Positions 1 to 64,000 of a stretch of DNA of 64,000 nt are shown in pieces. The translations under genes were made by a program, and so were the position numbers. This DNA comes from Rhizophagus irregularis (Eukaryota; Glomeromycota; Glomeromycetes; Glomerales; Glomeraceae): positions 682,001 through 746,000 of the forward strand of contig NC_089442.1 in NCBI RefSeq assembly GCF_026210795.1, read 5' to 3'. Under the pieces are notes generated by a model. That model did no database searches and was not told where the DNA came from. It saw nothing but the letters and a program-made list of their open reading frames with translations. How positions within the stretch are numbered: position 1 is the first letter of the stretch; the number at the start of each line of letters is the position of its first letter.

Positions 1-1
1 C

Positions 2-3000
2 TTGGAATATAAATCTGACTGTCAAAAATGGTGTTCATATTGCTTTATAATTTATACAGGGTGTAGATATTGTTTGACAACAAATATTATTTTTGGAATT
101 ACAAATCAGTCTAAATGTAGAAAATGTAAAAGAGTTATTGATATTGACGTCACAGGCATTGAGTATAATTTAGAAAAATTTCTTGCCTTTACTAGTAGAA
201 TATTCATTGTTAATTATATGAATAATATTGAACAAGGGTCAAATTTAGTGAAATTAGTATATCAATTTATGCAGAAACTTGAATATCATGATTTTAATCC
301 CATTAAAGCAAATGGACAAATTCGATTTATTTCCTTTAGTAGTAATAGGGTAAAATGTAATTATTGTGGAATGGGATATTCTTCAACGCTCTTATTTGAA
401 CAAAAGTATTGCAAATATTGTTTGTATTTGTATCTTTATGACTTAAATGACAATAACGTATGTCTAGATATGCATATAATAAGTAATACTAGTAATACTC
501 ATTGTACTAAACATGAATCAGAAAATATTGAATCATGTACACAAAATATTCAAAAGTGGTGTATGAACTGTTCAGAGATTTTATATTTTAAGCAAATAGT
601 TACAAAATATTCATTTGATATGAATTATTATTATGAAAGACAAAATGAAATAATCAAATGTGAAAAGGATTGTACACTATGTGGTCAGCAAAATTTATTA
701 ATCAATACTGAGTTTAGTTTGTGTCCAAATTGTTACATAATTTCTTCTGAATGTATAGAATCTACTTCATCCAAAAAATCTATTCTAGTTATTTATTTAT
801 CATGGTGTTATAATATTGAGCAATGTATAGTTTGTTCAAAAAGTTTACTCTCCGAGACATCAGATGATTGTCAAAAATGGTGTTCAAATTGTTTTACAAT
901 TTATGCTAGATGTAGATATTGTTTAACAACAAATATTATTTTTGGACTTACAAATCAATCTAAATGTAAAAAATGTGAAAGAATATCATTTATTACTATT
1001 GACACTAAAGTTATTATGGAAATTTTTATTGTTTCCACAAAACATAATACTGATAATCACAATCTGATTGAAAAATATGTTAAAAATAATAATATTTCCA
1101 ATCCATTAAAGATATACAGTTTTATAAGTAATCTTTTTTATCTTGATGCAAAATATATTACATATTCAAATTTAAAAAATAATGAAGACTTTTTTATAGA
1201 ATTTGTATTTATTCCTCATTATAATAGTAATATGTGTCGCAATTGTGGAAGAAAGTATTCTGTGACACTTTTATTTGGACAAAAATATTGTAAATATTGC
1301 TTATATTGGTATATTAAGTTTACAAAGTTTACAACCAAAAATATGATGGATGTACATATAATTACAAACAGTATAAAATGCACTGAACATGAACCAAGAA
1401 CTTTGGATTTTTGTACACAAAGTATCCGTGAATGGTGTATAAATTGTTCTGAAATTTCATACTTTAAACAGATTATTACACAATATTCATTTGATATGGA
1501 AGAACGAAGTAAAATGATTCAAGGTGAAAATTGTAATCTGTGTGGAAATCTAATTGATCGACAAATTTCTTTCATGTGTTTGGATTGTTATTCAGTTTCT
1601 TCTGGATATATAGAATCAATTTTAACTAAAAAAAAAATTCTAATTCTATATCTACCTTGGTGGGATACTTCTAGTTATTGTATAACTTGTGGAGAATATT
1701 TTAAATATAAATCTTACCGTCAAAAATGGTGTTTACATTGCTTTATAATTTATAATAGATGTAGATATTGTTTAACAACAAATATTATTTTTGGGTTTAC
1801 AATCCAATCTCAATGTATAAAATGCAAAAGAGTGGAGCCTTTTAGTATTAATGGAAATCATAATATAGATGAATTTCTTGATTCTACTATTGATACTAAT
1901 GATGAGATTGCTAAATATATGAATAATACTGATGACCCATTAAAAATATATGAGTTCATTAAAAATAAAGTTAAAGTTAGTTGCAAAAATATAAAAATGA
2001 TTGAATATTCTGAAACTGAAGATTTTGAAAGAATAGCAGAAGGAGGATTCGGTATTATTTATAAAGCAACTTGGAATAATAAAAGTTTAGAATCATATAG
2101 TAGTATTGTTGCTGTAAAAAAATTTTTAAATTCACAGGATATCAGTAAAGATTTTATTAATGAGGTAAATATGTGTTAATCTTTTATTTCTATTACCCTA
2201 ATTAAATTAACCAATAACCACCTTATATATTAGTTAAAATCATTTGATCAATATCATAATAGATTTGAACATATTATTAAATATTATGGCATTACACAAG
2301 ATCCTGAAACACGAGACCATATGATAATAATGCAATATGCAGATGGAGGAGATTTACATAATTATTTACAAAAGTGCTTTAAAGATATTACATGGAATGA
2401 CAAGTTGGCCATTATATTAGAAATTTCAAGAGGGTATTTATTTATTAATTATTATTAGTTATTATTATATAATGTTAATTAACTTTATTTGCTTTGTTAT
2501 AGAGTTGATTGCATTCATGAAGAGAATTATTTACATAGAGATTTACATAGCGGAAATATATTATCAGTCAAAAATGAACATTCTACAAGTCATAAATGGC
2601 ACATTGGAGACTTAGGATTATCACGCCCCGTAAATGTAATTTCATCAAATAACAATATATATGGAGTAATACCTTATGTTGCTCCAGAAATATTTATTGG
2701 TAAAGCATTTTCAAAAGAATCGGATATTTATAGTATGGGTATGATTATGTGGGAATTAACTTCAGGTTGTAAACCTTTCGCTGATTCTGAACATAATACT
2801 GATCTTATTCTTGAAATTATTGATGGGAAACAACCTGAAATAACAAATGATACTCCTGAATGTTTTGCTAATTTAATGAAAAAATGTTGGGATTCTGATT
2901 CTTCAAAAAGACCAGTTATAAAAGAAATTCGAAAAACTATTGGTATGTGGGTGCATAAGATAAAAGATATTGACCAATTTTGTGAAGCTGAAACAACAAG

Positions 3001-3290
3001 ACTAAAATTAATAGAAAAAAGGAAGCTTGGCCCTGAATATGCTGTAAAAACTCACCCTGGAGCAATTTATACTAGTAGATTATTAAACTTTTTAATTTCT
3101 AGTTCATCATCCATTAGTTCATCATCAACAACTTCATTTAATACGAAACAAGGTATTAATTTTATTATATTTATAATTAATTATTTTGAAACACTAACGA
3201 TTTATCAAAATTTTCAACTACATTTTTTATATTTTAGAGTATATTTCAAAAGAATTTGAGTATGATATTAATGATGCTAAATGGTATTAA
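2..3290 (+). CDS. Protein kinase with repeated Cys-rich N-terminus (5' partial)
   Basis: Four exons fit: 2-2164, 2234-2433, 2503-3152, 3238-3290; all introns are GT-AG and frame is kept, giving 1,021 visible residues. The start lies before the window. Residues 1-660 are Cys-rich, with CRYCLTTNIIFG recurring at about residues 21, 304 and 587, so the unit is ~283 residues and probably binds several zinc ions. The kinase domain follows: glycine loop AEGGFGIIYKATW near residue 680, VAVKK lysine at 706, HRDLHSGNIL with catalytic Asp near 801, and DLG (for DFG) near 824, then APE and the family tail HPGAIYTSRLLN. All key catalytic residues are present, so it is probably an active Ser/Thr or Tyr-like kinase. 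The intron after NEV is the same one used by the other kinases in the window. Substrate is unknown. Confidence 0.85.
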
Positions 3291-5170
3291 TATAATTTGA
3301 ATAGTAAAAAATTAAAACAAATATTAATGCAATTATTAATTTAAAATATTTATATTTAGGTCATCTTCATTAGACTCAAAATCTCCAACAAAGCAAGGTA
3401 TGTGTAAAATTACAAAAAATAAAACTTCAAAAATTTAATTGAAACTTATTATAGTACAATTCTTATTTTTTATATTTCTTAGAGTATATTTCAAAGAAAA
3501 GAAAATTGAATTTAATATATGATGATGCTCGATGAATTATAAATAGAAAAGATTAAATAAGTACTAATGTAACTAATATAGCTATCAATTTACAACGTAT
3601 ATGTTTGGGTCACCTTTACCAATTTTTCAAAACTAGTTAAATATTCAACGTCTTGTAAATTCTTCAAGAAAGTGTAAAATTGCAAAAATGTAACCAAAAT
3701 ACAAAATAGACTTTACGAATTATCTAAATGTTAGGCTGGGAAAATTAGATTCTCATAAAATTTTAAAAATGATACGAGGAGGGCGGTTTTTTTTTATATT
3801 GAATTTTTTTAATTTTTTTATATGTATTTTTTTTTATTGTATATCATATGATTATCACGAAATAAATTGATATAAATTATATAAATTATAAATCATCAGC
3901 TCATTTAAAAATGTAAAATATCTTCCGAATCAGTTTTTGGCTGGGAAGGACTTTCAGTTGAGGAAAATATGAATATTGATGAATTTTATCAAGATGTGGT
4001 TAAGTAAGAGGATTATGGGATAATAAGATATCACAGCAATTTTTAGTCATACGAGACTAAGTGAAAAGGAAAAGATAGGGTTAAGATTCCGGACATTTGA
4101 TAAAATTATTAGTCCGAAATGTAACTAAGATAACTAAGAACTATAAAACCTTTTTATTAAAAAAATCTCTTCAAAAACATGTCATCTCAAGATGATGTCG
4201 TATGTTGTTCTTGTTAAATGTTAAAACATTTAACTAAGTGACAATAGCGCTTAAAATGTAGTTATTAATTCCACTAAATATTTTCTGTATTAAGTCAACC
4301 TGGCTATCTATTATGAGTAAGCTTATTTATGCTATTCTTTAATTGTAATTAAGTAATTCAGATCGGTAAGAAGATTTGTTATTAAATACTTTGAGAGGAG
4401 TAAGAAAAGCAGTAGTTTCAGTTGAAAACAGTTTCTTCAGTCGAATTATTTAATCCAATTAATAGAAAGACCGTTACATCTTTATCAATAGAAACAAGAT
4501 TTACTTATTACACTTCTAAACCATGAAAATCTGATCAGATATGCAAGAATTTAAAATAGTTCATTTTATACCAGATGAATTATATGATCAGAACGCTCAA
4601 ATAATTGTTATACGAGAAAAACAGTCAATACAAATAATATATATATTTTATTGATAATAAAGACTAATAAATTCATTTACTGACAAATTGGGTAACCTTA
4701 TTCAAATTTGTTGATTAATAACTGATTTTAAATTAAACTTTTTTATCATCAAATAGAGAAATCATAAACAATAATTTCATTATATGTAGTATCAATCGCA
4801 AAAAATTTTTAACAGCCAAAGCGCCAATCTTATTTTTAAAATATATTATTAAAAATCATATACCAAATTATACCAAATTTACGTTAACAATAAATTAAAA
4901 TTCACAAATAAAAATCCTTTAATTTCAAATTGATATAATACAGTATACTTAATTTAACGTAAATTCTCCTACAAAATACTAATTTATATTTGGTACTCGT
5001 CAAATTTCGTCTCTTCCTCATTAAATTCTTGTACAGAATCTATTAAGATAAAAAATTATATTTGAATAAATTTACAACATAAAACGTCTTTAAAACTTTT
5101 AAAACTTTAATTACCTATTTTTGAACGAAAAATCTTACAACATTCTGAAATATTTTAAATTTAATAAATT
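3291..5170. other. Intergenic, with duplicated terminal-exon relic
   Basis: At 3360-3397 and 3483-3535 there is a second, diverged copy of the last two exon ends of the upstream kinase (…KQG donor, then an EYISK-like exon ending in TGA), with AG and GT signals kept. The phase does not fit the main gene, so it is probably a relic. At ~4180 a short MSSQDD start followed by Cys residues and a stop resembles a kinase N-terminus fragment. The rest is AT-rich with no other gene seen. Confidence 0.4.
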
Positions 5171-5476
5171 AATTTTTATTTTTATTTTTATTAAACAGTA
5201 ATAGTTAGCGAATACAAATTTTATAAACATATCAAAAATGAAAAAGTAAAATAAAAAAATGAACTAAACTATCAGAAGAATCTACTTCGACGGTGGGGCA
5301 ATTAAATACGAAACTATTAAAGATATAACCAACTACACCTAAAAACCATTTCTTTAATTAACCCACTACCTCCCATACACTAGCCGAAACTTGGTAAGTT
5401 GAAGCCCGCCCTGCAGAAGAAAGTAAAATTGACCCTATAAAATTATATAAATCAACTACTAAAATCTACGATGGCG

Positions 5477-6330
5477 CTACGAAGTAAGATTAGTATAAAA
5501 TTCTATTATATTTTTGCCAAAATAAATGTAATTTCTAACACTATCTAAAGAATCATAATGAATAATATTATTATTACTACTATTATTATTACGTAATGAA
5601 CGAACGCTTTTAAACTTTAATTTTTTCTTTTTAGTCAACCCTAACGAACGTTCAAATTCCTTCAAGTGCGAACACCGTGGAATCCAAACCTCTTCAAATA
5701 TTTCATTGAAAATAAACTGTCTCATTTGAATCAAAACATCAGCAACATTTTTCTTTGTGGTCCAAGAATTCAACAAATCCGAAAGTGACATAGGTATAAT
5801 TCCTTTAATAATGTCAATAAAAGTAAGCATGTTAGGATCATATGATATATCCCATATATCAAGCGCCATAAGAGCATTGAAATCTTGTATATTATCGTTA
5901 TATTCTAATATCCAAGTCAAGAGATGATTAATAGTTTTATCTCTAATATTGTTAATGATATCATAATGACCACTACACGTCCATACGTGATTAAAGGTTT
6001 CATCATACAATCCACATATAGGGCACATCCAACCATCATATAAGTCAAGCAAAGATTTCTTCATCTGTTCAATTGTAGGAATTTCTTCAATTAACAAGTG
6101 AACTTTTTGAGCTTTCGTTTTAGAAGAAGAAACAGAAGTTTCATTGTTATTTATATCACAATTTAAACAACTAAATGTGGATGTCCAGTCAACTTCTAAC
6201 GTGCGATATTTAGAATTTCTATTCAGATTAATAAATTTTTCTAATCCTTTGTAGTTGCATAAATTTTTCAAAAATGAACGCAGCTTATTTTCAATAATAA
6301 TACCATTCCAACAAGGAAGAACTTTCATCA
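5477..6330 (-). CDS. LINE ORF3 / detached C-terminus of ORF2, zinc finger
   Basis: About 283 residues from an ATG at 6328. The ATG overlaps the ORF2 stop as TGATG, so it could be read by termination-reinitiation. A CCHC-type finger, CPICGLYDETFNHVWTC (C-x2-C-x8-H-x3-C), lies about 110 residues in; similar fingers follow RNase H in other LINE polyproteins. The N-terminal part reads like a natural continuation of the ORF2 polyprotein, so a single-base change may have separated it from ORF2. The C-terminus is basic and Asn-rich. It probably helps nucleic acid binding during retrotransposition. Confidence 0.65.
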
Positions 6331-9300
6331 AACAAGCGTCTCGTCTAAAACTATATAGCGATCTTGATCAGTATGCGCAATTTTCGCCAAATTATCTACA
6401 TAATTATTACCCAAATCATCACCATGAGCAGCAACCTTAAACATTTCCACATGCAAGTTCAATGTTAATATAATTCTACATAAAATAGCCCATAAGAAAT
6501 TATTATTAGCCTTAAAGTATTCTCGTGAGGTTTGAGAAAATCTTGATTTCTTTAATGTTTCAAATTGTGTAATAACGTTAAGCGAATCTGTATTAATCCT
6601 AACTTTGCTATTTTTTGGAACAACGCTTAATGCTAAAAGGACAGCTAATAATTCTCCTCTATACGCAGAAGGCCATTTATCAATAGTAGAATAAAATTCG
6701 ACATGAGGTATATCAAATAAATCACTAATCTGAGCGAACGCGCAACTAATATTACATTGTTCAGTACCTAATTCTATTAATGATCTGTCGGTATAAAATT
6801 CAAAAATATAATAATTGTTGTTGTCAAAAGGAGCTAATGTGCGTTGTATAATTAACAAGTCATTTCTTGAAGTTGAAGAATCTAATAGATCCAAAATTAT
6901 ATTCTCTTGCAATTGTGGAGAAATCACGTGATTTTGCGTTAACGCTTGATGTATAATATCATATTTCTTTTTTGCAAAATCAAAAATATTAAAAATATTG
7001 AATTCTATTAAGTTTGTAAGTTGACTAGGCGCAAATTGAGAATCTGTTAATAAGGGTACTAAACATTTCCAGTCAGCAGAAAACGTACAAGGTGATCGTG
7101 TTGATAATGATGCATTAGCAGCACATCCATATTCCATACATTGATATATATAAGTATGTGTATCAGTACATCGAGACATATCAACATGAAAATGTTTAAT
7201 AACAGGTCGTTGTGTTTCATCTATTCCTTGAATTTTACCAATAAGTACAGAGTTGAATTGTGGATTATAAAATGCTATTAAAGATCTATTCTTTTTAGTA
7301 ATATCATATGATCGAGTCTCTTCCACATTATCAACACGAGCGCCAAATAATTGTGTTATATTATGATTCAAATGAACACCATCTAAAGTAATTAAAGATC
7401 TAATATCTGAATACCATTTAGTTTCTCTCCATTGTGAAAAAATAGGAATATAAGCCTTAATAAGTATTTCTTTCCATAATAATAAACGAGATTTGTTACC
7501 CGAAATAATTTGATCTAAAAATAAAATTTTCTTTTCACGAAGTCTCTCCTTATGTTTAGAATAATATGCATTGTCTACCACATCTTCCAAAGGAATTTTA
7601 CCACCTTTAATTGTTGGAAAAGTATTACTATCTAAATTTTCTAACGAAATATTATTATGATGACATAATAAAAGCATATTAAGAATATAATTATTTTTTC
7701 GTGTATGCGGAACACGATTATAAGGAAGTTTTTTTATCAATGGGCGTGATGTCCATAATTGGTCCTGTAAGGATTTTAAACGAATTTCAGTAACTTTTCC
7801 TAATAGACCATTGTCGTTAAGTTGAATACAAAAATCAGTAATCTTGGCTTGAAGTTGATTGTCGTAAAAATCTCTATATCCATATATATAAGGATTATCG
7901 AGTATAGCGTTAGGCGCTGAACGAGCGAATTTTAGTTTGTTTTTAAACATCCTTCTAAAAGGAATAATTAAAGATTCTGTTTGTGTTTTTGATAAAGCCA
8001 TAACTTGTGACCAGTATTCAACTCGAGGAACGATAATTCTATTAAATATATATAAAATATGTTTATCAGTAATCTTCTTTTTATACATAAGATTAACTAA
8101 ATGGTCTATTTCATTCTTGATCTTGAACATCAAATAATTTCCATCATGTTCAATATTGAAATATACTCCCAGAATACGCATAGGTTCGTGTGGATGTTTG
8201 GCTTTAATATTAATTTCTTCACGACCAAACTTGATTGAAATTTTGTCATTATAATTATGAGAATATTTACGCTTCTCAATTGTAGTCCTCATCATAAGCT
8301 CAGACTTTTCTTTGTTAATTTGAATATCATTAAGATGATAAAATGTATCAGCGATGTATAACATTTTTTCCAATTTTGATTTTTCATCAGTAATCCATTG
8401 AGTATCATCCATATACGCCATAATGGAAACATTTTGTTGATTAAGAACACCTTCTTCTTGAACAACTGATTTTGATATACAAGAAATATTATATCCCAAT
8501 TGTTGTTTATCAATTTCTGCTAAAAGAGGATCGTAATAAATACACCAAAGCAACGGTGAAATTACTTCTCCTTGATCAATTCCTGTAAGAACATCATAAG
8601 GTGCAGTTTTTCCATATGCAGTGATTACTTGATTTTTTCTATCTTTAAAAAGTTCTAAAATGAGGGACGAAAAATCGTTAGGAATTTTAATTCTATCCAT
8701 CGCTTTTTTGAGTTGAAAAATGTTCACACGATCATAAGCCTTTCCCATATCCTGAGAGAGTATCCATAATTCATTATTATTATCGATTGAATCTTGAATA
8801 ACTTCATTCATAATCCTTATCGGTTCAAATGTTGATTGTTTAGGCAGACCAGCGAATTGATTTGCCTTTAATACGTTATTATCTTTCAAAATAATTGCTA
8901 AACGACGATTTAGCAAGGAAATAAGTGCTTTTCGAGTGGTTTCTAAAAGAGTAATAGGGCGAGAGTTTGATAATTCACAATTAAAGGGTTTAGGTTTAGC
9001 AATAGGAAAGACCGTCGCTTCTTTCCATTGTTTTGGTAAATATCCTAATTCTATAATTTTACAAATTAAATAATATAAAATATGATTACAATCATCACTT
9101 AGATGTTTCAACATTTCATTTGACACGCCTGAAGGTCCTGTCGCTTTTCCATTAGATAGTTGTCGAATAATATCTAACCATTCATCATAAGATGGAGCGT
9201 CCATAATACTAGAATATATATTTTCGTTAATATGAGGCTGTGGTTTATATTGTTCTTTCCATCTGCCTTGTATTGGTTTCTTTCTATTAACAGAGCCCGC

Positions 9301-10929
9301 CACTATTTGAAAATGACGATTTGTTTCTTCCAGCACCTGATTCTCATCTGTAATTAAAACTTCATTACCATTATGATCTTTCTTATAAATTTTTTCAATT
9401 GAAATAGAAACCATTTCTTTTTCTGTAATAGATTGAATCATTCTCCCTTGATCATCTTTATAATTATCACATCGCTTTTTGATGTTAGAGATAATTTGTT
9501 CTTGTTCCATAATGTTAAGTTCAAGTTTAAAAACAATTCTCAATTGTTTTCTAATTTCATTAAGTTTGTCAAGATAACTATGGAACTGATCATTATCTAA
9601 AAAATTAAAATTATTGTCAGAAGTAACTAACTCATACTTGTCTTTTAACTTAATTATCGCGTTTTGATAATTAATCCATTTGTCGATCATTTCCTGATTT
9701 GGATGGTTTCTTAATCCTGTGATACATGAGCGGATTTCTTGAATACGGTTAATGATATATCTTAAATCAAAGTAAACTGACAACTTTTTCTCAGGAGCAC
9801 ATTTGATTTTCTGTTTTATAACTTTTTTGTTTTTTATATTTTCATTAGCAGATTTCATGATAAGTTGTCTAAGAGAATCCCACACATGATCAACATGTTT
9901 TCTTTTCGTGATCGAACGATCCTTGAGTTTGATTCTTTCGATTTCATGATCCAAACCAGCACGAAAATTATCCCATGTAAATTCATCATCTTCCTGATCC
10001 ATTTCATCATATAAAAACACAGTACGAGTTATTTTCTTTTTACTTTTGTTAATCTTAGGTAATGTTTTTCCTATAAATAATTGTGTATCAAGCGATAAAG
10101 TGACAGTATTATGATCAGTTGTAAAATGATCATTTTCTATTACAGTACTATTCAAACTTTGGCCAAGTATTGGTAATGAAGCCCAAATATAATCTATTCT
10201 TGATTTTTCGTTAGAATCATTAGGCGGAATATAAGTATATATATTTTCGTCATCTTCGTTAAATATCGGAATTGTATCTAAAAGGTGTCTGTTTTCTAGC
10301 ATTTTGAACAATTTGAAATACCATCTATTATTAACAAATGACATCAAGTATTTTCTATAATTAATGTTGAAATCACCCATAATGATTATTTCCATATTTT
10401 TGTTTTTCGCGTCATCAATAACATTTTCGATATATTGATATAGTTCCTCAATTTGTGTTCTTTCTTTTTTGTTAGCGTTAATGTACACCTGAATTAACCT
10501 AACATTTTTCTTTTGACTAAAATTTAAGTCTAAATATAAAATGCGGCCTTTATGACCAACCGCTTTATGAACAAATATATCGTATTTATCGCTAACGATA
10601 ATTCCTACGCCTTGACCTTTACCCCCTTGTTGTGAATAATCAAAATAACCATGGAAACCAAATTGTTGTTGCCAAATTTTTGATTGTCTATAAGAAAGAT
10701 TAGTCTCGGCTAATCCATATATGTCAATATCATTGTTTTTCATCGTGTCTAACGTGAAAATTAATTTGTCTTTACTAAGGGTACGAATATTCGTAGTAGC
10801 TATTTTCGTTATTGAAGAATGGTTTAAAGATTCTTTTGTAATAATTGGATTGTTATTTTCTATTTGGGGGAAATTTTTTTGTTGTTGAATGTTCGAACTA
10901 GAAGAAGAAATTATATTATTGTTCATCAT
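6328..10929 (-). CDS. LINE ORF2: endonuclease, reverse transcriptase, RNase H
   Basis: A 1,533-residue ORF. The N-terminal AP-endonuclease shows the catalytic Glu in GLAETN, GDFN near residue 186, SRIDYIW and TDHN. The RT domain follows (about 600-900): GPSGVSNEM, the QDMGKAYDRV aspartate, GIDQGEVISPLLW and YMDD near residue 839. RNase H lies near 1375-1510: YTD, the Glu in YRGELLA, NTDS, and AHGDD with the final Asp in YVDNLAK. All active-site acids are present. It should nick target DNA and reverse transcribe the element RNA. The start ATG is 8 nt after the ORF1 stop. No frameshift is seen inside. The endonuclease plus terminal RNase H suggests a Tad/I/R1-type clade; the exact clade is not determined. 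Confidence 0.92.
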   Translation of the reverse strand: MMNNNIISSSSSNIQQQKNFPQIENNNPIITKESLNHSSITKIATTNIRTLSKDKLIFTLDTMKNNDIDIYGLAETNLSYRQSKIWQQQFGFHGYFDYSQQGGKGQGVGIIVSDKYDIFVHKAVGHKGRILYLDLNFSQKKNVRLIQVYINANKKERTQIEELYQYIENVIDDAKNKNMEIIIMGDFNINYRKYLMSFVNNRWYFKLFKMLENRHLLDTIPIFNEDDENIYTYIPPNDSNEKSRIDYIWASLPILGQSLNSTVIENDHFTTDHNTVTLSLDTQLFIGKTLPKINKSKKKITRTVFLYDEMDQEDDEFTWDNFRAGLDHEIERIKLKDRSITKRKHVDHVWDSLRQLIMKSANENIKNKKVIKQKIKCAPEKKLSVYFDLRYIINRIQEIRSCITGLRNHPNQEMIDKWINYQNAIIKLKDKYELVTSDNNFNFLDNDQFHSYLDKLNEIRKQLRIVFKLELNIMEQEQIISNIKKRCDNYKDDQGRMIQSITEKEMVSISIEKIYKKDHNGNEVLITDENQVLEETNRHFQIVAGSVNRKKPIQGRWKEQYKPQPHINENIYSSIMDAPSYDEWLDIIRQLSNGKATGPSGVSNEMLKHLSDDCNHILYYLICKIIELGYLPKQWKEATVFPIAKPKPFNCELSNSRPITLLETTRKALISLLNRRLAIILKDNNVLKANQFAGLPKQSTFEPIRIMNEVIQDSIDNNNELWILSQDMGKAYDRVNIFQLKKAMDRIKIPNDFSSLILELFKDRKNQVITAYGKTAPYDVLTGIDQGEVISPLLWCIYYDPLLAEIDKQQLGYNISCISKSVVQEEGVLNQQNVSIMAYMDDTQWITDEKSKLEKMLYIADTFYHLNDIQINKEKSELMMRTTIEKRKYSHNYNDKISIKFGREEINIKAKHPHEPMRILGVYFNIEHDGNYLMFKIKNEIDHLVNLMYKKKITDKHILYIFNRIIVPRVEYWSQVMALSKTQTESLIIPFRRMFKNKLKFARSAPNAILDNPYIYGYRDFYDNQLQAKITDFCIQLNDNGLLGKVTEIRLKSLQDQLWTSRPLIKKLPYNRVPHTRKNNYILNMLLLCHHNNISLENLDSNTFPTIKGGKIPLEDVVDNAYYSKHKERLREKKILFLDQIISGNKSRLLLWKEILIKAYIPIFSQWRETKWYSDIRSLITLDGVHLNHNITQLFGARVDNVEETRSYDITKKNRSLIAFYNPQFNSVLIGKIQGIDETQRPVIKHFHVDMSRCTDTHTYIYQCMEYGCAANASLSTRSPCTFSADWKCLVPLLTDSQFAPSQLTNLIEFNIFNIFDFAKKKYDIIHQALTQNHVISPQLQENIILDLLDSSTSRNDLLIIQRTLAPFDNNNYYIFEFYTDRSLIELGTEQCNISCAFAQISDLFDIPHVEFYSTIDKWPSAYRGELLAVLLALSVVPKNSKVRINTDSLNVITQFETLKKSRFSQTSREYFKANNNFLWAILCRIILTLNLHVEMFKVAAHGDDLGNNYVDNLAKIAHTDQDRYIVLDETLV

Positions 10930-10937
10930 AAAAATAA

Positions 10938-13088
10938 TTATACAGCGGAATCGTCAAAAACTTCATCATTATCCCCCAATAATGATGAAGCTGAAGGGCC
11001 ACCAGCTAACATGTTGTAAAGAGATGAAAGTAAGGATTTAGTTTCCTGGTGATTTTGTTGTATTTGCTTCTGTTGAGCAACAATATTTTGAATGTTTTGA
11101 TCAGATTTTTGGAATTGTTGTGATTGAATATTGGACTTATTCGCAAGTTCATCTTCATCTTCACTCGATTCAGAATCACTTTTACAGCGTCTTTTTGCTT
11201 TAACTTCTGTATTATTATCAGATTGTTGATTTTTCTTTTTCTTACTAACTGGAACTGGATGCGCTTTATCACATTTAAGCGCTTGTTGAGCTGTAACAAC
11301 TTCACCAATTTGTTTGCCAGTATCGCTAATAAGCGACTCCATATTGAGCAATTTATCTTCAACCTTCCTTATAGTATTAATAATTTGTTCCTTGAATTTT
11401 AAAAACATCGGATGGTTATTAAAGTCATCACTATCGTCATCATTATTATCATGATTACTGCGAGGTCTTCCTTGATCACGTGATCCAGAGGGAATATTAT
11501 TATTAGATTTAGAATTATTTCTGGGCTTTTGTTTAGATTTAGCCGCATCCGCATACGACTTTTTTAGATTTTTCCAATTATCAGCGCCACTAACAAACCA
11601 TTTAGAATGAGATTTGTTAATATCTTTGTTAGTACAGTCTTTGGCCATATGAGTGGGATTACCGCAAATATTACAAATGCGATCTTCCTCTTTACTCCAG
11701 TATAATTGTCGAGTACCAGCGTTGCCCTTTTTGAATTCAATATTCATTTGTCTGGCTGCCACCAAATCATCTCGCGAAGAAAAATGAATGTAAGCATAGC
11801 GATATCTTTGATATTTACCACGAATCATAACAGCTGGGATAAAACAAGTTTTCCCTTTACATTGTGTCATAACTTCCTTGAGATCATAACCACTAGTTTG
11901 ATAATGTAACCCAGATAATCTTAACGAGAATTGTTTCCTTTTCTCGCGTTCCTCTTTGCTCAATAACAATGGTAAAACTCTAACTATGTCTTTGTTAATA
12001 TGATAACTCCATTGCTCTTTAAAGTAATCAATAGAAGTAGCATCCTTATACGTAATAAAAGCAACTTGGTAAAGACCAGCACCTCTCGTATAAATCTTCT
12101 CAATTTCGCCAAGATCTTCAAAGGACTCACGAATTTCGCGTACCTGTCTAAACGCAGGAATATCAATCACTTGAATTGTACGATTATTGGAATTTTGTGA
12201 CGTATCACTATCCTTGTCATTTGTAGTAGCCACCTTTTCAGGCTTTAATGGGGTAGGTTGAAGTTTCACATTAAACACTTCACCCGAATCACCTTCTTTT
12301 TGCTCCTGAATAACAAGTTCTATTTTAAGAAATTGGTCAAATTTTTCTTTGTCCAAAAATGATACCTTCGCCCCTTGCTTTCCCAACGGGGTAACTGGAA
12401 GTTGTTTGTTATACTGGATATTATAGGTTTGTAGCGCCTTTTTAATTTTGGTAGTTTTTAGACTTTTTCCTCCAATAAGCTCACCATATGGAACAAGTGC
12501 AATGTGTTCTTTTATTTTTTCTATAGTAATGATCGACGGGTCTTTGTTAGAATTACTAGGATCAACATCCATGGGCTGGGACCCTTGATCGGCTTGCAGA
12601 TTAATCTTATCCTGATTAGGCAAAACAACAGATTGTTGTTGATCCTTATGAGGAGTTGAAATAATTTCTTTGTTAAGAGTCAGAACCTTATTGGTTCCAT
12701 TCACGTTGTTTACAATATTCTGCGGAGGTAAGGGAGGGTCACGTGACAAATATTTTGCGACCACCTTGGACTTTTCAGTAGCTTTCCCTTTGTCGTTACC
12801 AGAAGAAGATTTGGAGTTTGGACCATAAGTATCCTGAACAATTTCTTTTTCCATGTCCATAGCACGTTCAGCTTCCATGGTTTCTGTCAGTTTTTTGTCA
12901 GAAGTTGGCTGCGGCTTTTTCCGATAGGTATTCCAAATACTCTCATGATGAGAAGCAGTTTCCTTCGGTGCACTGAAGGTGAACTGGTTTTCAGGACTAG
13001 TCGGCCTACTTCCACCTGCTTGGGAATTACGGCTTGAGCTACGTGTTTGTCTACCACCTCTACCACCTCGTTTAGCGTTTCCAGACAT
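10938..13088 (-). CDS. LINE ORF1: gag-like RNA-binding protein
   Basis: A 716-residue protein with a low-complexity basic start (RGGRGGRQTRSSSR), then two RRM-like folds at roughly 305-460, then a CCHC zinc knuckle CNICGNPTHMAKDC near residue 470. The C-terminal third is acidic/Lys-rich and Gln-rich (QQ-Q-QQN) and could form coiled coil. ORF1 proteins of this type bind the element RNA and form the retrotransposition RNP. It ends 8 nt before ORF2, so both are probably on one transcript. The ATG at 13088 precedes the basic segment and is the only good start. Confidence 0.88.
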   Translation of the reverse strand: MSGNAKRGGRGGRQTRSSSRNSQAGGSRPTSPENQFTFSAPKETASHHESIWNTYRKKPQPTSDKKLTETMEAERAMDMEKEIVQDTYGPNSKSSSGNDKGKATEKSKVVAKYLSRDPPLPPQNIVNNVNGTNKVLTLNKEIISTPHKDQQQSVVLPNQDKINLQADQGSQPMDVDPSNSNKDPSIITIEKIKEHIALVPYGELIGGKSLKTTKIKKALQTYNIQYNKQLPVTPLGKQGAKVSFLDKEKFDQFLKIELVIQEQKEGDSGEVFNVKLQPTPLKPEKVATTNDKDSDTSQNSNNRTIQVIDIPAFRQVREIRESFEDLGEIEKIYTRGAGLYQVAFITYKDATSIDYFKEQWSYHINKDIVRVLPLLLSKEEREKRKQFSLRLSGLHYQTSGYDLKEVMTQCKGKTCFIPAVMIRGKYQRYRYAYIHFSSRDDLVAARQMNIEFKKGNAGTRQLYWSKEEDRICNICGNPTHMAKDCTNKDINKSHSKWFVSGADNWKNLKKSYADAAKSKQKPRNNSKSNNNIPSGSRDQGRPRSNHDNNDDDSDDFNNHPMFLKFKEQIINTIRKVEDKLLNMESLISDTGKQIGEVVTAQQALKCDKAHPVPVSKKKKNQQSDNNTEVKAKRRCKSDSESSEDEDELANKSNIQSQQFQKSDQNIQNIVAQQKQIQQNHQETKSLLSSLYNMLAGGPSASSLLGDNDEVFDDSAV

Positions 13089-13160
13089 TTTCTATAAATT
13101 GTTAGATATTTACTGCGGATTTTAAGCGATTTTAACAATTTGCAAGAAAGAGTCCTGATC

Positions 13161-13429
13161 ATAATTTAATAAATTAATTAAAACAATAAAAAGATATTAT
13201 TGGGCGTTTTTTATAAAACTAGTAACGATTTTGTTGATCATTTGTTGATCATTTATTTTTAAATTTATTATAAATTTTGTCACGAGATTTTCTATGGAAA
13301 TCATTTCTCAATTTGTTATTAAAACACCTGCTGAATTGCCTCGAAATTGAAAATCATTTCTCTTTTTATAAAAAAATTTCCTTTTTGGTAAAAAACTCTC
13401 AAATTAATCTTATATAACTTTATATGTAA
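13161..13429. other. AT-rich flank of the LINE
   Basis: No gene seen. A block at 13320-13395 (acacctgctgaattg…ggtaaaaaactc) is loosely echoed at 13562-13616 (gcaaaaactc…ctgttaaattg), on the other side of the hexamer repeat. The hexamer may have expanded inside a local duplication. Confidence 0.3.
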
Positions 13430-13546
13430 ATGACAATGACAATGACAATGACAATGACAATGACAATGTCAATGTCAATGTCAATGTCAATGTCAATGTC
13501 AATGTCAATGTCAATGTCAATGTCAATGTCAATGACAATGACAATG
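13430..13546. repeat. Hexanucleotide microsatellite ATGACA/ATGTCA
   Basis: About 20 uninterrupted hexamers: roughly six ATGACA, then about twelve ATGTCA, then two ATGACA. The switch between two variants in blocks indicates separate expansion events. The Asp-Ile ORF on the opposite strand is just this repeat translated and is not a gene. Confidence 0.95.
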
Positions 13547-13865
13547 AAAAAAACTTCTAATGCCAACTTTTCGCAAAAACTCTTCCTGTGCCACTGAAAA
13601 TACCTGTTAAATTGAGACATCATTTAATATTTGCATGTTTTCATTTGTTTGCTGATCAATTTCGCTATTATAATATTATTTACTGTTGTAGCATTTTCGC
13701 TATAATTTAAAAAATTTTTAAATAATTTTAACAAAAAACGTTTTATCGTTAATTAATAAATTATAGTTTTTCAATTTAATTTTTAAAATGTTAATTTCAA
13801 AATAATACATGTATTATGACAATTTCTCTCTATAAAAAAAATAAAATAAATAAAATAAATAATAA

Positions 13866-14170
13866 GTAGAGGTTAGAACCATCCAAAAAAACCTTAACCA
13901 GTTAATATGAAAAATATTTAAAATTTTTTTTTACTTAAAATTGTACCAATTTTCGATTTTACTAACGCTAATACATTTAGTTGAAAAAAGACTATTTGAA
14001 TCACTACCATTATTAATAAATAGGAAAAAATTCGGTATTAAATTTTGAGTTTGGAAACATATAACTGAATTACTAAGTCTCTGGGCAGCATTAAGTAAAT
14101 CTGATCAGAATTACTGATATATTTATGGTCAAAACAGTTTTAACCAGTTAATCCTGCTAATAAGATCCTT
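13866..14170 (-). mobile_element. Decayed copy of the CCGGTTAA hAT-type MITE
   Basis: The segment from ~13866 is, in reverse complement, a diverged match to the right half of the MITE at 62795-63189: TTAACTGGTTAAGG followed by a T-run, GGATGGTTCTAACC, and TTGGTACAATTT. The other end near 14150 has ttttaaccagttaa. CpG-containing CCGG cores have become CTGG or CCAG. The terminal repeats are degraded. Confidence 0.55.
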
Positions 14171-14298
14171 GTGTTAATTAAATTTTGACAATAATTTGTC
14201 TTATGGATTATAAAATTTTGATATTTAACACTTTTGGGATTATAGAATTTGATTATGAGGATAATGCACCATTGGAATTTTAATGGATGAGTTCCCTT

Positions 14299-14453
14299 CA
14301 GTGTACAAAAAGTTTTAGAAAAATTCCGAAAATCTTCTGAAAAATACTACAATCTGCAGTAAAATGTCCAAAATTATTCAAGATTTAAAAAATTTACCAG
14401 ATTTTTCAAAAACCTTTTAGAAAATCTGGCAAAATTGAGTAGATTTTACACTG
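14299..14453. mobile_element. Small old MITE with 8-bp target duplication
   Basis: A 155 bp segment begins CAGTGTACAAAA and ends TTTTACACTG (inverted ends, first 7 bases exact). It is flanked by GTTCCCTT (14291-14298) and GCCCCCTT (14454-14461), which agree at 6 of 8 bases. An 8-bp duplication and CAGTG ends would fit a hAT-derived element. The interior contains palindromic ATTTT/AAAAT blocks. Confidence 0.45.
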
Positions 14454-14638
14454 GCCCCCTTTCTTGAAGTGATACAATTAATTATGATAATCAAGTTTTT
14501 TCATCTTGTACTTTACCAATTATATAAAAATCTGTAATGCTTTATTCACATTTATAGATAGTTTGCAGGTGTTTTTTTCTCTACACTCAAAATAATATAA
14601 AATCTTTCAATTTTTTTTTATCAAAAAAATTAAAAAAA

Positions 14639-15804
14639 ATGACCGCTACTCTGTCAGTTATCGCACTTGTAGTACGTTTAAGAGAATCCTCTCACACAGC
14701 ATTTGGGGACGCTATCTATCGTGAGAAAGTTTCCAATGAAAATCCTGTTTTTGGATTCAAACAGTTTTCAAACGCGCTGCACGATTATAATGAGGCGTTT
14801 AAAGAAGGGGACTTAGTCCATTTTGGTGGAAAGTTCACTATTGATGACAATAAATTAATGGTAAGTAATTTTTGTATGTATCTAAGGAATAATGACATAT
14901 AATAATTTTATTAATAATTTTATAATTTACTTAATAATAATAATTATAAAAATGATAATAATCTAATAATAATAATTATAAAAATTTATAAAAATGATAA
15001 TAATTTAAATAATTTTTTTAATATTAATTACAAATATAATATTTTCATTTGTCTTTTTCATATAAACAGCTCTTAGTTGAAGCGGCATGTGTGCTAGAAC
15101 CTCAATTAGGACGTAATGGAGAACGTTTAAAATGGGAACCTGAAAAAATTCCATCAACAAAGCCGTTCGTTCATATCACTACTTCTGCTTGTGAACCATT
15201 GTCAACATCAAATAATATGAATTTTGTTAAAACCAAATCGTTGATCTATTCACCATTTCATTCTGCTGCACGTTACATTAATTTTGAGATTGGATATTCA
15301 AGTGAATCAAAATGGCTTGAATTTGCCAATTTTTTCGTCGCTGGATTTCTTGAAACAATTTATACAGACGGATCAACAACATACGTACAGATAGATGCAA
15401 AGTTGATCGATTATGATGTTCGATTTCGTACTTCAACTTCAAGTAACAATTACCAACCCTCACCACAAAGATCAACCACCAACGCATTTGCTCAAAGGAG
15501 GAATAAATCAACTCCTAATTCACCAGTAAAAACACATATTACCCCAAAATCGGATTCAAATACCACAGAAATAGAAAATGCATATGAAGAAGAAAGTGAT
15601 AATGATTCAGACAAAGAAGATACAGTAGGAACAAATCAATCTCCTATAGACCTGGTTATGATAGATGATAATACGCCTATTAATGCTAATAAAACTAAAA
15701 AACGCCAATTATCTGATTTGTGTGATGGTGAAATTGATCAACCTATTAAACCGAAAAGAAGTTATAATAAAAAAGGAGGTCGTGGAGGACGCGGAAAGAA
15801 ATAA
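14639..15804 (+). CDS. Hypothetical protein, two exons, GRG-rich tail
   Basis: Exons 14639-14860 and 15070-15804, joined in phase 0 at GTAAGT…ACAG, give 318 residues. I do not recognise the family. Residues 1-190 look globular with alternating beta-strand-like segments (for example DLVHFGGKFTIDD and TTYVQIDAKLIDYDVRF), which could be an OB-like or beta-barrel fold; that is a guess from pattern. From about 195 it becomes Ser/Thr/Asn-rich, then acidic, then a KR-type basic patch. It ends KKGGRGGRGKK, a short RGG-like tail seen in nucleic-acid-binding proteins. A nuclear, DNA- or RNA-binding role is plausible but unproven. The ATG follows an A-rich leader. Confidence 0.7.
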
Positions 15805-16560
15805 AAATTATTTTGCGTATTATACAAATAATAAGAAAATATGTCAAAAATCATTTCCATAAATTATAGAAATTAAATCTTAAAGAAATTAGTAACAGAA
15901 AATTTAGTATTATTCACAAGGATCCACATTTTTTTGTTAAAAAAATATTTTTTTTCTATAATAATTTGTTTCACTTCTTTTAAAAAAAGAATATACATAT
16001 ATTTTCTTATATATAATAAAAACATAAAATTTATGATCTGAAATTATGATATAATGGTTTAATTTTATTAAAAAAAATAAATCTTTTTATAACGAGTGAT
16101 TTCGTAACTAATTAATGTACACGTTAACATAATTATTTATGCTACACATAAATCTAATCTAAATTTATCAAAAAATTTTCTTAATACTGCTTAATACAGG
16201 TTAGAATTTTTGCCAATTTACTTTTAATTTATTCATAATTTTAATATTATTTTACAATTTTACAATTGTAATAGCAGGAGATATAATTTGGCCTATCGGT
16301 CATATATGTAATACGTATTACCAATTTAAATATAGGATTTCCGATTTTAATATTGCAACATGTGATCACGTATTACGGTTATTAACAAAGAATTTTTTTA
16401 TTTTTTCAGCTGATTATTTTTTTGTCTTTTCGTTTACAAAAACCTAATAAAATAGAAGTAAAATTTTATTTTTTTTCCTTAAATATAAACAAACACATTT
16501 AAATTAAATAACTCAGAATTTAAATATAAACAAATATTATAGTTTATTTACACATATTTC
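15805..16560. other. AT-rich intergenic stretch
   Basis: Downstream flank of the two-exon gene. No ORF, RNA gene or clear repeat found. Confidence 0.4.
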
Positions 16561-16564
16561 AAAT

Positions 16565-17925
16565 TATGGTTTGAGCATTTTGGCCAAAGTAAATCTTGCT
16601 CTTTAATTGAAAGTAGTTCAGCAAGTTTGAAGCTGTTAAGATATTAATCTACATGAAAGCACAGTTAATATTTTTGGAGTTATTTACATTTTTACATAAT
16701 AGTACTAAGTTACAAAATTTTTTTTACCTTCAGAGCGTATTTTGGGCAGTTTAGTCAAAGTAAATCAACTTCTTATATTAATTGAAAGTTTTTTGGCGGG
16801 TCAAAATCTGCTTGGATATTAATTTTCATGAAGGTACAGTTAATACTTGAAGAGTTATTCACGTTTTTCACAATGGAATTTTATTTTTTCTATTTTATCA
16901 CTTTAGAGCGTATTTTCGGCACTTTAGTCAAAGTAAATCGACTTCTTATATTAATTGAAAGTTGTTCAGCGAGTAATAATCTGTTCGAATATTGGTTTTC
17001 ATGAAGGTACAGTTAATACTTGAAGAGTTATTCACGTTTTTCACAACGGTACTCATTCACGAATTTTATTTTTTCCGTTTTATCACTTCAGAGCGTATTT
17101 TGAGCACTTTAGACAAAGTAAATTGACTTCTTATATTAATTGAATGTTGTTCAGCAGGTGATAATCTACTTGGATATTAATTTTCACGAAGGTACAGTTA
17201 ATACTTGAAGAATTATTCACGTTTTTCACAACACGAATTTTATTTTTTCCGGTTTGTCACTTCAGAGCGTATTTTGAGCATTTTAGTCAAAGTAAATTGA
17301 CTTCTTATATTAATTGAAAGTTTTTCAGTGGGTCATAATCTGCTTGGATATTAATTTTCATGAAGGTACAGTTAATACTTGAAGGGTTATTCACGTTTTT
17401 CACAACGATACTCATTCACGAATTTTATTTTTTCCATTTTGTCACTTCAGAGCGTATTTTGAGCATTTTAGTCAAAGTAAATTGACTTCTTATATTAATT
17501 GAAAGTTTTTCAGTGGGTCATAATCTGCTTGGATATTAATTTTCATGAAGGTACAGTTAATACTTGAAGGGTTATTCACGTTTTTCACAACGATACTCAT
17601 TCACGAATTTTATTTTTTCCGTTTTGTCACTTCAGAGCGTATTTTGAGCATTTTAGTCAAAGTAAATTGACTTCTTATATTAATTGAAAGTTTTTCAGTG
17701 GGTCATAATCTGCTTGGATATTAATTTTCATGAAGGTACAGTTAATACTTGAAGGGTTATTCACGTTTTTCACAACGGTACTCATTCATGAATTTTATTT
17801 TTTCTGTTTTGTCACTTCAGAACGTATTTTGAACATTTTGGTCAAAGGAAATCGACTTCTTTTATTAATTAAAAGTTGTTTAGCAGTCAAAATCCAATTT
17901 TCATGAAAATGCAGTGGAGTAATTT
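16565..17925. repeat. ~185 bp satellite array, about seven units
   Basis: Units start with gAGCGTATTTTgagcatttt at about 16733, 16916, 17091, 17265, 17450, 17635 and 17820, preceded by a degenerate unit from 16565. Spacing is 174-185 bp. Each unit contains tagtcaaagtaaattgac, a ttcatgaaggtacagttaat block and ttattcacgtttttcac. The units at 17265-17819 are nearly identical, while the edge units are diverged, as expected when an array homogenises from the middle. Confidence 0.95.
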
Positions 17926-18031
17926 ATATTTTTTATGATCATACTATACTGAATTGCAAATAAATTTACATTCTTTAATGTATTTTTAAAATTTAAATTT
18001 TTATTTAATATTACTTAATAAATAAGGTTGC

Positions 18032-18057
18032 TTGCCGAAACTAGAGGGTTTCGGCAA
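18032..18057. repeat. Perfect 10-bp hairpin
   Basis: Arms TTGCCGAAAC and GTTTCGGCAA with a 6-base loop. It lies just past the satellite. The arm resembles the CTTTGCTGAAACC terminal repeat of the transposon at 34209-37880, so it may be the collapsed ends of a related element. Confidence 0.6.
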
Positions 18058-18206
18058 TACTTTCTATATGATTTAATTAGAGTTTCAGCATTTAAACAAT
18101 TTATAAGAATAAAGACAATATGATTTTTTGTATGTAAATATTTATTTTATAATATTTAATATTAAACTAATAAAATATACGATTAAAAATATAATAAAAA
18201 TTAAAA

Positions 18207-18893
18207 TTATCTTCTATGTGGGGACCTGCTTCTACCTCTTCTTCTATCTCTACTTCTGTCCCGTCTTCTATCTCTACTTCTGTCCCGTCTTCTATCTCTA
18301 CCTCTATCTCGTCTTCTATCTCTACTTCTTGATCTACTTCTTGATCGAGACCTTGATCGAGACCTAGATCGCGACCACCTTCTTTCCCTTCGAAATCTAT
18401 ATTCATATCGACGTCGATCATGCGCAGCATGCCGCCGTTGATACTCTCGTCTAAACAGATCTAAAATCCAATAAAAATATTAATGAATTGAATGAATTGC
18501 CTAAATAAAATTAATTTAAAATAATAATTAATAATAATTACCAGTTTGTAACCAGAATTCATCATTCATATCGGCAAAATACGCTCTATCGAAACTATTT
18601 GGGCTTGTAATAGGAATGCCGTCATCATTATTATTTATTATTCTACTGAGGTTTTCATAACCTCGTTTGAGGGCATTCCATTTTGTATAGCACTGCCTGG
18701 GTGTCGCTGCAAATCCCGTTGCAGCGAACACCCTATTTGCTATTATTGTCCATGCATTAACATGGTAGCGGTTTGCAATTCTTTCGAATTGCTGATGTAA
18801 GTTTCTTCGCTCCGCAATTAACTGCCTAGCAGCATTAATCGTCCATTGGAATACTGGTGGTGGCGGTGGAACAAAAGGTACTAATGCTGCCAT
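18207..18893 (-). CDS. Myb/SANT-like domain protein with RS domain
   Basis: Exon 1 is 18893-18542 and exon 2 is 18460-18207, joined in phase 1 (donor GGTAATT, acceptor TTTTAG), giving 201 residues. Residues ~15-85 carry a three-helix Myb/SANT or trihelix-like pattern: FQWT, WTIIANRVFAATGFA, RQCYTKWNALKRGYENL. Exon 2 encodes an RS-type domain: repeated SR dipeptides, then RD/RR blocks, ending RSRSPHRR. SR tails localise proteins to nuclear speckles and mediate splicing contacts, so this may link DNA binding to RNA processing; that is inference. Another frame of the same exon gives a long acidic ORF. I prefer the RS frame because the splice phases fit and it ends in the classic SPHRR pattern. 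A weaker acceptor 8 bases downstream would switch to the acidic frame. Confidence 0.7.
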
Positions 18894-18899
18894 TTTTTA

Positions 18900-20335
18900 T
18901 TTTTTATGATTTTTTTGTAACTTGAAAATTAAATACAATTTGAAAATTAAAATACAATTTGGTTTTGAATTGCGAAAAAAAAATTCAAATTTCATAATAT
19001 TTATAATAATTTTAAAATTCGTTATAATGTTTAAAACATGAACTGATGAACATAATAACATTCTACATAATTAAAGTATTTGTAACAAAATAAACACAGT
19101 TTTGATTTTAATGTAATAAATTTAATTAACGCAGTTCTAAATTTTTTTTTGTAATGCAGTTCTTAAAATTTATTGATCTAATGTAATAAATTTAATTAAC
19201 GAAGTCCTTAAAACTTATTGATTCTAATATAATATGCTTATCCTTATTCCTTAATTAAATTGCACTATTTTTAAAATATAATATGCTTATCCTTATTCCT
19301 TAATTAAATTGCAATGTTTTAAAATATAATATAAAATTACAATTGCCTGCATTGCCTGCATAATTATATGTTAACTGGACTTTGATCGCGAATATTTTGC
19401 CCTGCATAATTACATCATTTATTTCCTAAATAGTATCATTATTTAAATCACATGATATTAGAATTAATTCTCATTGGATTAACTATTGTAATTATTTCTC
19501 ATTATTATTATTCCTCACTATCATCATAATTATCGTCATTAACACTTTTATTAATAGAAAATTTAAAAACAAATTTTTATAGTGATAAAAAAATTATTAA
19601 AAATACTAAATAAATAAAAGAATTACAATGATGGAAAAAAAAATGACTGACTGAAAAAGGAATAATATTCATTTAAAAAAAATTTGTAATTACAAAAACT
19701 GAAAATAACTGGATAGCTGCATCAGGACCCTGAACAATACATATAAAGGTCACATTAAAATCAAAATTTTTTACTATGATCAATAAGCAAATGATTTTGG
19801 ATTCTATCTCGCCAATTATAAGTGATCTACCTACTACTAATTTGTGATACTACAGACATCCCTCGCGCTCAAATTTTGTGTTCTTACAAATCTCTCCTTA
19901 TAAATTCATTTGATAGATTTCTATTATTGGGGCTTTAAAAGTTCCTTTCATTATTTTACATAATTTACAATTATAGGTTAAATTATTGAAATCAGTATCT
20001 TAATTTTTAAAATTAAATAATCCTAATTATTTCTAAAAATAAATTAATGGTCACGACTTATTAATTTTATTATTTTAACTCCTTAAATTAACTTATCGAG
20101 TATTACTATTTTTAGACTATTTTCCTTTGTTCTGAAAATAATTTTTCTGATATGATTTTCCTTTTCCAGAATTTTCCCTCATGTAACATTTATCCTTTTA
20201 TTTGTTTTGCTAATTTTTACATGTTTACGCGTCACATCTCTTCATTATATAAGTATCTTCATTTTTCCTTCCTTTCTTGTTTTTACTTAATATTTTTCAA
20301 AATTTTCCTTCACTACACCTTTACTACACATCTAT
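18900..20335. other. AT-rich intergenic with short duplications
   Basis: A ~50 bp unit (ataatatgcttatccttatt…) is repeated in tandem at about 19229 and 19278. An 'aatgtaataaatttaattaacg' block occurs twice, at about 19110 and 19180. No gene seen. Confidence 0.45.
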
Positions 20336-20350
20336 TTGTTCCTTCTCAAA

Positions 20351-21264
20351 ATGGTTGCCACTAGGAAATTTACCACCACTTCTGCTTTAATTGCTGCTCG
20401 TCTTTCTACTACTGCTGCTCGTCCTTCTACTACTGCTGCTCGTCCTTCTACTGCTGCTCGTCCTTCTACTGCTGCTCGTCCTTCTACTACTGCTGCTGCA
20501 TCAAATAAGAAACGCTGTCGACGTTCTGCCACCTCTAACCGAAAATCTAAAAATCGCTTGAAGGCTTTGAAAGCTGCCAGAAAACCAAAGGTTCAACTTC
20601 TTGAAGGTGGGTATTGTACGCAAGGTTTACTAAATGATCTTAAAAGAGGTTGCCTGCAGACAGTATATTCGTATTCTCAGGGCATGGTTCTTGATGGTTC
20701 ATTACCTGTAGACGGAGTATTCATATTCCCAGTGTCCAGTTCTTAAAAGGATTTTACCTTCTGCAGATCTTTTCTAAACTATCGACTTTATCCACTTAGT
20801 TCTCGAACTAACTATCCAATTATTATCATATACACATATATACATATATTTTTTTTAATTTAATTCAGAGGAACTTGAAAGTTGTTGTCGTCATCTTAAT
20901 CATATTCAGAAACAACTTAATGAGGCACAAGACTCCCTTCATGACAGTATTCAACTAAGGTCTCAGCTGGAAGATGATCTGACTATTGCACGATCAAAAA
21001 TATTAGACCTTGAAGATGAATTAACGAAGCAGCGAAAAGAACAGAGAATGTTGGGTAAAAAGTATATGGAACTAAAAGGTATATTTCAATATTATATCTT
21101 TTAACTGTTATTATATATTATTTCTTTAATTAAAAATTTTATTAGAAGAGAATTATACCATTAAAACTCGTCAACTTCGTTCTCATTCTACTACTCCCGC
21201 TACTCCTATACCATCACAACTGACTAAAAGTAAATCTAAAAAGAAAGTAAAATTTGCCACTTGA
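20351..21264 (+). CDS. Small basic coiled-coil protein, three exons
   Basis: Exons 20351-20606, 20869-21078 and 21146-21264 join in phase 1 at both introns and give 194 residues. Residues ~12-50 are a low-complexity array of TAARPST units. A strongly basic stretch follows (KKRCRRS, RKSKNRLKALKAARKPK), then a coiled coil (EELESCC…LEDDLTIARSKILDLEDELTKQRKEQ) with heptad spacing, and a basic Ser/Thr/Pro end KSKSKKKVKFAT. If the first intron is retained, translation runs to a stop at 20746 and yields a 131-residue protein. I do not recognise a family. The basic and coiled-coil content suggests a DNA- or chromatin-associated adaptor, but this is only a guess. Confidence 0.65.
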
Positions 21265-21720
21265 TTTCTGTATTTTGGAAAGGCTTTTATTTCTTCTTTT
21301 TTTAGGTTTATGGATGATTCTTGGACAATTATTCATGGTAGGTTTATTTGTGTGGGTGTTAATGGTGACGTTATTAAACTACATTAACATCCCTTTTTTT
21401 ATTTTTAGATTCCCAGATAATTTTAAACAACATTCTTCATGGTAGATCCTTTGCATGGTGTTTAATGGTGTATTGTTTAATAATATTAATGCCTTTTTTT
21501 ATTTTTTTTAGATTTTTGGATGGTGTCAATAAATTTTTTGGATAATTATGTGATGGTTTTAATGGTAGTACTAACCCCATTATTTACTTTGTTTTCTAGG
21601 ATTTTATTATGGTACGTAGGTTTTTTATTAAATTTGGTGATAATGGTGCTATTAAACAAAACTAATAATGCCTTCTTATTTTTGTAGCGTTTTTTGGATA
21701 GGAAACGCAAATGACATTAG
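21265..21720 (+). other. Microexon-like splice-site array (first array)
   Basis: After the stop codon come repeated blocks: a TTTTTAG acceptor, a 12-50 base segment containing ttttggat or a related phrase, and an ATG-GT donor (catg|gtaggt, catg|gtagat, tatg|gtacgt). The intervening ~60-100 base stretches carry an attaat- or ctaac-type branch site. They could be 3'UTR exons of the upstream gene or remnants of a larger gene. Confidence 0.4.
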
Positions 21721-22010
21721 ACGCGATGAGATATCAAAGACATCTGAGACGTATTAGAAGTTTTTTGTTGGAATCGAACCAACTGGAAAAATGTTCCAAA
21801 CCATTAACAACATTTATAGTTTAGAAAGATAAAATATTAATGTAACACATATAATAAATATCTAGTTTTAAGCAAATAAAATAAATAAATGATGTTTATT
21901 AATAAATAATAATATACAATACACATAAAAATCAGTAAAATATCGGGATATATCAGGATATATTATCAATGAAACATTGTATTTTGATAATATACGGCAA
22001 TAATTGAAAG
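21720..22010. other. AT-rich sequence, no gene
   Basis: A T-arm-like hairpin at 21767-21783 was considered as a tRNA and rejected. Nothing else supported. Confidence 0.3.
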
Positions 22011-22160
22011 TGCGAAAATTATTAGTACTCCATAAGTATTGCTCCGATTACTATGAAAATTTACGTGCAGGTAGATTCGACATCGCCGAACAACATTACT
22101 TAAACTTGAAAAGGCGATTACATTTGACTAAAATGCATTCCGAGCGTACCGACGTTAGTA
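22000..22160 (-). repeat. Diverged single unit of the 185 bp satellite
   Basis: Read on the minus strand, this has the same order of blocks as the satellite: acgctcggaatgcatttt, tagtcaaatgtaatcg, a tttcaagtttaagt block, then aaattttcatagtaatcg and a ctaataattttcgcac end. It is a lone, inverted, highly diverged copy, suggesting the satellite grew from a dispersed repeat. Confidence 0.5.
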
Positions 22161-23450
22161 AAAAAATAAAAAAATAAAAAAATAAAGTAATATTATTGTG
22201 AAAAATACAATTTTTTTTATGAGTATGATGTCTAATTTTATGAGAATTAGATGTAATAAGTTCAATAATGTATTTGAAAACAAATTATCAGTTTAAAAAT
22301 TTATTTTATAAAAATTTTTGAACGTGTGAAATTTAATTTTATTTTTTATATATAAAAAATTACTCCTGTTACGCAAATCTATATATGACTATTCATTTCT
22401 AATTTATTTGCTACGCAAATACAAATATGACGTTATGGAAATTTTACCCCTAAATACGCAAAATTCTATATGACTTAATAAAAAATTTTATATGATGAAT
22501 AAGCAAATTTTTTTGTTACCGTTCATTCCAAAAGGATGGGAATAGAAAAATTATTATTAATACAACTGAGTTTTTTTGTAAAAAAAGTGATTAAAATTTC
22601 ATTAACTGGAAAAATTATATTAGCAATAAAGAATTGTGTACATATGAACATATGACCTGACCGCTAATCAAATAACATGGACAGATCATGTTACATAATT
22701 CAAATTATTTATACAGACAGTATGACAGAATATTTCTCGGTTTACACAATTTTTTAAAAAGCTATCAATCGGCCGGTAAGTTGTACAACCGATACCAAAA
22801 CTGCATATATATATAGTAAATAAATAATATTAAATTAATATTAATAATAAATAAATATTGCACATAATTATAATTTATTTATTAAATATATTAAATAATT
22901 CACTCAGTTTATACAATTATCGATCAGCCAGTAAGTTATATGGCCAATACCAAAACTGTGGTTTTTAATATATATATATAGTTAATAAATAATATTAATT
23001 ATTTATCAATATATTAAATAATTTTAGATATAACAGCTAAGTCATATATATAGCGAATAATAATTGCATTAATTACATGATAAATAAAATGAATAATCAC
23101 GTATTTTACATTATTTTTAGGAAAAAACTGGTAATTAATTACCAGAATTACAAATAAGAAAAATAAGATAATAAAATCCATGTATTACATAACACATATG
23201 ATCTTCGGGAATCGGATATTTTGGCAGGTTTCGGCCTATCTTAAGATTCGGCCTAATTTTGAAGTTTCAGTCAAAATTACAAATTTCAGCCAAAATTTTG
23301 GATTTCTGGAATTTTATTGGTTAAACCCTTTCACAATTTAAAAATAGGGTTTTAGTAAAAGACCCTTTATTTTGGTATATTAACACTGAAATGTAATTAA
23401 AATTCTTACATTAATAAATACATTTTTAATTTTTTCATATAATATAAAAC
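22160..23450. repeat. AT-rich sequence with a duplicated ~130 bp block
   Basis: The blocks at about 22738-22860 and 22905-23020 share gccagtaagttata…ccaataccaaaactg followed by ta-dinucleotides and gtaaataaataatatt. At 23190-23300 several ggcctaat and gtttcggcc motifs occur, a motif common to dispersed repeats in this window. No gene seen. Confidence 0.45.
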
Positions 23451-23451
23451 T

Positions 23452-26400
23452 ATGAGTTTTACTGTTAATCATTGGAGAGTTGAAGTATCAGATAATGATT
23501 CTGAATCTTATTTGAACTCAGAACATGAAAATTTTGATAGTTCATTATTTTCAAGTTATGCAGTTCGTCAACAAGCTAATGCAGATCATTCTCGAATTCC
23601 AATTCAACCATCTTTGTCTTCTGCAAACATCACCTTTAGAGCTTATTTTCCATCCTGGCAACCTTCTATAAAATTGTGTAACTTACAAGATCGGTTTAAT
23701 ACAACTATTCTTACTCAATATCCATGTGTTCCATGTAGTTATTGTTCTCGTTTACAGTATCCAACAAAGGCAAAGTGGGAACTATATGATAGAACATTTA
23801 AATATCCTTTAGAAGAAGCTTATTCAAATAATCCACAAATCACATTAGTTTTTCATACTGATGATTCTCAACCTGCACGTATAGCAACATGTTCTTCTTG
23901 TTATAATTCTAATAATCATCTTAAAATACCAATTCCTGATCCTATACCTGATGAAATTCAAAGTGTGCCTTTATATCATCGAATTTATCTCTCACCTATT
24001 CATCTTAGTTGTTCATTAGGCCGAGTTCCAAATAGCAATGCTTACACAAACTATCATCACTTAACTGGAACCTTTAACTACTCAAAAAATATTAATGCAC
24101 TTGCATTATATTCTGGTACCATTGGTGCTATACTAAATAATAATCAATCAAATTCATGGTATCATTCTTCACTTGATAATGCAGCAAGATGGTTACGAGA
24201 TCATAATCCTTATTTTAAACCATATCAAACTTTAATTAATCGTGGAACATGGGATGGGGCACCAATTATCTTTCCAAATGCCTCACTTAGTAATACTTCT
24301 CAAAATCAAGACCAACCATTATTTAACATTAATTCACGTCCTTCTGCTGTAATACTACCTCCCTATGAACTTGATGCAGAAATTCATAATGAAGATTACC
24401 ATTATAATCGATTAATGGCAGGATTTTTAACTGATCCATATAATAAAAAATTACCAATATCTTTTTATGATAAAAATATTGAACCACTTTTATTTCCTGA
24501 CCTTTTTCCATATGGAAAAGGATTTTATATAAATGATGAAAATACAAATCGGCGATTTACAGATAGTTTAGGTAATTATGCAAAATCTTTACTACTTTGT
24601 CCTGATCCCAGATGGAGATTATCTTGGTATTGGCCTCATTATATTTATTTAACAATTGAAAAATTAAGAAATCACCAAAATAGAAATCGAATTTTAAATC
24701 AATATAATACTTCACTATCACATCAATTAACAACAGCAGATTTAATTACCAATAGTATTTATACTGGACGTCCAATAATTAATGAAAAAAATACAACAAC
24801 TATACCTTCTTATATTAGAACAGGAGATTCTTATTTTCGCCAAAAAGAACATCATATTAATACTATGGTTCAAGGATCTGGTTTACCACAAATTTTTTAT
24901 ACTATGACTATGGCTGAAAATCATTGGTAACAAAGATCCCCTTCCTTCTAATCGTCCATTTCATACCTACTTGCATTATCATCATCGTTTAGCATCAATG
25001 CATCAATATCTTTGGAAAAATCCAAATTTAACTGATTGGGGTAACTGGTTACATCATTTTGAACGTGATGAATTTCAAAATCGTGGAGCAATTCATACAC
25101 ATGGTATAGCTTATTTATCTAAATCAATTTCTGAATTAATTGATTCTAATGTAATTAGAGCAGATATGCCAGATCCCAATTCTGAACCAGAATTATATGA
25201 ATTGGTTAAAAAACATCAAATTCATACTTGTGATTCACGTTGTGGAGGTCCAGCTCCATCTGGTTCACGTTGCAAAAAAGGTTTTCCTCAACCATATTCA
25301 GATACTACACATGAAGATCCTAATTCCTTAAGATATATTTATCATCGTACTAAAGAAGAAGATTTATATGTTATTCCATATCATGCACCAACATTATTTT
25401 TATGGAATGGTCATATTAATTTTCAATATGTAACAACACATCAATTTGCAAAATATATGACTAAGTATGTTACAAAATCTGAACCATCAGAATATTTTGA
25501 TATTTCTGAACCTGATGCATTTCGAAAACATATTTTAGCAAGACGTCTTGGATCAATGGAATTAATGATTCTTTTACTTGGATATTCAATATGTCGATCA
25601 TCAATTGCTGTTGAATTTCTTCCTTCTATTCCTCCTGAAATAAGAACTAAATCTATAAAACCACTTTATTTATTACAACAAGAAGAACAATTATCTCCCT
25701 ATTGGGATGATGCCATTGATAAATATTTTGATCGTCCATCTGATAATGAATTTGATAGTATGACATATCCTTTTTATCATTGCAATTATACTATACAAAA
25801 AAGTCAGCCAAAAAATGGAATATATTATATAGATAAAAAAAACTGCTTTGTAAGAAAAAGACAAAAAGAAATTCTTGTACATTTTCAACATTTAACAATT
25901 CAGCAATCAGAATCATTTTATTATCAACAATTACTACTTAGATTACCTGTTAGAAGTGAAACTGATTTAAAAAGCTTATATCAAACTTATAAAGCTCATT
26001 TTGAAGCTAAATATCCTACTGAATATTCATTAACTTTAAATTTTGTACAAAATTCAATGCAATCTAATATTCAAAGATATACAAATAATTATCAAAATTT
26101 AGTTAATAATTTGATATCTTCATTGCATGTAAACTTACAAGAAATTATTGGAAATCAGTTAAATAATTTGTTACGTCAACCTATTCGCTCTTTAAATCTC
26201 TCATCTATGCTACTTTCTGAAGATCAATACAAAATAATGAATATACTTACAAATAGTTGGGGAGAAAGATTACATTCTAAACATCCTTATTTTTTTCTAA
26301 CTGGTTCAGCAGGTACTGGTAAATCTTTTATGATACATCTAATTAAAAATTTTTTAGCTGATAAAAAAACTGAATATTTATTGATGGCTCCTACTGGTGT

Positions 26401-27523
26401 TGCTGCACAAAATGTAAATGGAAAAACTATACATTCAGCACTATATATTAGAAATACTCAAACCTATTTTGAAACATTATCTCATTATAATAATCAACAA
26501 TTTGAAAAACTTAGCCAGATTAAAGCTATTATAATTGAAGAAGTATCAATGGTATCATCAATTCTTTTATCTTTTATTAGTTCATTATTTGCAAAAATTA
26601 ACAAATCACCAGTACCTTTTGGTGGAATTCCAACTTTACTAATTGGAGATATTGCTCAACTTCCACCTGTAAGTGGTAAACAAGTTTTTTATGCTCCAGA
26701 ATGGCAAGAATTTTTCCCACTTTTTCTTACAACTTCTCATCGCCAACAAGATAGATCATTTTATAATATATTAGAAGAAATGCGAATAGGAAATATAAGT
26801 TCAGAAACAAGAAGATTAATTGATGAAAAAGTGCAATCATATCAAAGTAACAATGAAATGTCAACTGATACTACCTATATTTTTGGATTTCGTCATAGTG
26901 CAGATTCAATTAATAATTTAATCTGTGGTTATCTTCCTATTTTTAAAGATATCTCCTCTGGATTTTTAATTTCTACAGCTATTGATTATGTTAATGAAAA
27001 AGAATGTATACCAAAAGAATATGATAAACAATTTAGACATTATACTAATTTACCATCTGAATTAATAATAAGAGAAGGAGCAAGAGTAATGTTTCTAACT
27101 AACAAATTATTTAATGAACAACTTTGTAATGGATCAATTGGTGTGGTAACTAAATTAATAAATGAAAATCAAGTAGAAGTGGCATTTCCAATAAATAATG
27201 GGATAAATCAAGTTATAGTAGAAAAAATTACAACTTATTTTAACTTACATGGAGCTTCAGCACAACGAACACAATTTCCACTTCAAAATGCATTTGCTCT
27301 AACTGTACACAAGACACAAGGCCTTACATTACCCCATGTAACTGTATCATTGGATGAACAAATGTTTGCTCATGGGCAATCTTATGTAGCAATAAGTCGT
27401 GCCACATCTTGGGAAAATCTAGAAATCCAATCTTTTGATCCAAATGCAATAAAAGTAGATGATGCAATGTTGTCAGAATTAAATAGATTACAGGAGAAGT
27501 TCAATACAATGTATTTATCATAA
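23452..27523 (+). pseudogene. Helitron Rep-helicase with one frameshift
   Basis: Two ORFs, 23452-24930 and one open through 27523, form one Helitron transposase of about 1,356 residues interrupted by a single extra base around 24928 (…ENHW stop; the next frame continues NKDPLPSNRPF). The first part holds the Helitron N-terminal region with Cys pairs (CVPCSYCSRL) and IYLSPIHLSCSLGR. The second has the HUH nuclease motif in RGAIHTHG (25087-25104), the Tyr pair in AKYMTKYVTK (~25450), and a PIF1-type helicase: GSAGTGKS Walker A (~26302), IIIEEVSM Walker B, GDIAQLPP, and the C-terminal HKTQGLTL and YVAISRATSW. Catalytic motifs are all present. It drives rolling-circle transposition if the frameshift is bypassed or a sequencing error. 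Element ends were not located. Confidence 0.85.
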
Positions 27524-29500
27524 TAGCATCCAATCTAATTTTTTTAAATCACTATACTTAACATTATCATCATATCTAATATTTTACTAAAATTAATACA
27601 AACTATTATATTTATATTTATCTTTATATTATTATCACTTAACATGTTACAGAATCAATTCATTTTGATCATTAAATATAATATTTCTTTAATAAAACTA
27701 ATAAACTCAAAATAAACCATAAAATTTATTATTTGATAAAAATACAAAATACAAATCAACTTTTTAATATAAACCCTATTATATTACTTAAAATATATAT
27801 AAATAATTACTGAATAATGCAATAATTATATTATAACTCACTAACAATACCAAATTACCCTAGTTTATGTTTTATAATAAAAAAGAATATCATATATTAT
27901 ATACACAATATATAAAAATAGTTACCAAAATTTTCGGTCAACATTGTCTTATCATATCGGCGGATTTGTTTCATCACCTAAATATGCTGAATTTTGGCAT
28001 TATGCAAGCATAGCAAAGTTAAGGATGCATTGTACGATATCCATAAAGATGTGTGATTAAAAAAAAATCAATTTTGATACGATTTTAATTTTGGCCGGAA
28101 TTAACATAATTTTGGCCAGATTTATGATATGTAGATCAGTGTAACATCATATGATAACGCTAAGCCACTCCAATAAAATGTTTTTTTTTACTTTCGCTTC
28201 TTTTTAATTTAATTTCTAATTTTAAAAGGTACACAAGTAGTATACGAGTCTCAAGTTAAAACTAAAAAATTGATTTTTAAATTATAAATTTAATCTATTA
28301 CAGTATTTATAATACTTTAAATTTAAGTATAATAAGAAACATAAAACATTTTGAACACTCAACACTTGTGACAAAAAAATAGTGAAATATAAAGATAACC
28401 ACCCAAACTCTTTTCAAAAATTCACTTTCAAAATATCTTTACAATAAGTCTTCTCAAATGAACCTATATAAGCAAAAGGGGAGAATTTAGAACAATATTA
28501 TTTAAAAAACTTAGATCTAAATGGTAAAAAGAAAAAAAAAGAAAAGAAATAGAAAACTAGCCAAAAGAATAAAAAAAAACTCCAGCACTAAATATTCATA
28601 CAACTCACAGACTGACATACCTTAAGTCGGATGGGTTGTAACTATGTCGGATGGGTTAAAACACGGTTTTTTTTAAAATATTTTTTTTTTTAACGTTGGC
28701 AAGTTCAAAAAAAAAATTTTTTCAATTGATCTACAACTCACCTGATGTGAAATCTTGTGTTTGCTGATCAGTTTAGTATTACGCAAAAGGACCAATGAGG
28801 CAATAAAGCAATTTTATCCCGTGAATCAAATCCGCCCATATGTTATTGTCGGTCACAATTATTGAACTTGATTTAAAATTTGATTTAATTTTGCAGAATA
28901 ATCTATTTTTCTACTCGTATAACAAGTTGACAGATGATTATTCTGAGTAATAGGTTATATAGCTACTTTGAAAAGAATTTATGATGAAAAAAATTTGAGA
29001 AGTCATCTTCAAAAAATTCCAATTATTTGTTACATAATACATACTTTTTTTACTATAACAGTAATATACTATTCACCATTGAATTTTATTGTTTTTATTT
29101 CCAGAATTTGTATTGATAAAGTAAGTTTTAGAATTAATAATCTAAAAATTTGCAAAGTGAGAGTATTATTTTGGTTTTGCCTTTAACATTATTTTAATTT
29201 AAAGTATATTAAACATATCTGTTTATTTACTTCAATTATTATGAATATTAAATTTATAAATATTAGAGATAATTTTTTTATTTTTTATAAGTTGGTACAT
29301 TTGCTCAATTACAAACTGATTTTATTTATGCAAAAAAAAAATTTATGTATACTCTATAATCAGTGTTGAACAAAATACTGTGTATTTAATATAAAATATA
29401 AAAATAATGAATAAAATGGTAAATTATTCCGATGATAACCTATTAATAATTTTAATTTAATAAATTCCTTTGTTAAATCTTCAAAATTTGAATAAAGGTA
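27524..29500. other. AT-rich flank between Helitron and kinase array
   Basis: Contains ttttggcc/ggccg motifs near 27930-28130, like other dispersed repeats here, and a gtcggatgggtt 12-mer repeated at 28626 and 28651. A Helitron 3' end (hairpin plus CTRR) could lie here but was not recognised. The short ORF at 28968-29186 is not convincing. Confidence 0.35.
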
Positions 29501-29507
29501 CTATAAC

Positions 29508-30338
29508 TTACTTTGTAAAATCAATAACTTCTACTGAATTATTGTTGATATTATCATACTTTGGGAGATCCTTTGTAAATGGATTAAGTAACCGAGAAGT
29601 ATAACAAGCTTTTGGATGAGTAGTTAATTGGTTACTTCTAATACATGAAAATCTTAATTTTTTATTTTGTGCTTCTTCAATTTGCTTATTAATTTCTTCT
29701 TTAATTTCAGTAGCATTTGGTCTATTATTTGGATTCGTATCCCAACACTTTTTCATCAATTCAATGTAACATTGTGGTGCTTCATGCTCATTAATTTCAG
29801 GTCTAATTCCATTGCATATCTTTAATGCTAAAATATTATCATGAGCACAATTAGCAAAGGGTTGTCTTCTAGTTGCTATAAAATACATAATCATACCAAA
29901 ACTATATATATCTGCTGCTTGAGTATAAGGATTTCCTTTTAATACTTCAGGAGCTACATAAGACATAACTCCATAAACTTTTGTTTCATCTGTATTACTT
30001 ATATTACTGACTTCTCTACATAATCCCATATCTGAAATGCATATTTTATTAATAGATTTAGAATGAGCAAAATATTCAATATTAGGCAATATTAATATAT
30101 TTCCTGTATGTAAATCATGATGAACCATTTGATTGTCATGAATAATTTTAAGACAATCAATAATATTATTCAATATATATAATTTTTCAGACCAATACCA
30201 AGATTGTTTAATATATTTATAATTAACAAAATTTCCATCTGCAAGTTGAAGAACTATAATATAATCTTTTGTATATGGATCTTGAGATATTCCATATATT
30301 TTAAGAATTCCATTATCACAAATAGAGTAATTTTTAAC
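29508..30338 (-). CDS. Kinase array exon 15: hinge and C-lobe
   Basis: 276 residues to the stop: YGISQDPYTKDYIIVLQ hinge, HHDLHTGNIL catalytic loop (Asp kept, preceding Arg replaced by His), ISDMGLC in place of DFG, VMSYVAPEVL, DIYSFGMIM, CW-x5-RP and the family tail HPKACYTSRLLN. The catalytic Asp and metal Asp are present, so activity is possible. It is the only C-lobe in the locus. The last codons AAG-TAA-GTT overlap a GTAAGT donor, so a further terminal exon is possible. Confidence 0.85.
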   Translation of the reverse strand, partial: VKNYSICDNGILKIYGISQDPYTKDYIIVLQLADGNFVNYKYIKQSWYWSEKLYILNNIIDCLKIIHDNQMVHHDLHTGNILILPNIEYFAHSKSINKICISDMGLCREVSNISNTDETKVYGVMSYVAPEVLKGNPYTQAADIYSFGMIMYFIATRRQPFANCAHDNILALKICNGIRPEINEHEAPQCYIELMKKCWDTNPNNRPNATEIKEEINKQIEEAQNKKLRFSCIRSNQLTTHPKACYTSRLLNPFTKDLPKYDNINNNSVEVIDFTK

Positions 30339-33300
30339 CTAATAAATTTTTTAAAAAAAATTGTTATATTAAAAGATATTGATTAGCTTCATTAATTTAA
30401 AGAAATTATACCTCATTTAATAATCCATTTGAAATATCTTGTGAATTGTTTAAACATTTTAAAGCAACTTTAATATCACGTGTCCTTTCCAACTCTTCAT
30501 AATTTGTATTACATTGTAATAGCCCATTTTTCCATAATGCTGAATATACTGTAGAAAAACCACCTTTACCTATTTTTTTGATATTACTAAACTGGTAGTA
30601 TGGTATCCATTCAACTATTATATCACCACAATTTTTAATTTTTAATTGCATTTCTTGAATTAGTTCATCAATTTTTTCATTTCCACTAGTCCAGTTTGCA
30701 AAATTATTTTTTAAATAATTAATCTGGCATGATTTGCACCACTCATATCTTATATCAGTATATTGATTGCTACATTTTTTACAATAACAATCTTCAAGAA
30801 TTATAATATAATCTTTTGTATTTGGATTTTGAGATATTCCATATATATTAGGCATAATGTTAATACTATCATATGATGTACCTTTAGTTGAATATACTAT
30901 AAAGTTCATCACATTATGATTATCAGTAAATGTTAATTTATTATCTAGTTTTAGTTTAATAGAATATGATTTAACCTGTTAAAATGCACAAAATCATTAA
31001 AATAAAGTAATTAAATTAAATGACAAAAGATAAAATTTATACCTTATTTAAAAATTCATTGGAAATATTTTGTGAATTATAAAAGCATTTTAAAGCAACC
31101 TTTTTATTAGGTATTCTCTTCCATTCTTCTTGATTATATTTTAATGGTCCATCCATCCATATTGCTGAATATATTATATTACAATTATTTTTATCAATTT
31201 CTTTAATATCATTAAACTGATTATATGGTATCCATTCAACTATTATGTCATCATAATTTCTAATTTTTAGTCGCATTTCTTGAATTAATTCAATAATTTT
31301 TTCATTACTGCTAGTCCAATTTATAAAATTAGTTTTTAGATTATTTATTTGACATAATTTACACCATTTATAGCTCAAATCAGTATATATTTCATTACAT
31401 ATTTCACAATGCTTTCCATTTTCAAGAACTATAATATATTTTTTTGTATCTGGATTTTGGGATATTCCATATATTTTAATAATATTATCATATTCAACAA
31501 AATAGGATTTAATCTATTAATTATTAAATATAAGAAAGGTTATAAAAATAAATTATATTGCAAAGAAATTAGAAAATTTCATACCTTATTTAAAAATTCA
31601 TTTGTAATATTATTTTGTGAATTAACTAAATATTTTAAAGTAACCTCTTTATTAGATATCTTTTTCTGTTCTATCTTATTATAATTATATTTTAATGAAC
31701 CATCTGTCCATATTGCTGAATATAATGGAGCAGAATCATTTTTGCCTACTTTTTTGATTTCATTAAGCTGATTATATGGTATCCATTCAACTATTATATC
31801 ATTACAATTTTTAATTTTCAATTGCATTTCTTGAATTAATTCATCAATTTGATTATTTCCACTGGTCCAATTCACAAAATTCTTCTTTAAATTATTTATC
31901 TGGCATGTTTTGCACCATTTATTATTAGTATATATATTAATACATTCTTCACAAATAATCCCATCTTGAATAACTAAGATATAATTTTTTGTATCAGGAT
32001 TTTGAGATATTCCATATATTTTAGGAAAATTATCTATACTTTCAATAGAATAAAATTCAGTTTCCTAGATATATTAAAAATTATTATATTAAAAAATAAT
32101 ATTAATAAAAAAATTACAATGAAATTAAAATTTTGTACCTTATTTAAAATTTTATTGGTAATATTTTGTGAATTATATAAACATTTTAAAGCAACTTCTC
32201 TATTAGGTATCCTTTCCCATTCATTTTGCATATACTTTAATGGGCCATTTATCCATATTGCTGAATATAGTAAGGTGAGATCGCTTTTACCTATTTTTTT
32301 AATATTATTAAACTGGTTATATGGTATCCATTCAAATATTGTATCATCATGTCTTTCAAATTCTAATTGCATTCCTTGAATAAATTTATCAATTATTTTA
32401 TTTCTACTAGTCCAATTTGCAAAATTTGTTTTTAAATTATTTATTTGACATGATTCACACCAATTTAAGTATATTAATGTGTATATTTCTCCACACTTTT
32501 CACAATGATTTCCATATTCAAGAACTAAAAGATAATTTTTTGTATTTGGGTTTTGTGATATTCCATATATTTTAGGAGGATTACAAGTAAAATCGTCCTC
32601 ATCTATTACAATATCATATGGTTTAATTTGCTAAAATATAAAAGATTTTTATTATACACATGTAATAAGGAATCATAAATATTATAAATGAATTTGAAAT
32701 TTTATACCTCATTTAAAAACTCTTCAGTAATATCTTGTGAATTATGTAAATATTTTAAAGCAACTTTAATATTAGGTATTCTTTTCCATTTATAATAATC
32801 ATGTTGCAATGGACCATTCATCCAATTTGCTAAATATAATGTAAAAAAATCACCTTGAACTATTTCTTTAATATTATTAAATTGATTATATGGTATCCAT
32901 TCAACTACTGTATTATTATACTTTTCAATTCTTAATTGCATACATTGAATAACTTCATCAATTATTTCATTTCCACTAGTCCAATTTACAAAATTTTGTT
33001 TTAAATTATTTATTTGACATGAATTGCACCATTTATAATTTAAATCTTTATACATTTTACCACAGTTTTCACAATGCCAATCTTGAAGTACTATAATATA
33101 ATCTTTTGAATCTGGGTTTTGAGATATTCCATATACTTTGACGATATTGTTAAAACGATTTAATCCATAATTTTTTGAAAAAAGTTTAGATGCTTCAATG
33201 ACACAATCCCTTATACGTTTTTCAGTAATATATGTTTTAATCTGTAAAATATAAGAAAAATCATTAACACTAAGTATTTATATTGAATTATAAAGAAACC

Positions 33301-36300
33301 AGAAATTCATACTTCATTTAAAAATTCATCAGTAGTATACTGTAAATTATCTAAGCAAATTAAAGTAACTTTTTCATTAGGCTTTCTTTCCCATTCCATT
33401 TTATCATAATTATAACATAATGGACCATTTACAAATATTGCTGAATTACTTTCATGTAATGCTTTGATATTATTAAACTGGTTTAATGGTATCCATTCAA
33501 TTATTGTGTCATTTAACCTATTAATTTCTAGTTGCATTTGTTGTATGAATTCGTCAATTTTTTCATTTTCACTAGTCCAGTTTGTAAAATTTTGTTTTAA
33601 ATCATTAATTAAACATTGCTTGCACCATTTATATTTTATATTTTTATATATATTATTACAGATTCCACAATAAACATTTTGAAGTACTATAATATAATCA
33701 TTTGTAGCTGGGCTTTGAGATATTCCATATATTTTAATAATTTTATCATATTCAGCAAAATATGATTTAATCTGTTATGATATAAAAGTTATTTTAATAA
33801 AAGCACTTAATTACAAAAAAAATTAAAATTTTATACCTCATTTAGAAATTCATTATTAATATCATTATTTTGTGAATTACTCAAATATTTTAAAGCAACT
33901 TCCTTATTAGGTATTCTTTTCTGTTCCATTTTATCATAATTATATTCTAATAAACCATCTGTCCAAATTGCTGAATATAATGGAGCAGAATCATCTTTGC
34001 CTATTTTTTTGATATCAACAAACTGTTTAAAAGGTATCCATTCAATTATAACATCATTATGCTTATTAATTTTTAATTGCATTTCTTGAATTAATTCATC
34101 AATTTTTTCATTTCCACTAGTCCAATTTGCAAAATTTTGTTTTAAATTATTTATTTGACATGGGTTACACCATTTATACCTTCTATATGTATATACTTTA
34201 CCACAGTACTTTGCTGAAACCTCAGATTTAGCGACTATAACACTTCTGGCATGTGACTATCATGTGACTATAGAGTCAATCGCTAGTGGCATTTTTTTCA
34301 TTTCGACTGTCCAGTTTCTACCTCACTACTTTATATTTTCTACATGGAAGTAATATGAAACTTTAATTATTTTTTAATTTTGATAAATACGTTTTTATTT
34401 TTGAAAATACAATTATTTTTTTTTAGAAAAATTATGGAATTATATAGATTCTAGCTTTTCACTTCATATCTTCTATATAGCGACGATAAATCATTTATTA
34501 ATTTTAATGAATAATTCGAAAATAAAATAAAATGTATTAGTATTATTAAAATGTACTTATAGTATTAGTACGAATCAGTCGAATCATTGTAAAATTTAGA
34601 CATTATGAAATGCATTATAATAAATATATAATAAAAATTCCATAAATTTAAATAATAAATTTAAATATAAGATATATCGATATAATAAAAATTCTATAAA
34701 TTTAAATAATAAACTGAATATAAATAAATTGTGTAATTAAACATAAGACATATCGATATAATAAAAATTTTATAATAAATAAATTGTGTAATTAAACATA
34801 AGATATATCGATACATATAGTTGGGGCTTCATAAACCTCGTAGCCGCGCTTATTTAAGGCAATGTATTACTAGACCTATGCTAAAGATGACTTTAGCAAG
34901 GCTTTCTTTGTGAATTAAAAGAAATTTCATACACTTTGCCAGCTGGTGAGCAAGCCTATGAAGTAACCCACATTCTTATAAGATTCACTAATAAAATAAT
35001 TTAAAAACTTTTGTAAATTTTCTATTGTTTTTCACTATGATCTAATTAGAATATACATTAACTGAAATTAATGTTTGAAATTTACAAAAATAAAATAATA
35101 ATAAATTTCAAAAATTAATTACCAGCTTTGACTTCATGTTCTTGAATCGGAATATCACGTTCAACTCTTGTTTTTAATTGCCCTGGTCACGATCACCTGG
35201 TTAAAGTAACACAATTTTTTATACAATGTTGTGTCATGTAAAACAAAAAATTCCAATATATATTTTGAAAGATATGACGTATATCTTTGCTTTTCATTAA
35301 TAAAAAGAATTAAAACAAATATCGATGATTTTTTAAAAAGAGTGAAGTTATTACCTGCATTAGTCTTTAGCACTTTTGTCGGACTTGCAGAAGATTCAAT
35401 TGAGTGGTTAATATATGATACTGCCACGACCATGCCCGCGACCACAACCTGACCTTGTTCACCACCATTTTTTCCACAACCTTCTAATCAAATTAATTGT
35501 GGCTTCTTTTTCATTTGGCACTGTAGCTTCTCGAACTTTTCATAATCTTGTCATATTAAATAAATACTAGTTATAATTGTTTAAAAATGTTCAAAAGATT
35601 TCTTATAAAATTGAAGGTACTGTAGACATGAAATTATTAATTTTATTATTGCGTGTGGTAAGAAACAAAGTTTATCAAGTTATATAAGGGAAAGTTTAAA
35701 TGTCTATTTATTTAAGTTTAATATATTTATTTAAGCTTAATATAAGAAAAAGTCTATTTAGAGAATAATTTAAGCTTTAATATATAGAACCATATCGGCT
35801 AATAATCAAAATTGGGCCTAATTTTATATAGTAATTTTGATCAACGTTACACCATCACAATTTATTATAGCGACAATTGATCTACAATTAGGGAGCAACA
35901 GTTACACATGATAATTTAAACTATTTAACCCAATTTAAACTTTTTAACCTTTGTGGCTTTTCCCTTTTCTTCTTTCTGTTGGAAAAAAAAATCTTAACGA
36001 AATGTTTCTTGTTCTCTCAGTTTTCCTGGACGCGAAATTTGGTAAGTTTGTCAAACTTTTTATTTTTAATTGTTTTTATCTTATAAGTTTTATTTCAAAG
36101 AAATTACGAAACTTTCTGTTTTTTTTTTTTAGGAGTTCAGGTTTCAGATAATTTAGTACTTCTATGCAAATATGCAAAATTTTAAAAAATGATGCGTAAA
36201 AATTTTCAGTAGGGAATAGATATTTTTTTTTAATATGTTTCTTTTAACAAAACTTTCTAACATTTCGTTCTCTCTTTTTTTAGACAGGTTGGAACTTGGA

Positions 36301-39300
36301 ACTCAGCTTTTAGATGGTGAATTCGGTGGGTTTTAGATGGATCTTCTTTATTTTATTTTAACGAAACTTTACTGGAATCGAAATCTTTTAAACAGCAGGA
36401 AGGGTCTTTAGACATGTGGGAATCCGGTGTGCTATTTTCATATTTTTTCTATAATTCATTTATTTTAATGAATGGTATTAACGGTTCATATCTTTTTTCT
36501 TTTTCTAGGTGGCTCTTTCGGGTCTCTGGAGTTCGGATGTTAAGTGTTTTGATGAAGAAGTGGCTACTAATGAACATTTTGTTTTTCTTTCATATTCTTA
36601 GAAGCGTGGGAATTTGGTGAATATTTTTTCTTCAAATTAATTCTATTAACAAAATGATTGCTAACATCTCATCTTTTAAGCGACTTTTTGGCTCTTTGGA
36701 CATGGGGATTTTGGTTAGTATTGTTGTATAGTTTAAATCTTTGATTTTTAATGAACTATTACTAACAGCTCGTTTTTAGATTTTTTTATATAGCTAATTA
36801 TTTGATATCTTTGGATAAATGAATGAATATTTTTGGATTATTCAACGAAATGATTACTAACATTTCGTTTCTTTTACTTTTTAGACGATCCCTCTCCCTT
36901 AAATAGACAGTTTTTCTCTTCGGACACGTATTTTGGTAGGGAATGGGCTCCTTTTCTTCTTTATTCACTGCTTTTAACGAACAGTTGCTAACAGTTCATT
37001 TGTTTTCTTTTTTAGACGCGTAGAACTTTGTAGAATTTTGGTGAGCGGTTTGGTCTTTTCTTTATGTTTTTAACGAACTGTTTCTAACAGTTCGTTCATT
37101 TTCCTTTTTTTTTAAAAAATAACGATAAGTTTTTGATTCTTTTTACGCTTTAGATGCGTGGAATTTTTTTTAATCTTTTTTTATTTTAATGAAATGTTTC
37201 TAATGGTTCATTTTCTTTCTTTATTTAGACATGACAGGTCATTCAGATTTCATATCTATACACATGTAATATAGATTGATTGTTCTCGAGACAAAGAATT
37301 TTGGTAAGTGTGTAATGCATAATTTTTTTTTTCTTTATTCCTCCTTTTAATGGACTCTTACGAACGTTTTTTTCTTTTATAGGCGATTTTTGGTTCTCTT
37401 GAATGAGTAAGCGTGTGGGAAATTCGAGTAGAGAGGGTTCTTTTGAATTTATTTTTTAACAGAATGAAACTTCAGGTCTCTTGGATGCGCGGGGAGCTCT
37501 TCGATTTTTTCTCCTTTTTAGACGAGTCTGTTTATTATGTATTTACCATGAATCTACTATATATTGATTATGTATTTACTGTAATTATCTACATATTTAT
37601 TATAAAGTTAATACAAATTTATTATAAATTTATTATAAATTTACTACATGTTTAATGCAAATCATATATATCATTACTTTAAATCATTTATACAGTTTCT
37701 TGCTAACATTTATATAGTTTCTTTGTGTTGGCAATACAATTTCTATATTATGATTACATATTTTCTACATTAAATACATACAACTGCGTTAGAACTAACA
37801 TAGAGTAGCCGTACGCCTACTACATTAAGTGGCGGCAGCATGGCTACTACATAGCCGCGATTTCGTGGGTTTCAGCAAAGTATTCACAATAACAATCTTG
37901 AAGTATTAAAATATAATTTTTTGTTTCTGAGATTTGAGATACTCCATATATTTTAATGTCAAAATCATCTGATTCAAATAATGATGAATTATCCTATTAT
38001 AAAGAAAAAAATTATTATACTTAAAATGAATAGCATAGTAATAAAAATTTCATACCTCCTTTAGAAATTCATCATTGGTTAGTTTAAAAGAATTATCGTA
38101 AAATATTAAATTGATTTTTTCATTAGGATTTCTTTTCCATTCCATTTTATCATAATTATAACATAGTGGTCCATTCATCCAAATTGCTGAATATAACGTT
38201 GTGCCCATTTCTTTGATATAATCAAACTGATTATATGGTATCCATTCAAATATTGCATCGTCTAATTTATCAATTTTTAATTGCGCTTTTTGAATGAATT
38301 TATCAACTTTTTCGTTCCCGCTGGTCCAACTTGCAAAATTTTGTTTTAAGTTATTTATTTGACATGGGTTACACCATTTGTACCTTTTACCTGTATATAT
38401 TTTGCCACAGTTTTCACAATAACAATCTTGAAGTACCATAATATAACCTTTTGTATCTATGTCTTGAGATATTCCATATATTGTAATAATATTACTATGA
38501 TCGTCATTTTCAATAGTATATGATTTAGCCTGTTAAAATATAAAATAGTTATTTTAATTAAAAACGCTTAGATTAATTAGATTAAATTAGATTAACTTTC
38601 GAAGGATTCAAAAAAAATTTCAGACCTCATTTAAAAATTCATTGATAATATTATTTGAATCAACTAAATATTTTAAAGCAACTTTTTTATTAGGCATCCT
38701 TATCCGTTCTATTTTATCATAATTATATTTTAATGGACCATCTGTCCATATTGCTGAACATATTATACTATAATCATCTTTATCTATTTCTTTAATATCA
38801 TTAAGCTGATTATATGGTATCCATTCAACTACTATGTCATCATAATTTCTAATTTTTAGTCGCATTTCTTGAATTAATTCAATAATTTTTTCATTACTGC
38901 TAGTCCAATTTATAAAATTAGTTTTTAGATTATTTATTTGACATAATTTACACCATTTATAGCTCAAATCAGTATATATTTCATTACATATTTCACAATG
39001 CTTTCCATTTTCAAGAACTATAATATATTTTTTTGTATCTGGATTTTGGGATATTCCATATATTTTAATAATATTATCATATTCAACAAAATAGGATTTA
39101 ATCTATTAATTATTAAATATAAGAAAGGTTATAAAAATAAATTATATTGCAAAGAAATTAGAAAATTTCATACCTTATTTAAAAATTCATTTGTAATATT
39201 ATTTTGTGAATTAACTAAATATTTTAAAGTAACCTCTTTATTAGATATCTTTTTCTGTTCTATCTTATTATAATTATATTTTAATGAACCATCTGTCCAT

Positions 39301-41827
39301 ATTGCTGAATATAATGGAGCAGAATCATTTTTGCCTACTTTTTTGATTTCATTAAGCTGATTATATGGTATCCATTCAACTATTATATCATTACAATTTT
39401 TAATTTTCAATTGCATTTCTTGAATTAATTCATCAATTTGATTATTTCCACTGGTCCAATTCACAAAATTCTTCTTTAAATTATTTATCTGGCATGTTTT
39501 GCACCATTTATTATTAGTATATATATTAATACATTCTTCACAAATAATCCCATCTTGAATAACTAAGATATAATTTTTTGTATCAGGATTTTGAGATATT
39601 CCATATATTTTAGGAAAATTATCTATACTTTCAATAGAATAAAATTCAGTTTCCTAGATATATTAAAAATTATTATATTAAAAAATAATATTAATAAAAA
39701 AATTACAATGAAATTAAAATTTTGTACCTTATTTAAAATTTTATTGGTAATATTTTGTGAATTATATAAACATTTTAAAGCAACTTCTCTATTAGGTATC
39801 CTTTCCCATTCATTTTGCATATACTTTAATGGGCCATTTATCCATATTGCTGAATATAGTAAGGTGAGATCGCTTTTACCTATTTTTTTAATATTATTAA
39901 ACTGGTTATATGGTATCCATTCAAATATTGTATCATCATGTCTTTCAAATTCTAATTGCATTCCTTGAATAAATTTATCAATTATTTTATTTCTACTAGT
40001 CCAATTTGCAAAATTTGTTTTTAAATTATTTATTTGACATGATTCACACCAATTTAAGTATATTAATGTGTATATTTCTCCACACTTTTCACAATGATTT
40101 CCATATTCAAGAACTAAAAGATAATTTTTTGTATTTGGGTTTTGTGATATTCCATATATTTTAGGAGGATTACAAGTAAAATCGTCCTCATCTATTACAA
40201 TATCATATGGTTTAATTTGCTAAAATATAAAAGATTTTTATTATACACATGTAATAAGGAATCATAAATATTATAAATGAATTTGAAATTTTATACCTCA
40301 TTTAAAAACTCTTCAGTAATATCTTGTGAATTATGTAAATATTTTAAAGCAACTTTAATATTAGGTATTCTTTTCCATTTATAATAATCATGTTGCAATG
40401 GACCATTCATCCAATTTGCTAAATATAATGTAAAAAAATCACCTTGAACTATTTCTTTAATATTATTAAATTGATTATATGGTATCCATTCAACTACTGT
40501 ATTATTATACTTTTCAATTCTTAATTGCATACATTGAATAACTTCATCAATTATTTCATTTCCACTAGTCCAATTTACAAAATTTTGTTTTAAATTATTT
40601 ATTTGACATGAATTGCACCATTTATAATTTAAATCTTTATACATTTTACCACAGTTTTCACAATGCCAATCTTGAAGTACTATAATATAATCTTTTGAAT
40701 CTGGGTTTTGAGATATTCCATATACTTTGACGATATTGTTAAAACGATTTAATCCATAATTTTTTGAAAAAAGTTTAGATGCTTCAATGACACAATCCCT
40801 TATACGTTTTTCAGTAATATATGTTTTAATCTGTAAAATATAAGAAAAATCATTAACACTAAGTATTTATATTGAATTATAAAGAAACCAGAAATTCATA
40901 CTTCATTTAAAAATTCATCAGTAGTATACTGTAAATTATCTAAGCAAATTAAAGTAACTTTTTCATTAGGCTTTCTTTCCCATTCCATTTTATCATAATT
41001 ATAACATAATGGACCATTTACAAATATTGCTGAATTACTTTCATGTAATGCTTTGATATTATTAAACTGGTTTAATGGTATCCATTCAATTATTGTGTCA
41101 TTTAACCTATTAATTTCTAGTTGCATTTGTTGTATGAATTCGTCAATTTTTTCATTTTCACTAGTCCAGTTTGTAAAATTTTGTTTTAAATCATTAATTA
41201 AACATTGCTTGCACCATTTATATTTTATATTTTTATATATATTATTACAGATTCCACAATAAACATTTTGAAGTACTATAATATAATCATTTGTAGCTGG
41301 GCTTTGAGATATTCCATATATTTTAATAATTTTATCATATTCAGCAAAATATGATTTAATCTGTTATGATATAAAAGTTATTTTAATAAAAGCACTTAAT
41401 TACAAAAAAAATTAAAATTTTATACCTCATTTAGAAATTCATTATTAATATCATTATTTTGTGAATTACTCAAATATTTTAAAGCAACTTCCTTATTAGG
41501 TATTCTTTTCTGTTCCATTTTATCATAATTATATTCTAATAAACCATCTTTCCAAATTGCTGAATATAATGGAGCAGAATCATCTTTGCCTATTTTTTTG
41601 ATATCAACAAACTGTTTAAAAGGTATCCATTCAATTATAACATCATTATGCTTATTAATTTTTAATTGCATTTCTTGAATTAATTCATCGATTTTTTCGT
41701 TACCGCTGGTCCAGTTTGTAAAATTTTGTTTTAAATCATTTATTTGACATGGTTCACACCATTTATAATTAATTTTTGTGTATATTTCACCACATTTTTT
41801 ACATGTAATATCATCTTGAGATTTCAT
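29508..41827 (-). CDS. Kinase gene with 14 tandem N-lobe exons
   Basis: Fifteen exons in one frame, all introns phase 0, GT-AG and mostly 57-96 bp: 41827-41426, 41360-40902, 40830-40297, 40219-39728, 39653-39174, 39102-38626, 38529-38056, 37993-33837 (split by a transposon), 33771-33313, 33241-32708, 32630-32139, 32064-31585, 31513-31043, 30975-30412, 30338-29508. Without the transposon the product is about 2,543 residues. Exons 2-14 each run from a kinase hinge strand (YGISQ-P-T) through a Cys-x2-Cys … KWC-x2-C ribbon and NWTSGNE to the N-lobe end (N)E/K-V. Exon 15 gives the C-lobe. An ordinary family member has only one such N-lobe exon. One giant protein, mutually exclusive exons, or a mostly dead array are all possible. 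Seen: the exons and frames. Inferred: that they are spliced together. Confidence 0.65.
30412..30975 (-). CDS. Kinase array exon 14: intact N-lobe
   Basis: 188 codons. This is the only module with a canonical glycine loop (IGKGGFSTVYSALW) together with the VALK lysine. It lies next to the C-lobe exon, so modules 14 and 15 together make a complete kinase. It also has ~30 extra residues before the hinge and a CKKC…CKSC ribbon. Confidence 0.8.
31043..31513 (-). CDS. Kinase array exon 13
   Basis: 157 codons. Counterpart of exon 6, but identity stops inside the exon near 31243. Loop region IDKNNCNIIYSAIW lacks glycines; VALK is kept. Ribbon CEIC…CKLC. Confidence 0.7.
31585..32064 (-). CDS. Kinase array exon 12
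   Basis: 160 codons, the same sequence as exon 5 (offset 7,589). Loop VGKNDSAPLYSAIW, lysine in VTLK. Ribbon CEEC…CKTC. Confidence 0.7.
32139..32630 (-). CDS. Kinase array exon 11
   Basis: 164 codons, duplicate of exon 4. Loop IGKSDLTLLYSAIW, lysine in VALK. Donor AAG|GTACAA. Confidence 0.7.
32708..33241 (-). CDS. Kinase array exon 10
   Basis: 178 codons, duplicate of exon 3. It has about 25 extra residues before the hinge. Loop IVQGDFFTLYLANW, lysine in VALK. Confidence 0.7.
33313..33771 (-). CDS. Kinase array exon 9
   Basis: 153 codons, duplicate of exon 2. The loop is shortened (HESNSAIFVNG) and the ATP lysine is replaced (VTLI), so this N-lobe cannot bind ATP normally. Confidence 0.7.
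33837..37993 (-). CDS. Kinase array exon 8, split by a transposon
   Basis: Coding parts are 37993-37881 and 34206-33837. Removing 34209-37880 and one TA copy leaves an open 161-codon exon with a proper ribbon (CEYCGKVY…CNPC). The 3' part (33837-34100) matches exon 1 apart from one base (33961), while the ribbon is closer to exon 7, so this exon is a recombinant. Confidence 0.7.
34618..34815. repeat. ~65 bp tandem repeat inside the transposon
   Basis: Three degenerate units share ataagatatatcgatataataaaaatt followed by taaatttaaataataaa or ataaattgtgtaattaaac. Confidence 0.6.
35930..37520 (+). repeat. Microexon-like array with branch-site hairpins
   Basis: About a dozen degenerate units of roughly 100-150 bp. 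Each has a TTTT(T)AG acceptor, a 15-60 base segment (often agACGCG or GTGGGAAT, ending gaaTTTG), a GTAAGT/GTGAGC-like donor, and then an inverted repeat such as AACGAACTGTT…AACAGTTCGTT whose right arm begins at a CTAAC branch-site motif. No long ORF runs through. Confidence 0.5.
38056..38529 (-). CDS. Kinase array exon 7
   Basis: 158 codons with a shortened loop (MGTTLYSAIW) and no ATP lysine (INLIFYDN). Ribbon CENC…CNPC. Confidence 0.7.
38626..39102 (-). CDS. Kinase array exon 6
   Basis: 159 codons. Loop IDKDDYSIICSAIW lacks glycines; VALK present. Donor GAG|GTCTGA is the least typical of the set. Confidence 0.7.
39174..39653 (-). CDS. Kinase array exon 5
   Basis: 160 codons starting ETEFYS, hinge YGISQNPDTKNYILVIQ. 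Loop VGKNDSAPLYSAIW. Confidence 0.7.
39728..40219 (-). CDS. Kinase array exon 4
   Basis: 164 codons starting QIKPYD. Ribbon CEKCGE…CESC. In the linker, NWTSRN replaces NWTSGN. Confidence 0.7.
40297..40830 (-). CDS. Kinase array exon 3
   Basis: 178 codons, the longest of this block. Ribbon CENCGK…CNSC, lysine in VALKYL. Confidence 0.7.
40902..41360 (-). CDS. Kinase array exon 2
   Basis: 153 codons starting IKSYFAEYD. Ribbon CGIC…CKQC; NWTSEN in the linker. Glycine loop and ATP lysine are both lost. Confidence 0.7.
41426..41827 (-). CDS. Kinase array exon 1 with start codon
   Basis: 134 codons from an ATG at 41827 (MKSQDDITCKKCGEIY), the usual start of this kinase family; another in-frame ATG lies upstream at 41902 but leads to an unrelated segment. 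Ribbon CKKC…CEPC, loop IGKDDSAPLYSAIW, VALK present. Confidence 0.75.
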
Positions 41828-41919
41828 TGTGATTTCAAGTTGTTTTCTTCGGAAGAGAAATTTGTTTAATATTATGATCGGCACAAAAAATGCATCATAC
41901 AAATTACGTTTGATGTGCG

Positions 41920-42430
41920 ACCGATCAACAAATTAATGACTTACACCAACTTTATTTGTGAGACAAATATAAATCTTGATATGCAAAAAAAATTTCATTT
42001 ATAACAATTTTAAGCACCTTTAACAAAAATGTAAATAATGATTTTTTTTTTTAAGATAAAATATTAGTTGATTATTATTAACAAAGAATTTAAATTTATC
42101 TAATAATATAAAAATAAGAACTTTTTCTGAATTTTTATTTTCGATCCGGATAGAAACCGTTATCCGGATAAACTAAAAAAAAAAATTGTACGGTTTTTAT
42201 CCGGATTATCCGACTTAGAGGATAGATACCGAATCTGGAGTTAGAGTTTCGAACCGGATTTATTTTTTGAATTCGGATTGGAAACGAATAAATCCGGTTA
42301 CCTTCGGTTTAATCCGGATATAATAAATCTGTTTTAATTTCGGCCAGATTAATTATTAAATTTTAAATAAAACACGCAGAGGCATTGCAAAGCACCCTAT
42401 TACGTCATTTACATAAGTTTTGATTAGTTA
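41920..42430. repeat. Upstream region with TCCGGAT palindromes
   Basis: Likely promoter side of the kinase array. From 42140 to 42340 many TCCGGAT/ATCCGG motifs recur at short spacing; a related cluster in opposite layout lies at 43018-43165, suggesting the two ends of one element. Confidence 0.4.
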
Positions 42431-42745
42431 TTTGTTTAATAATACTTTTTTTGCAACATTTCTAACAAACTGAAACGTTTTTTTTCTCACCATTAGACAC
42501 GAATCCAGGCTGCTAAGTGGGGAAGGGAGGATTGGACGCAAACCCTTTAGACGCGAACCATGGGGAAGGAGTTGAGGAAGGAAATTTCTTATAATTAAGT
42601 AATGTTCCTAATAAAACATTTATTTCTTTTTGTAGAAGTACCATTAACACAAACACAAGGTAAATAGGAAAGGGTGAAAATTTTTAATTATTTTGAAGAA
42701 ATGTTTTTAACGAAACATTTCTTTTTTCTTCTGTAGGAATACTGT
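42430..42745 (+). repeat. Microexon-like array (third array)
   Basis: Units related to those at 35930-37520: catttctaac, TTAG then ACACGAA or ACGCGAA segments, a TTTTTGTAG acceptor with a 24-base segment ending acaag and GTAAAT donor, then AACGAAACATTT and CTGTAG. Confidence 0.4.
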
Positions 42746-42755
42746 TAAATGTTTA

Positions 42756-43010
42756 GCCGATCAAAAAATATTAAATTTGCAGGGTTGGGGGAAAATTGAA
42801 TTATTATATAATAAAAAAATCATATTTGCAGAAATTTCATACGCACAAAAAGCATAATTGACCGGCATAATTCTGGCCAAATTATAAATTTGACCAGAAT
42901 TATAATTTCCATTTAGGAAATTAAATGCAAAAAAGGATATGATCGGCATAGCCGTTGTTATAATTCTGGCCAAAATTATAATTTGGCCAGAATTACTGCC
43001 GATCAATAAT
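42756..43010. mobile_element. MITE-like block with ATTCTGGCCAAA palindromes
   Basis: Two internal palindromes, ATAATTCTGGCCAAATTATA…CAGAATTAT, at about 42868 and 42959, are flanked by gccgatca at 42756 and 42995. The same ATAATTCTGGCCA core occurs at 47505 and 62098. Confidence 0.45.
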
Positions 43011-43017
43011 AATCTTT

Positions 43018-43190
43018 GCTATGATAAACCGGATATAATAAAACCGAATATAATAAATCCGGATGAAACGAATCCGAAGCAACCAAATCTCTCCGGTTTT
43101 AAATCCGAACCGGGAGAATCCGGATTTAAATCCGAATGTCGAAGGTCGGATCCAAACTCGGTTTCAATAAATAAAATTGGTATCATTAGC
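43018..43190. repeat. Cluster of TCCGGAT-type motifs
   Basis: Contains repeated aatccgga, aaaccgg and aatccgaa units. Counterpart of the cluster at 42140-42340. Confidence 0.45.
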
Positions 43191-43830
43191 TTAATCAAAT
43201 TCGTATTACAAATTTAACGTGTGAAAAAAAATAAATTTTTAATTTCTTTCAGCACTATGAATTTTATCTGAATTATATTAGAAGTTTCAATTTTTGAAAT
43301 CTTAGAAATGTAAATATTTTTGGCACTTGCACAAAATGTAATATGTATCAGTTCGTCGGAAATGTCACATGAGTTGACGATCATTAATAAATAAAGTTTG
43401 TGTAACCTATCATGCCAATCAATCTTTTAAGTAAATTAAGCTATATATATAATAAAAAAAAAAAAAAATTTACCGTTTATTCCTTATATGCTTTTCGACA
43501 ATTTTTTAAAATTTTTTTTAGTTATTTTAATATTTAAAATAAAAATATTATCTAAACTTTACACACTTTTTTACCTACATGTCGATGATTGCACTTTTAA
43601 ACGTACTTGAAAGCTCGTAAATACTACCCAGATATTTGTATTTCGTAGCTATTTTTCGTTTTACGTAAAAAAAAATTGACGTTTTGACTGCTGATTTTGT
43701 AAAAACTGCAAAATTTCGTTTTTGTATATATGATAACAAGGTAAAACATATATTAAATCAAGAATAACTTGTTTATTTAACTTTGTAAATATTATACAAT
43801 AATAATACATGAATTTATTTGATTTAATTA

Positions 43831-44028
43831 TTATTTATTAATACGATGATTCCACCAACCATATACCCTTTTCTTATCCCATTCAGCTCCAAGTAATTGA
43901 AGCGTCTCGTCATATATATGGCTTGGAATCTTTTCATAAGCCAACAGACGTTCCAGTATTTGCTCTTCATGCGCAAGTACTTTTCTTCGTCTTTTGGAAG
44001 TCTGGTTATTATGGTCATCAAAACGTAG
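43831..44028 (-). CDS. Terminal exon of an unrecognised gene
   Basis: From an acceptor (TACTTTAG) at 44029 the exon reads LRFDDHNNQTSKRRRKV, then a charged helix (EEQILERLLAYEK) and ends GAEWDKKRVYGWWNHRINK before TAA at 43831: 65 residues. The basic C-terminal helix with WW looks homeodomain-like and resembles DNA-binding ends of mobile-element proteins, but I cannot name the family. No upstream exons were found, so this may be a fragment. The 78-residue ORF in another frame of the same DNA looks less protein-like. Confidence 0.4.
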   Translation of the reverse strand, partial: LRFDDHNNQTSKRRRKVLAHEEQILERLLAYEKIPSHIYDETLQLLGAEWDKKRVYGWWNHRINK

Positions 44029-44174
44029 CTAAAGTAGCAGATGTGTAGGAGATTAGGCATGATTTAAGTCCACACAAAGTATAATTTTAGCTTTTCTCGC
44101 TACTAATCACATCACTTTACCAATCGAAGAATTTGAAAATGGTGTTATTTATGAAAGGAGTGAATACAAGGAAA

Positions 44175-44345
44175 AACCAAAAAAATATGGAAAACATGGA
44201 AAACATGGAAAAGTCGGAAAACTTGGAAAATATGATGTCTAAAATATGAACTTGGAAACTTGGAAAATTCAGGAAATTAGGCAAATTTTGGAAATTTGGA
44301 AAATTTGGAAAATTTGGAAACTCGGTAAATTTGGAAAAAGGAAAA
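44175..44345. repeat. Low-complexity TTTGGAAAA repeat
   Basis: Short degenerate units of ggaaaa with c/t-rich spacers (acatggaaa, atttggaaa) repeated about fifteen times. Confidence 0.75.
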
Positions 44346-44934
44346 ATGGATTCCGAAGATTATAAAGACAAACCAAAATATACTAAAACTAAATACTAGA
44401 TTTTATTTTCTTTATTTTTTTAGTCAAAATGTTTTATAACGTTTATCCAATTGGTCAAATTATGTTTTTTTTTATTCAAGTATATATTGATAGCTTTTAT
44501 CGAATTGAAGAGTTTAGTTACATCATTTAGAATTTTTAAATAAATCACAAAATTTTGTCAATTTTTAATGTGTCGTTAAATTTTTTTTTTTTTTACAATT
44601 ATCTTTTGTGCCGTGAAATTGGATCTTTAAAAAATAACTTTCTATTTTTCTTTTACTTAGCTACAATTATGAGTAAATTTTATTATTAATATATATATAT
44701 ATATATACTGAAGTCAATAAAATTTTTGCTTTCAACTTTCAACTTTAAAAGGTCATCATAGTCTCGTTTTTTTCATTTAAACTTTGAAAATTTTAGTCGG
44801 CCTATAGAGAAAAGGATTACAAAATATTCGTGAGGAGTGAAAATCTCATAAAAAATGTGTTAAAAAGATATTCATATTGTTATTATTTATTAAAAAAATT
44901 ATTAATTAATTTATTACAAGTAAATACGAAACTT

Positions 44935-45027
44935 TTAATAAATAAATATAAAGATATAAATAAATATGAAGATATAAATAAATATAGAGATATAAATATA
45001 CAAATAAATTATAAAGATACAAATAAA
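44935..45027. repeat. ~20 bp tandem repeat
   Basis: Units of ataaataTaAAGATATA, four to five copies. The overlapping 66-codon ORF is just this repeat translated. Confidence 0.7.
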
Positions 45028-45357
45028 TGAAGGTTTCTAAGGTTTCTTAGATTTTTTTAATACTAAATAAATGTGATGTACTTTTTTTTTAACAAATAAT
45101 TTTTTTTTTATAGAGGTTACCATAATTATATCGTAGATAATAAGAAATTCTGGCTGAAATCTAGATCGGACTGGGCCGGGTTTCAAATTATGGACTTGTT
45201 CAGTATTCCAATCTAGAAGACCGTTAAATTAGTTACACAGATTTGTTAAATTTAAATCATAAATAACTCCTTCAATCCCCAATTACAAAATACAAATACA
45301 AATAAAATAAATAATTACATAATAAGAATAAATATATTGATTTTACGTAATCTGAGC

Positions 45358-46976
45358 TTAATTACTTTTATCTATAATAAAAAATAGTTTAATTAAAATT
45401 AATAAATCAAAAAATCACACGCAAAATTTTGTTAGCATTATAAAATAAATTTAAATTATTATAGTATGTTATATATGTTTACCTGAATAATCTATTTCAG
45501 TATTATCAACATTTTTTGGTTCTGGAAGATTTTTAAAATCTAAAAGTTTACTTGTATAAACTGCTTGAGGATGTGTCACACATGATATACTAGTATCATT
45601 AGATATTAAAGGTAACTTTTTATTAATTTCATCTGCTTCTTTAGCTTGTTTATAAATTACAGAATTCGCTTTATCATCATCAATCCATAAATCATAAATT
45701 AAGTATCGTAATTCACTTGCATTAGGTCGTTTTAAAGGGTCAGCATCCCAACATCGATTAATAATGTCAAAAATTAATTGAGGAATTCTATAATTAGACT
45801 TTGGCCTCAAACCATTACAAATTTTCATTGCTAGGGATTCATCATGAGCTATATCATAATAAGGAGGGAAACCTGTACAAATTTCATATGCGATAATTCC
45901 ATATGCATAAATATCACTTGCTTGAGTATATTCTTTTCCTCTTAAAACTTCTGGAGCTACATAAGGTAATACTCCATATATTTTTTTATTACTATTTTTA
46001 GGGGATTTGACATTTGCTGGTTGACATAATCCCAAATCAGTAATATAAGCATTATTATTAAAATTGCTTAATATATTCCCACAATGAAAATTCTGATGAA
46101 TTAATCCTTTATTATGAATATACTGAAGATTAGTTGCAATAGTATGTAAACTATCCAACTTTTGAAACCAATTCAGTGAAGTGAAGTTGTTATTTAAATG
46201 TTGTCTTAAACTACCTTTTTTTAATTCCATTACCATCATAAAATTATTTGTTTTTGGATCTTTGGTAATGCCAAAACAACGAACTATGAAACTTGTATTA
46301 TATAATAAAATGCTTGATTCAACCTTAAAAGAAAAAAATTATAAATATTATTTAACATTTATTTTAATAATACTAAAATATATAAAAAATATCTTACTTC
46401 TTTTAAAAAATCTGCTTTAATATTTTGTGAATTATGTAAGCACTTTAAAGCGACTTTTGTTTTGTCATCCCGGTCCCATTGATTATTGTAATAATTCCAT
46501 ATAGGACCATCTTTCCAAACTGCTTTAAAAGTAGTTCCAAATCCCCCTTTTGCTAAATATTCAACATCTTCAAATTTATCATATTCAATCCACTCTATGA
46601 TATGATGTTTAACTTTAGCTTTTAATTGTGCTTTTTGAATAAATTTATCAACTTCATGATTTCCACTTGTCCAATTTTTGAAATTTTGTTTAAAATGTTG
46701 TGAATTACATGGCCAACAATATCGATAGTTAGTTTTAGGTTGATTACAATTATCACATAAACCATATTCTTTATAACGTTTTTTTAATTCTTTGTCTATT
46801 ATTAGTTTATCAATTAACGATTCTTGTTCTTCAGTCAAAAAAAACCGATTTAAATCTTTTATTTGTTCAATTACATCATCACTTAGTTTATTATCAACTA
46901 ACGATTTTTGTTCTTTAGTCAAACGATGACGATTAAAATCTTTTATTTTCTCAAATACAAGTTTAATTTTGTCCAT
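45358..46976 (-). CDS. Kinase-family protein, predicted pseudokinase
   Basis: Exons 46976-46398, 46323-45483 and probably 45371-45358 (ending DKSN), phases 0 and 1; if the last intron is not spliced, translation stops at 45469 after KHI. About 477 residues. An N-terminal pair of LTEEQ/LTKEQ helices is followed by a CDNCNQP…CWPC ribbon, NWTSGNHE, glycine loop LAKGGFGTTFKAVW and VALK. The hinge reads FGITKDPKTNNFMMVM. The catalytic loop is HQNFHCGNIL, so the catalytic Asp is Asn, while DLG and APE are kept. It probably binds nucleotide but should not transfer phosphate efficiently. The tail HPQAVYTSKLLDF matches the family. Confidence 0.8.
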
Positions 46977-48980
46977 TTCAATAAATAATTTATTTAAAAA
47001 AATATATTATTAATTCGTATAAAATAGTGGTGACAAACTAATAATTAGTTTAACGTCGAAAAATTTGAAGGGGGGGTGAGGGAATAATTTAAACAAATAT
47101 GATATTTAAACATATTAAATTTTCGGAAGTTTTCGGTAAAATCGGAAATATTCGGTACACCCAATTTCAGAAAAGAGAGGGGGTGCTTTAAACATATGTG
47201 AACATATGTGTTTAAATAAATTAAATTATTTAATTATTTTAAAAATTTTCAAAAATAAAGGAGAACGTTAAACAAAAAATTAATTTGGAATGGAAATGAT
47301 TTCAAGATCGACAATAAAATTATGAAAAAAAGACTAGTTAAAATACACAAAAATCTGATCGGCAATTAAATTGATTAAATGACGAAATTAATTAAAATTA
47401 ATAAGAATTTTCTAACTATTAGGGGTGATGATCACCGGTGACTGAATTATGACGATCGACCAGCATTAAAAAAATATAGTGCCGGTAAAAATTGATAATT
47501 CTGGCCAACGGTGATGATCGTCCCCAGTGATATTTGAAGTAAAAATCAATTAATAAAATAGATGAATAATTACTAAAATATCGTTATAAATAATATGATT
47601 TAAACATTTCTCAACTGGCAAATCTATCATATTCAATCCATTCTCTAAATTTTACAAAATCATATTGTAATAATATATAAATTTTTTAATTATCACAAAA
47701 ATTATTAATTTAAACGTTCTTTTAGAGCTGAATGTGTGTAAAACATCACATAATTGGTAATTCACAAATTAATCTTTTCCAAAGTGAGTATTAGCTTTCA
47801 AACTTTCAATTTTTAATATATTTTAATTCTTTATAATATTTCCGCTAGAATATGCAAACTCCATGAGATGAGGAATTTACCGGTGAAACTATTCTGTTTA
47901 TTATAAGTTAAAATAATTTGATTGGCTGTCAGGGTCACGTATACGTTTGGTCAACCTGTGGATTTTTATTTTTTACTTAATAAATATTTTTTTTCAATTC
48001 TTACAGATCGGGAAATTTAATAAATAGCTTCAGATCAAAAACATCTTTCACTAATACAACTCATTAATAAAATAGATTAATACTAGGTAAATTAGATATA
48101 TAAGTGTTGATTATAAATAAATATATACAATAAAAAAAGTAAATAAAAATATGAATAATAAAATCAACATAAAAAAAAAATTGAAAAATAAAAAATATAT
48201 TTGTAAATCGAAAAAAAAACTAATTAAAATCAATTTTTTTTTTACTAAAAAATTTTTTTTTTTTTTAGTGTTCAGTGTCCGGATTACAACATTTGAGCGT
48301 TGGTTAAACCGAACTTCTAACTTGGAGGCGTAATATTAAATATTACGTGATCTAGTATAAAAGTATAAAAAGCGTAAACAATTGTTCACGCCAATCACTT
48401 TTGCCAAGAAAAAAATATGATACATGCGAAATTCCATACTAATACAATAATTGGACAAGTATCCAAAATTTTATTAATACAGATAAAAATAAATTTCATG
48501 TTTGACGATCTATACCTGTATATTTTACTACATTTCTCTTTCTATCTACTCAATATCATATTCGAACTTCGAAGGGAACGTATCTTTTTTAACTTATTTT
48601 TTGTATAGGTGGTACCGTGGTAGGGACTCCCATATTAGCCTTTTCTTAGGTGCTAGTCGCGATGATTTTTTTGTGGCGGTATTAAAGTGAATTTTGTGTG
48701 CTAATTTGTTGTTGTGTTGCGTTGTGAAACTATCTTGATAATTTCATAATTCAAGTGATATTTCTTCCATAGTAGGGTTTCGATCCTCGGGTTGGATCGC
48801 AGATTTGTTGAAAAAATTGGAAAATCGAAAAATGAATTATCAAACTAGCTTTTTTTATTCATTACACAATGTACTGCATGTATCGGCCATTGCCGCAGGT
48901 AACATTTATACAGTGATAAAAAATAAAATATGAAGTTCGGGACGCCCAATTTATCTGCAATTTGAACGTAGTTACATGTA
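46977..48980. other. AT-rich intergenic region
   Basis: Upstream of the pseudokinase. It contains the dispersed repeat at 47393-47545, listed separately. Several short ORFs between 48150 and 48700 have no coding character. Otherwise no gene. Confidence 0.35.
47393..47545 (+). repeat. Dispersed repeat, partner of 62063-62215
   Basis: GGGGTGATGATCACCGGTGA…, CGATCGACCAGCATT, TAGTGCCGGTAAAAATTGAT and TTCTGGCCAACGG follow in order. The block at 62063-62215 is its reverse complement at high identity, including flanking ttgaagtaaaaat and aattttctaacta. Confidence 0.75.
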
Positions 48981-48984
48981 TTAT

Positions 48985-49358
48985 AAAGTCATTGATTATA
49001 GGAGATCGAAACTTTAGAATTCTTGATCAACGAATTCTTTAATTTTTCGTATCCTTATGGAATAACAATTTCCGGGTCAATCTTTTTTGCCGATCACGAT
49101 TAATGATGTTTTGATATCTTTATACTATGAGCCCCTTGCACTTCCAATCCAATTTGATGTTTTTGAAAAAAGGCATCAAGCTCTAGTCCATTCAAGAAAG
49201 GAGGATGATATTCAGTAATAGGTTCCTCATTAATAATTTCCTTAGCTGTCTGGATGCATCTGGTTTGGAATTTGCGATTTTTCTTAGCTCAACACTCTCA
49301 ACATCATATCTAACATTCTCTCTCTATACTTCTCCAACTTCTCAAGCTCAGATGACAT
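48985..49358 (-). pseudogene. Remnant of a PD-(D/E)XK-like nuclease domain protein
   Basis: Minus-strand reading across three frames gives MSSELEKLEKYRERML at 49358, then AKEIINEEPITEYHPPFL, NGLELDAFFQKHQIGLEVQG, NIINRDRQKR and PEIVIP-stop-GYEKLK. The LELD…IGLEVQG spacing is like the Asp and Glu-x-Gln of restriction-fold endonucleases. Frameshifts and stops separate the parts, so it is dead. The parent is probably a lineage-expanded or mobile-element gene. The assignment rests on motif spacing only. Confidence 0.45.
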
Positions 49359-49359
49359 A

Positions 49360-50507
49360 ATTAAGAATATTTTTATTCATTACGGGAATTATTAAATATT
49401 ATACTACGAATGAATATAAAGAATTGCTTTATTAATACACACAAAGATAAATACAGAGTTCGGGACGGAGCCATAATACATGCAAATAAATACAAAGGAT
49501 ATGGTGACCATTGGCCAGCCGATACATGGCGAATTTTCTATGCTTAGAACTATCTACAGTTTTGATTTTTCTGCAAGATTACTCGATGACCTATGCCTTT
49601 TTATTACCCTTGGTTCCTCTCTACTTTGTGAAACTTCCACCGGCTTCATACAATATGGTACCCATTGAATTCCCTTTAAATAAAATAAATCTATTATTTT
49701 CAATCATCTATTAAGTTAAACTTTACCTATTTATTCAAAGTATTTTTTTTTTCATATAAAGTCGTTCGAATTTCTGATAGGGATGTGTTTCAGTCTGAGT
49801 AGAATGGTCTGAAACGGTTTGAAGACCGTTGTTCTCAGTCTTCGGTCCAAAAACATGAACATCGGCCTTATTACAATATTTAATTTAACATTATGAGGAA
49901 GACATCATTAAATGGATTATTTTTAAATTAATTAGGCAATTAAAGAAAATTTTTGATAAATAATAAGCAATACGTAACTAATAAGTAAGTACTCTGTACA
50001 TATTCAACCTAGAATCAGTCTTTTGAATCAGTTCTAATTAAGGCTATTAAGAACGGTACGGATAGAGGCTTTGAGATCAGTTCAAGACTGATTTAAAGAG
50101 CAATCAAAGTTGGTTCGGTTAATCCAGGTTTAAAGTTTGGTCATTCCTAATTTCTAAATATATTAAAAGAAATGAAATCTATTCAAAATATGATCGCGAT
50201 ATTATCAGATATGAATCTGCGTGTGTCAAATGTGTCAAATGTGTCAAATTAGAAATAATCTTTAATAAAAAAATATGAAGAAATCATTCGAATTAGATAA
50301 ATAAATTTGAATAAATGAAAAAAAAGATAATAAAATAAAGTATTTATTATTATTATTATTACTATTATAATTTCTTTATTAAACATAGAAGGAATAAGAA
50401 ATAAGGATTAAAAAAAAATCTACTCTAAAAGAAAAAAAAGTGTGACTAATTACGACGCCTTAAGTCTCACATTACTGCCTTTATCCTTCCTTCTCTTTCA
50501 CTAAATT
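49360..50507. other. Intergenic, possible small coding remnant
   Basis: On the minus strand near 49690-49565 a 38-codon open stretch (GIQWVPYCMKPVEVSQ… ending EKSKL) looks protein-like but has no clear start or splice partner. The rest is AT-rich. Confidence 0.3.
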
Positions 50508-50777
50508 TATGAGACGGTCCGTGTCTCATCTTTGACTTCTTTTACCTTCCCTCTTTTCTTCGCGTACTTTTTCCTTTTGGCTTGACCTCTAAGATTCTGT
50601 TGTCTTTGATTTCTTATGTTGTTAGTAGATTGTAATTGATATTTGATACCAACGTTTCGTTATGTGCCAACGGTACGTTCTGTTACGGAGATAAAAAATC
50701 CCTTGCGTAAATCTTTGTAGTTTGTAGGAACTCGAAATACCCTATTAATTGATTTTGAAGTTTCATTATCTTAAGGA
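50508..50777 (-). pseudogene. Unrecognised decayed coding remnant
   Basis: One frame stays open for about 90 codons with one internal TAA: DNETSKSINRVFRVPTNYKD…SVTERTVGT-stop-RNVGIKYQLQSTNN…, then a basic end (QAKRKKYAKKRGKVKEVKDE) before TAA at 50508. Amino-acid usage is much more protein-like than the surroundings. Family unknown. Confidence 0.35.
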
Positions 50778-52100
50778 TTTGATCTTCAAGGAATGCAATT
50801 TTCGAGTATCATTGTACCTGCACGTCTCCCAAATCTTTTTCAGCTTTTTATATCAAACTTTGAGAAGGTCAACGAATAAAATACAATATCTTACTTATGA
50901 TTGATCACCACCATACTATTCAATTCTATAATCAAGAACAAGAAATATTTTTAATTAGTAACATATTCTTGCTTTTTGTAGTATATTTAATCAAACTTAC
51001 TATTCTATGATTACGAAATTCTTTGATTACCTCGTAAATATTGCAACTTCAAAGTCTTTATGTAATTATAATGTATAATACCATTAAAAACTGTAAAATC
51101 TCGTTGTTTATTTTTTTCCCTCACTGCAAGACGTAAAACTCTCCCGTAAATGATGACAAATTTAGATATAACTGCCATGAAAAAAAGGTATCAATTGATT
51201 ATTATGAAATAAAGAAGGTGAAAGAATTTCAGACTGAAGTATTACCTAATAAAACGTGAAGTACGTTGTTAATTCTTTTAAATTGGGAAAATTTAAATAA
51301 AAAATTATTATAATCATGCCTAGTATACAATAGAACTTGATGGAAATTCGGTGAAAGTTTCTTGAATATATCGGTCTTTAAAAAAAAAATTCTAAGAAAA
51401 ATAAATATATATTTACATGATAAGTTTCAATAGTCTCATTAACAATCACAAACCTTGATATAAATATTATCATAATCGTTTTATTCCTTTAACATAATAT
51501 CATCCAGAATTCGTGATCTTATTGATTGAAAATATCATTTTTTTTTCTTGCCATTAACGTTAACCGTAAGTTTCATTTGAAATTATTATTGTACTATTTA
51601 ATTGTCTTTTTTTTTTATAAATATAATTAACTAATAAAACTTGATCTATTGTCTAATGTTTACACAAGTCTTTCGAGAAGTGAGAAAAAAAAGATCGATC
51701 AATTATTTATTAGATCTATATATAGATGTTACACGATTTTTCTTAACAAATTAATTAGTCGAAACGCACTTTTATATTATTTTTAGAAATAATAAATATG
51801 ATCTTGGATTATTCGGACACATGAATTTTTCACTATTTACAGCAACAATTTCTGCGACACCATCATTATCATTATTTCATTATTTAAAGTACCAACTAAA
51901 TCACAATTTTAAAAAAAAAATCTTCCAAACTAGCTTAATTAAATGTTATTTTATTTCTTCTGATTTAAAGTTTAATTATAACAATTAAGAAATAGAAAAA
52001 TTCACAAGTGTTTGCATCTACACTGATAAATCTATAGAAAGCATAATGTTATATTCAAATAATTCACTACCGTCACAAAACTCTCCTCCGATGTTCAACA
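50778..52100. other. AT-rich intergenic region
   Basis: No gene, RNA or clear repeat found downstream of the eight-exon gene. Confidence 0.35.
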
Positions 52101-54084
52101 TCATGCTTTATTTAAATTTAGCCTTGGATCATTTTCAGCAACTAATCCACGACACTTTCCTTTTACGTTGTTTGAGAACAGATTTCTCACCGCTTGCTCG
52201 GTTTCAAGCAATTTGTTCTAAATAGAATAATAGATCCATAGGTATGAGTAAGCAAGCATTTATGATTATCGAAAAAAATAATAAATAGTTTTACCTCAAG
52301 TGATTTAAGAACACAGTAAGTATCCTCCAGCATGTTGCAATAATTTTTATTTAATGGTAGGGTACATTGATCAATCAATCCGAATCTGTACATACCATTT
52401 CCTCTCCAATCCATCGCATAAAAGTTTAGTTTTAATCCTGCGTTATCAAATATATAAAATTAATTAAAACCATCAGCCATTCCAGTATCTGCTATAAATA
52501 AAACATACCAACTTGGAGCCAACCATAGACGATGATATCCATACGTTGCTCGTCAAAAACATGCTTACACTTCATTAGTAAATCGTTGAGACTATCTCGC
52601 ATGACGATCATAAGTGCTACTTTATCAAGAAATCGTTTTTCTTCATGGGCTGTAGGAACAACAATAGGTTGTAGTCCTCCGACGACCTTTCCATAAATCG
52701 CTTCAAATTTATTTGATGTTCTAATTAAAATACTTCTCATATCGACTCTTTGTGTATTTAATGAATCCACTTTGATCTCTCCCCTACATATAAAAAAGTA
52801 TCAATACCGAACATCGCTAACCCGTAAACTAATACAACAAATTTATTTACTTACTTACCAAACATTTTGAATATGATCAGATGTAAAGATACCACGAAAT
52901 AAAGGGAAAATTAAACTCATCTTTAATTCTTCTTCCGTTAATATACCCTTTGTATTTATTTTTATATATTGAATAGCATTGTCCAACTTTTTTAATGTTT
53001 CATAATTTTCATCAATTTCATAGATTCTTTTACAACCATTATCGAAGTATTCCTGGACACTTTCCTCTGCCGGCACGGATTCCCATTTAATACTGTTTGC
53101 AAAATCCTGGGCCAATTCTTTTATATCCTTATCTGTGAAATCTGTACCATTCAAGGTTTCATTTGTAAGGTCTAAAATTCCCCAATAAGCAGGCCTATAG
53201 GAAAAAAAATATTTTTAAATTATATAAATTGGACTAATTTTACGATCAAGCTAAACTTACGTCATGAATTTACAAGATTTAGAGACTTTAGCTTGGTAAT
53301 TATGGAAAGTTTCAAAAACATCTACACCAGAAGAGAGTAAATAATCAAAAGAATCCTAATTTAAAGATAATATAATGAGTTTGTTGAATAATATTAATAT
53401 GTATTTACAATTACTGTCTTAAAATTTACCTTATAAAAATTAAACCCTTTTGATGATGGCAACATAATTTCTTCTTTAAGAGTCATTTCGTTCATTATTG
53501 TATCTTTGTAGGGCTCATCAAATGTTGATTCGAAACCATCCATTGATTTATCATTTAAATAATCGTTATCATGTTTTACTGCACCCTATTATAGAGAATA
53601 TAATTCATGAATTATTTTATACATTAGTGAGCTGTACAAAGTTCATCAACAAGAATATGTAATATTATTAACAAACCTTATATGATTCTCTATATCTTTC
53701 ATTATTAATTCTTTCATATTGTATTTTTAGTTCTCGAATAAGTTCTTTAGTCTCAGGAAGCTAATTAATATTAAATTCTGTGAGCAAGATAATAATTAAC
53801 ATTTTAACAACTTATTATCTTTTGACGTTTACCTCTTTATCGATTATAAGTTTCCCAGCACATTCGCGAAAATACGAAGCGATTACCATATTTTCATGTA
53901 TCCACTTCAACGAATCATAAAAATCGTCCAAACACGTCTTATATTGTGGTAAAATACGCATATTTTTACAAATCCAATCGATATAATTGCTTAAACTCCA
54001 AAAACTCTCGTCGACAGCGTAAAAATAAGGAAAAGAGACAGGGGGATGCTGTGGTTTAGTTTCTACATTAAAACAACTTTGCAT
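52101..54084 (-). CDS. Hypothetical protein, eight exons
   Basis: Exons 54084-53833, 53760-53677, 53585-53430, 53355-53261, 53194-52859, 52783-52509, 52437-52295 and 52217-52101 join in frame with GT-AG introns of 70-85 bp and give 485 residues. The start MQSCFNVETKPQHPP is the first in-frame ATG of the conserved-looking part. The protein is soluble, mixed alpha/beta and charged, with Trp/Tyr-rich N-terminal helices (FWSLSNYIDWICKNM) and no signal peptide, membrane segment or motif I know. The perfect agreement of eight exon phases is strong evidence that it is a real, maintained gene. Function unknown. Confidence 0.75.
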
Positions 54085-56215
54085 ATCGAAAAGTTCGTGT
54101 TAATAAAAAATTCGAAGTGAGAAGATTGTTGATCGTAAGGAAAAAAACTATTATGTAAACGCGACATTCGCGACAATTTATTTGGCGGATCACATGAAAA
54201 TATTATATCACGTGATCCAACGAATAAATGTAATGAAAATTTTTTTTTGATACAGAAACTTCTAACCTTATATAGATTTGAAGAATATTTTACTATATTT
54301 GTAAAACAAATTATTTTTTTTCAGTAAAAGTAATTGTCATATTTAATTCATTATTTGTTATCATTAGAATTACGTATATTGCAAGCATTTATCACATGTT
54401 AGAACAGACGAATTAATCCTATTACTACTTAATTTATGGTCTTAAACGTTACTTATTTTTCATCATTATTATCTTAAAGAATCTCCTTCATCGATATTTG
54501 TTGTTATATACAAAATCATCAAAATAAAATTCGCGCTAAATCATGTGTGATTGATAATCATCAGTCGTCTCTAGTCACTCTAGATTGTTTCAATAGAGAA
54601 AGAAGCACAACCATGTGTTTACTCAACACTCATAAATAAAAAAAGCAAATTTAGACGCACTAACATCTGAATAAATTATACAGTAGTTGTATATAAACAT
54701 AAAAAAAATTATCAAATACCAATTCTCGAAATTGTGCTAGATTTCATTCGTTTACGCAACAAGTTCCATTTGGATTTAAATGATCTAATAATTTTAATAA
54801 TATTCGAAAAATTTAATGAATTATTATATAACAGATAATGTTTAAAAGTTTTATTCCGAATTTATTAATTAGTGAAAAAAAAAAATAAATATCAGTTTGT
54901 TTTATATTAAATTTTTTGAATATAAAGATAAGATTTTTTAAAAAATTTTTTGATAATACTAACAAGTTAATATCATCTTTATTACTAATATCATCTGTTT
55001 TATAATTTAATAAATTTATTTTTTAAATTTTTTTTTGTGTTCATGAGGATATTTAAATGTCGGGATAGAGATTTTGAATTTTCAGGATTAAGAATTGGAT
55101 CGGGATTCTGATCGTCGGGATTTCATACTTTTTTACAGGGGTTTCTTTTGACATAAATAGCCTCTTTATATTATTGCTAATTAAGGAAATTTTGGATGTA
55201 TTGTTTTTCTGTAAGATCATTGAAATGTACAGACGTATTCCAAAATTATGTAATGCAATTAATCAATATTTCAATGGGATAACGTTGAAAGGTCTCCGAC
55301 TTTTAAAACGTTTCACCGATAATCATTTCACTAAAAGGATCAATTTTACCGACAGTTATAAAATCTTAATCCACTTATCCTAACCTTATTCTAACTCTAA
55401 TCCTATTCCCTTACCCAAACCTAGCACTAATCCTAAATGGTGAAATGATCGTCGGCGAAACATTTGTCTTCGAAATTACCCTATCGGTGAAACGTTTTTT
55501 GGTGAGATAATAGATAATTGTCGGTGAAATGATTATCGGAGAAATGACTGCGATCTCGTGATGAAATAAATAAACAAATTCCACATATTTTGTAAAAGAA
55601 AAACACGACATGATATTTTACAATTTAATATCATACGATAATTACGATATACCAAATTACTGTCTCATACCTTACGAATACTACTAAAAAATACAGTATT
55701 CACTCATAAATTGAGAAAAAAACGTAATTTTGTTAATTACAGTATTTTATGATAAACGAAAAATTTAATTAATTATGTTGGTCACCAAAAATTTAAGACA
55801 CTAGATGACAAATGCTTACCTTCAAGTACTTGGGAATCAATTAAAATATCTATTTTAATTTGGTCTTGCAAAAACGTCTTAAAAATTAATTTTACAACAT
55901 TAAACCTACACCCCCCTAATTTTATTTTTAATACTCGGAACAAAAGTGTATACTCGTTTATCCTTATTTGTTTGTTTGTTTATTTATTTATATGCGAAAA
56001 AATAATTTTCAAGACATGGCTTATTTGTGTAATGAAGCGTTTTTTTTTAAACTTTTGAATGCACAAATTTATTAAGAATAATTTAGTGAAACAAATATTA
56101 TTATTGATTAAATATAATACGATAATGTTTTTTAAAAAAATTCAGTCGAGTTGCATTAAATAATAAAGTGACTGAAAAATAAATTATTAAGAATTTTTTT
56201 TTTTTTAAAAAAAAA
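54085..56215. other. Intergenic region between divergent genes
   Basis: Upstream regions of the eight-exon gene and of the broken kinase face each other here. Apart from the inverted repeat at 55316-55539 nothing was recognised. Confidence 0.35.
55316..55539. repeat. Inverted repeat flanking telomere-like sequence
   Basis: Arms CCGATAATCATTTCAC (55316-55331) and GTGAAATGATTATCGG (55524-55539) are exact inverses. Between them, 55378-55438 consists of degenerate CCTAA/CTAAC-type units (cctaacc, ctaactctaatcc, ccctta, cctaa), and extra CGGTGAAA/CGGCGAAAC motifs recur at 55452-55495. Confidence 0.6.
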
Positions 56216-57749
56216 ATGTCTTTATGTTCTGATTGTAAAAAACCAAATACTAGAATATTTTAGTGTCAAAATTGTAACTCAAAACGATTTCAAGAAAATT
56301 TCGATAATTGGACCAGCGGAAATGAATTAATAGACAAATTTATACAAGATGCTCAATTAAAAGCAAGAAATTATAATGAAGTTATAGAATGGATTCCTTA
56401 TGATCGTTTAAGAAATATATTATTTCTCGCTAGTGGTGGTTTCAGTACCGTTTATAAGGCTATTTGGTTGGATGGATATATTGAAAAATGGAATAATGAA
56501 AGGAAACAATGGTGTAGACATATTAATTCAATAAATGATGAAGATTGTAAGAATTCAAAAGCTAAAGATGTTAAATCACCACTTAGTGGTAATGAAAATA
56601 GGTTCGGTAAAATAAACGTAGTACTAAAAAGTTTAAATAATTCCAAGAATATTAATCCCACTTTTTTAGAAGAGGTAACGTTAATTTTATTGTAATTCGT
56701 TAATTATATTGTCTATTATCTTATTTTATTTTTATATTATAATTTATTTAGTGGGAAAATTATTTAAAATTTGTATATTCGGCTGGAAATGATAGAATAC
56801 TTTCGGTTCAATTATATGGAATATCCGAAAACGTTAAATTATATGGTCGTATTAAACGAGGTGAAACTCGGAAATTTAATAGACAATTTAATGATAAAAA
56901 AATGTAACCCAAATGATAAATATGGTAATTTTATATTACTTAGCATAAATGTAATTTATTTCACGGTGATCTTCATAGTGGTAACTTGTTATTATCTACT
57001 GATATGCACGCTCATATAAGTGATTTGGGTTTAAGTCGACCAGCTGATAAACCTTCTAAATCTGGTGATGTTTATGGTGTAATTCCTTATATCACTCCTG
57101 AAGTTTTAAATGGTGGACCTTATACAAAATCTTCCGATATATATTCTTTTGGTATAATCATGTGGGAAATGACTTCTGGCGTTCCTGCTTTTAGTAATGT
57201 TCCTCACGATTTTGATCTTATCTTGAATATTTGTTGTCATGAATTAAGACCAAGGATCGTTGGAGGTACAGAAGTTGAATACATAGAATTGATGAAAAGA
57301 TGTTGGGATCAAGATCCTGAAAAAAGACCATCATCTTTAGAATTAATTGATTATTTTAGAACATGGAAGAATGAATATAGATTTAATTGGCACGAAAGAG
57401 TACCCGTCCCAGGTAATAAATAAGCAAATAGTGAAAACATATTAAAAAAATTTTACTGACTTATTGTTTTTTTTCGTCAATAGAAAATACATCTCTTCAA
57501 TATCATCCAAAGTCTTGTTACACGAGCAGATTAATTAATTGCTCCGAATTAAATAAAATACCGTCTAAAACGAAAAATGGTCATAGCAGAATGCCTAGTC
57601 ATGGTAACAATTATATACAGTACCGATAATTTTTTCTTTTTTTTTGCATTATATTTACTGATTTTTCGTATTTTTTTAAAAAAATAGCTGATTGTCAACT
57701 TACCCAGGATATTCTTGAAAGCCTTCAAGATGAATATTTACGAGATTGA
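56216..57749 (+). pseudogene. Broken family kinase gene
   Basis: Reads from MSLCSDCKKPNTRIF (ATG 56216) with TAG at codon 16 (56261), then NWTSGNE, glycine loop ASGGFSTVYKAIW and the exon end EE|GTAACG at 56674. The next exon (from 56753) reaches YGISEN, then a one-base frameshift separates YMVVLNEVKLGNL. The segment between hinge and catalytic loop (helices D-E) is missing, and HGDLHSGNLL, DLGLSRP, ITPEVL and the C-lobe continue to 57412. Terminal exons 57484-57603 (HPKSCYTSRLIN) and 57688-57749 are intact. Two independent breaks mark it as a recent pseudogene. Confidence 0.75.
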
Positions 57750-58590
57750 AATGATTTTCTATAATTGGAGATACTATATTTTATAATATACCTATCGCAG
57801 TCAGGGCGCAGCAGTTGTTATTTTTTGTACTGCGGGATATTCGATACCCGAAAGTGGGCATCCTATAATAATAACAATATGAATGAAATCAAGATGATAA
57901 TTTTCATGTTTATAAATTTTATTGCGCAATTTTGTGTTAATATATTACATTTTATATATATATATATTTATAAAAAATTAAATCATTTAAATCATTAAGG
58001 AATTTAATTTGTTTTAACGGATTTTTAAGAATCTTTTTATGCATACATATTTATATGCCAAAAATGACTTTGGAATTCAGATTATTAAATAAATACATTA
58101 ATCCCCTGTCGCACTAAGTGTCACTCATGATCACCTTCATACTAATTTTTAAAAATTGCGAGTGATTAGCTGAGTTTATAAATGACCGGGAATCTTCGTT
58201 TAGTTATTTCCCGGTCTTATATAGATAGCCGGGAAATTACTAATTTTAGTTTAAAATAGTTAAAATAGTTAATATTTAACAAGATATATTATTATGTTCT
58301 GTATCCGATAATTTGATAATTTTGACATCTCACTACAAACTACGTGGTACGATAACGTTGCACTTCATGGTTTTTACTTTGGTCGATTAATCAATCAAAT
58401 TCCCTATTGTAATATGACACTCAAAAGATCAATATTTTATAAATTTATTTCAGTTTTGTTTTATACATACAATAAATTGTCTTAAATTTTTTACAATTTT
58501 TTTACTATAATGACCTAATATACCCCCTATTAAGATAAAAGAACACAATAAATATTCGACATTATTATGTCTTTAATAATTTTATTAGCA
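57750..58590. other. Intergenic region
   Basis: No gene seen. A GC-richer stretch at 57795-57855 (cagggcgcagcag…gcgggatattcgatacccg) can form small hairpins but does not fit a tRNA. Confidence 0.3.
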
Positions 58591-59544
58591 TTATAAACTG
58601 CCAATTCTTTTTATGCACAATCCATATGGTCTAATATCATCATCTTCTGGTACTAGCCAAGTATTATTATACTTACTTAATCTTACAGGGTTAATTCTAT
58701 TCTGAAAAACAACCTTCCATCTAGCATTCTGGCGCTCAAATTGTGTAGCAAATCTTTCGGCAATACTGATTTCAGGGGTTGAATATATTCCCGTCCCATA
58801 TGAAAAGCGTACTCCTCTTTCATTTCGATAACCCTCTCTCGCAATTTGTTCTGCATTGTCTACATCAGTCCCATGATAAGAAACTGGCCATTCACGAGAA
58901 CTAGTACCAACACTTCCCAACCATATTGCATCAGATCCATACCTTCTGGCAACATTAAGAGCAAATCTTTTCCATCCATAAGGTCGTCTGTATAATTCCA
59001 TTCCACGAAGGAAAGTTTCTCCATTATCACTTATATTTGTAAAGTCACGATCATATGATGGATCTAATAAATCAGGCCTTATAACATAAAAATCATGGCC
59101 TCCAACGACTTTAGACAAGACTTGTATTGTACAACCTTTCTGAATATTGTAAGATGTTAGAGTTTTATCGTCATTCAGTTGTTTACCATTAAATATAAGA
59201 CGTATCATCTTAATAACTGTTCCAAACTTTGCACAAATGACGTTTTTAAACTCAAGAACGGTGATACTTGTATCAACAAACATTGATTGACTATTCCCAG
59301 CGAGAGATTCGAAAGGTTTGACGAAAATTTGAATTAGTTTGTTATTATCAGAAAAAGTTACATCTTTAGGAGGATCAATATCTTTGATTTTAATTCGTAT
59401 TAAAGATTTTTTATAAATAGTATCAAGATCTAAGATTTGAGCGGGATCAATTTTTAAACCATCAGCTTTGCATTCATCATACGTTTTTACGGGACATTTA
59501 ATTATAGACGAAATCGCTGAGGCAACAAGTGATAATTGAGACAT
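58591..59544 (-). CDS. Ubiquitin-like domain fused to ADP-ribosyltransferase-like domain
   Basis: A single-exon protein of 317 residues. Residues ~70-149 are ubiquitin-like: IQIFVKPF start, LIFNGKQLNDDKTLTSYNIQ (as in [20 protein letters not shown] of ubiquitin) and an end in KVVGG, with Gly148-Gly149 where ubiquitin is processed. Residues ~185-317 have the look of the PARP/ART fold: WPVSYHGT with His224, then GTGIYSTPEISIAERFA with Tyr254, and a C-terminal strand GLCIKRI. A catalytic Glu is not clear, so the product could be a mono-ADP-ribosyltransferase, an NAD or ADP-ribose binder, or inactive. The diglycine raises the option of cleavage by deubiquitinases that frees the ART part. Seen: the motifs. 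Family knowledge: HGT/GIYST. Inferred: activity. Confidence 0.75.
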   Translation of the reverse strand: MSQLSLVASAISSIIKCPVKTYDECKADGLKIDPAQILDLDTIYKKSLIRIKIKDIDPPKDVTFSDNNKLIQIFVKPFESLAGNSQSMFVDTSITVLEFKNVICAKFGTVIKMIRLIFNGKQLNDDKTLTSYNIQKGCTIQVLSKVVGGHDFYVIRPDLLDPSYDRDFTNISDNGETFLRGMELYRRPYGWKRFALNVARRYGSDAIWLGSVGTSSREWPVSYHGTDVDNAEQIAREGYRNERGVRFSYGTGIYSTPEISIAERFATQFERQNARWKVVFQNRINPVRLSKYNNTWLVPEDDDIRPYGLCIKRIGSL

Positions 59545-61420
59545 TTAATTTTTTCTAGTTAATTTACTAAATTTAGCTCCCATAAGTTTATCTGCTATTT
59601 TCGAAATTATTTTATGAAAAAAAAAGAATTTTTTTACGTTATTTATATCTTTTAAACAATTAATTACTAACCGTTTTTATTACACCATATTTTTTGATGC
59701 GATGATCTGCATCAACAAAATACGTCATGAGTACTTGAATATAAAAAATACATATAAATAGAAACAATAATAAAAAATTTAATATTGTGCTCAGCAGTGT
59801 CAATACTCAATACAATCACTTGATCCAAACCTAAAGAGGAAAATTTATTCAAATATTACAAAAATTAGTATCATCTTTACCCGAAACCTATAATTTTAGA
59901 CAATATATTTAAAACATCAAAACAATATTGTATTCATTTCATTTTTATCACAATATCATATGAAGATATCAATCGGTATCATTGTCCGAAGCGTATGCGT
60001 AGGACACTTCCATTCTACTCCAAACCATGTGTTGTCTGTCTGCACGCGTGTATGACCAATAAAATCTTAGGATCAGGTGTAATCTTAAATTTGTTTACAT
60101 GTATAACATTTTTTGTTTATGTCCCCTGATTTAAAATTTCTTAAAAATTTTTATGTCCCTCAGTCCCTGATTTAAAACTTCTTAATATTTCTTAAAAGTT
60201 TTTTACGCCATTCAAAAAATAACCAATAAATTTTTTAATTTCTTATAATTTTTTACATGTTTTTTATGTTTTTTAATTTGTATTTGTTTTTTTTTAAAAT
60301 AAAATTAAAATAACTGAAAATAAATAAAAAATAAAAAAATAAAACAATTGATTTCATAAATAACACTGAATTTTTGATCGTTGTGTTGTTGATTTCTTAT
60401 TATGAGCATGTGATTTATGACGCTTCGGACGCATCAACGGTTACCGTTTCCTAGTATAATCATATTTTCTTTCAAAAATATAATGTATATAATTTATTTT
60501 ATCATGTGTTGCTCCGATATTATTCGAAAAAAAATATCACGTTCATTTTACGCATTATAAACGCAATCACGTCTCTTCAATAATTTTATGTATTTTTAAT
60601 TTTTAATAAACTAAATAAAATTATCTAAGAACGAACAATCTGCAGAGTTTTCACAAGTTTCATTTCAAATCTTAAAAGCTTCAAAATTAAACATAACACA
60701 AACATTACATATTGTATATCTGATATCAAATATAATGTACTATTATTATTAAGAACAAATAATATTTCTAAGAGCAATTTATTTTAACCAAAAACCAAGG
60801 ACAATCAAATTAAAAAGAGTAATTTTTTACATTTTAGGATTGATGTTACAAAGATCTAGTCGACACATTTATCTATTGTCTTACGATTTACAAAATCAAA
60901 CTCAAAAACATGGCCGAAATTATTTGGTAATTCTTGCCAAATTTGTAGTACCCGTCATAATTATAAATATGTTACATAACTTCATAATGCGGGGCTGGCA
61001 GACAATTTCGGCCTGAATTTCGACTTTGGTAGAGTTTCAGTTTCGGGATTGACTGGCCGATACCGTTATGCCAAAATTACTGAGTTTCGGCCAGATGAAC
61101 ATTAAAAATCGCGTAACTATACGATATACTAATACAGTTTCAGATTCCAGAATTGCCAATTGTTTAGTAGGATAATTATTCCTCAGTACAGGTCATTCCT
61201 TTATACCCTAATAATAATTGGCAAAACCTTATTTTGATTACAATTTTTGCAATATCGAACAATGACAATACAAATACAGTATACAATTAATTTCATAGTA
61301 TAATGTAAACTTGGTATATCAAAGTTGCAGTTTAGGGCCAATATTTCGATATCTTAAAAATGAAATAAATAAAATAAAAATAACAAGAGTCCATCATTCA
61401 TGGGGAGCTGTGAAATTTAT
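59545..61420. other. AT-rich, repeat-bearing intergenic region
   Basis: GTCCGAAGCGT at 59985-59995 and its inverse ACGCTTCGGAC at 60421-60431 may be the ends of an old ~450 bp element. A ccctgatttaaaa phrase is repeated at about 60124 and 60167. GGCCGAAA-type motifs occur at 60932-61100. No gene. Confidence 0.35.
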
Positions 61421-61425
61421 AATAA

Positions 61426-61680
61426 GGAAAAAATGCTGTTTCAGCATTTTATATTAATTTATGAAAAAAATTGCTGAAATGATATTTTTTTCATATTAAC
61501 CTAAGAAAAAAATGCCGAAATGGCATTTTCGTATCAATTATTGAAAAAAATGCATTTTCAGCATTTTTTTTCATATTGATTTATGAAAAAGTGCTGTTTC
61601 AGCATTTTCATATCAATTTATGAAAAAACTACCGAAACAACATTTTTTTTATCTATATAACTAAAAAAATCAATGTCATG
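61426..61680. repeat. Tandem palindromic repeat, TGCTGAAA/TTTCAGCA
   Basis: About five units of 45-60 bp, each with an inverted pair around gaaat (for example AAAATGCC…GGCATTTT) separated by ttcatatt-aatttatgaaaaa. The phrase attaacctaagaaaaaaatg at 61495 reappears at the last bases of the window (63982-64000). Confidence 0.75.
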
Positions 61681-62794
61681 TTTAGACTACCCTCTGTATA
61701 AATAATTGTGAATTGTGTAATGTGCGGTCTGTCTGCTCCTGATCTATTCTGTAATAATATAGGTTTTTTATTTCTTTTAGCTCTCTATATTATAGTTAAA
61801 AATAATTAATTAGTGAATGCTGATTATGTCCACAGTTGATTACTAATCTATTATAAAAAATATTGTATTCTTTTTGGTTAGATTGATAGTCCGGGAGGTT
61901 GACCAGCAGTTGGGTTGAAATATTCGGTTACTAATATTTATTCTTTTTATCTAAATAGTTTTTAAAAACCGATTTTAGTTTATTCCTTTATTTATTTTAA
62001 TTAATATATTAAAAAATACCATTAAATTCTAAGAATTTTATTTTTTTAGTATTTTTAGTATTTTTACTTCAAATCACCGAGGGTGATCGTCACTGTTGGC
62101 CAGAATTATCAATTTTTACCGGCACTATATTTTTTTAATGCTGGTCGGTCATCATAATTTCAGTCACCGGTGATCATCACCCAATGATAGTTAGAAAAAT
62201 TCTTTTAGTATTTTTCTATATTACTGAATTTTTTTCTATTTTAGTTTTAGTAATGTTTTTTCTTTAATTGATAATAATTTCTTTTAGTAATTTTCTGATA
62301 TTCTTTTTCTTTTTAGTTTTAGTAATTTTTATAGATATTTTTTTTTATTCCCGATAATAATAGACCGCAGGGACGTTTTTTGTTACAGCTTTGGTAAATT
62401 TTTTTTTTGATGATAATTTTTTTCCGATCATATTGTATCTCCCCGATAACAATATGCCTTTCTTTCATCTATTTTTTATTTTTTATTTTTACAATGGATT
62501 GGAATTTGTTTTCATTTAATAATTTTTATTTTATTTTTTTTTTTTAACAATAGATCATTCAGTAATTATTTTTTTTTTCATTAGAAATATTTTTTTATTT
62601 TTTAAAAAAAAATTTTCCAACAATAGATCGGACTTTGCCCTTTCTTTATGTTCAGTAACTGACATTTACTAATATTAATTGGTAATAGTTAGTTCCAGTT
62701 ATAAAAAAAATTTACTTTTTTTTTTGCTTCCTGGTAACTAACACTTAAGTAATAGTTCTATCAATTTTTTAGTAATAACAATAGGCTTTGGTGA
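61681..62794. other. T-rich region with dispersed repeat copy
   Basis: Contains the minus-strand copy of the repeat at 62063-62215 and long T-tracts between ttagtaat phrases. No gene. Confidence 0.35.
62063..62215 (-). repeat. Dispersed repeat, inverted partner of 47393-47545
   Basis: Carries TGTTGGCCAGAATTATCAAT, TTTTACCGGCACTATA, ATGCTGGTCGGTCATCAT and CACCGGTGATCATCACCC in order, the reverse complement of the first copy with a handful of differences. Confidence 0.75.
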
Positions 62795-63189
62795 TAGGGA
62801 TTGGAACCGGTTAATGTTAACCGGTTAATTAACCGGTTAAGACGGTTAACCGGTTAAAGGATTTTGAAAATCGGTTAACCGGTTAAAACTATATTTACCA
62901 TAATTCTAGTCAGATTTATATAATGCGGCCCAGAGACATGTAAATTGCGGCCACGTGTTCCTAAACTTGAAGTTTTAATGCCGAATTTTTTTCTATTTAT
63001 TTATAATAATTTTAGTGATACATAGTCTTCCTTATAACTAAATATGCAAGTAAAATCAAAAATTGGTACAATTTGCAGTAAAAAAAGTTTTTAAAATATT
63101 TTTGATATTAACCGGTTATTAACCGGTTAAGACCCTTGGTTAACCGGTTTTTAACCGGTTAAGGTTTTTTTGGACGGTTCCAATCCCTA
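62795..63189. mobile_element. hAT-type MITE with perfect 8-bp target duplication
   Basis: 395 bp, ends TAGGGATTGGAACCG and its exact inverse, flanked by TTTGGTGA at 62787-62794 and 63190-63197. TIRs starting TAGGG and 8-bp duplications are hAT hallmarks. Both subterminal regions are packed with palindromic TTAACCGGTTAA units (about eight), the kind of repeated site a transposase would bind. No coding capacity. Confidence 0.88.
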
Positions 63190-63199
63190 TTTGGTGATA

Positions 63200-64000
63200 A
63201 GAATATTTTTTTTTTTTTTTGTAACAATAGATTTGATAATGGAATTTTTTTTTTAATATAAATTTTTATTTTAAACAATAGATTACTATGATATAAATCT
63301 CTGTATAATACATTCGTATGATGGTATTCTTGGTGATGAGAAATTTATTTATTTTTTTTTTGTAACAATTAATTATTCAGAATTGATTTTGTGATGAGTC
63401 TGTAAACGTACAGTAAACCATAAATTCTATAATACCGACTGCAACATTTGTTTAATATTATAATATTTGTCTCAAAGTTATTGTAATACTAAATCATTCT
63501 AACTTAACATATTGTAAATACACTTCACATTATTGTATTGTAAATATTGTAAATATAATTTATATCATTCAAATATAAATAATTGTATTATACTAATAAA
63601 TATAATGTATTATTCTAATATAATAATCATATTGTAAATATAAATTACTATATAAAATGTCCTCTAAATTCTTAGTCTAATATTAAATCAAATCTACACC
63701 TTTCTTATTAACACGCAAAAAATTTTTTAATGTGTAAAAGAATTTTTCTATATAAAAAAATTTTTTCTGAGGGTACTGCCTACCTTTTAGAACTCTTTTT
63801 TAGGCTTTTTTTACACTTTTTAAATTTTTATTTTATTTAATTTTATTATTTATTTTATTTTGAATTTCAATTCTTCAAATTTCTAATTACAAACAAAATT
63901 TAGTATTATAAAAGTAACAAAATTTCTAGAATTCTCTTTTCAATATATATTCTGGCGCAGCGCGACGGGTTACGGCTAGTATTAACCTAAGAAAAAAATG
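63200..64000. other. AT-rich end of window
   Basis: Holds the Helitron-like 3' end near 63979. Otherwise T-rich and A-rich tracts with no gene. Confidence 0.35.
63955..63979 (+). mobile_element. Candidate Helitron 3' terminus
   Basis: A GC-rich island in AT-rich DNA: CTGGCGC, loop AGC, GCGACGG can pair (7 positions with one mismatch and one G·T), followed after GTTACGG by CTAG and then T. Hairpin plus CTAG-T is the Helitron 3' signature. The 5' TC end was not found. Confidence 0.45.

Follow-up and report, generated by a model that had tools for sequence, protein, structure and literature searches.

The window, the whole 64,000-nucleotide stretch of Rhizophagus irregularis DNA analysed here, contains a kinase locus in which N-lobe exons are repeated in tandem upstream of one C-lobe exon. 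This layout raises the question of what the repeated half-domains do: whether they are joined into one protein, offered singly to the C-lobe by alternative splicing, or are dead copies of one useful exon.

Exon layout of the window array

The array at 29508 to 41827 is confirmed as 14 N-lobe exons followed by one C-lobe exon, reading from 41827 to 29508 on the minus strand, and in this respect bears out the initial annotation of fourteen zinc-ribbon/N-lobe exons and a single C-lobe (Table 1). Thirteen of the 14 N-lobe exons are uninterrupted, each with a length divisible by three, while exon 8, also taken to be intact, is split by an inserted element. The unit starts before beta4 rather than at the hinge, where it had been placed. 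The donors of the window array are GTATAA (6), GTATGA (5), GTACAA (2) and GTCTGA (1), and the acceptors end in AG. In our reading, with strands assigned by kinase motifs, the repeat unit runs beta4-beta5, zinc ribbon, helix, beta1-beta3, alphaC. The product of about 2,543 residues foreseen for a full-length transcript matches the sum of about 2,383 residues from the exons without E8 and 161 from E8, but only with the insert removed. A neighbouring two-exon kinase shares with the array the exon boundary after the alphaC Glu, the zinc ribbon and the WTSGN helix; unlike the array, it has one N-lobe exon and one C-lobe exon, presumed to be the ancestral layout.

Table 1. Features of the kinase array and its neighbour in the window.
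Feature	Position	Strand
E1: first exon, with ATG, zinc ribbon, helix and pseudo-N-lobe, without beta4-beta5	41426..41827	-
E2: N-lobe module	40902..41360	-
E3: N-lobe module	40297..40830	-
E4: N-lobe module	39728..40219	-
E5: N-lobe module	39174..39653	-
E6: N-lobe module	38626..39102	-
E7: N-lobe module	38056..38529	-
E8, 5' part: beta4-beta5 and start of zinc ribbon, cut by transposon	37881..37993	-
Inserted DNA element, 3,672 bp, CTTTGCTGAAACC ends, TA target duplication, splits E8	34209..37880	
E8, 3' part: remaining zinc ribbon, helix, pseudo-N-lobe	33837..34206	-
E9: N-lobe module, copy of E2	33313..33771	-
E10: N-lobe module, copy of E3	32708..33241	-
E11: N-lobe module, copy of E4	32139..32630	-
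E12: N-lobe module, copy of E5	31585..32064	-
E13: N-lobe module, copy of E6 in its 5' part	31043..31513	-
E14: last N-lobe module, alone in the window array in combining GKGGF loop, beta3 Lys and alphaC Glu	30412..30975	-
E15: beta4-beta5 and single kinase C-lobe, stop codon	29508..30338	-
Neighbouring ordinary two-exon kinase: zinc ribbon and N-lobe exon, then C-lobe exon	45469..47006	-

Both ends of the element in exon 8 are dispersed repeats, with at least 29 and at least 40 matches listed, its own site counted. Because this transposon splits the exon, the window copy is probably broken and not functional at full length. Modules E9 to E13 are a recent block duplication of E2 to E6, five modules with an identical run of 2,717 nt, the 3' parts of E13 and E6 being different. 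The initial annotation mentions neither the element nor this block. Identity of this length between blocks 7.6 kb apart could also arise from mis-assembly, a false duplication having inflated the long array. We consider this very unlikely, as the two blocks differ in their flanks, the block ends diverge, and similarly built arrays are found elsewhere without the E9-E13/E2-E6 block; such an error would take just five modules off the window count.

Recurrence of the layout across the genome

A search with exact DNA patterns identified at least 555 adjacent motif pairs genome-wide, a lower bound since pairs were counted only where the motif was exact and the spacing fell within 446-567, and the reversed-pattern control returned 0. 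The count rests on DNA patterns because a protein search of the genome scored 150 of 4,999 candidates. Arrays were compared in a first set of 30 (29 fetched arrays and the window) and a second set of five arrays from further subfamilies. N-lobe modules are followed by a C-lobe exon in 29/29 fetched arrays, in the window and in 5/5 arrays of the second set, giving a downstream C-lobe in 35/35 arrays that had been picked for an array-like look. Those examined contain 3 to 21 modules, with 21 in one array, and the upstream modules of one subfamily are without the zinc ribbon. No match to a second C-lobe was found above 90 bits upstream in the arrays, leaving one C-lobe per array, which in L006 lies in two ORF pieces. 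At that threshold the arrays do not qualify as tandem kinase-pseudokinase proteins, which carry a second complete kinase or pseudokinase domain with a C-lobe of its own.

The claim that all introns are in phase 0 is well founded: with strict splice sites, phase 0 fits 149/167 introns in the 30 arrays, compared with one for phase 1 and none for phase 2, and the exon layout is therefore not due to chance. The corresponding numbers in the second set are 58, 0 and 0 of 72 introns. A permissive splice model fits 167/167 introns of the 30 arrays, mostly 60-106 nt in length, and an in-frame ATG lies directly 5' of the first module in 26/30 arrays. These comparisons establish that the predicted layout of a start exon, N-lobe exons and one C-lobe exon, separated by phase-0 introns, defines a genome-wide gene class.

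The terminal kinase

The last module and the C-lobe are best read as one predicted active kinase of the TKL type. The C-lobe exon matches Pkinase (E 1.4e-28), and spliced E13-E14-E15 matches PF07714 with an E-value of 2e-35 and 122.8 bits, against a cut-off of 23.1. The best PDB matches of the spliced exons are RIPK1 (E 2.2e-17), then MLK, TAK1 and BRAF; these RIPK/MLK/TAK1/RAF-type TKL kinases, however, have a single N-lobe, which in RAF and RIPK is known to dimerise. The catalytic Asp, the Asn and the metal-binding Asp of DMG, as the DFG motif reads here, are present in 29/30 C-lobes, the thirtieth having a gap, and the HRD Arg position is occupied by R in 21, H in six (the window among them) and C in two. 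In a Pfam scan of E1, E5, E7 and E13 no match exceeded its cut-off, the best being the NOB1 zinc ribbon (E 0.0033, 17.9 vs 24.9 bits). Pfam-based annotation overlooks the upstream N-lobe modules.

Polarity of the glycine loop

In the first set, the GxG loop is present in 28/30 last modules, 1/30 first modules and 4/118 middle modules, thus in 5/148 modules upstream of the last. In the second set, where the loop was scored as GGF and the L034 open frame 7809-8217 was left out, it occurs in 5/5 last modules and 0/67 upstream modules. All four scored residues of the glycine loop, beta3 Lys and alphaC Glu are found in 28/30 last modules, E14 being complete; in the two exceptions, L017 and L021, the true last module is fragmented, and the L017 fragment keeps KGGF. 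The four zinc-ribbon Cys, by contrast, are near-invariant, being complete in 29/30 first, 117/118 middle and 29/30 last modules of the first set, and the Trp of EWIPY is present in 178/178 modules. The beta3 Lys is retained in 27/30 first, 104/118 middle and 30/30 last modules, and the alphaC Glu is partly lost in first and middle modules (middle: 83 E, 17 K, 1 N, 17 gap). A Fisher test of the polarity gives p 2.7e-25, a descriptive value that ignores relatedness among modules. From these residues, only the C-lobe-proximal N-lobe is seen to keep the predicted ATP-gripping loop, and the upstream modules look like maintained pseudo-N-lobes. The loss of the loop upstream, combined with near-invariant cysteines, argues against both a Dscam-like choice among exons and dead exons.

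The first of these alternatives, raised in the initial annotation, would have one N-lobe exon at a time spliced to the C-lobe exon, producing kinases with varied inputs. Tandem exons of a single phase are indeed shared with Dscam-type arrays, and with all introns in phase 0 any module would be in frame with the C-lobe exon. The upstream exons are not equivalent alternatives, however: with the GxG loop absent from 143/148 and 67/67 upstream modules, such a choice would yield a dead kinase. No internal module has a start of its own in this layout, and each would need the first exon, itself a pseudo-N-lobe in 29/30 arrays, and the array introns are ordinary and short. We therefore regard this mechanism as extremely unlikely. 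The other part of that proposal, a chain of N-lobes ending in a complete kinase, finds good support in the recurrence of the architecture and in the glycine-loop polarity.

Selection, relatedness and structure prediction

Pooled pN/pS is 0.78 for modules (76 close disjoint pairs) vs 0.71 for C-lobes (13 pairs), suggesting that the two evolve at about similar speed, and dN/dS exceeds 1 in 13/63 same-class disjoint pairs; constraint is therefore weak or mixed with diversifying change. Regional pN/pS, given descriptively, is near 0.95 in beta4-beta5 and the beta2-beta3 loop and 0.62-0.65 in the helix and beta3-alphaC. The nearest relative lies in another array for 133/178 modules and is of the same positional class for 118/133 of these, indicating that modules persist after whole-array copying. 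A tree of 179 modules, built with the Gly-loop columns removed, is poorly resolved (85/172 inner branches open) and requires 16 changes for the last modules, which are thus not shown as one clade. Its well-supported branches offer four independent pairs, of which about 2.6 run as expected and 0.0 the opposite way, too few for significance.

These data bear on the possibility that unequal crossing-over left the upstream modules behind as by-products, with only the last N-lobe and the C-lobe being of consequence. The transposon in the window copy, the module pN/pS and the 18 module fragments found across 7/29 fetched arrays are in keeping with it, and the fragments indicate that some members decay. 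Dead copies would not, however, be expected to retain the four-Cys set in 117/118 middle modules while losing the Gly loop alone, nor phase-0 splice sites at every modelled junction. The C-lobe pN/pS is similar to that of the modules, 22/29 fetched arrays have no module fragment, and the cross-array relationships by positional class also speak against decay. As a general account this reading is unlikely; it remains for individual arrays, the window's included.

An AlphaFold model of one module, made with 10 window sequences, was poor (mean pLDDT 48.9). With this model as query, Foldseek gave 601 matches when E was allowed up to 10, but no match at E <= 0.001; the weak ones include the N-lobes of EGFR (probability 0.82) and RIPK2 (0.60), and our interpretation does not draw on them.

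A proposed pseudo-N-lobe chain

Our preferred interpretation, to which we assign a probability of roughly two in three, is that a TKL-type kinase N-lobe exon was amplified in tandem to encode one polypeptide, in which a chain of pseudo-N-lobes would control one C-terminal kinase. Splicing of intact members would yield a single mRNA, from which one long protein would be made. Each upstream unit would consist of a zinc ribbon (none in one subfamily), a helix and a pseudo-N-lobe that may be completed by beta4-beta5 from the following exon, and unequal crossing-over would alter how many units there are and in which order they stand. The chain may serve as a repeat-built platform for binding or dimerisation, controlling the single active C-terminal kinase. 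The gene structure points to a new kind of repeat-built signalling protein, not a splicing switch.

Several known kinases offer partial parallels. In both JAK and Gcn2, the active kinase is regulated by a degenerate kinase part lying upstream on the same polypeptide, but in each case that part is one complete pseudokinase domain, whereas the arrays repeat the N-lobe. The cereal proteins WTK/Yr15 and Lr9 WTK6-vWA resemble the array in combining a kinase with a degenerate kinase unit on a single chain, and in being recent and variable. They join whole kinase domains with N- and C-lobe, usually two, whereas in the Rhizophagus arrays only the N-lobes repeat, with zinc ribbons and one C-lobe. No description of N-lobe arrays was found in the open-licence PMC literature, which is weak evidence of absence.

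For the cereal tandem kinase-pseudokinases, PMC10260399 proposes that the pseudokinase is an integrated decoy, and the same polypeptide could be read in this way in R. irregularis. The pseudo-N-lobes would then act as decoys or sponges mimicking the kinases that foreign or rival proteins target, and the last kinase would report the attack. The repetition of half-domains with high amino-acid divergence, nominally higher in beta4-beta5 and the beta2-beta3 loop, and the changing module copy number are consistent with such a role, to which we give a small but appreciable chance.

Under the preferred interpretation of a pseudo-N-lobe chain, the kinase N-lobe would be able to exist as a stand-alone repeat. 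Tentatively, and at somewhat less than even odds, an N-lobe freed from its C-lobe may have become a repeat comparable to LRR or ankyrin units, present in up to 21 copies, that forms an evolvable recognition array with one live kinase output; R. irregularis, an arbuscular mycorrhizal fungus, may thus possess a large, fast-changing intracellular recognition system. To our knowledge, the kinase repertoire of this fungus is among the largest known. PMC10234402 gives 2,533 kinase genes, and if many of them carry pseudo-N-lobe arrays, this expansion would in part be one of more input units per kinase rather than of more kinases.

Organization of the kinase array

The array lies on the minus strand and consists of a first N-lobe exon (E1), thirteen more N-lobe exons and a single C-lobe exon (E15). 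A full module, the unit formed by one zinc-ribbon/N-lobe exon, comprises in order β4-β5 (YGISQNP..YIIVL), the zinc ribbon (CxxC..WCxxC), a helix (NWTSGNEKIDELIQEMQLKI), EWIPYNQF, β1-β3 and αC, with the intron falling at the αC end and the next exon opening just ahead of β4. In the module alignment, aligned modules are 57-65% identical to E13, E6 excepted at 87%. Given this layout and the plain two-exon form of a neighbouring kinase gene, the array resembles an N-lobe exon that has been amplified, joined a single time at β5 to the zinc ribbon that follows. Further kinase pieces of the array family on the plus strand bring the window to at least four kinase loci.

Exons E2-E6 are repeated as E9-E13; either the number of modules is currently in flux, or this five-module block has been misassembled. 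E8, which would be open for 161 codons once the insert is subtracted, is split by a transposon-like element whose ends, searched separately in the genome, gave 29 and 40 occurrences among the matches listed, its own place counted; both ends are also found close together on other contigs (e.g., C28, C3, C4, C8 and C24). The full-length transcript envisaged in the initial annotation would have been possible before this insertion; the split in E8 makes a complete product unlikely now unless the insert is spliced out.

Coordinates of the window features and of one further array
Feature	Position	Strand	Remarks
E1, first exon	41426-41827	-	opens with MKSQDDITCKKC
E15, C-lobe exon	29508-30338	-	
Five-module block duplication	31233-34100 and 38822-41689 (approximate)		2,717-nt identical run, unbroken
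Transposon-like element	34209-37880		3,672 bp; ends CTTTGCTGAAACC, 13-base inverted; TA duplication
Neighbouring plain kinase gene	45469-47006		one Zn ribbon/N-lobe exon, one C-lobe exon
Further kinase pieces	2249-3259 and 56264-57554	+	
Open frames	5477-13091 and 23443-27523		from translations, presumably a LINE-type reverse transcriptase pair and a Helitron-type helicase
Open frame, 317 residues	58591-59544	-	taken to be a ubiquitin-like stretch, then a possible PARP-like part
L031/L033 array	G000:C2:1367000-1386700		21 N-lobe modules lacking the Zn ribbon, followed by a single C-lobe

A genome-wide class of arrays

One genome (146,748,485 bases, 32 contigs) was searched, in which the window occupies G000:C14:682001-746000. 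A protein search with E14 found matches in all 150 candidates scored, out of 4,999. For the motif WTSGN..(I/V)D there are 1,912 occurrences, against none for the reversed pattern, and motif pairs lie 507-567 apart in 229 cases and 446-506 apart in 326 (controls, 0). The shorter motif, WTSGN, gives 2,230 hits against 31 for its control, a count that takes in plain kinases and, in all probability, a few repeats of unrelated origin. Many arrays lie near each other at C14 ~254,000-1,200,000 and C2 ~4.8-5.5 Mb, among the matches listed.

The first set comprises the window array and arrays from 29 places picked for clustered matches, and the second, drawn from three plus three further pieces, comprises five arrays of other subfamilies. 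A C-lobe lies downstream of the modules in 35 of 35 arrays, a figure that describes how arrays are built and not the share of kinases with arrays, the hand-picked choice favouring arrays. The first set holds 178 full modules (the 3' part of window E8 counted as one) and 18 fragments, the fragments all within seven of the 29 fetched arrays. The 29 fetched arrays carry 3 to 9 modules each, and second-set arrays 12, 21, 11, 13 and 15. Because the 21-module L031/L033 array has no zinc ribbon, the common core of the class is the N-lobe and WTSGN helix, not the ribbon. By eye, some modules of this array resemble repeated blocks.

Polarity of the glycine loop

In the alignment of the 178 first-set modules, both GxG glycines are present in 28/30 last modules, those adjoining the C-lobe, and in 1/30 first and 4/118 middle modules. 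The two exceptions among last modules, loci L017 and L021, both have the true last module in fragments, and that of L017 still has KIGKGGF. The β3 lysine is found in 30/30 last, 27/30 first and 104/118 middle modules, and all four zinc-ribbon cysteines in 29/30, 29/30 and 117/118, respectively. The αC glutamate is present in 30/30 last modules, in 19 first modules (11 gaps) and in 83 middle modules (17 Lys, 1 Asn, 17 gaps). The HxD aspartate, the asparagine and the DMG aspartate are present in 29/30 C-lobes, the remaining one being a gap. In the second set, GGF occurs in 5/5 last and 0/67 upstream modules, and the β3 L-K motif in 71/72 modules.

Introns and start codons

Under a permissive model, a phase-0 intron can be placed at 167/167 first-set module junctions less than 260 nt apart, with lengths of 60-106 nt in 165 and of 187 and 191 nt in the other two. 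With strict splice sites, phases 0, 1 and 2 are found in 149, 1 and 0 of the 167 junctions, and in 58, 0 and 0 of 72 in the second set. The donors GTATGA (82) and GTATAA (27) account for 109/167 modelled introns and make the second intron codon an in-frame stop, so that a retained intron would end translation directly after the exon. An ATG lies shortly upstream of the first module in 26/30 arrays, 16 of the form M-x-x-Q; in L014, L015, L021 and L028, which lack one, the true first exon may be unrecognised.

Selection and relatedness

Median dN/dS is 0.53-0.57 by class over every module pair at dS 0.05-0.8. Pooled pN/pS is 0.78 for modules (76 close, disjoint pairs) and 0.71 for C-lobes (13 pairs); by region it is 0.96 for β4-β5, 0.85 for the zinc ribbon, 0.65 for the helix, 0.73 for β1 and the glycine loop, 0.95 for the β2-β3 loop and 0.62 for β3-αC. 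These simple Nei-Gojobori estimates, which ignore the AT-rich composition, point to fast evolution under some constraint, with modules similar to the C-lobe, and fall short of proving diversifying selection. For 45/178 modules the closest relative sits within the same array and for 133/178 in a different one, 118 of the latter being in the same positional class. This indicates copying of entire arrays with module order preserved, alongside duplication of single blocks inside arrays. The module tree is weak and the structure model poor.

Proposed function

We propose that intact members encode one long polypeptide in which serial pseudo-N-lobes precede one live kinase. As the glycine loop is lost while the β3 lysine is kept, the upstream modules appear to have retained the fold and given up the ATP grip, as a binding unit would require. 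RAF and RIPK N-lobes dimerise, and by analogy a role of the chain in regulation by N-lobe contact would fit. Recognition or decoy use would also fit, similar to the decoy role proposed for cereal tandem kinases (PMC10260399).
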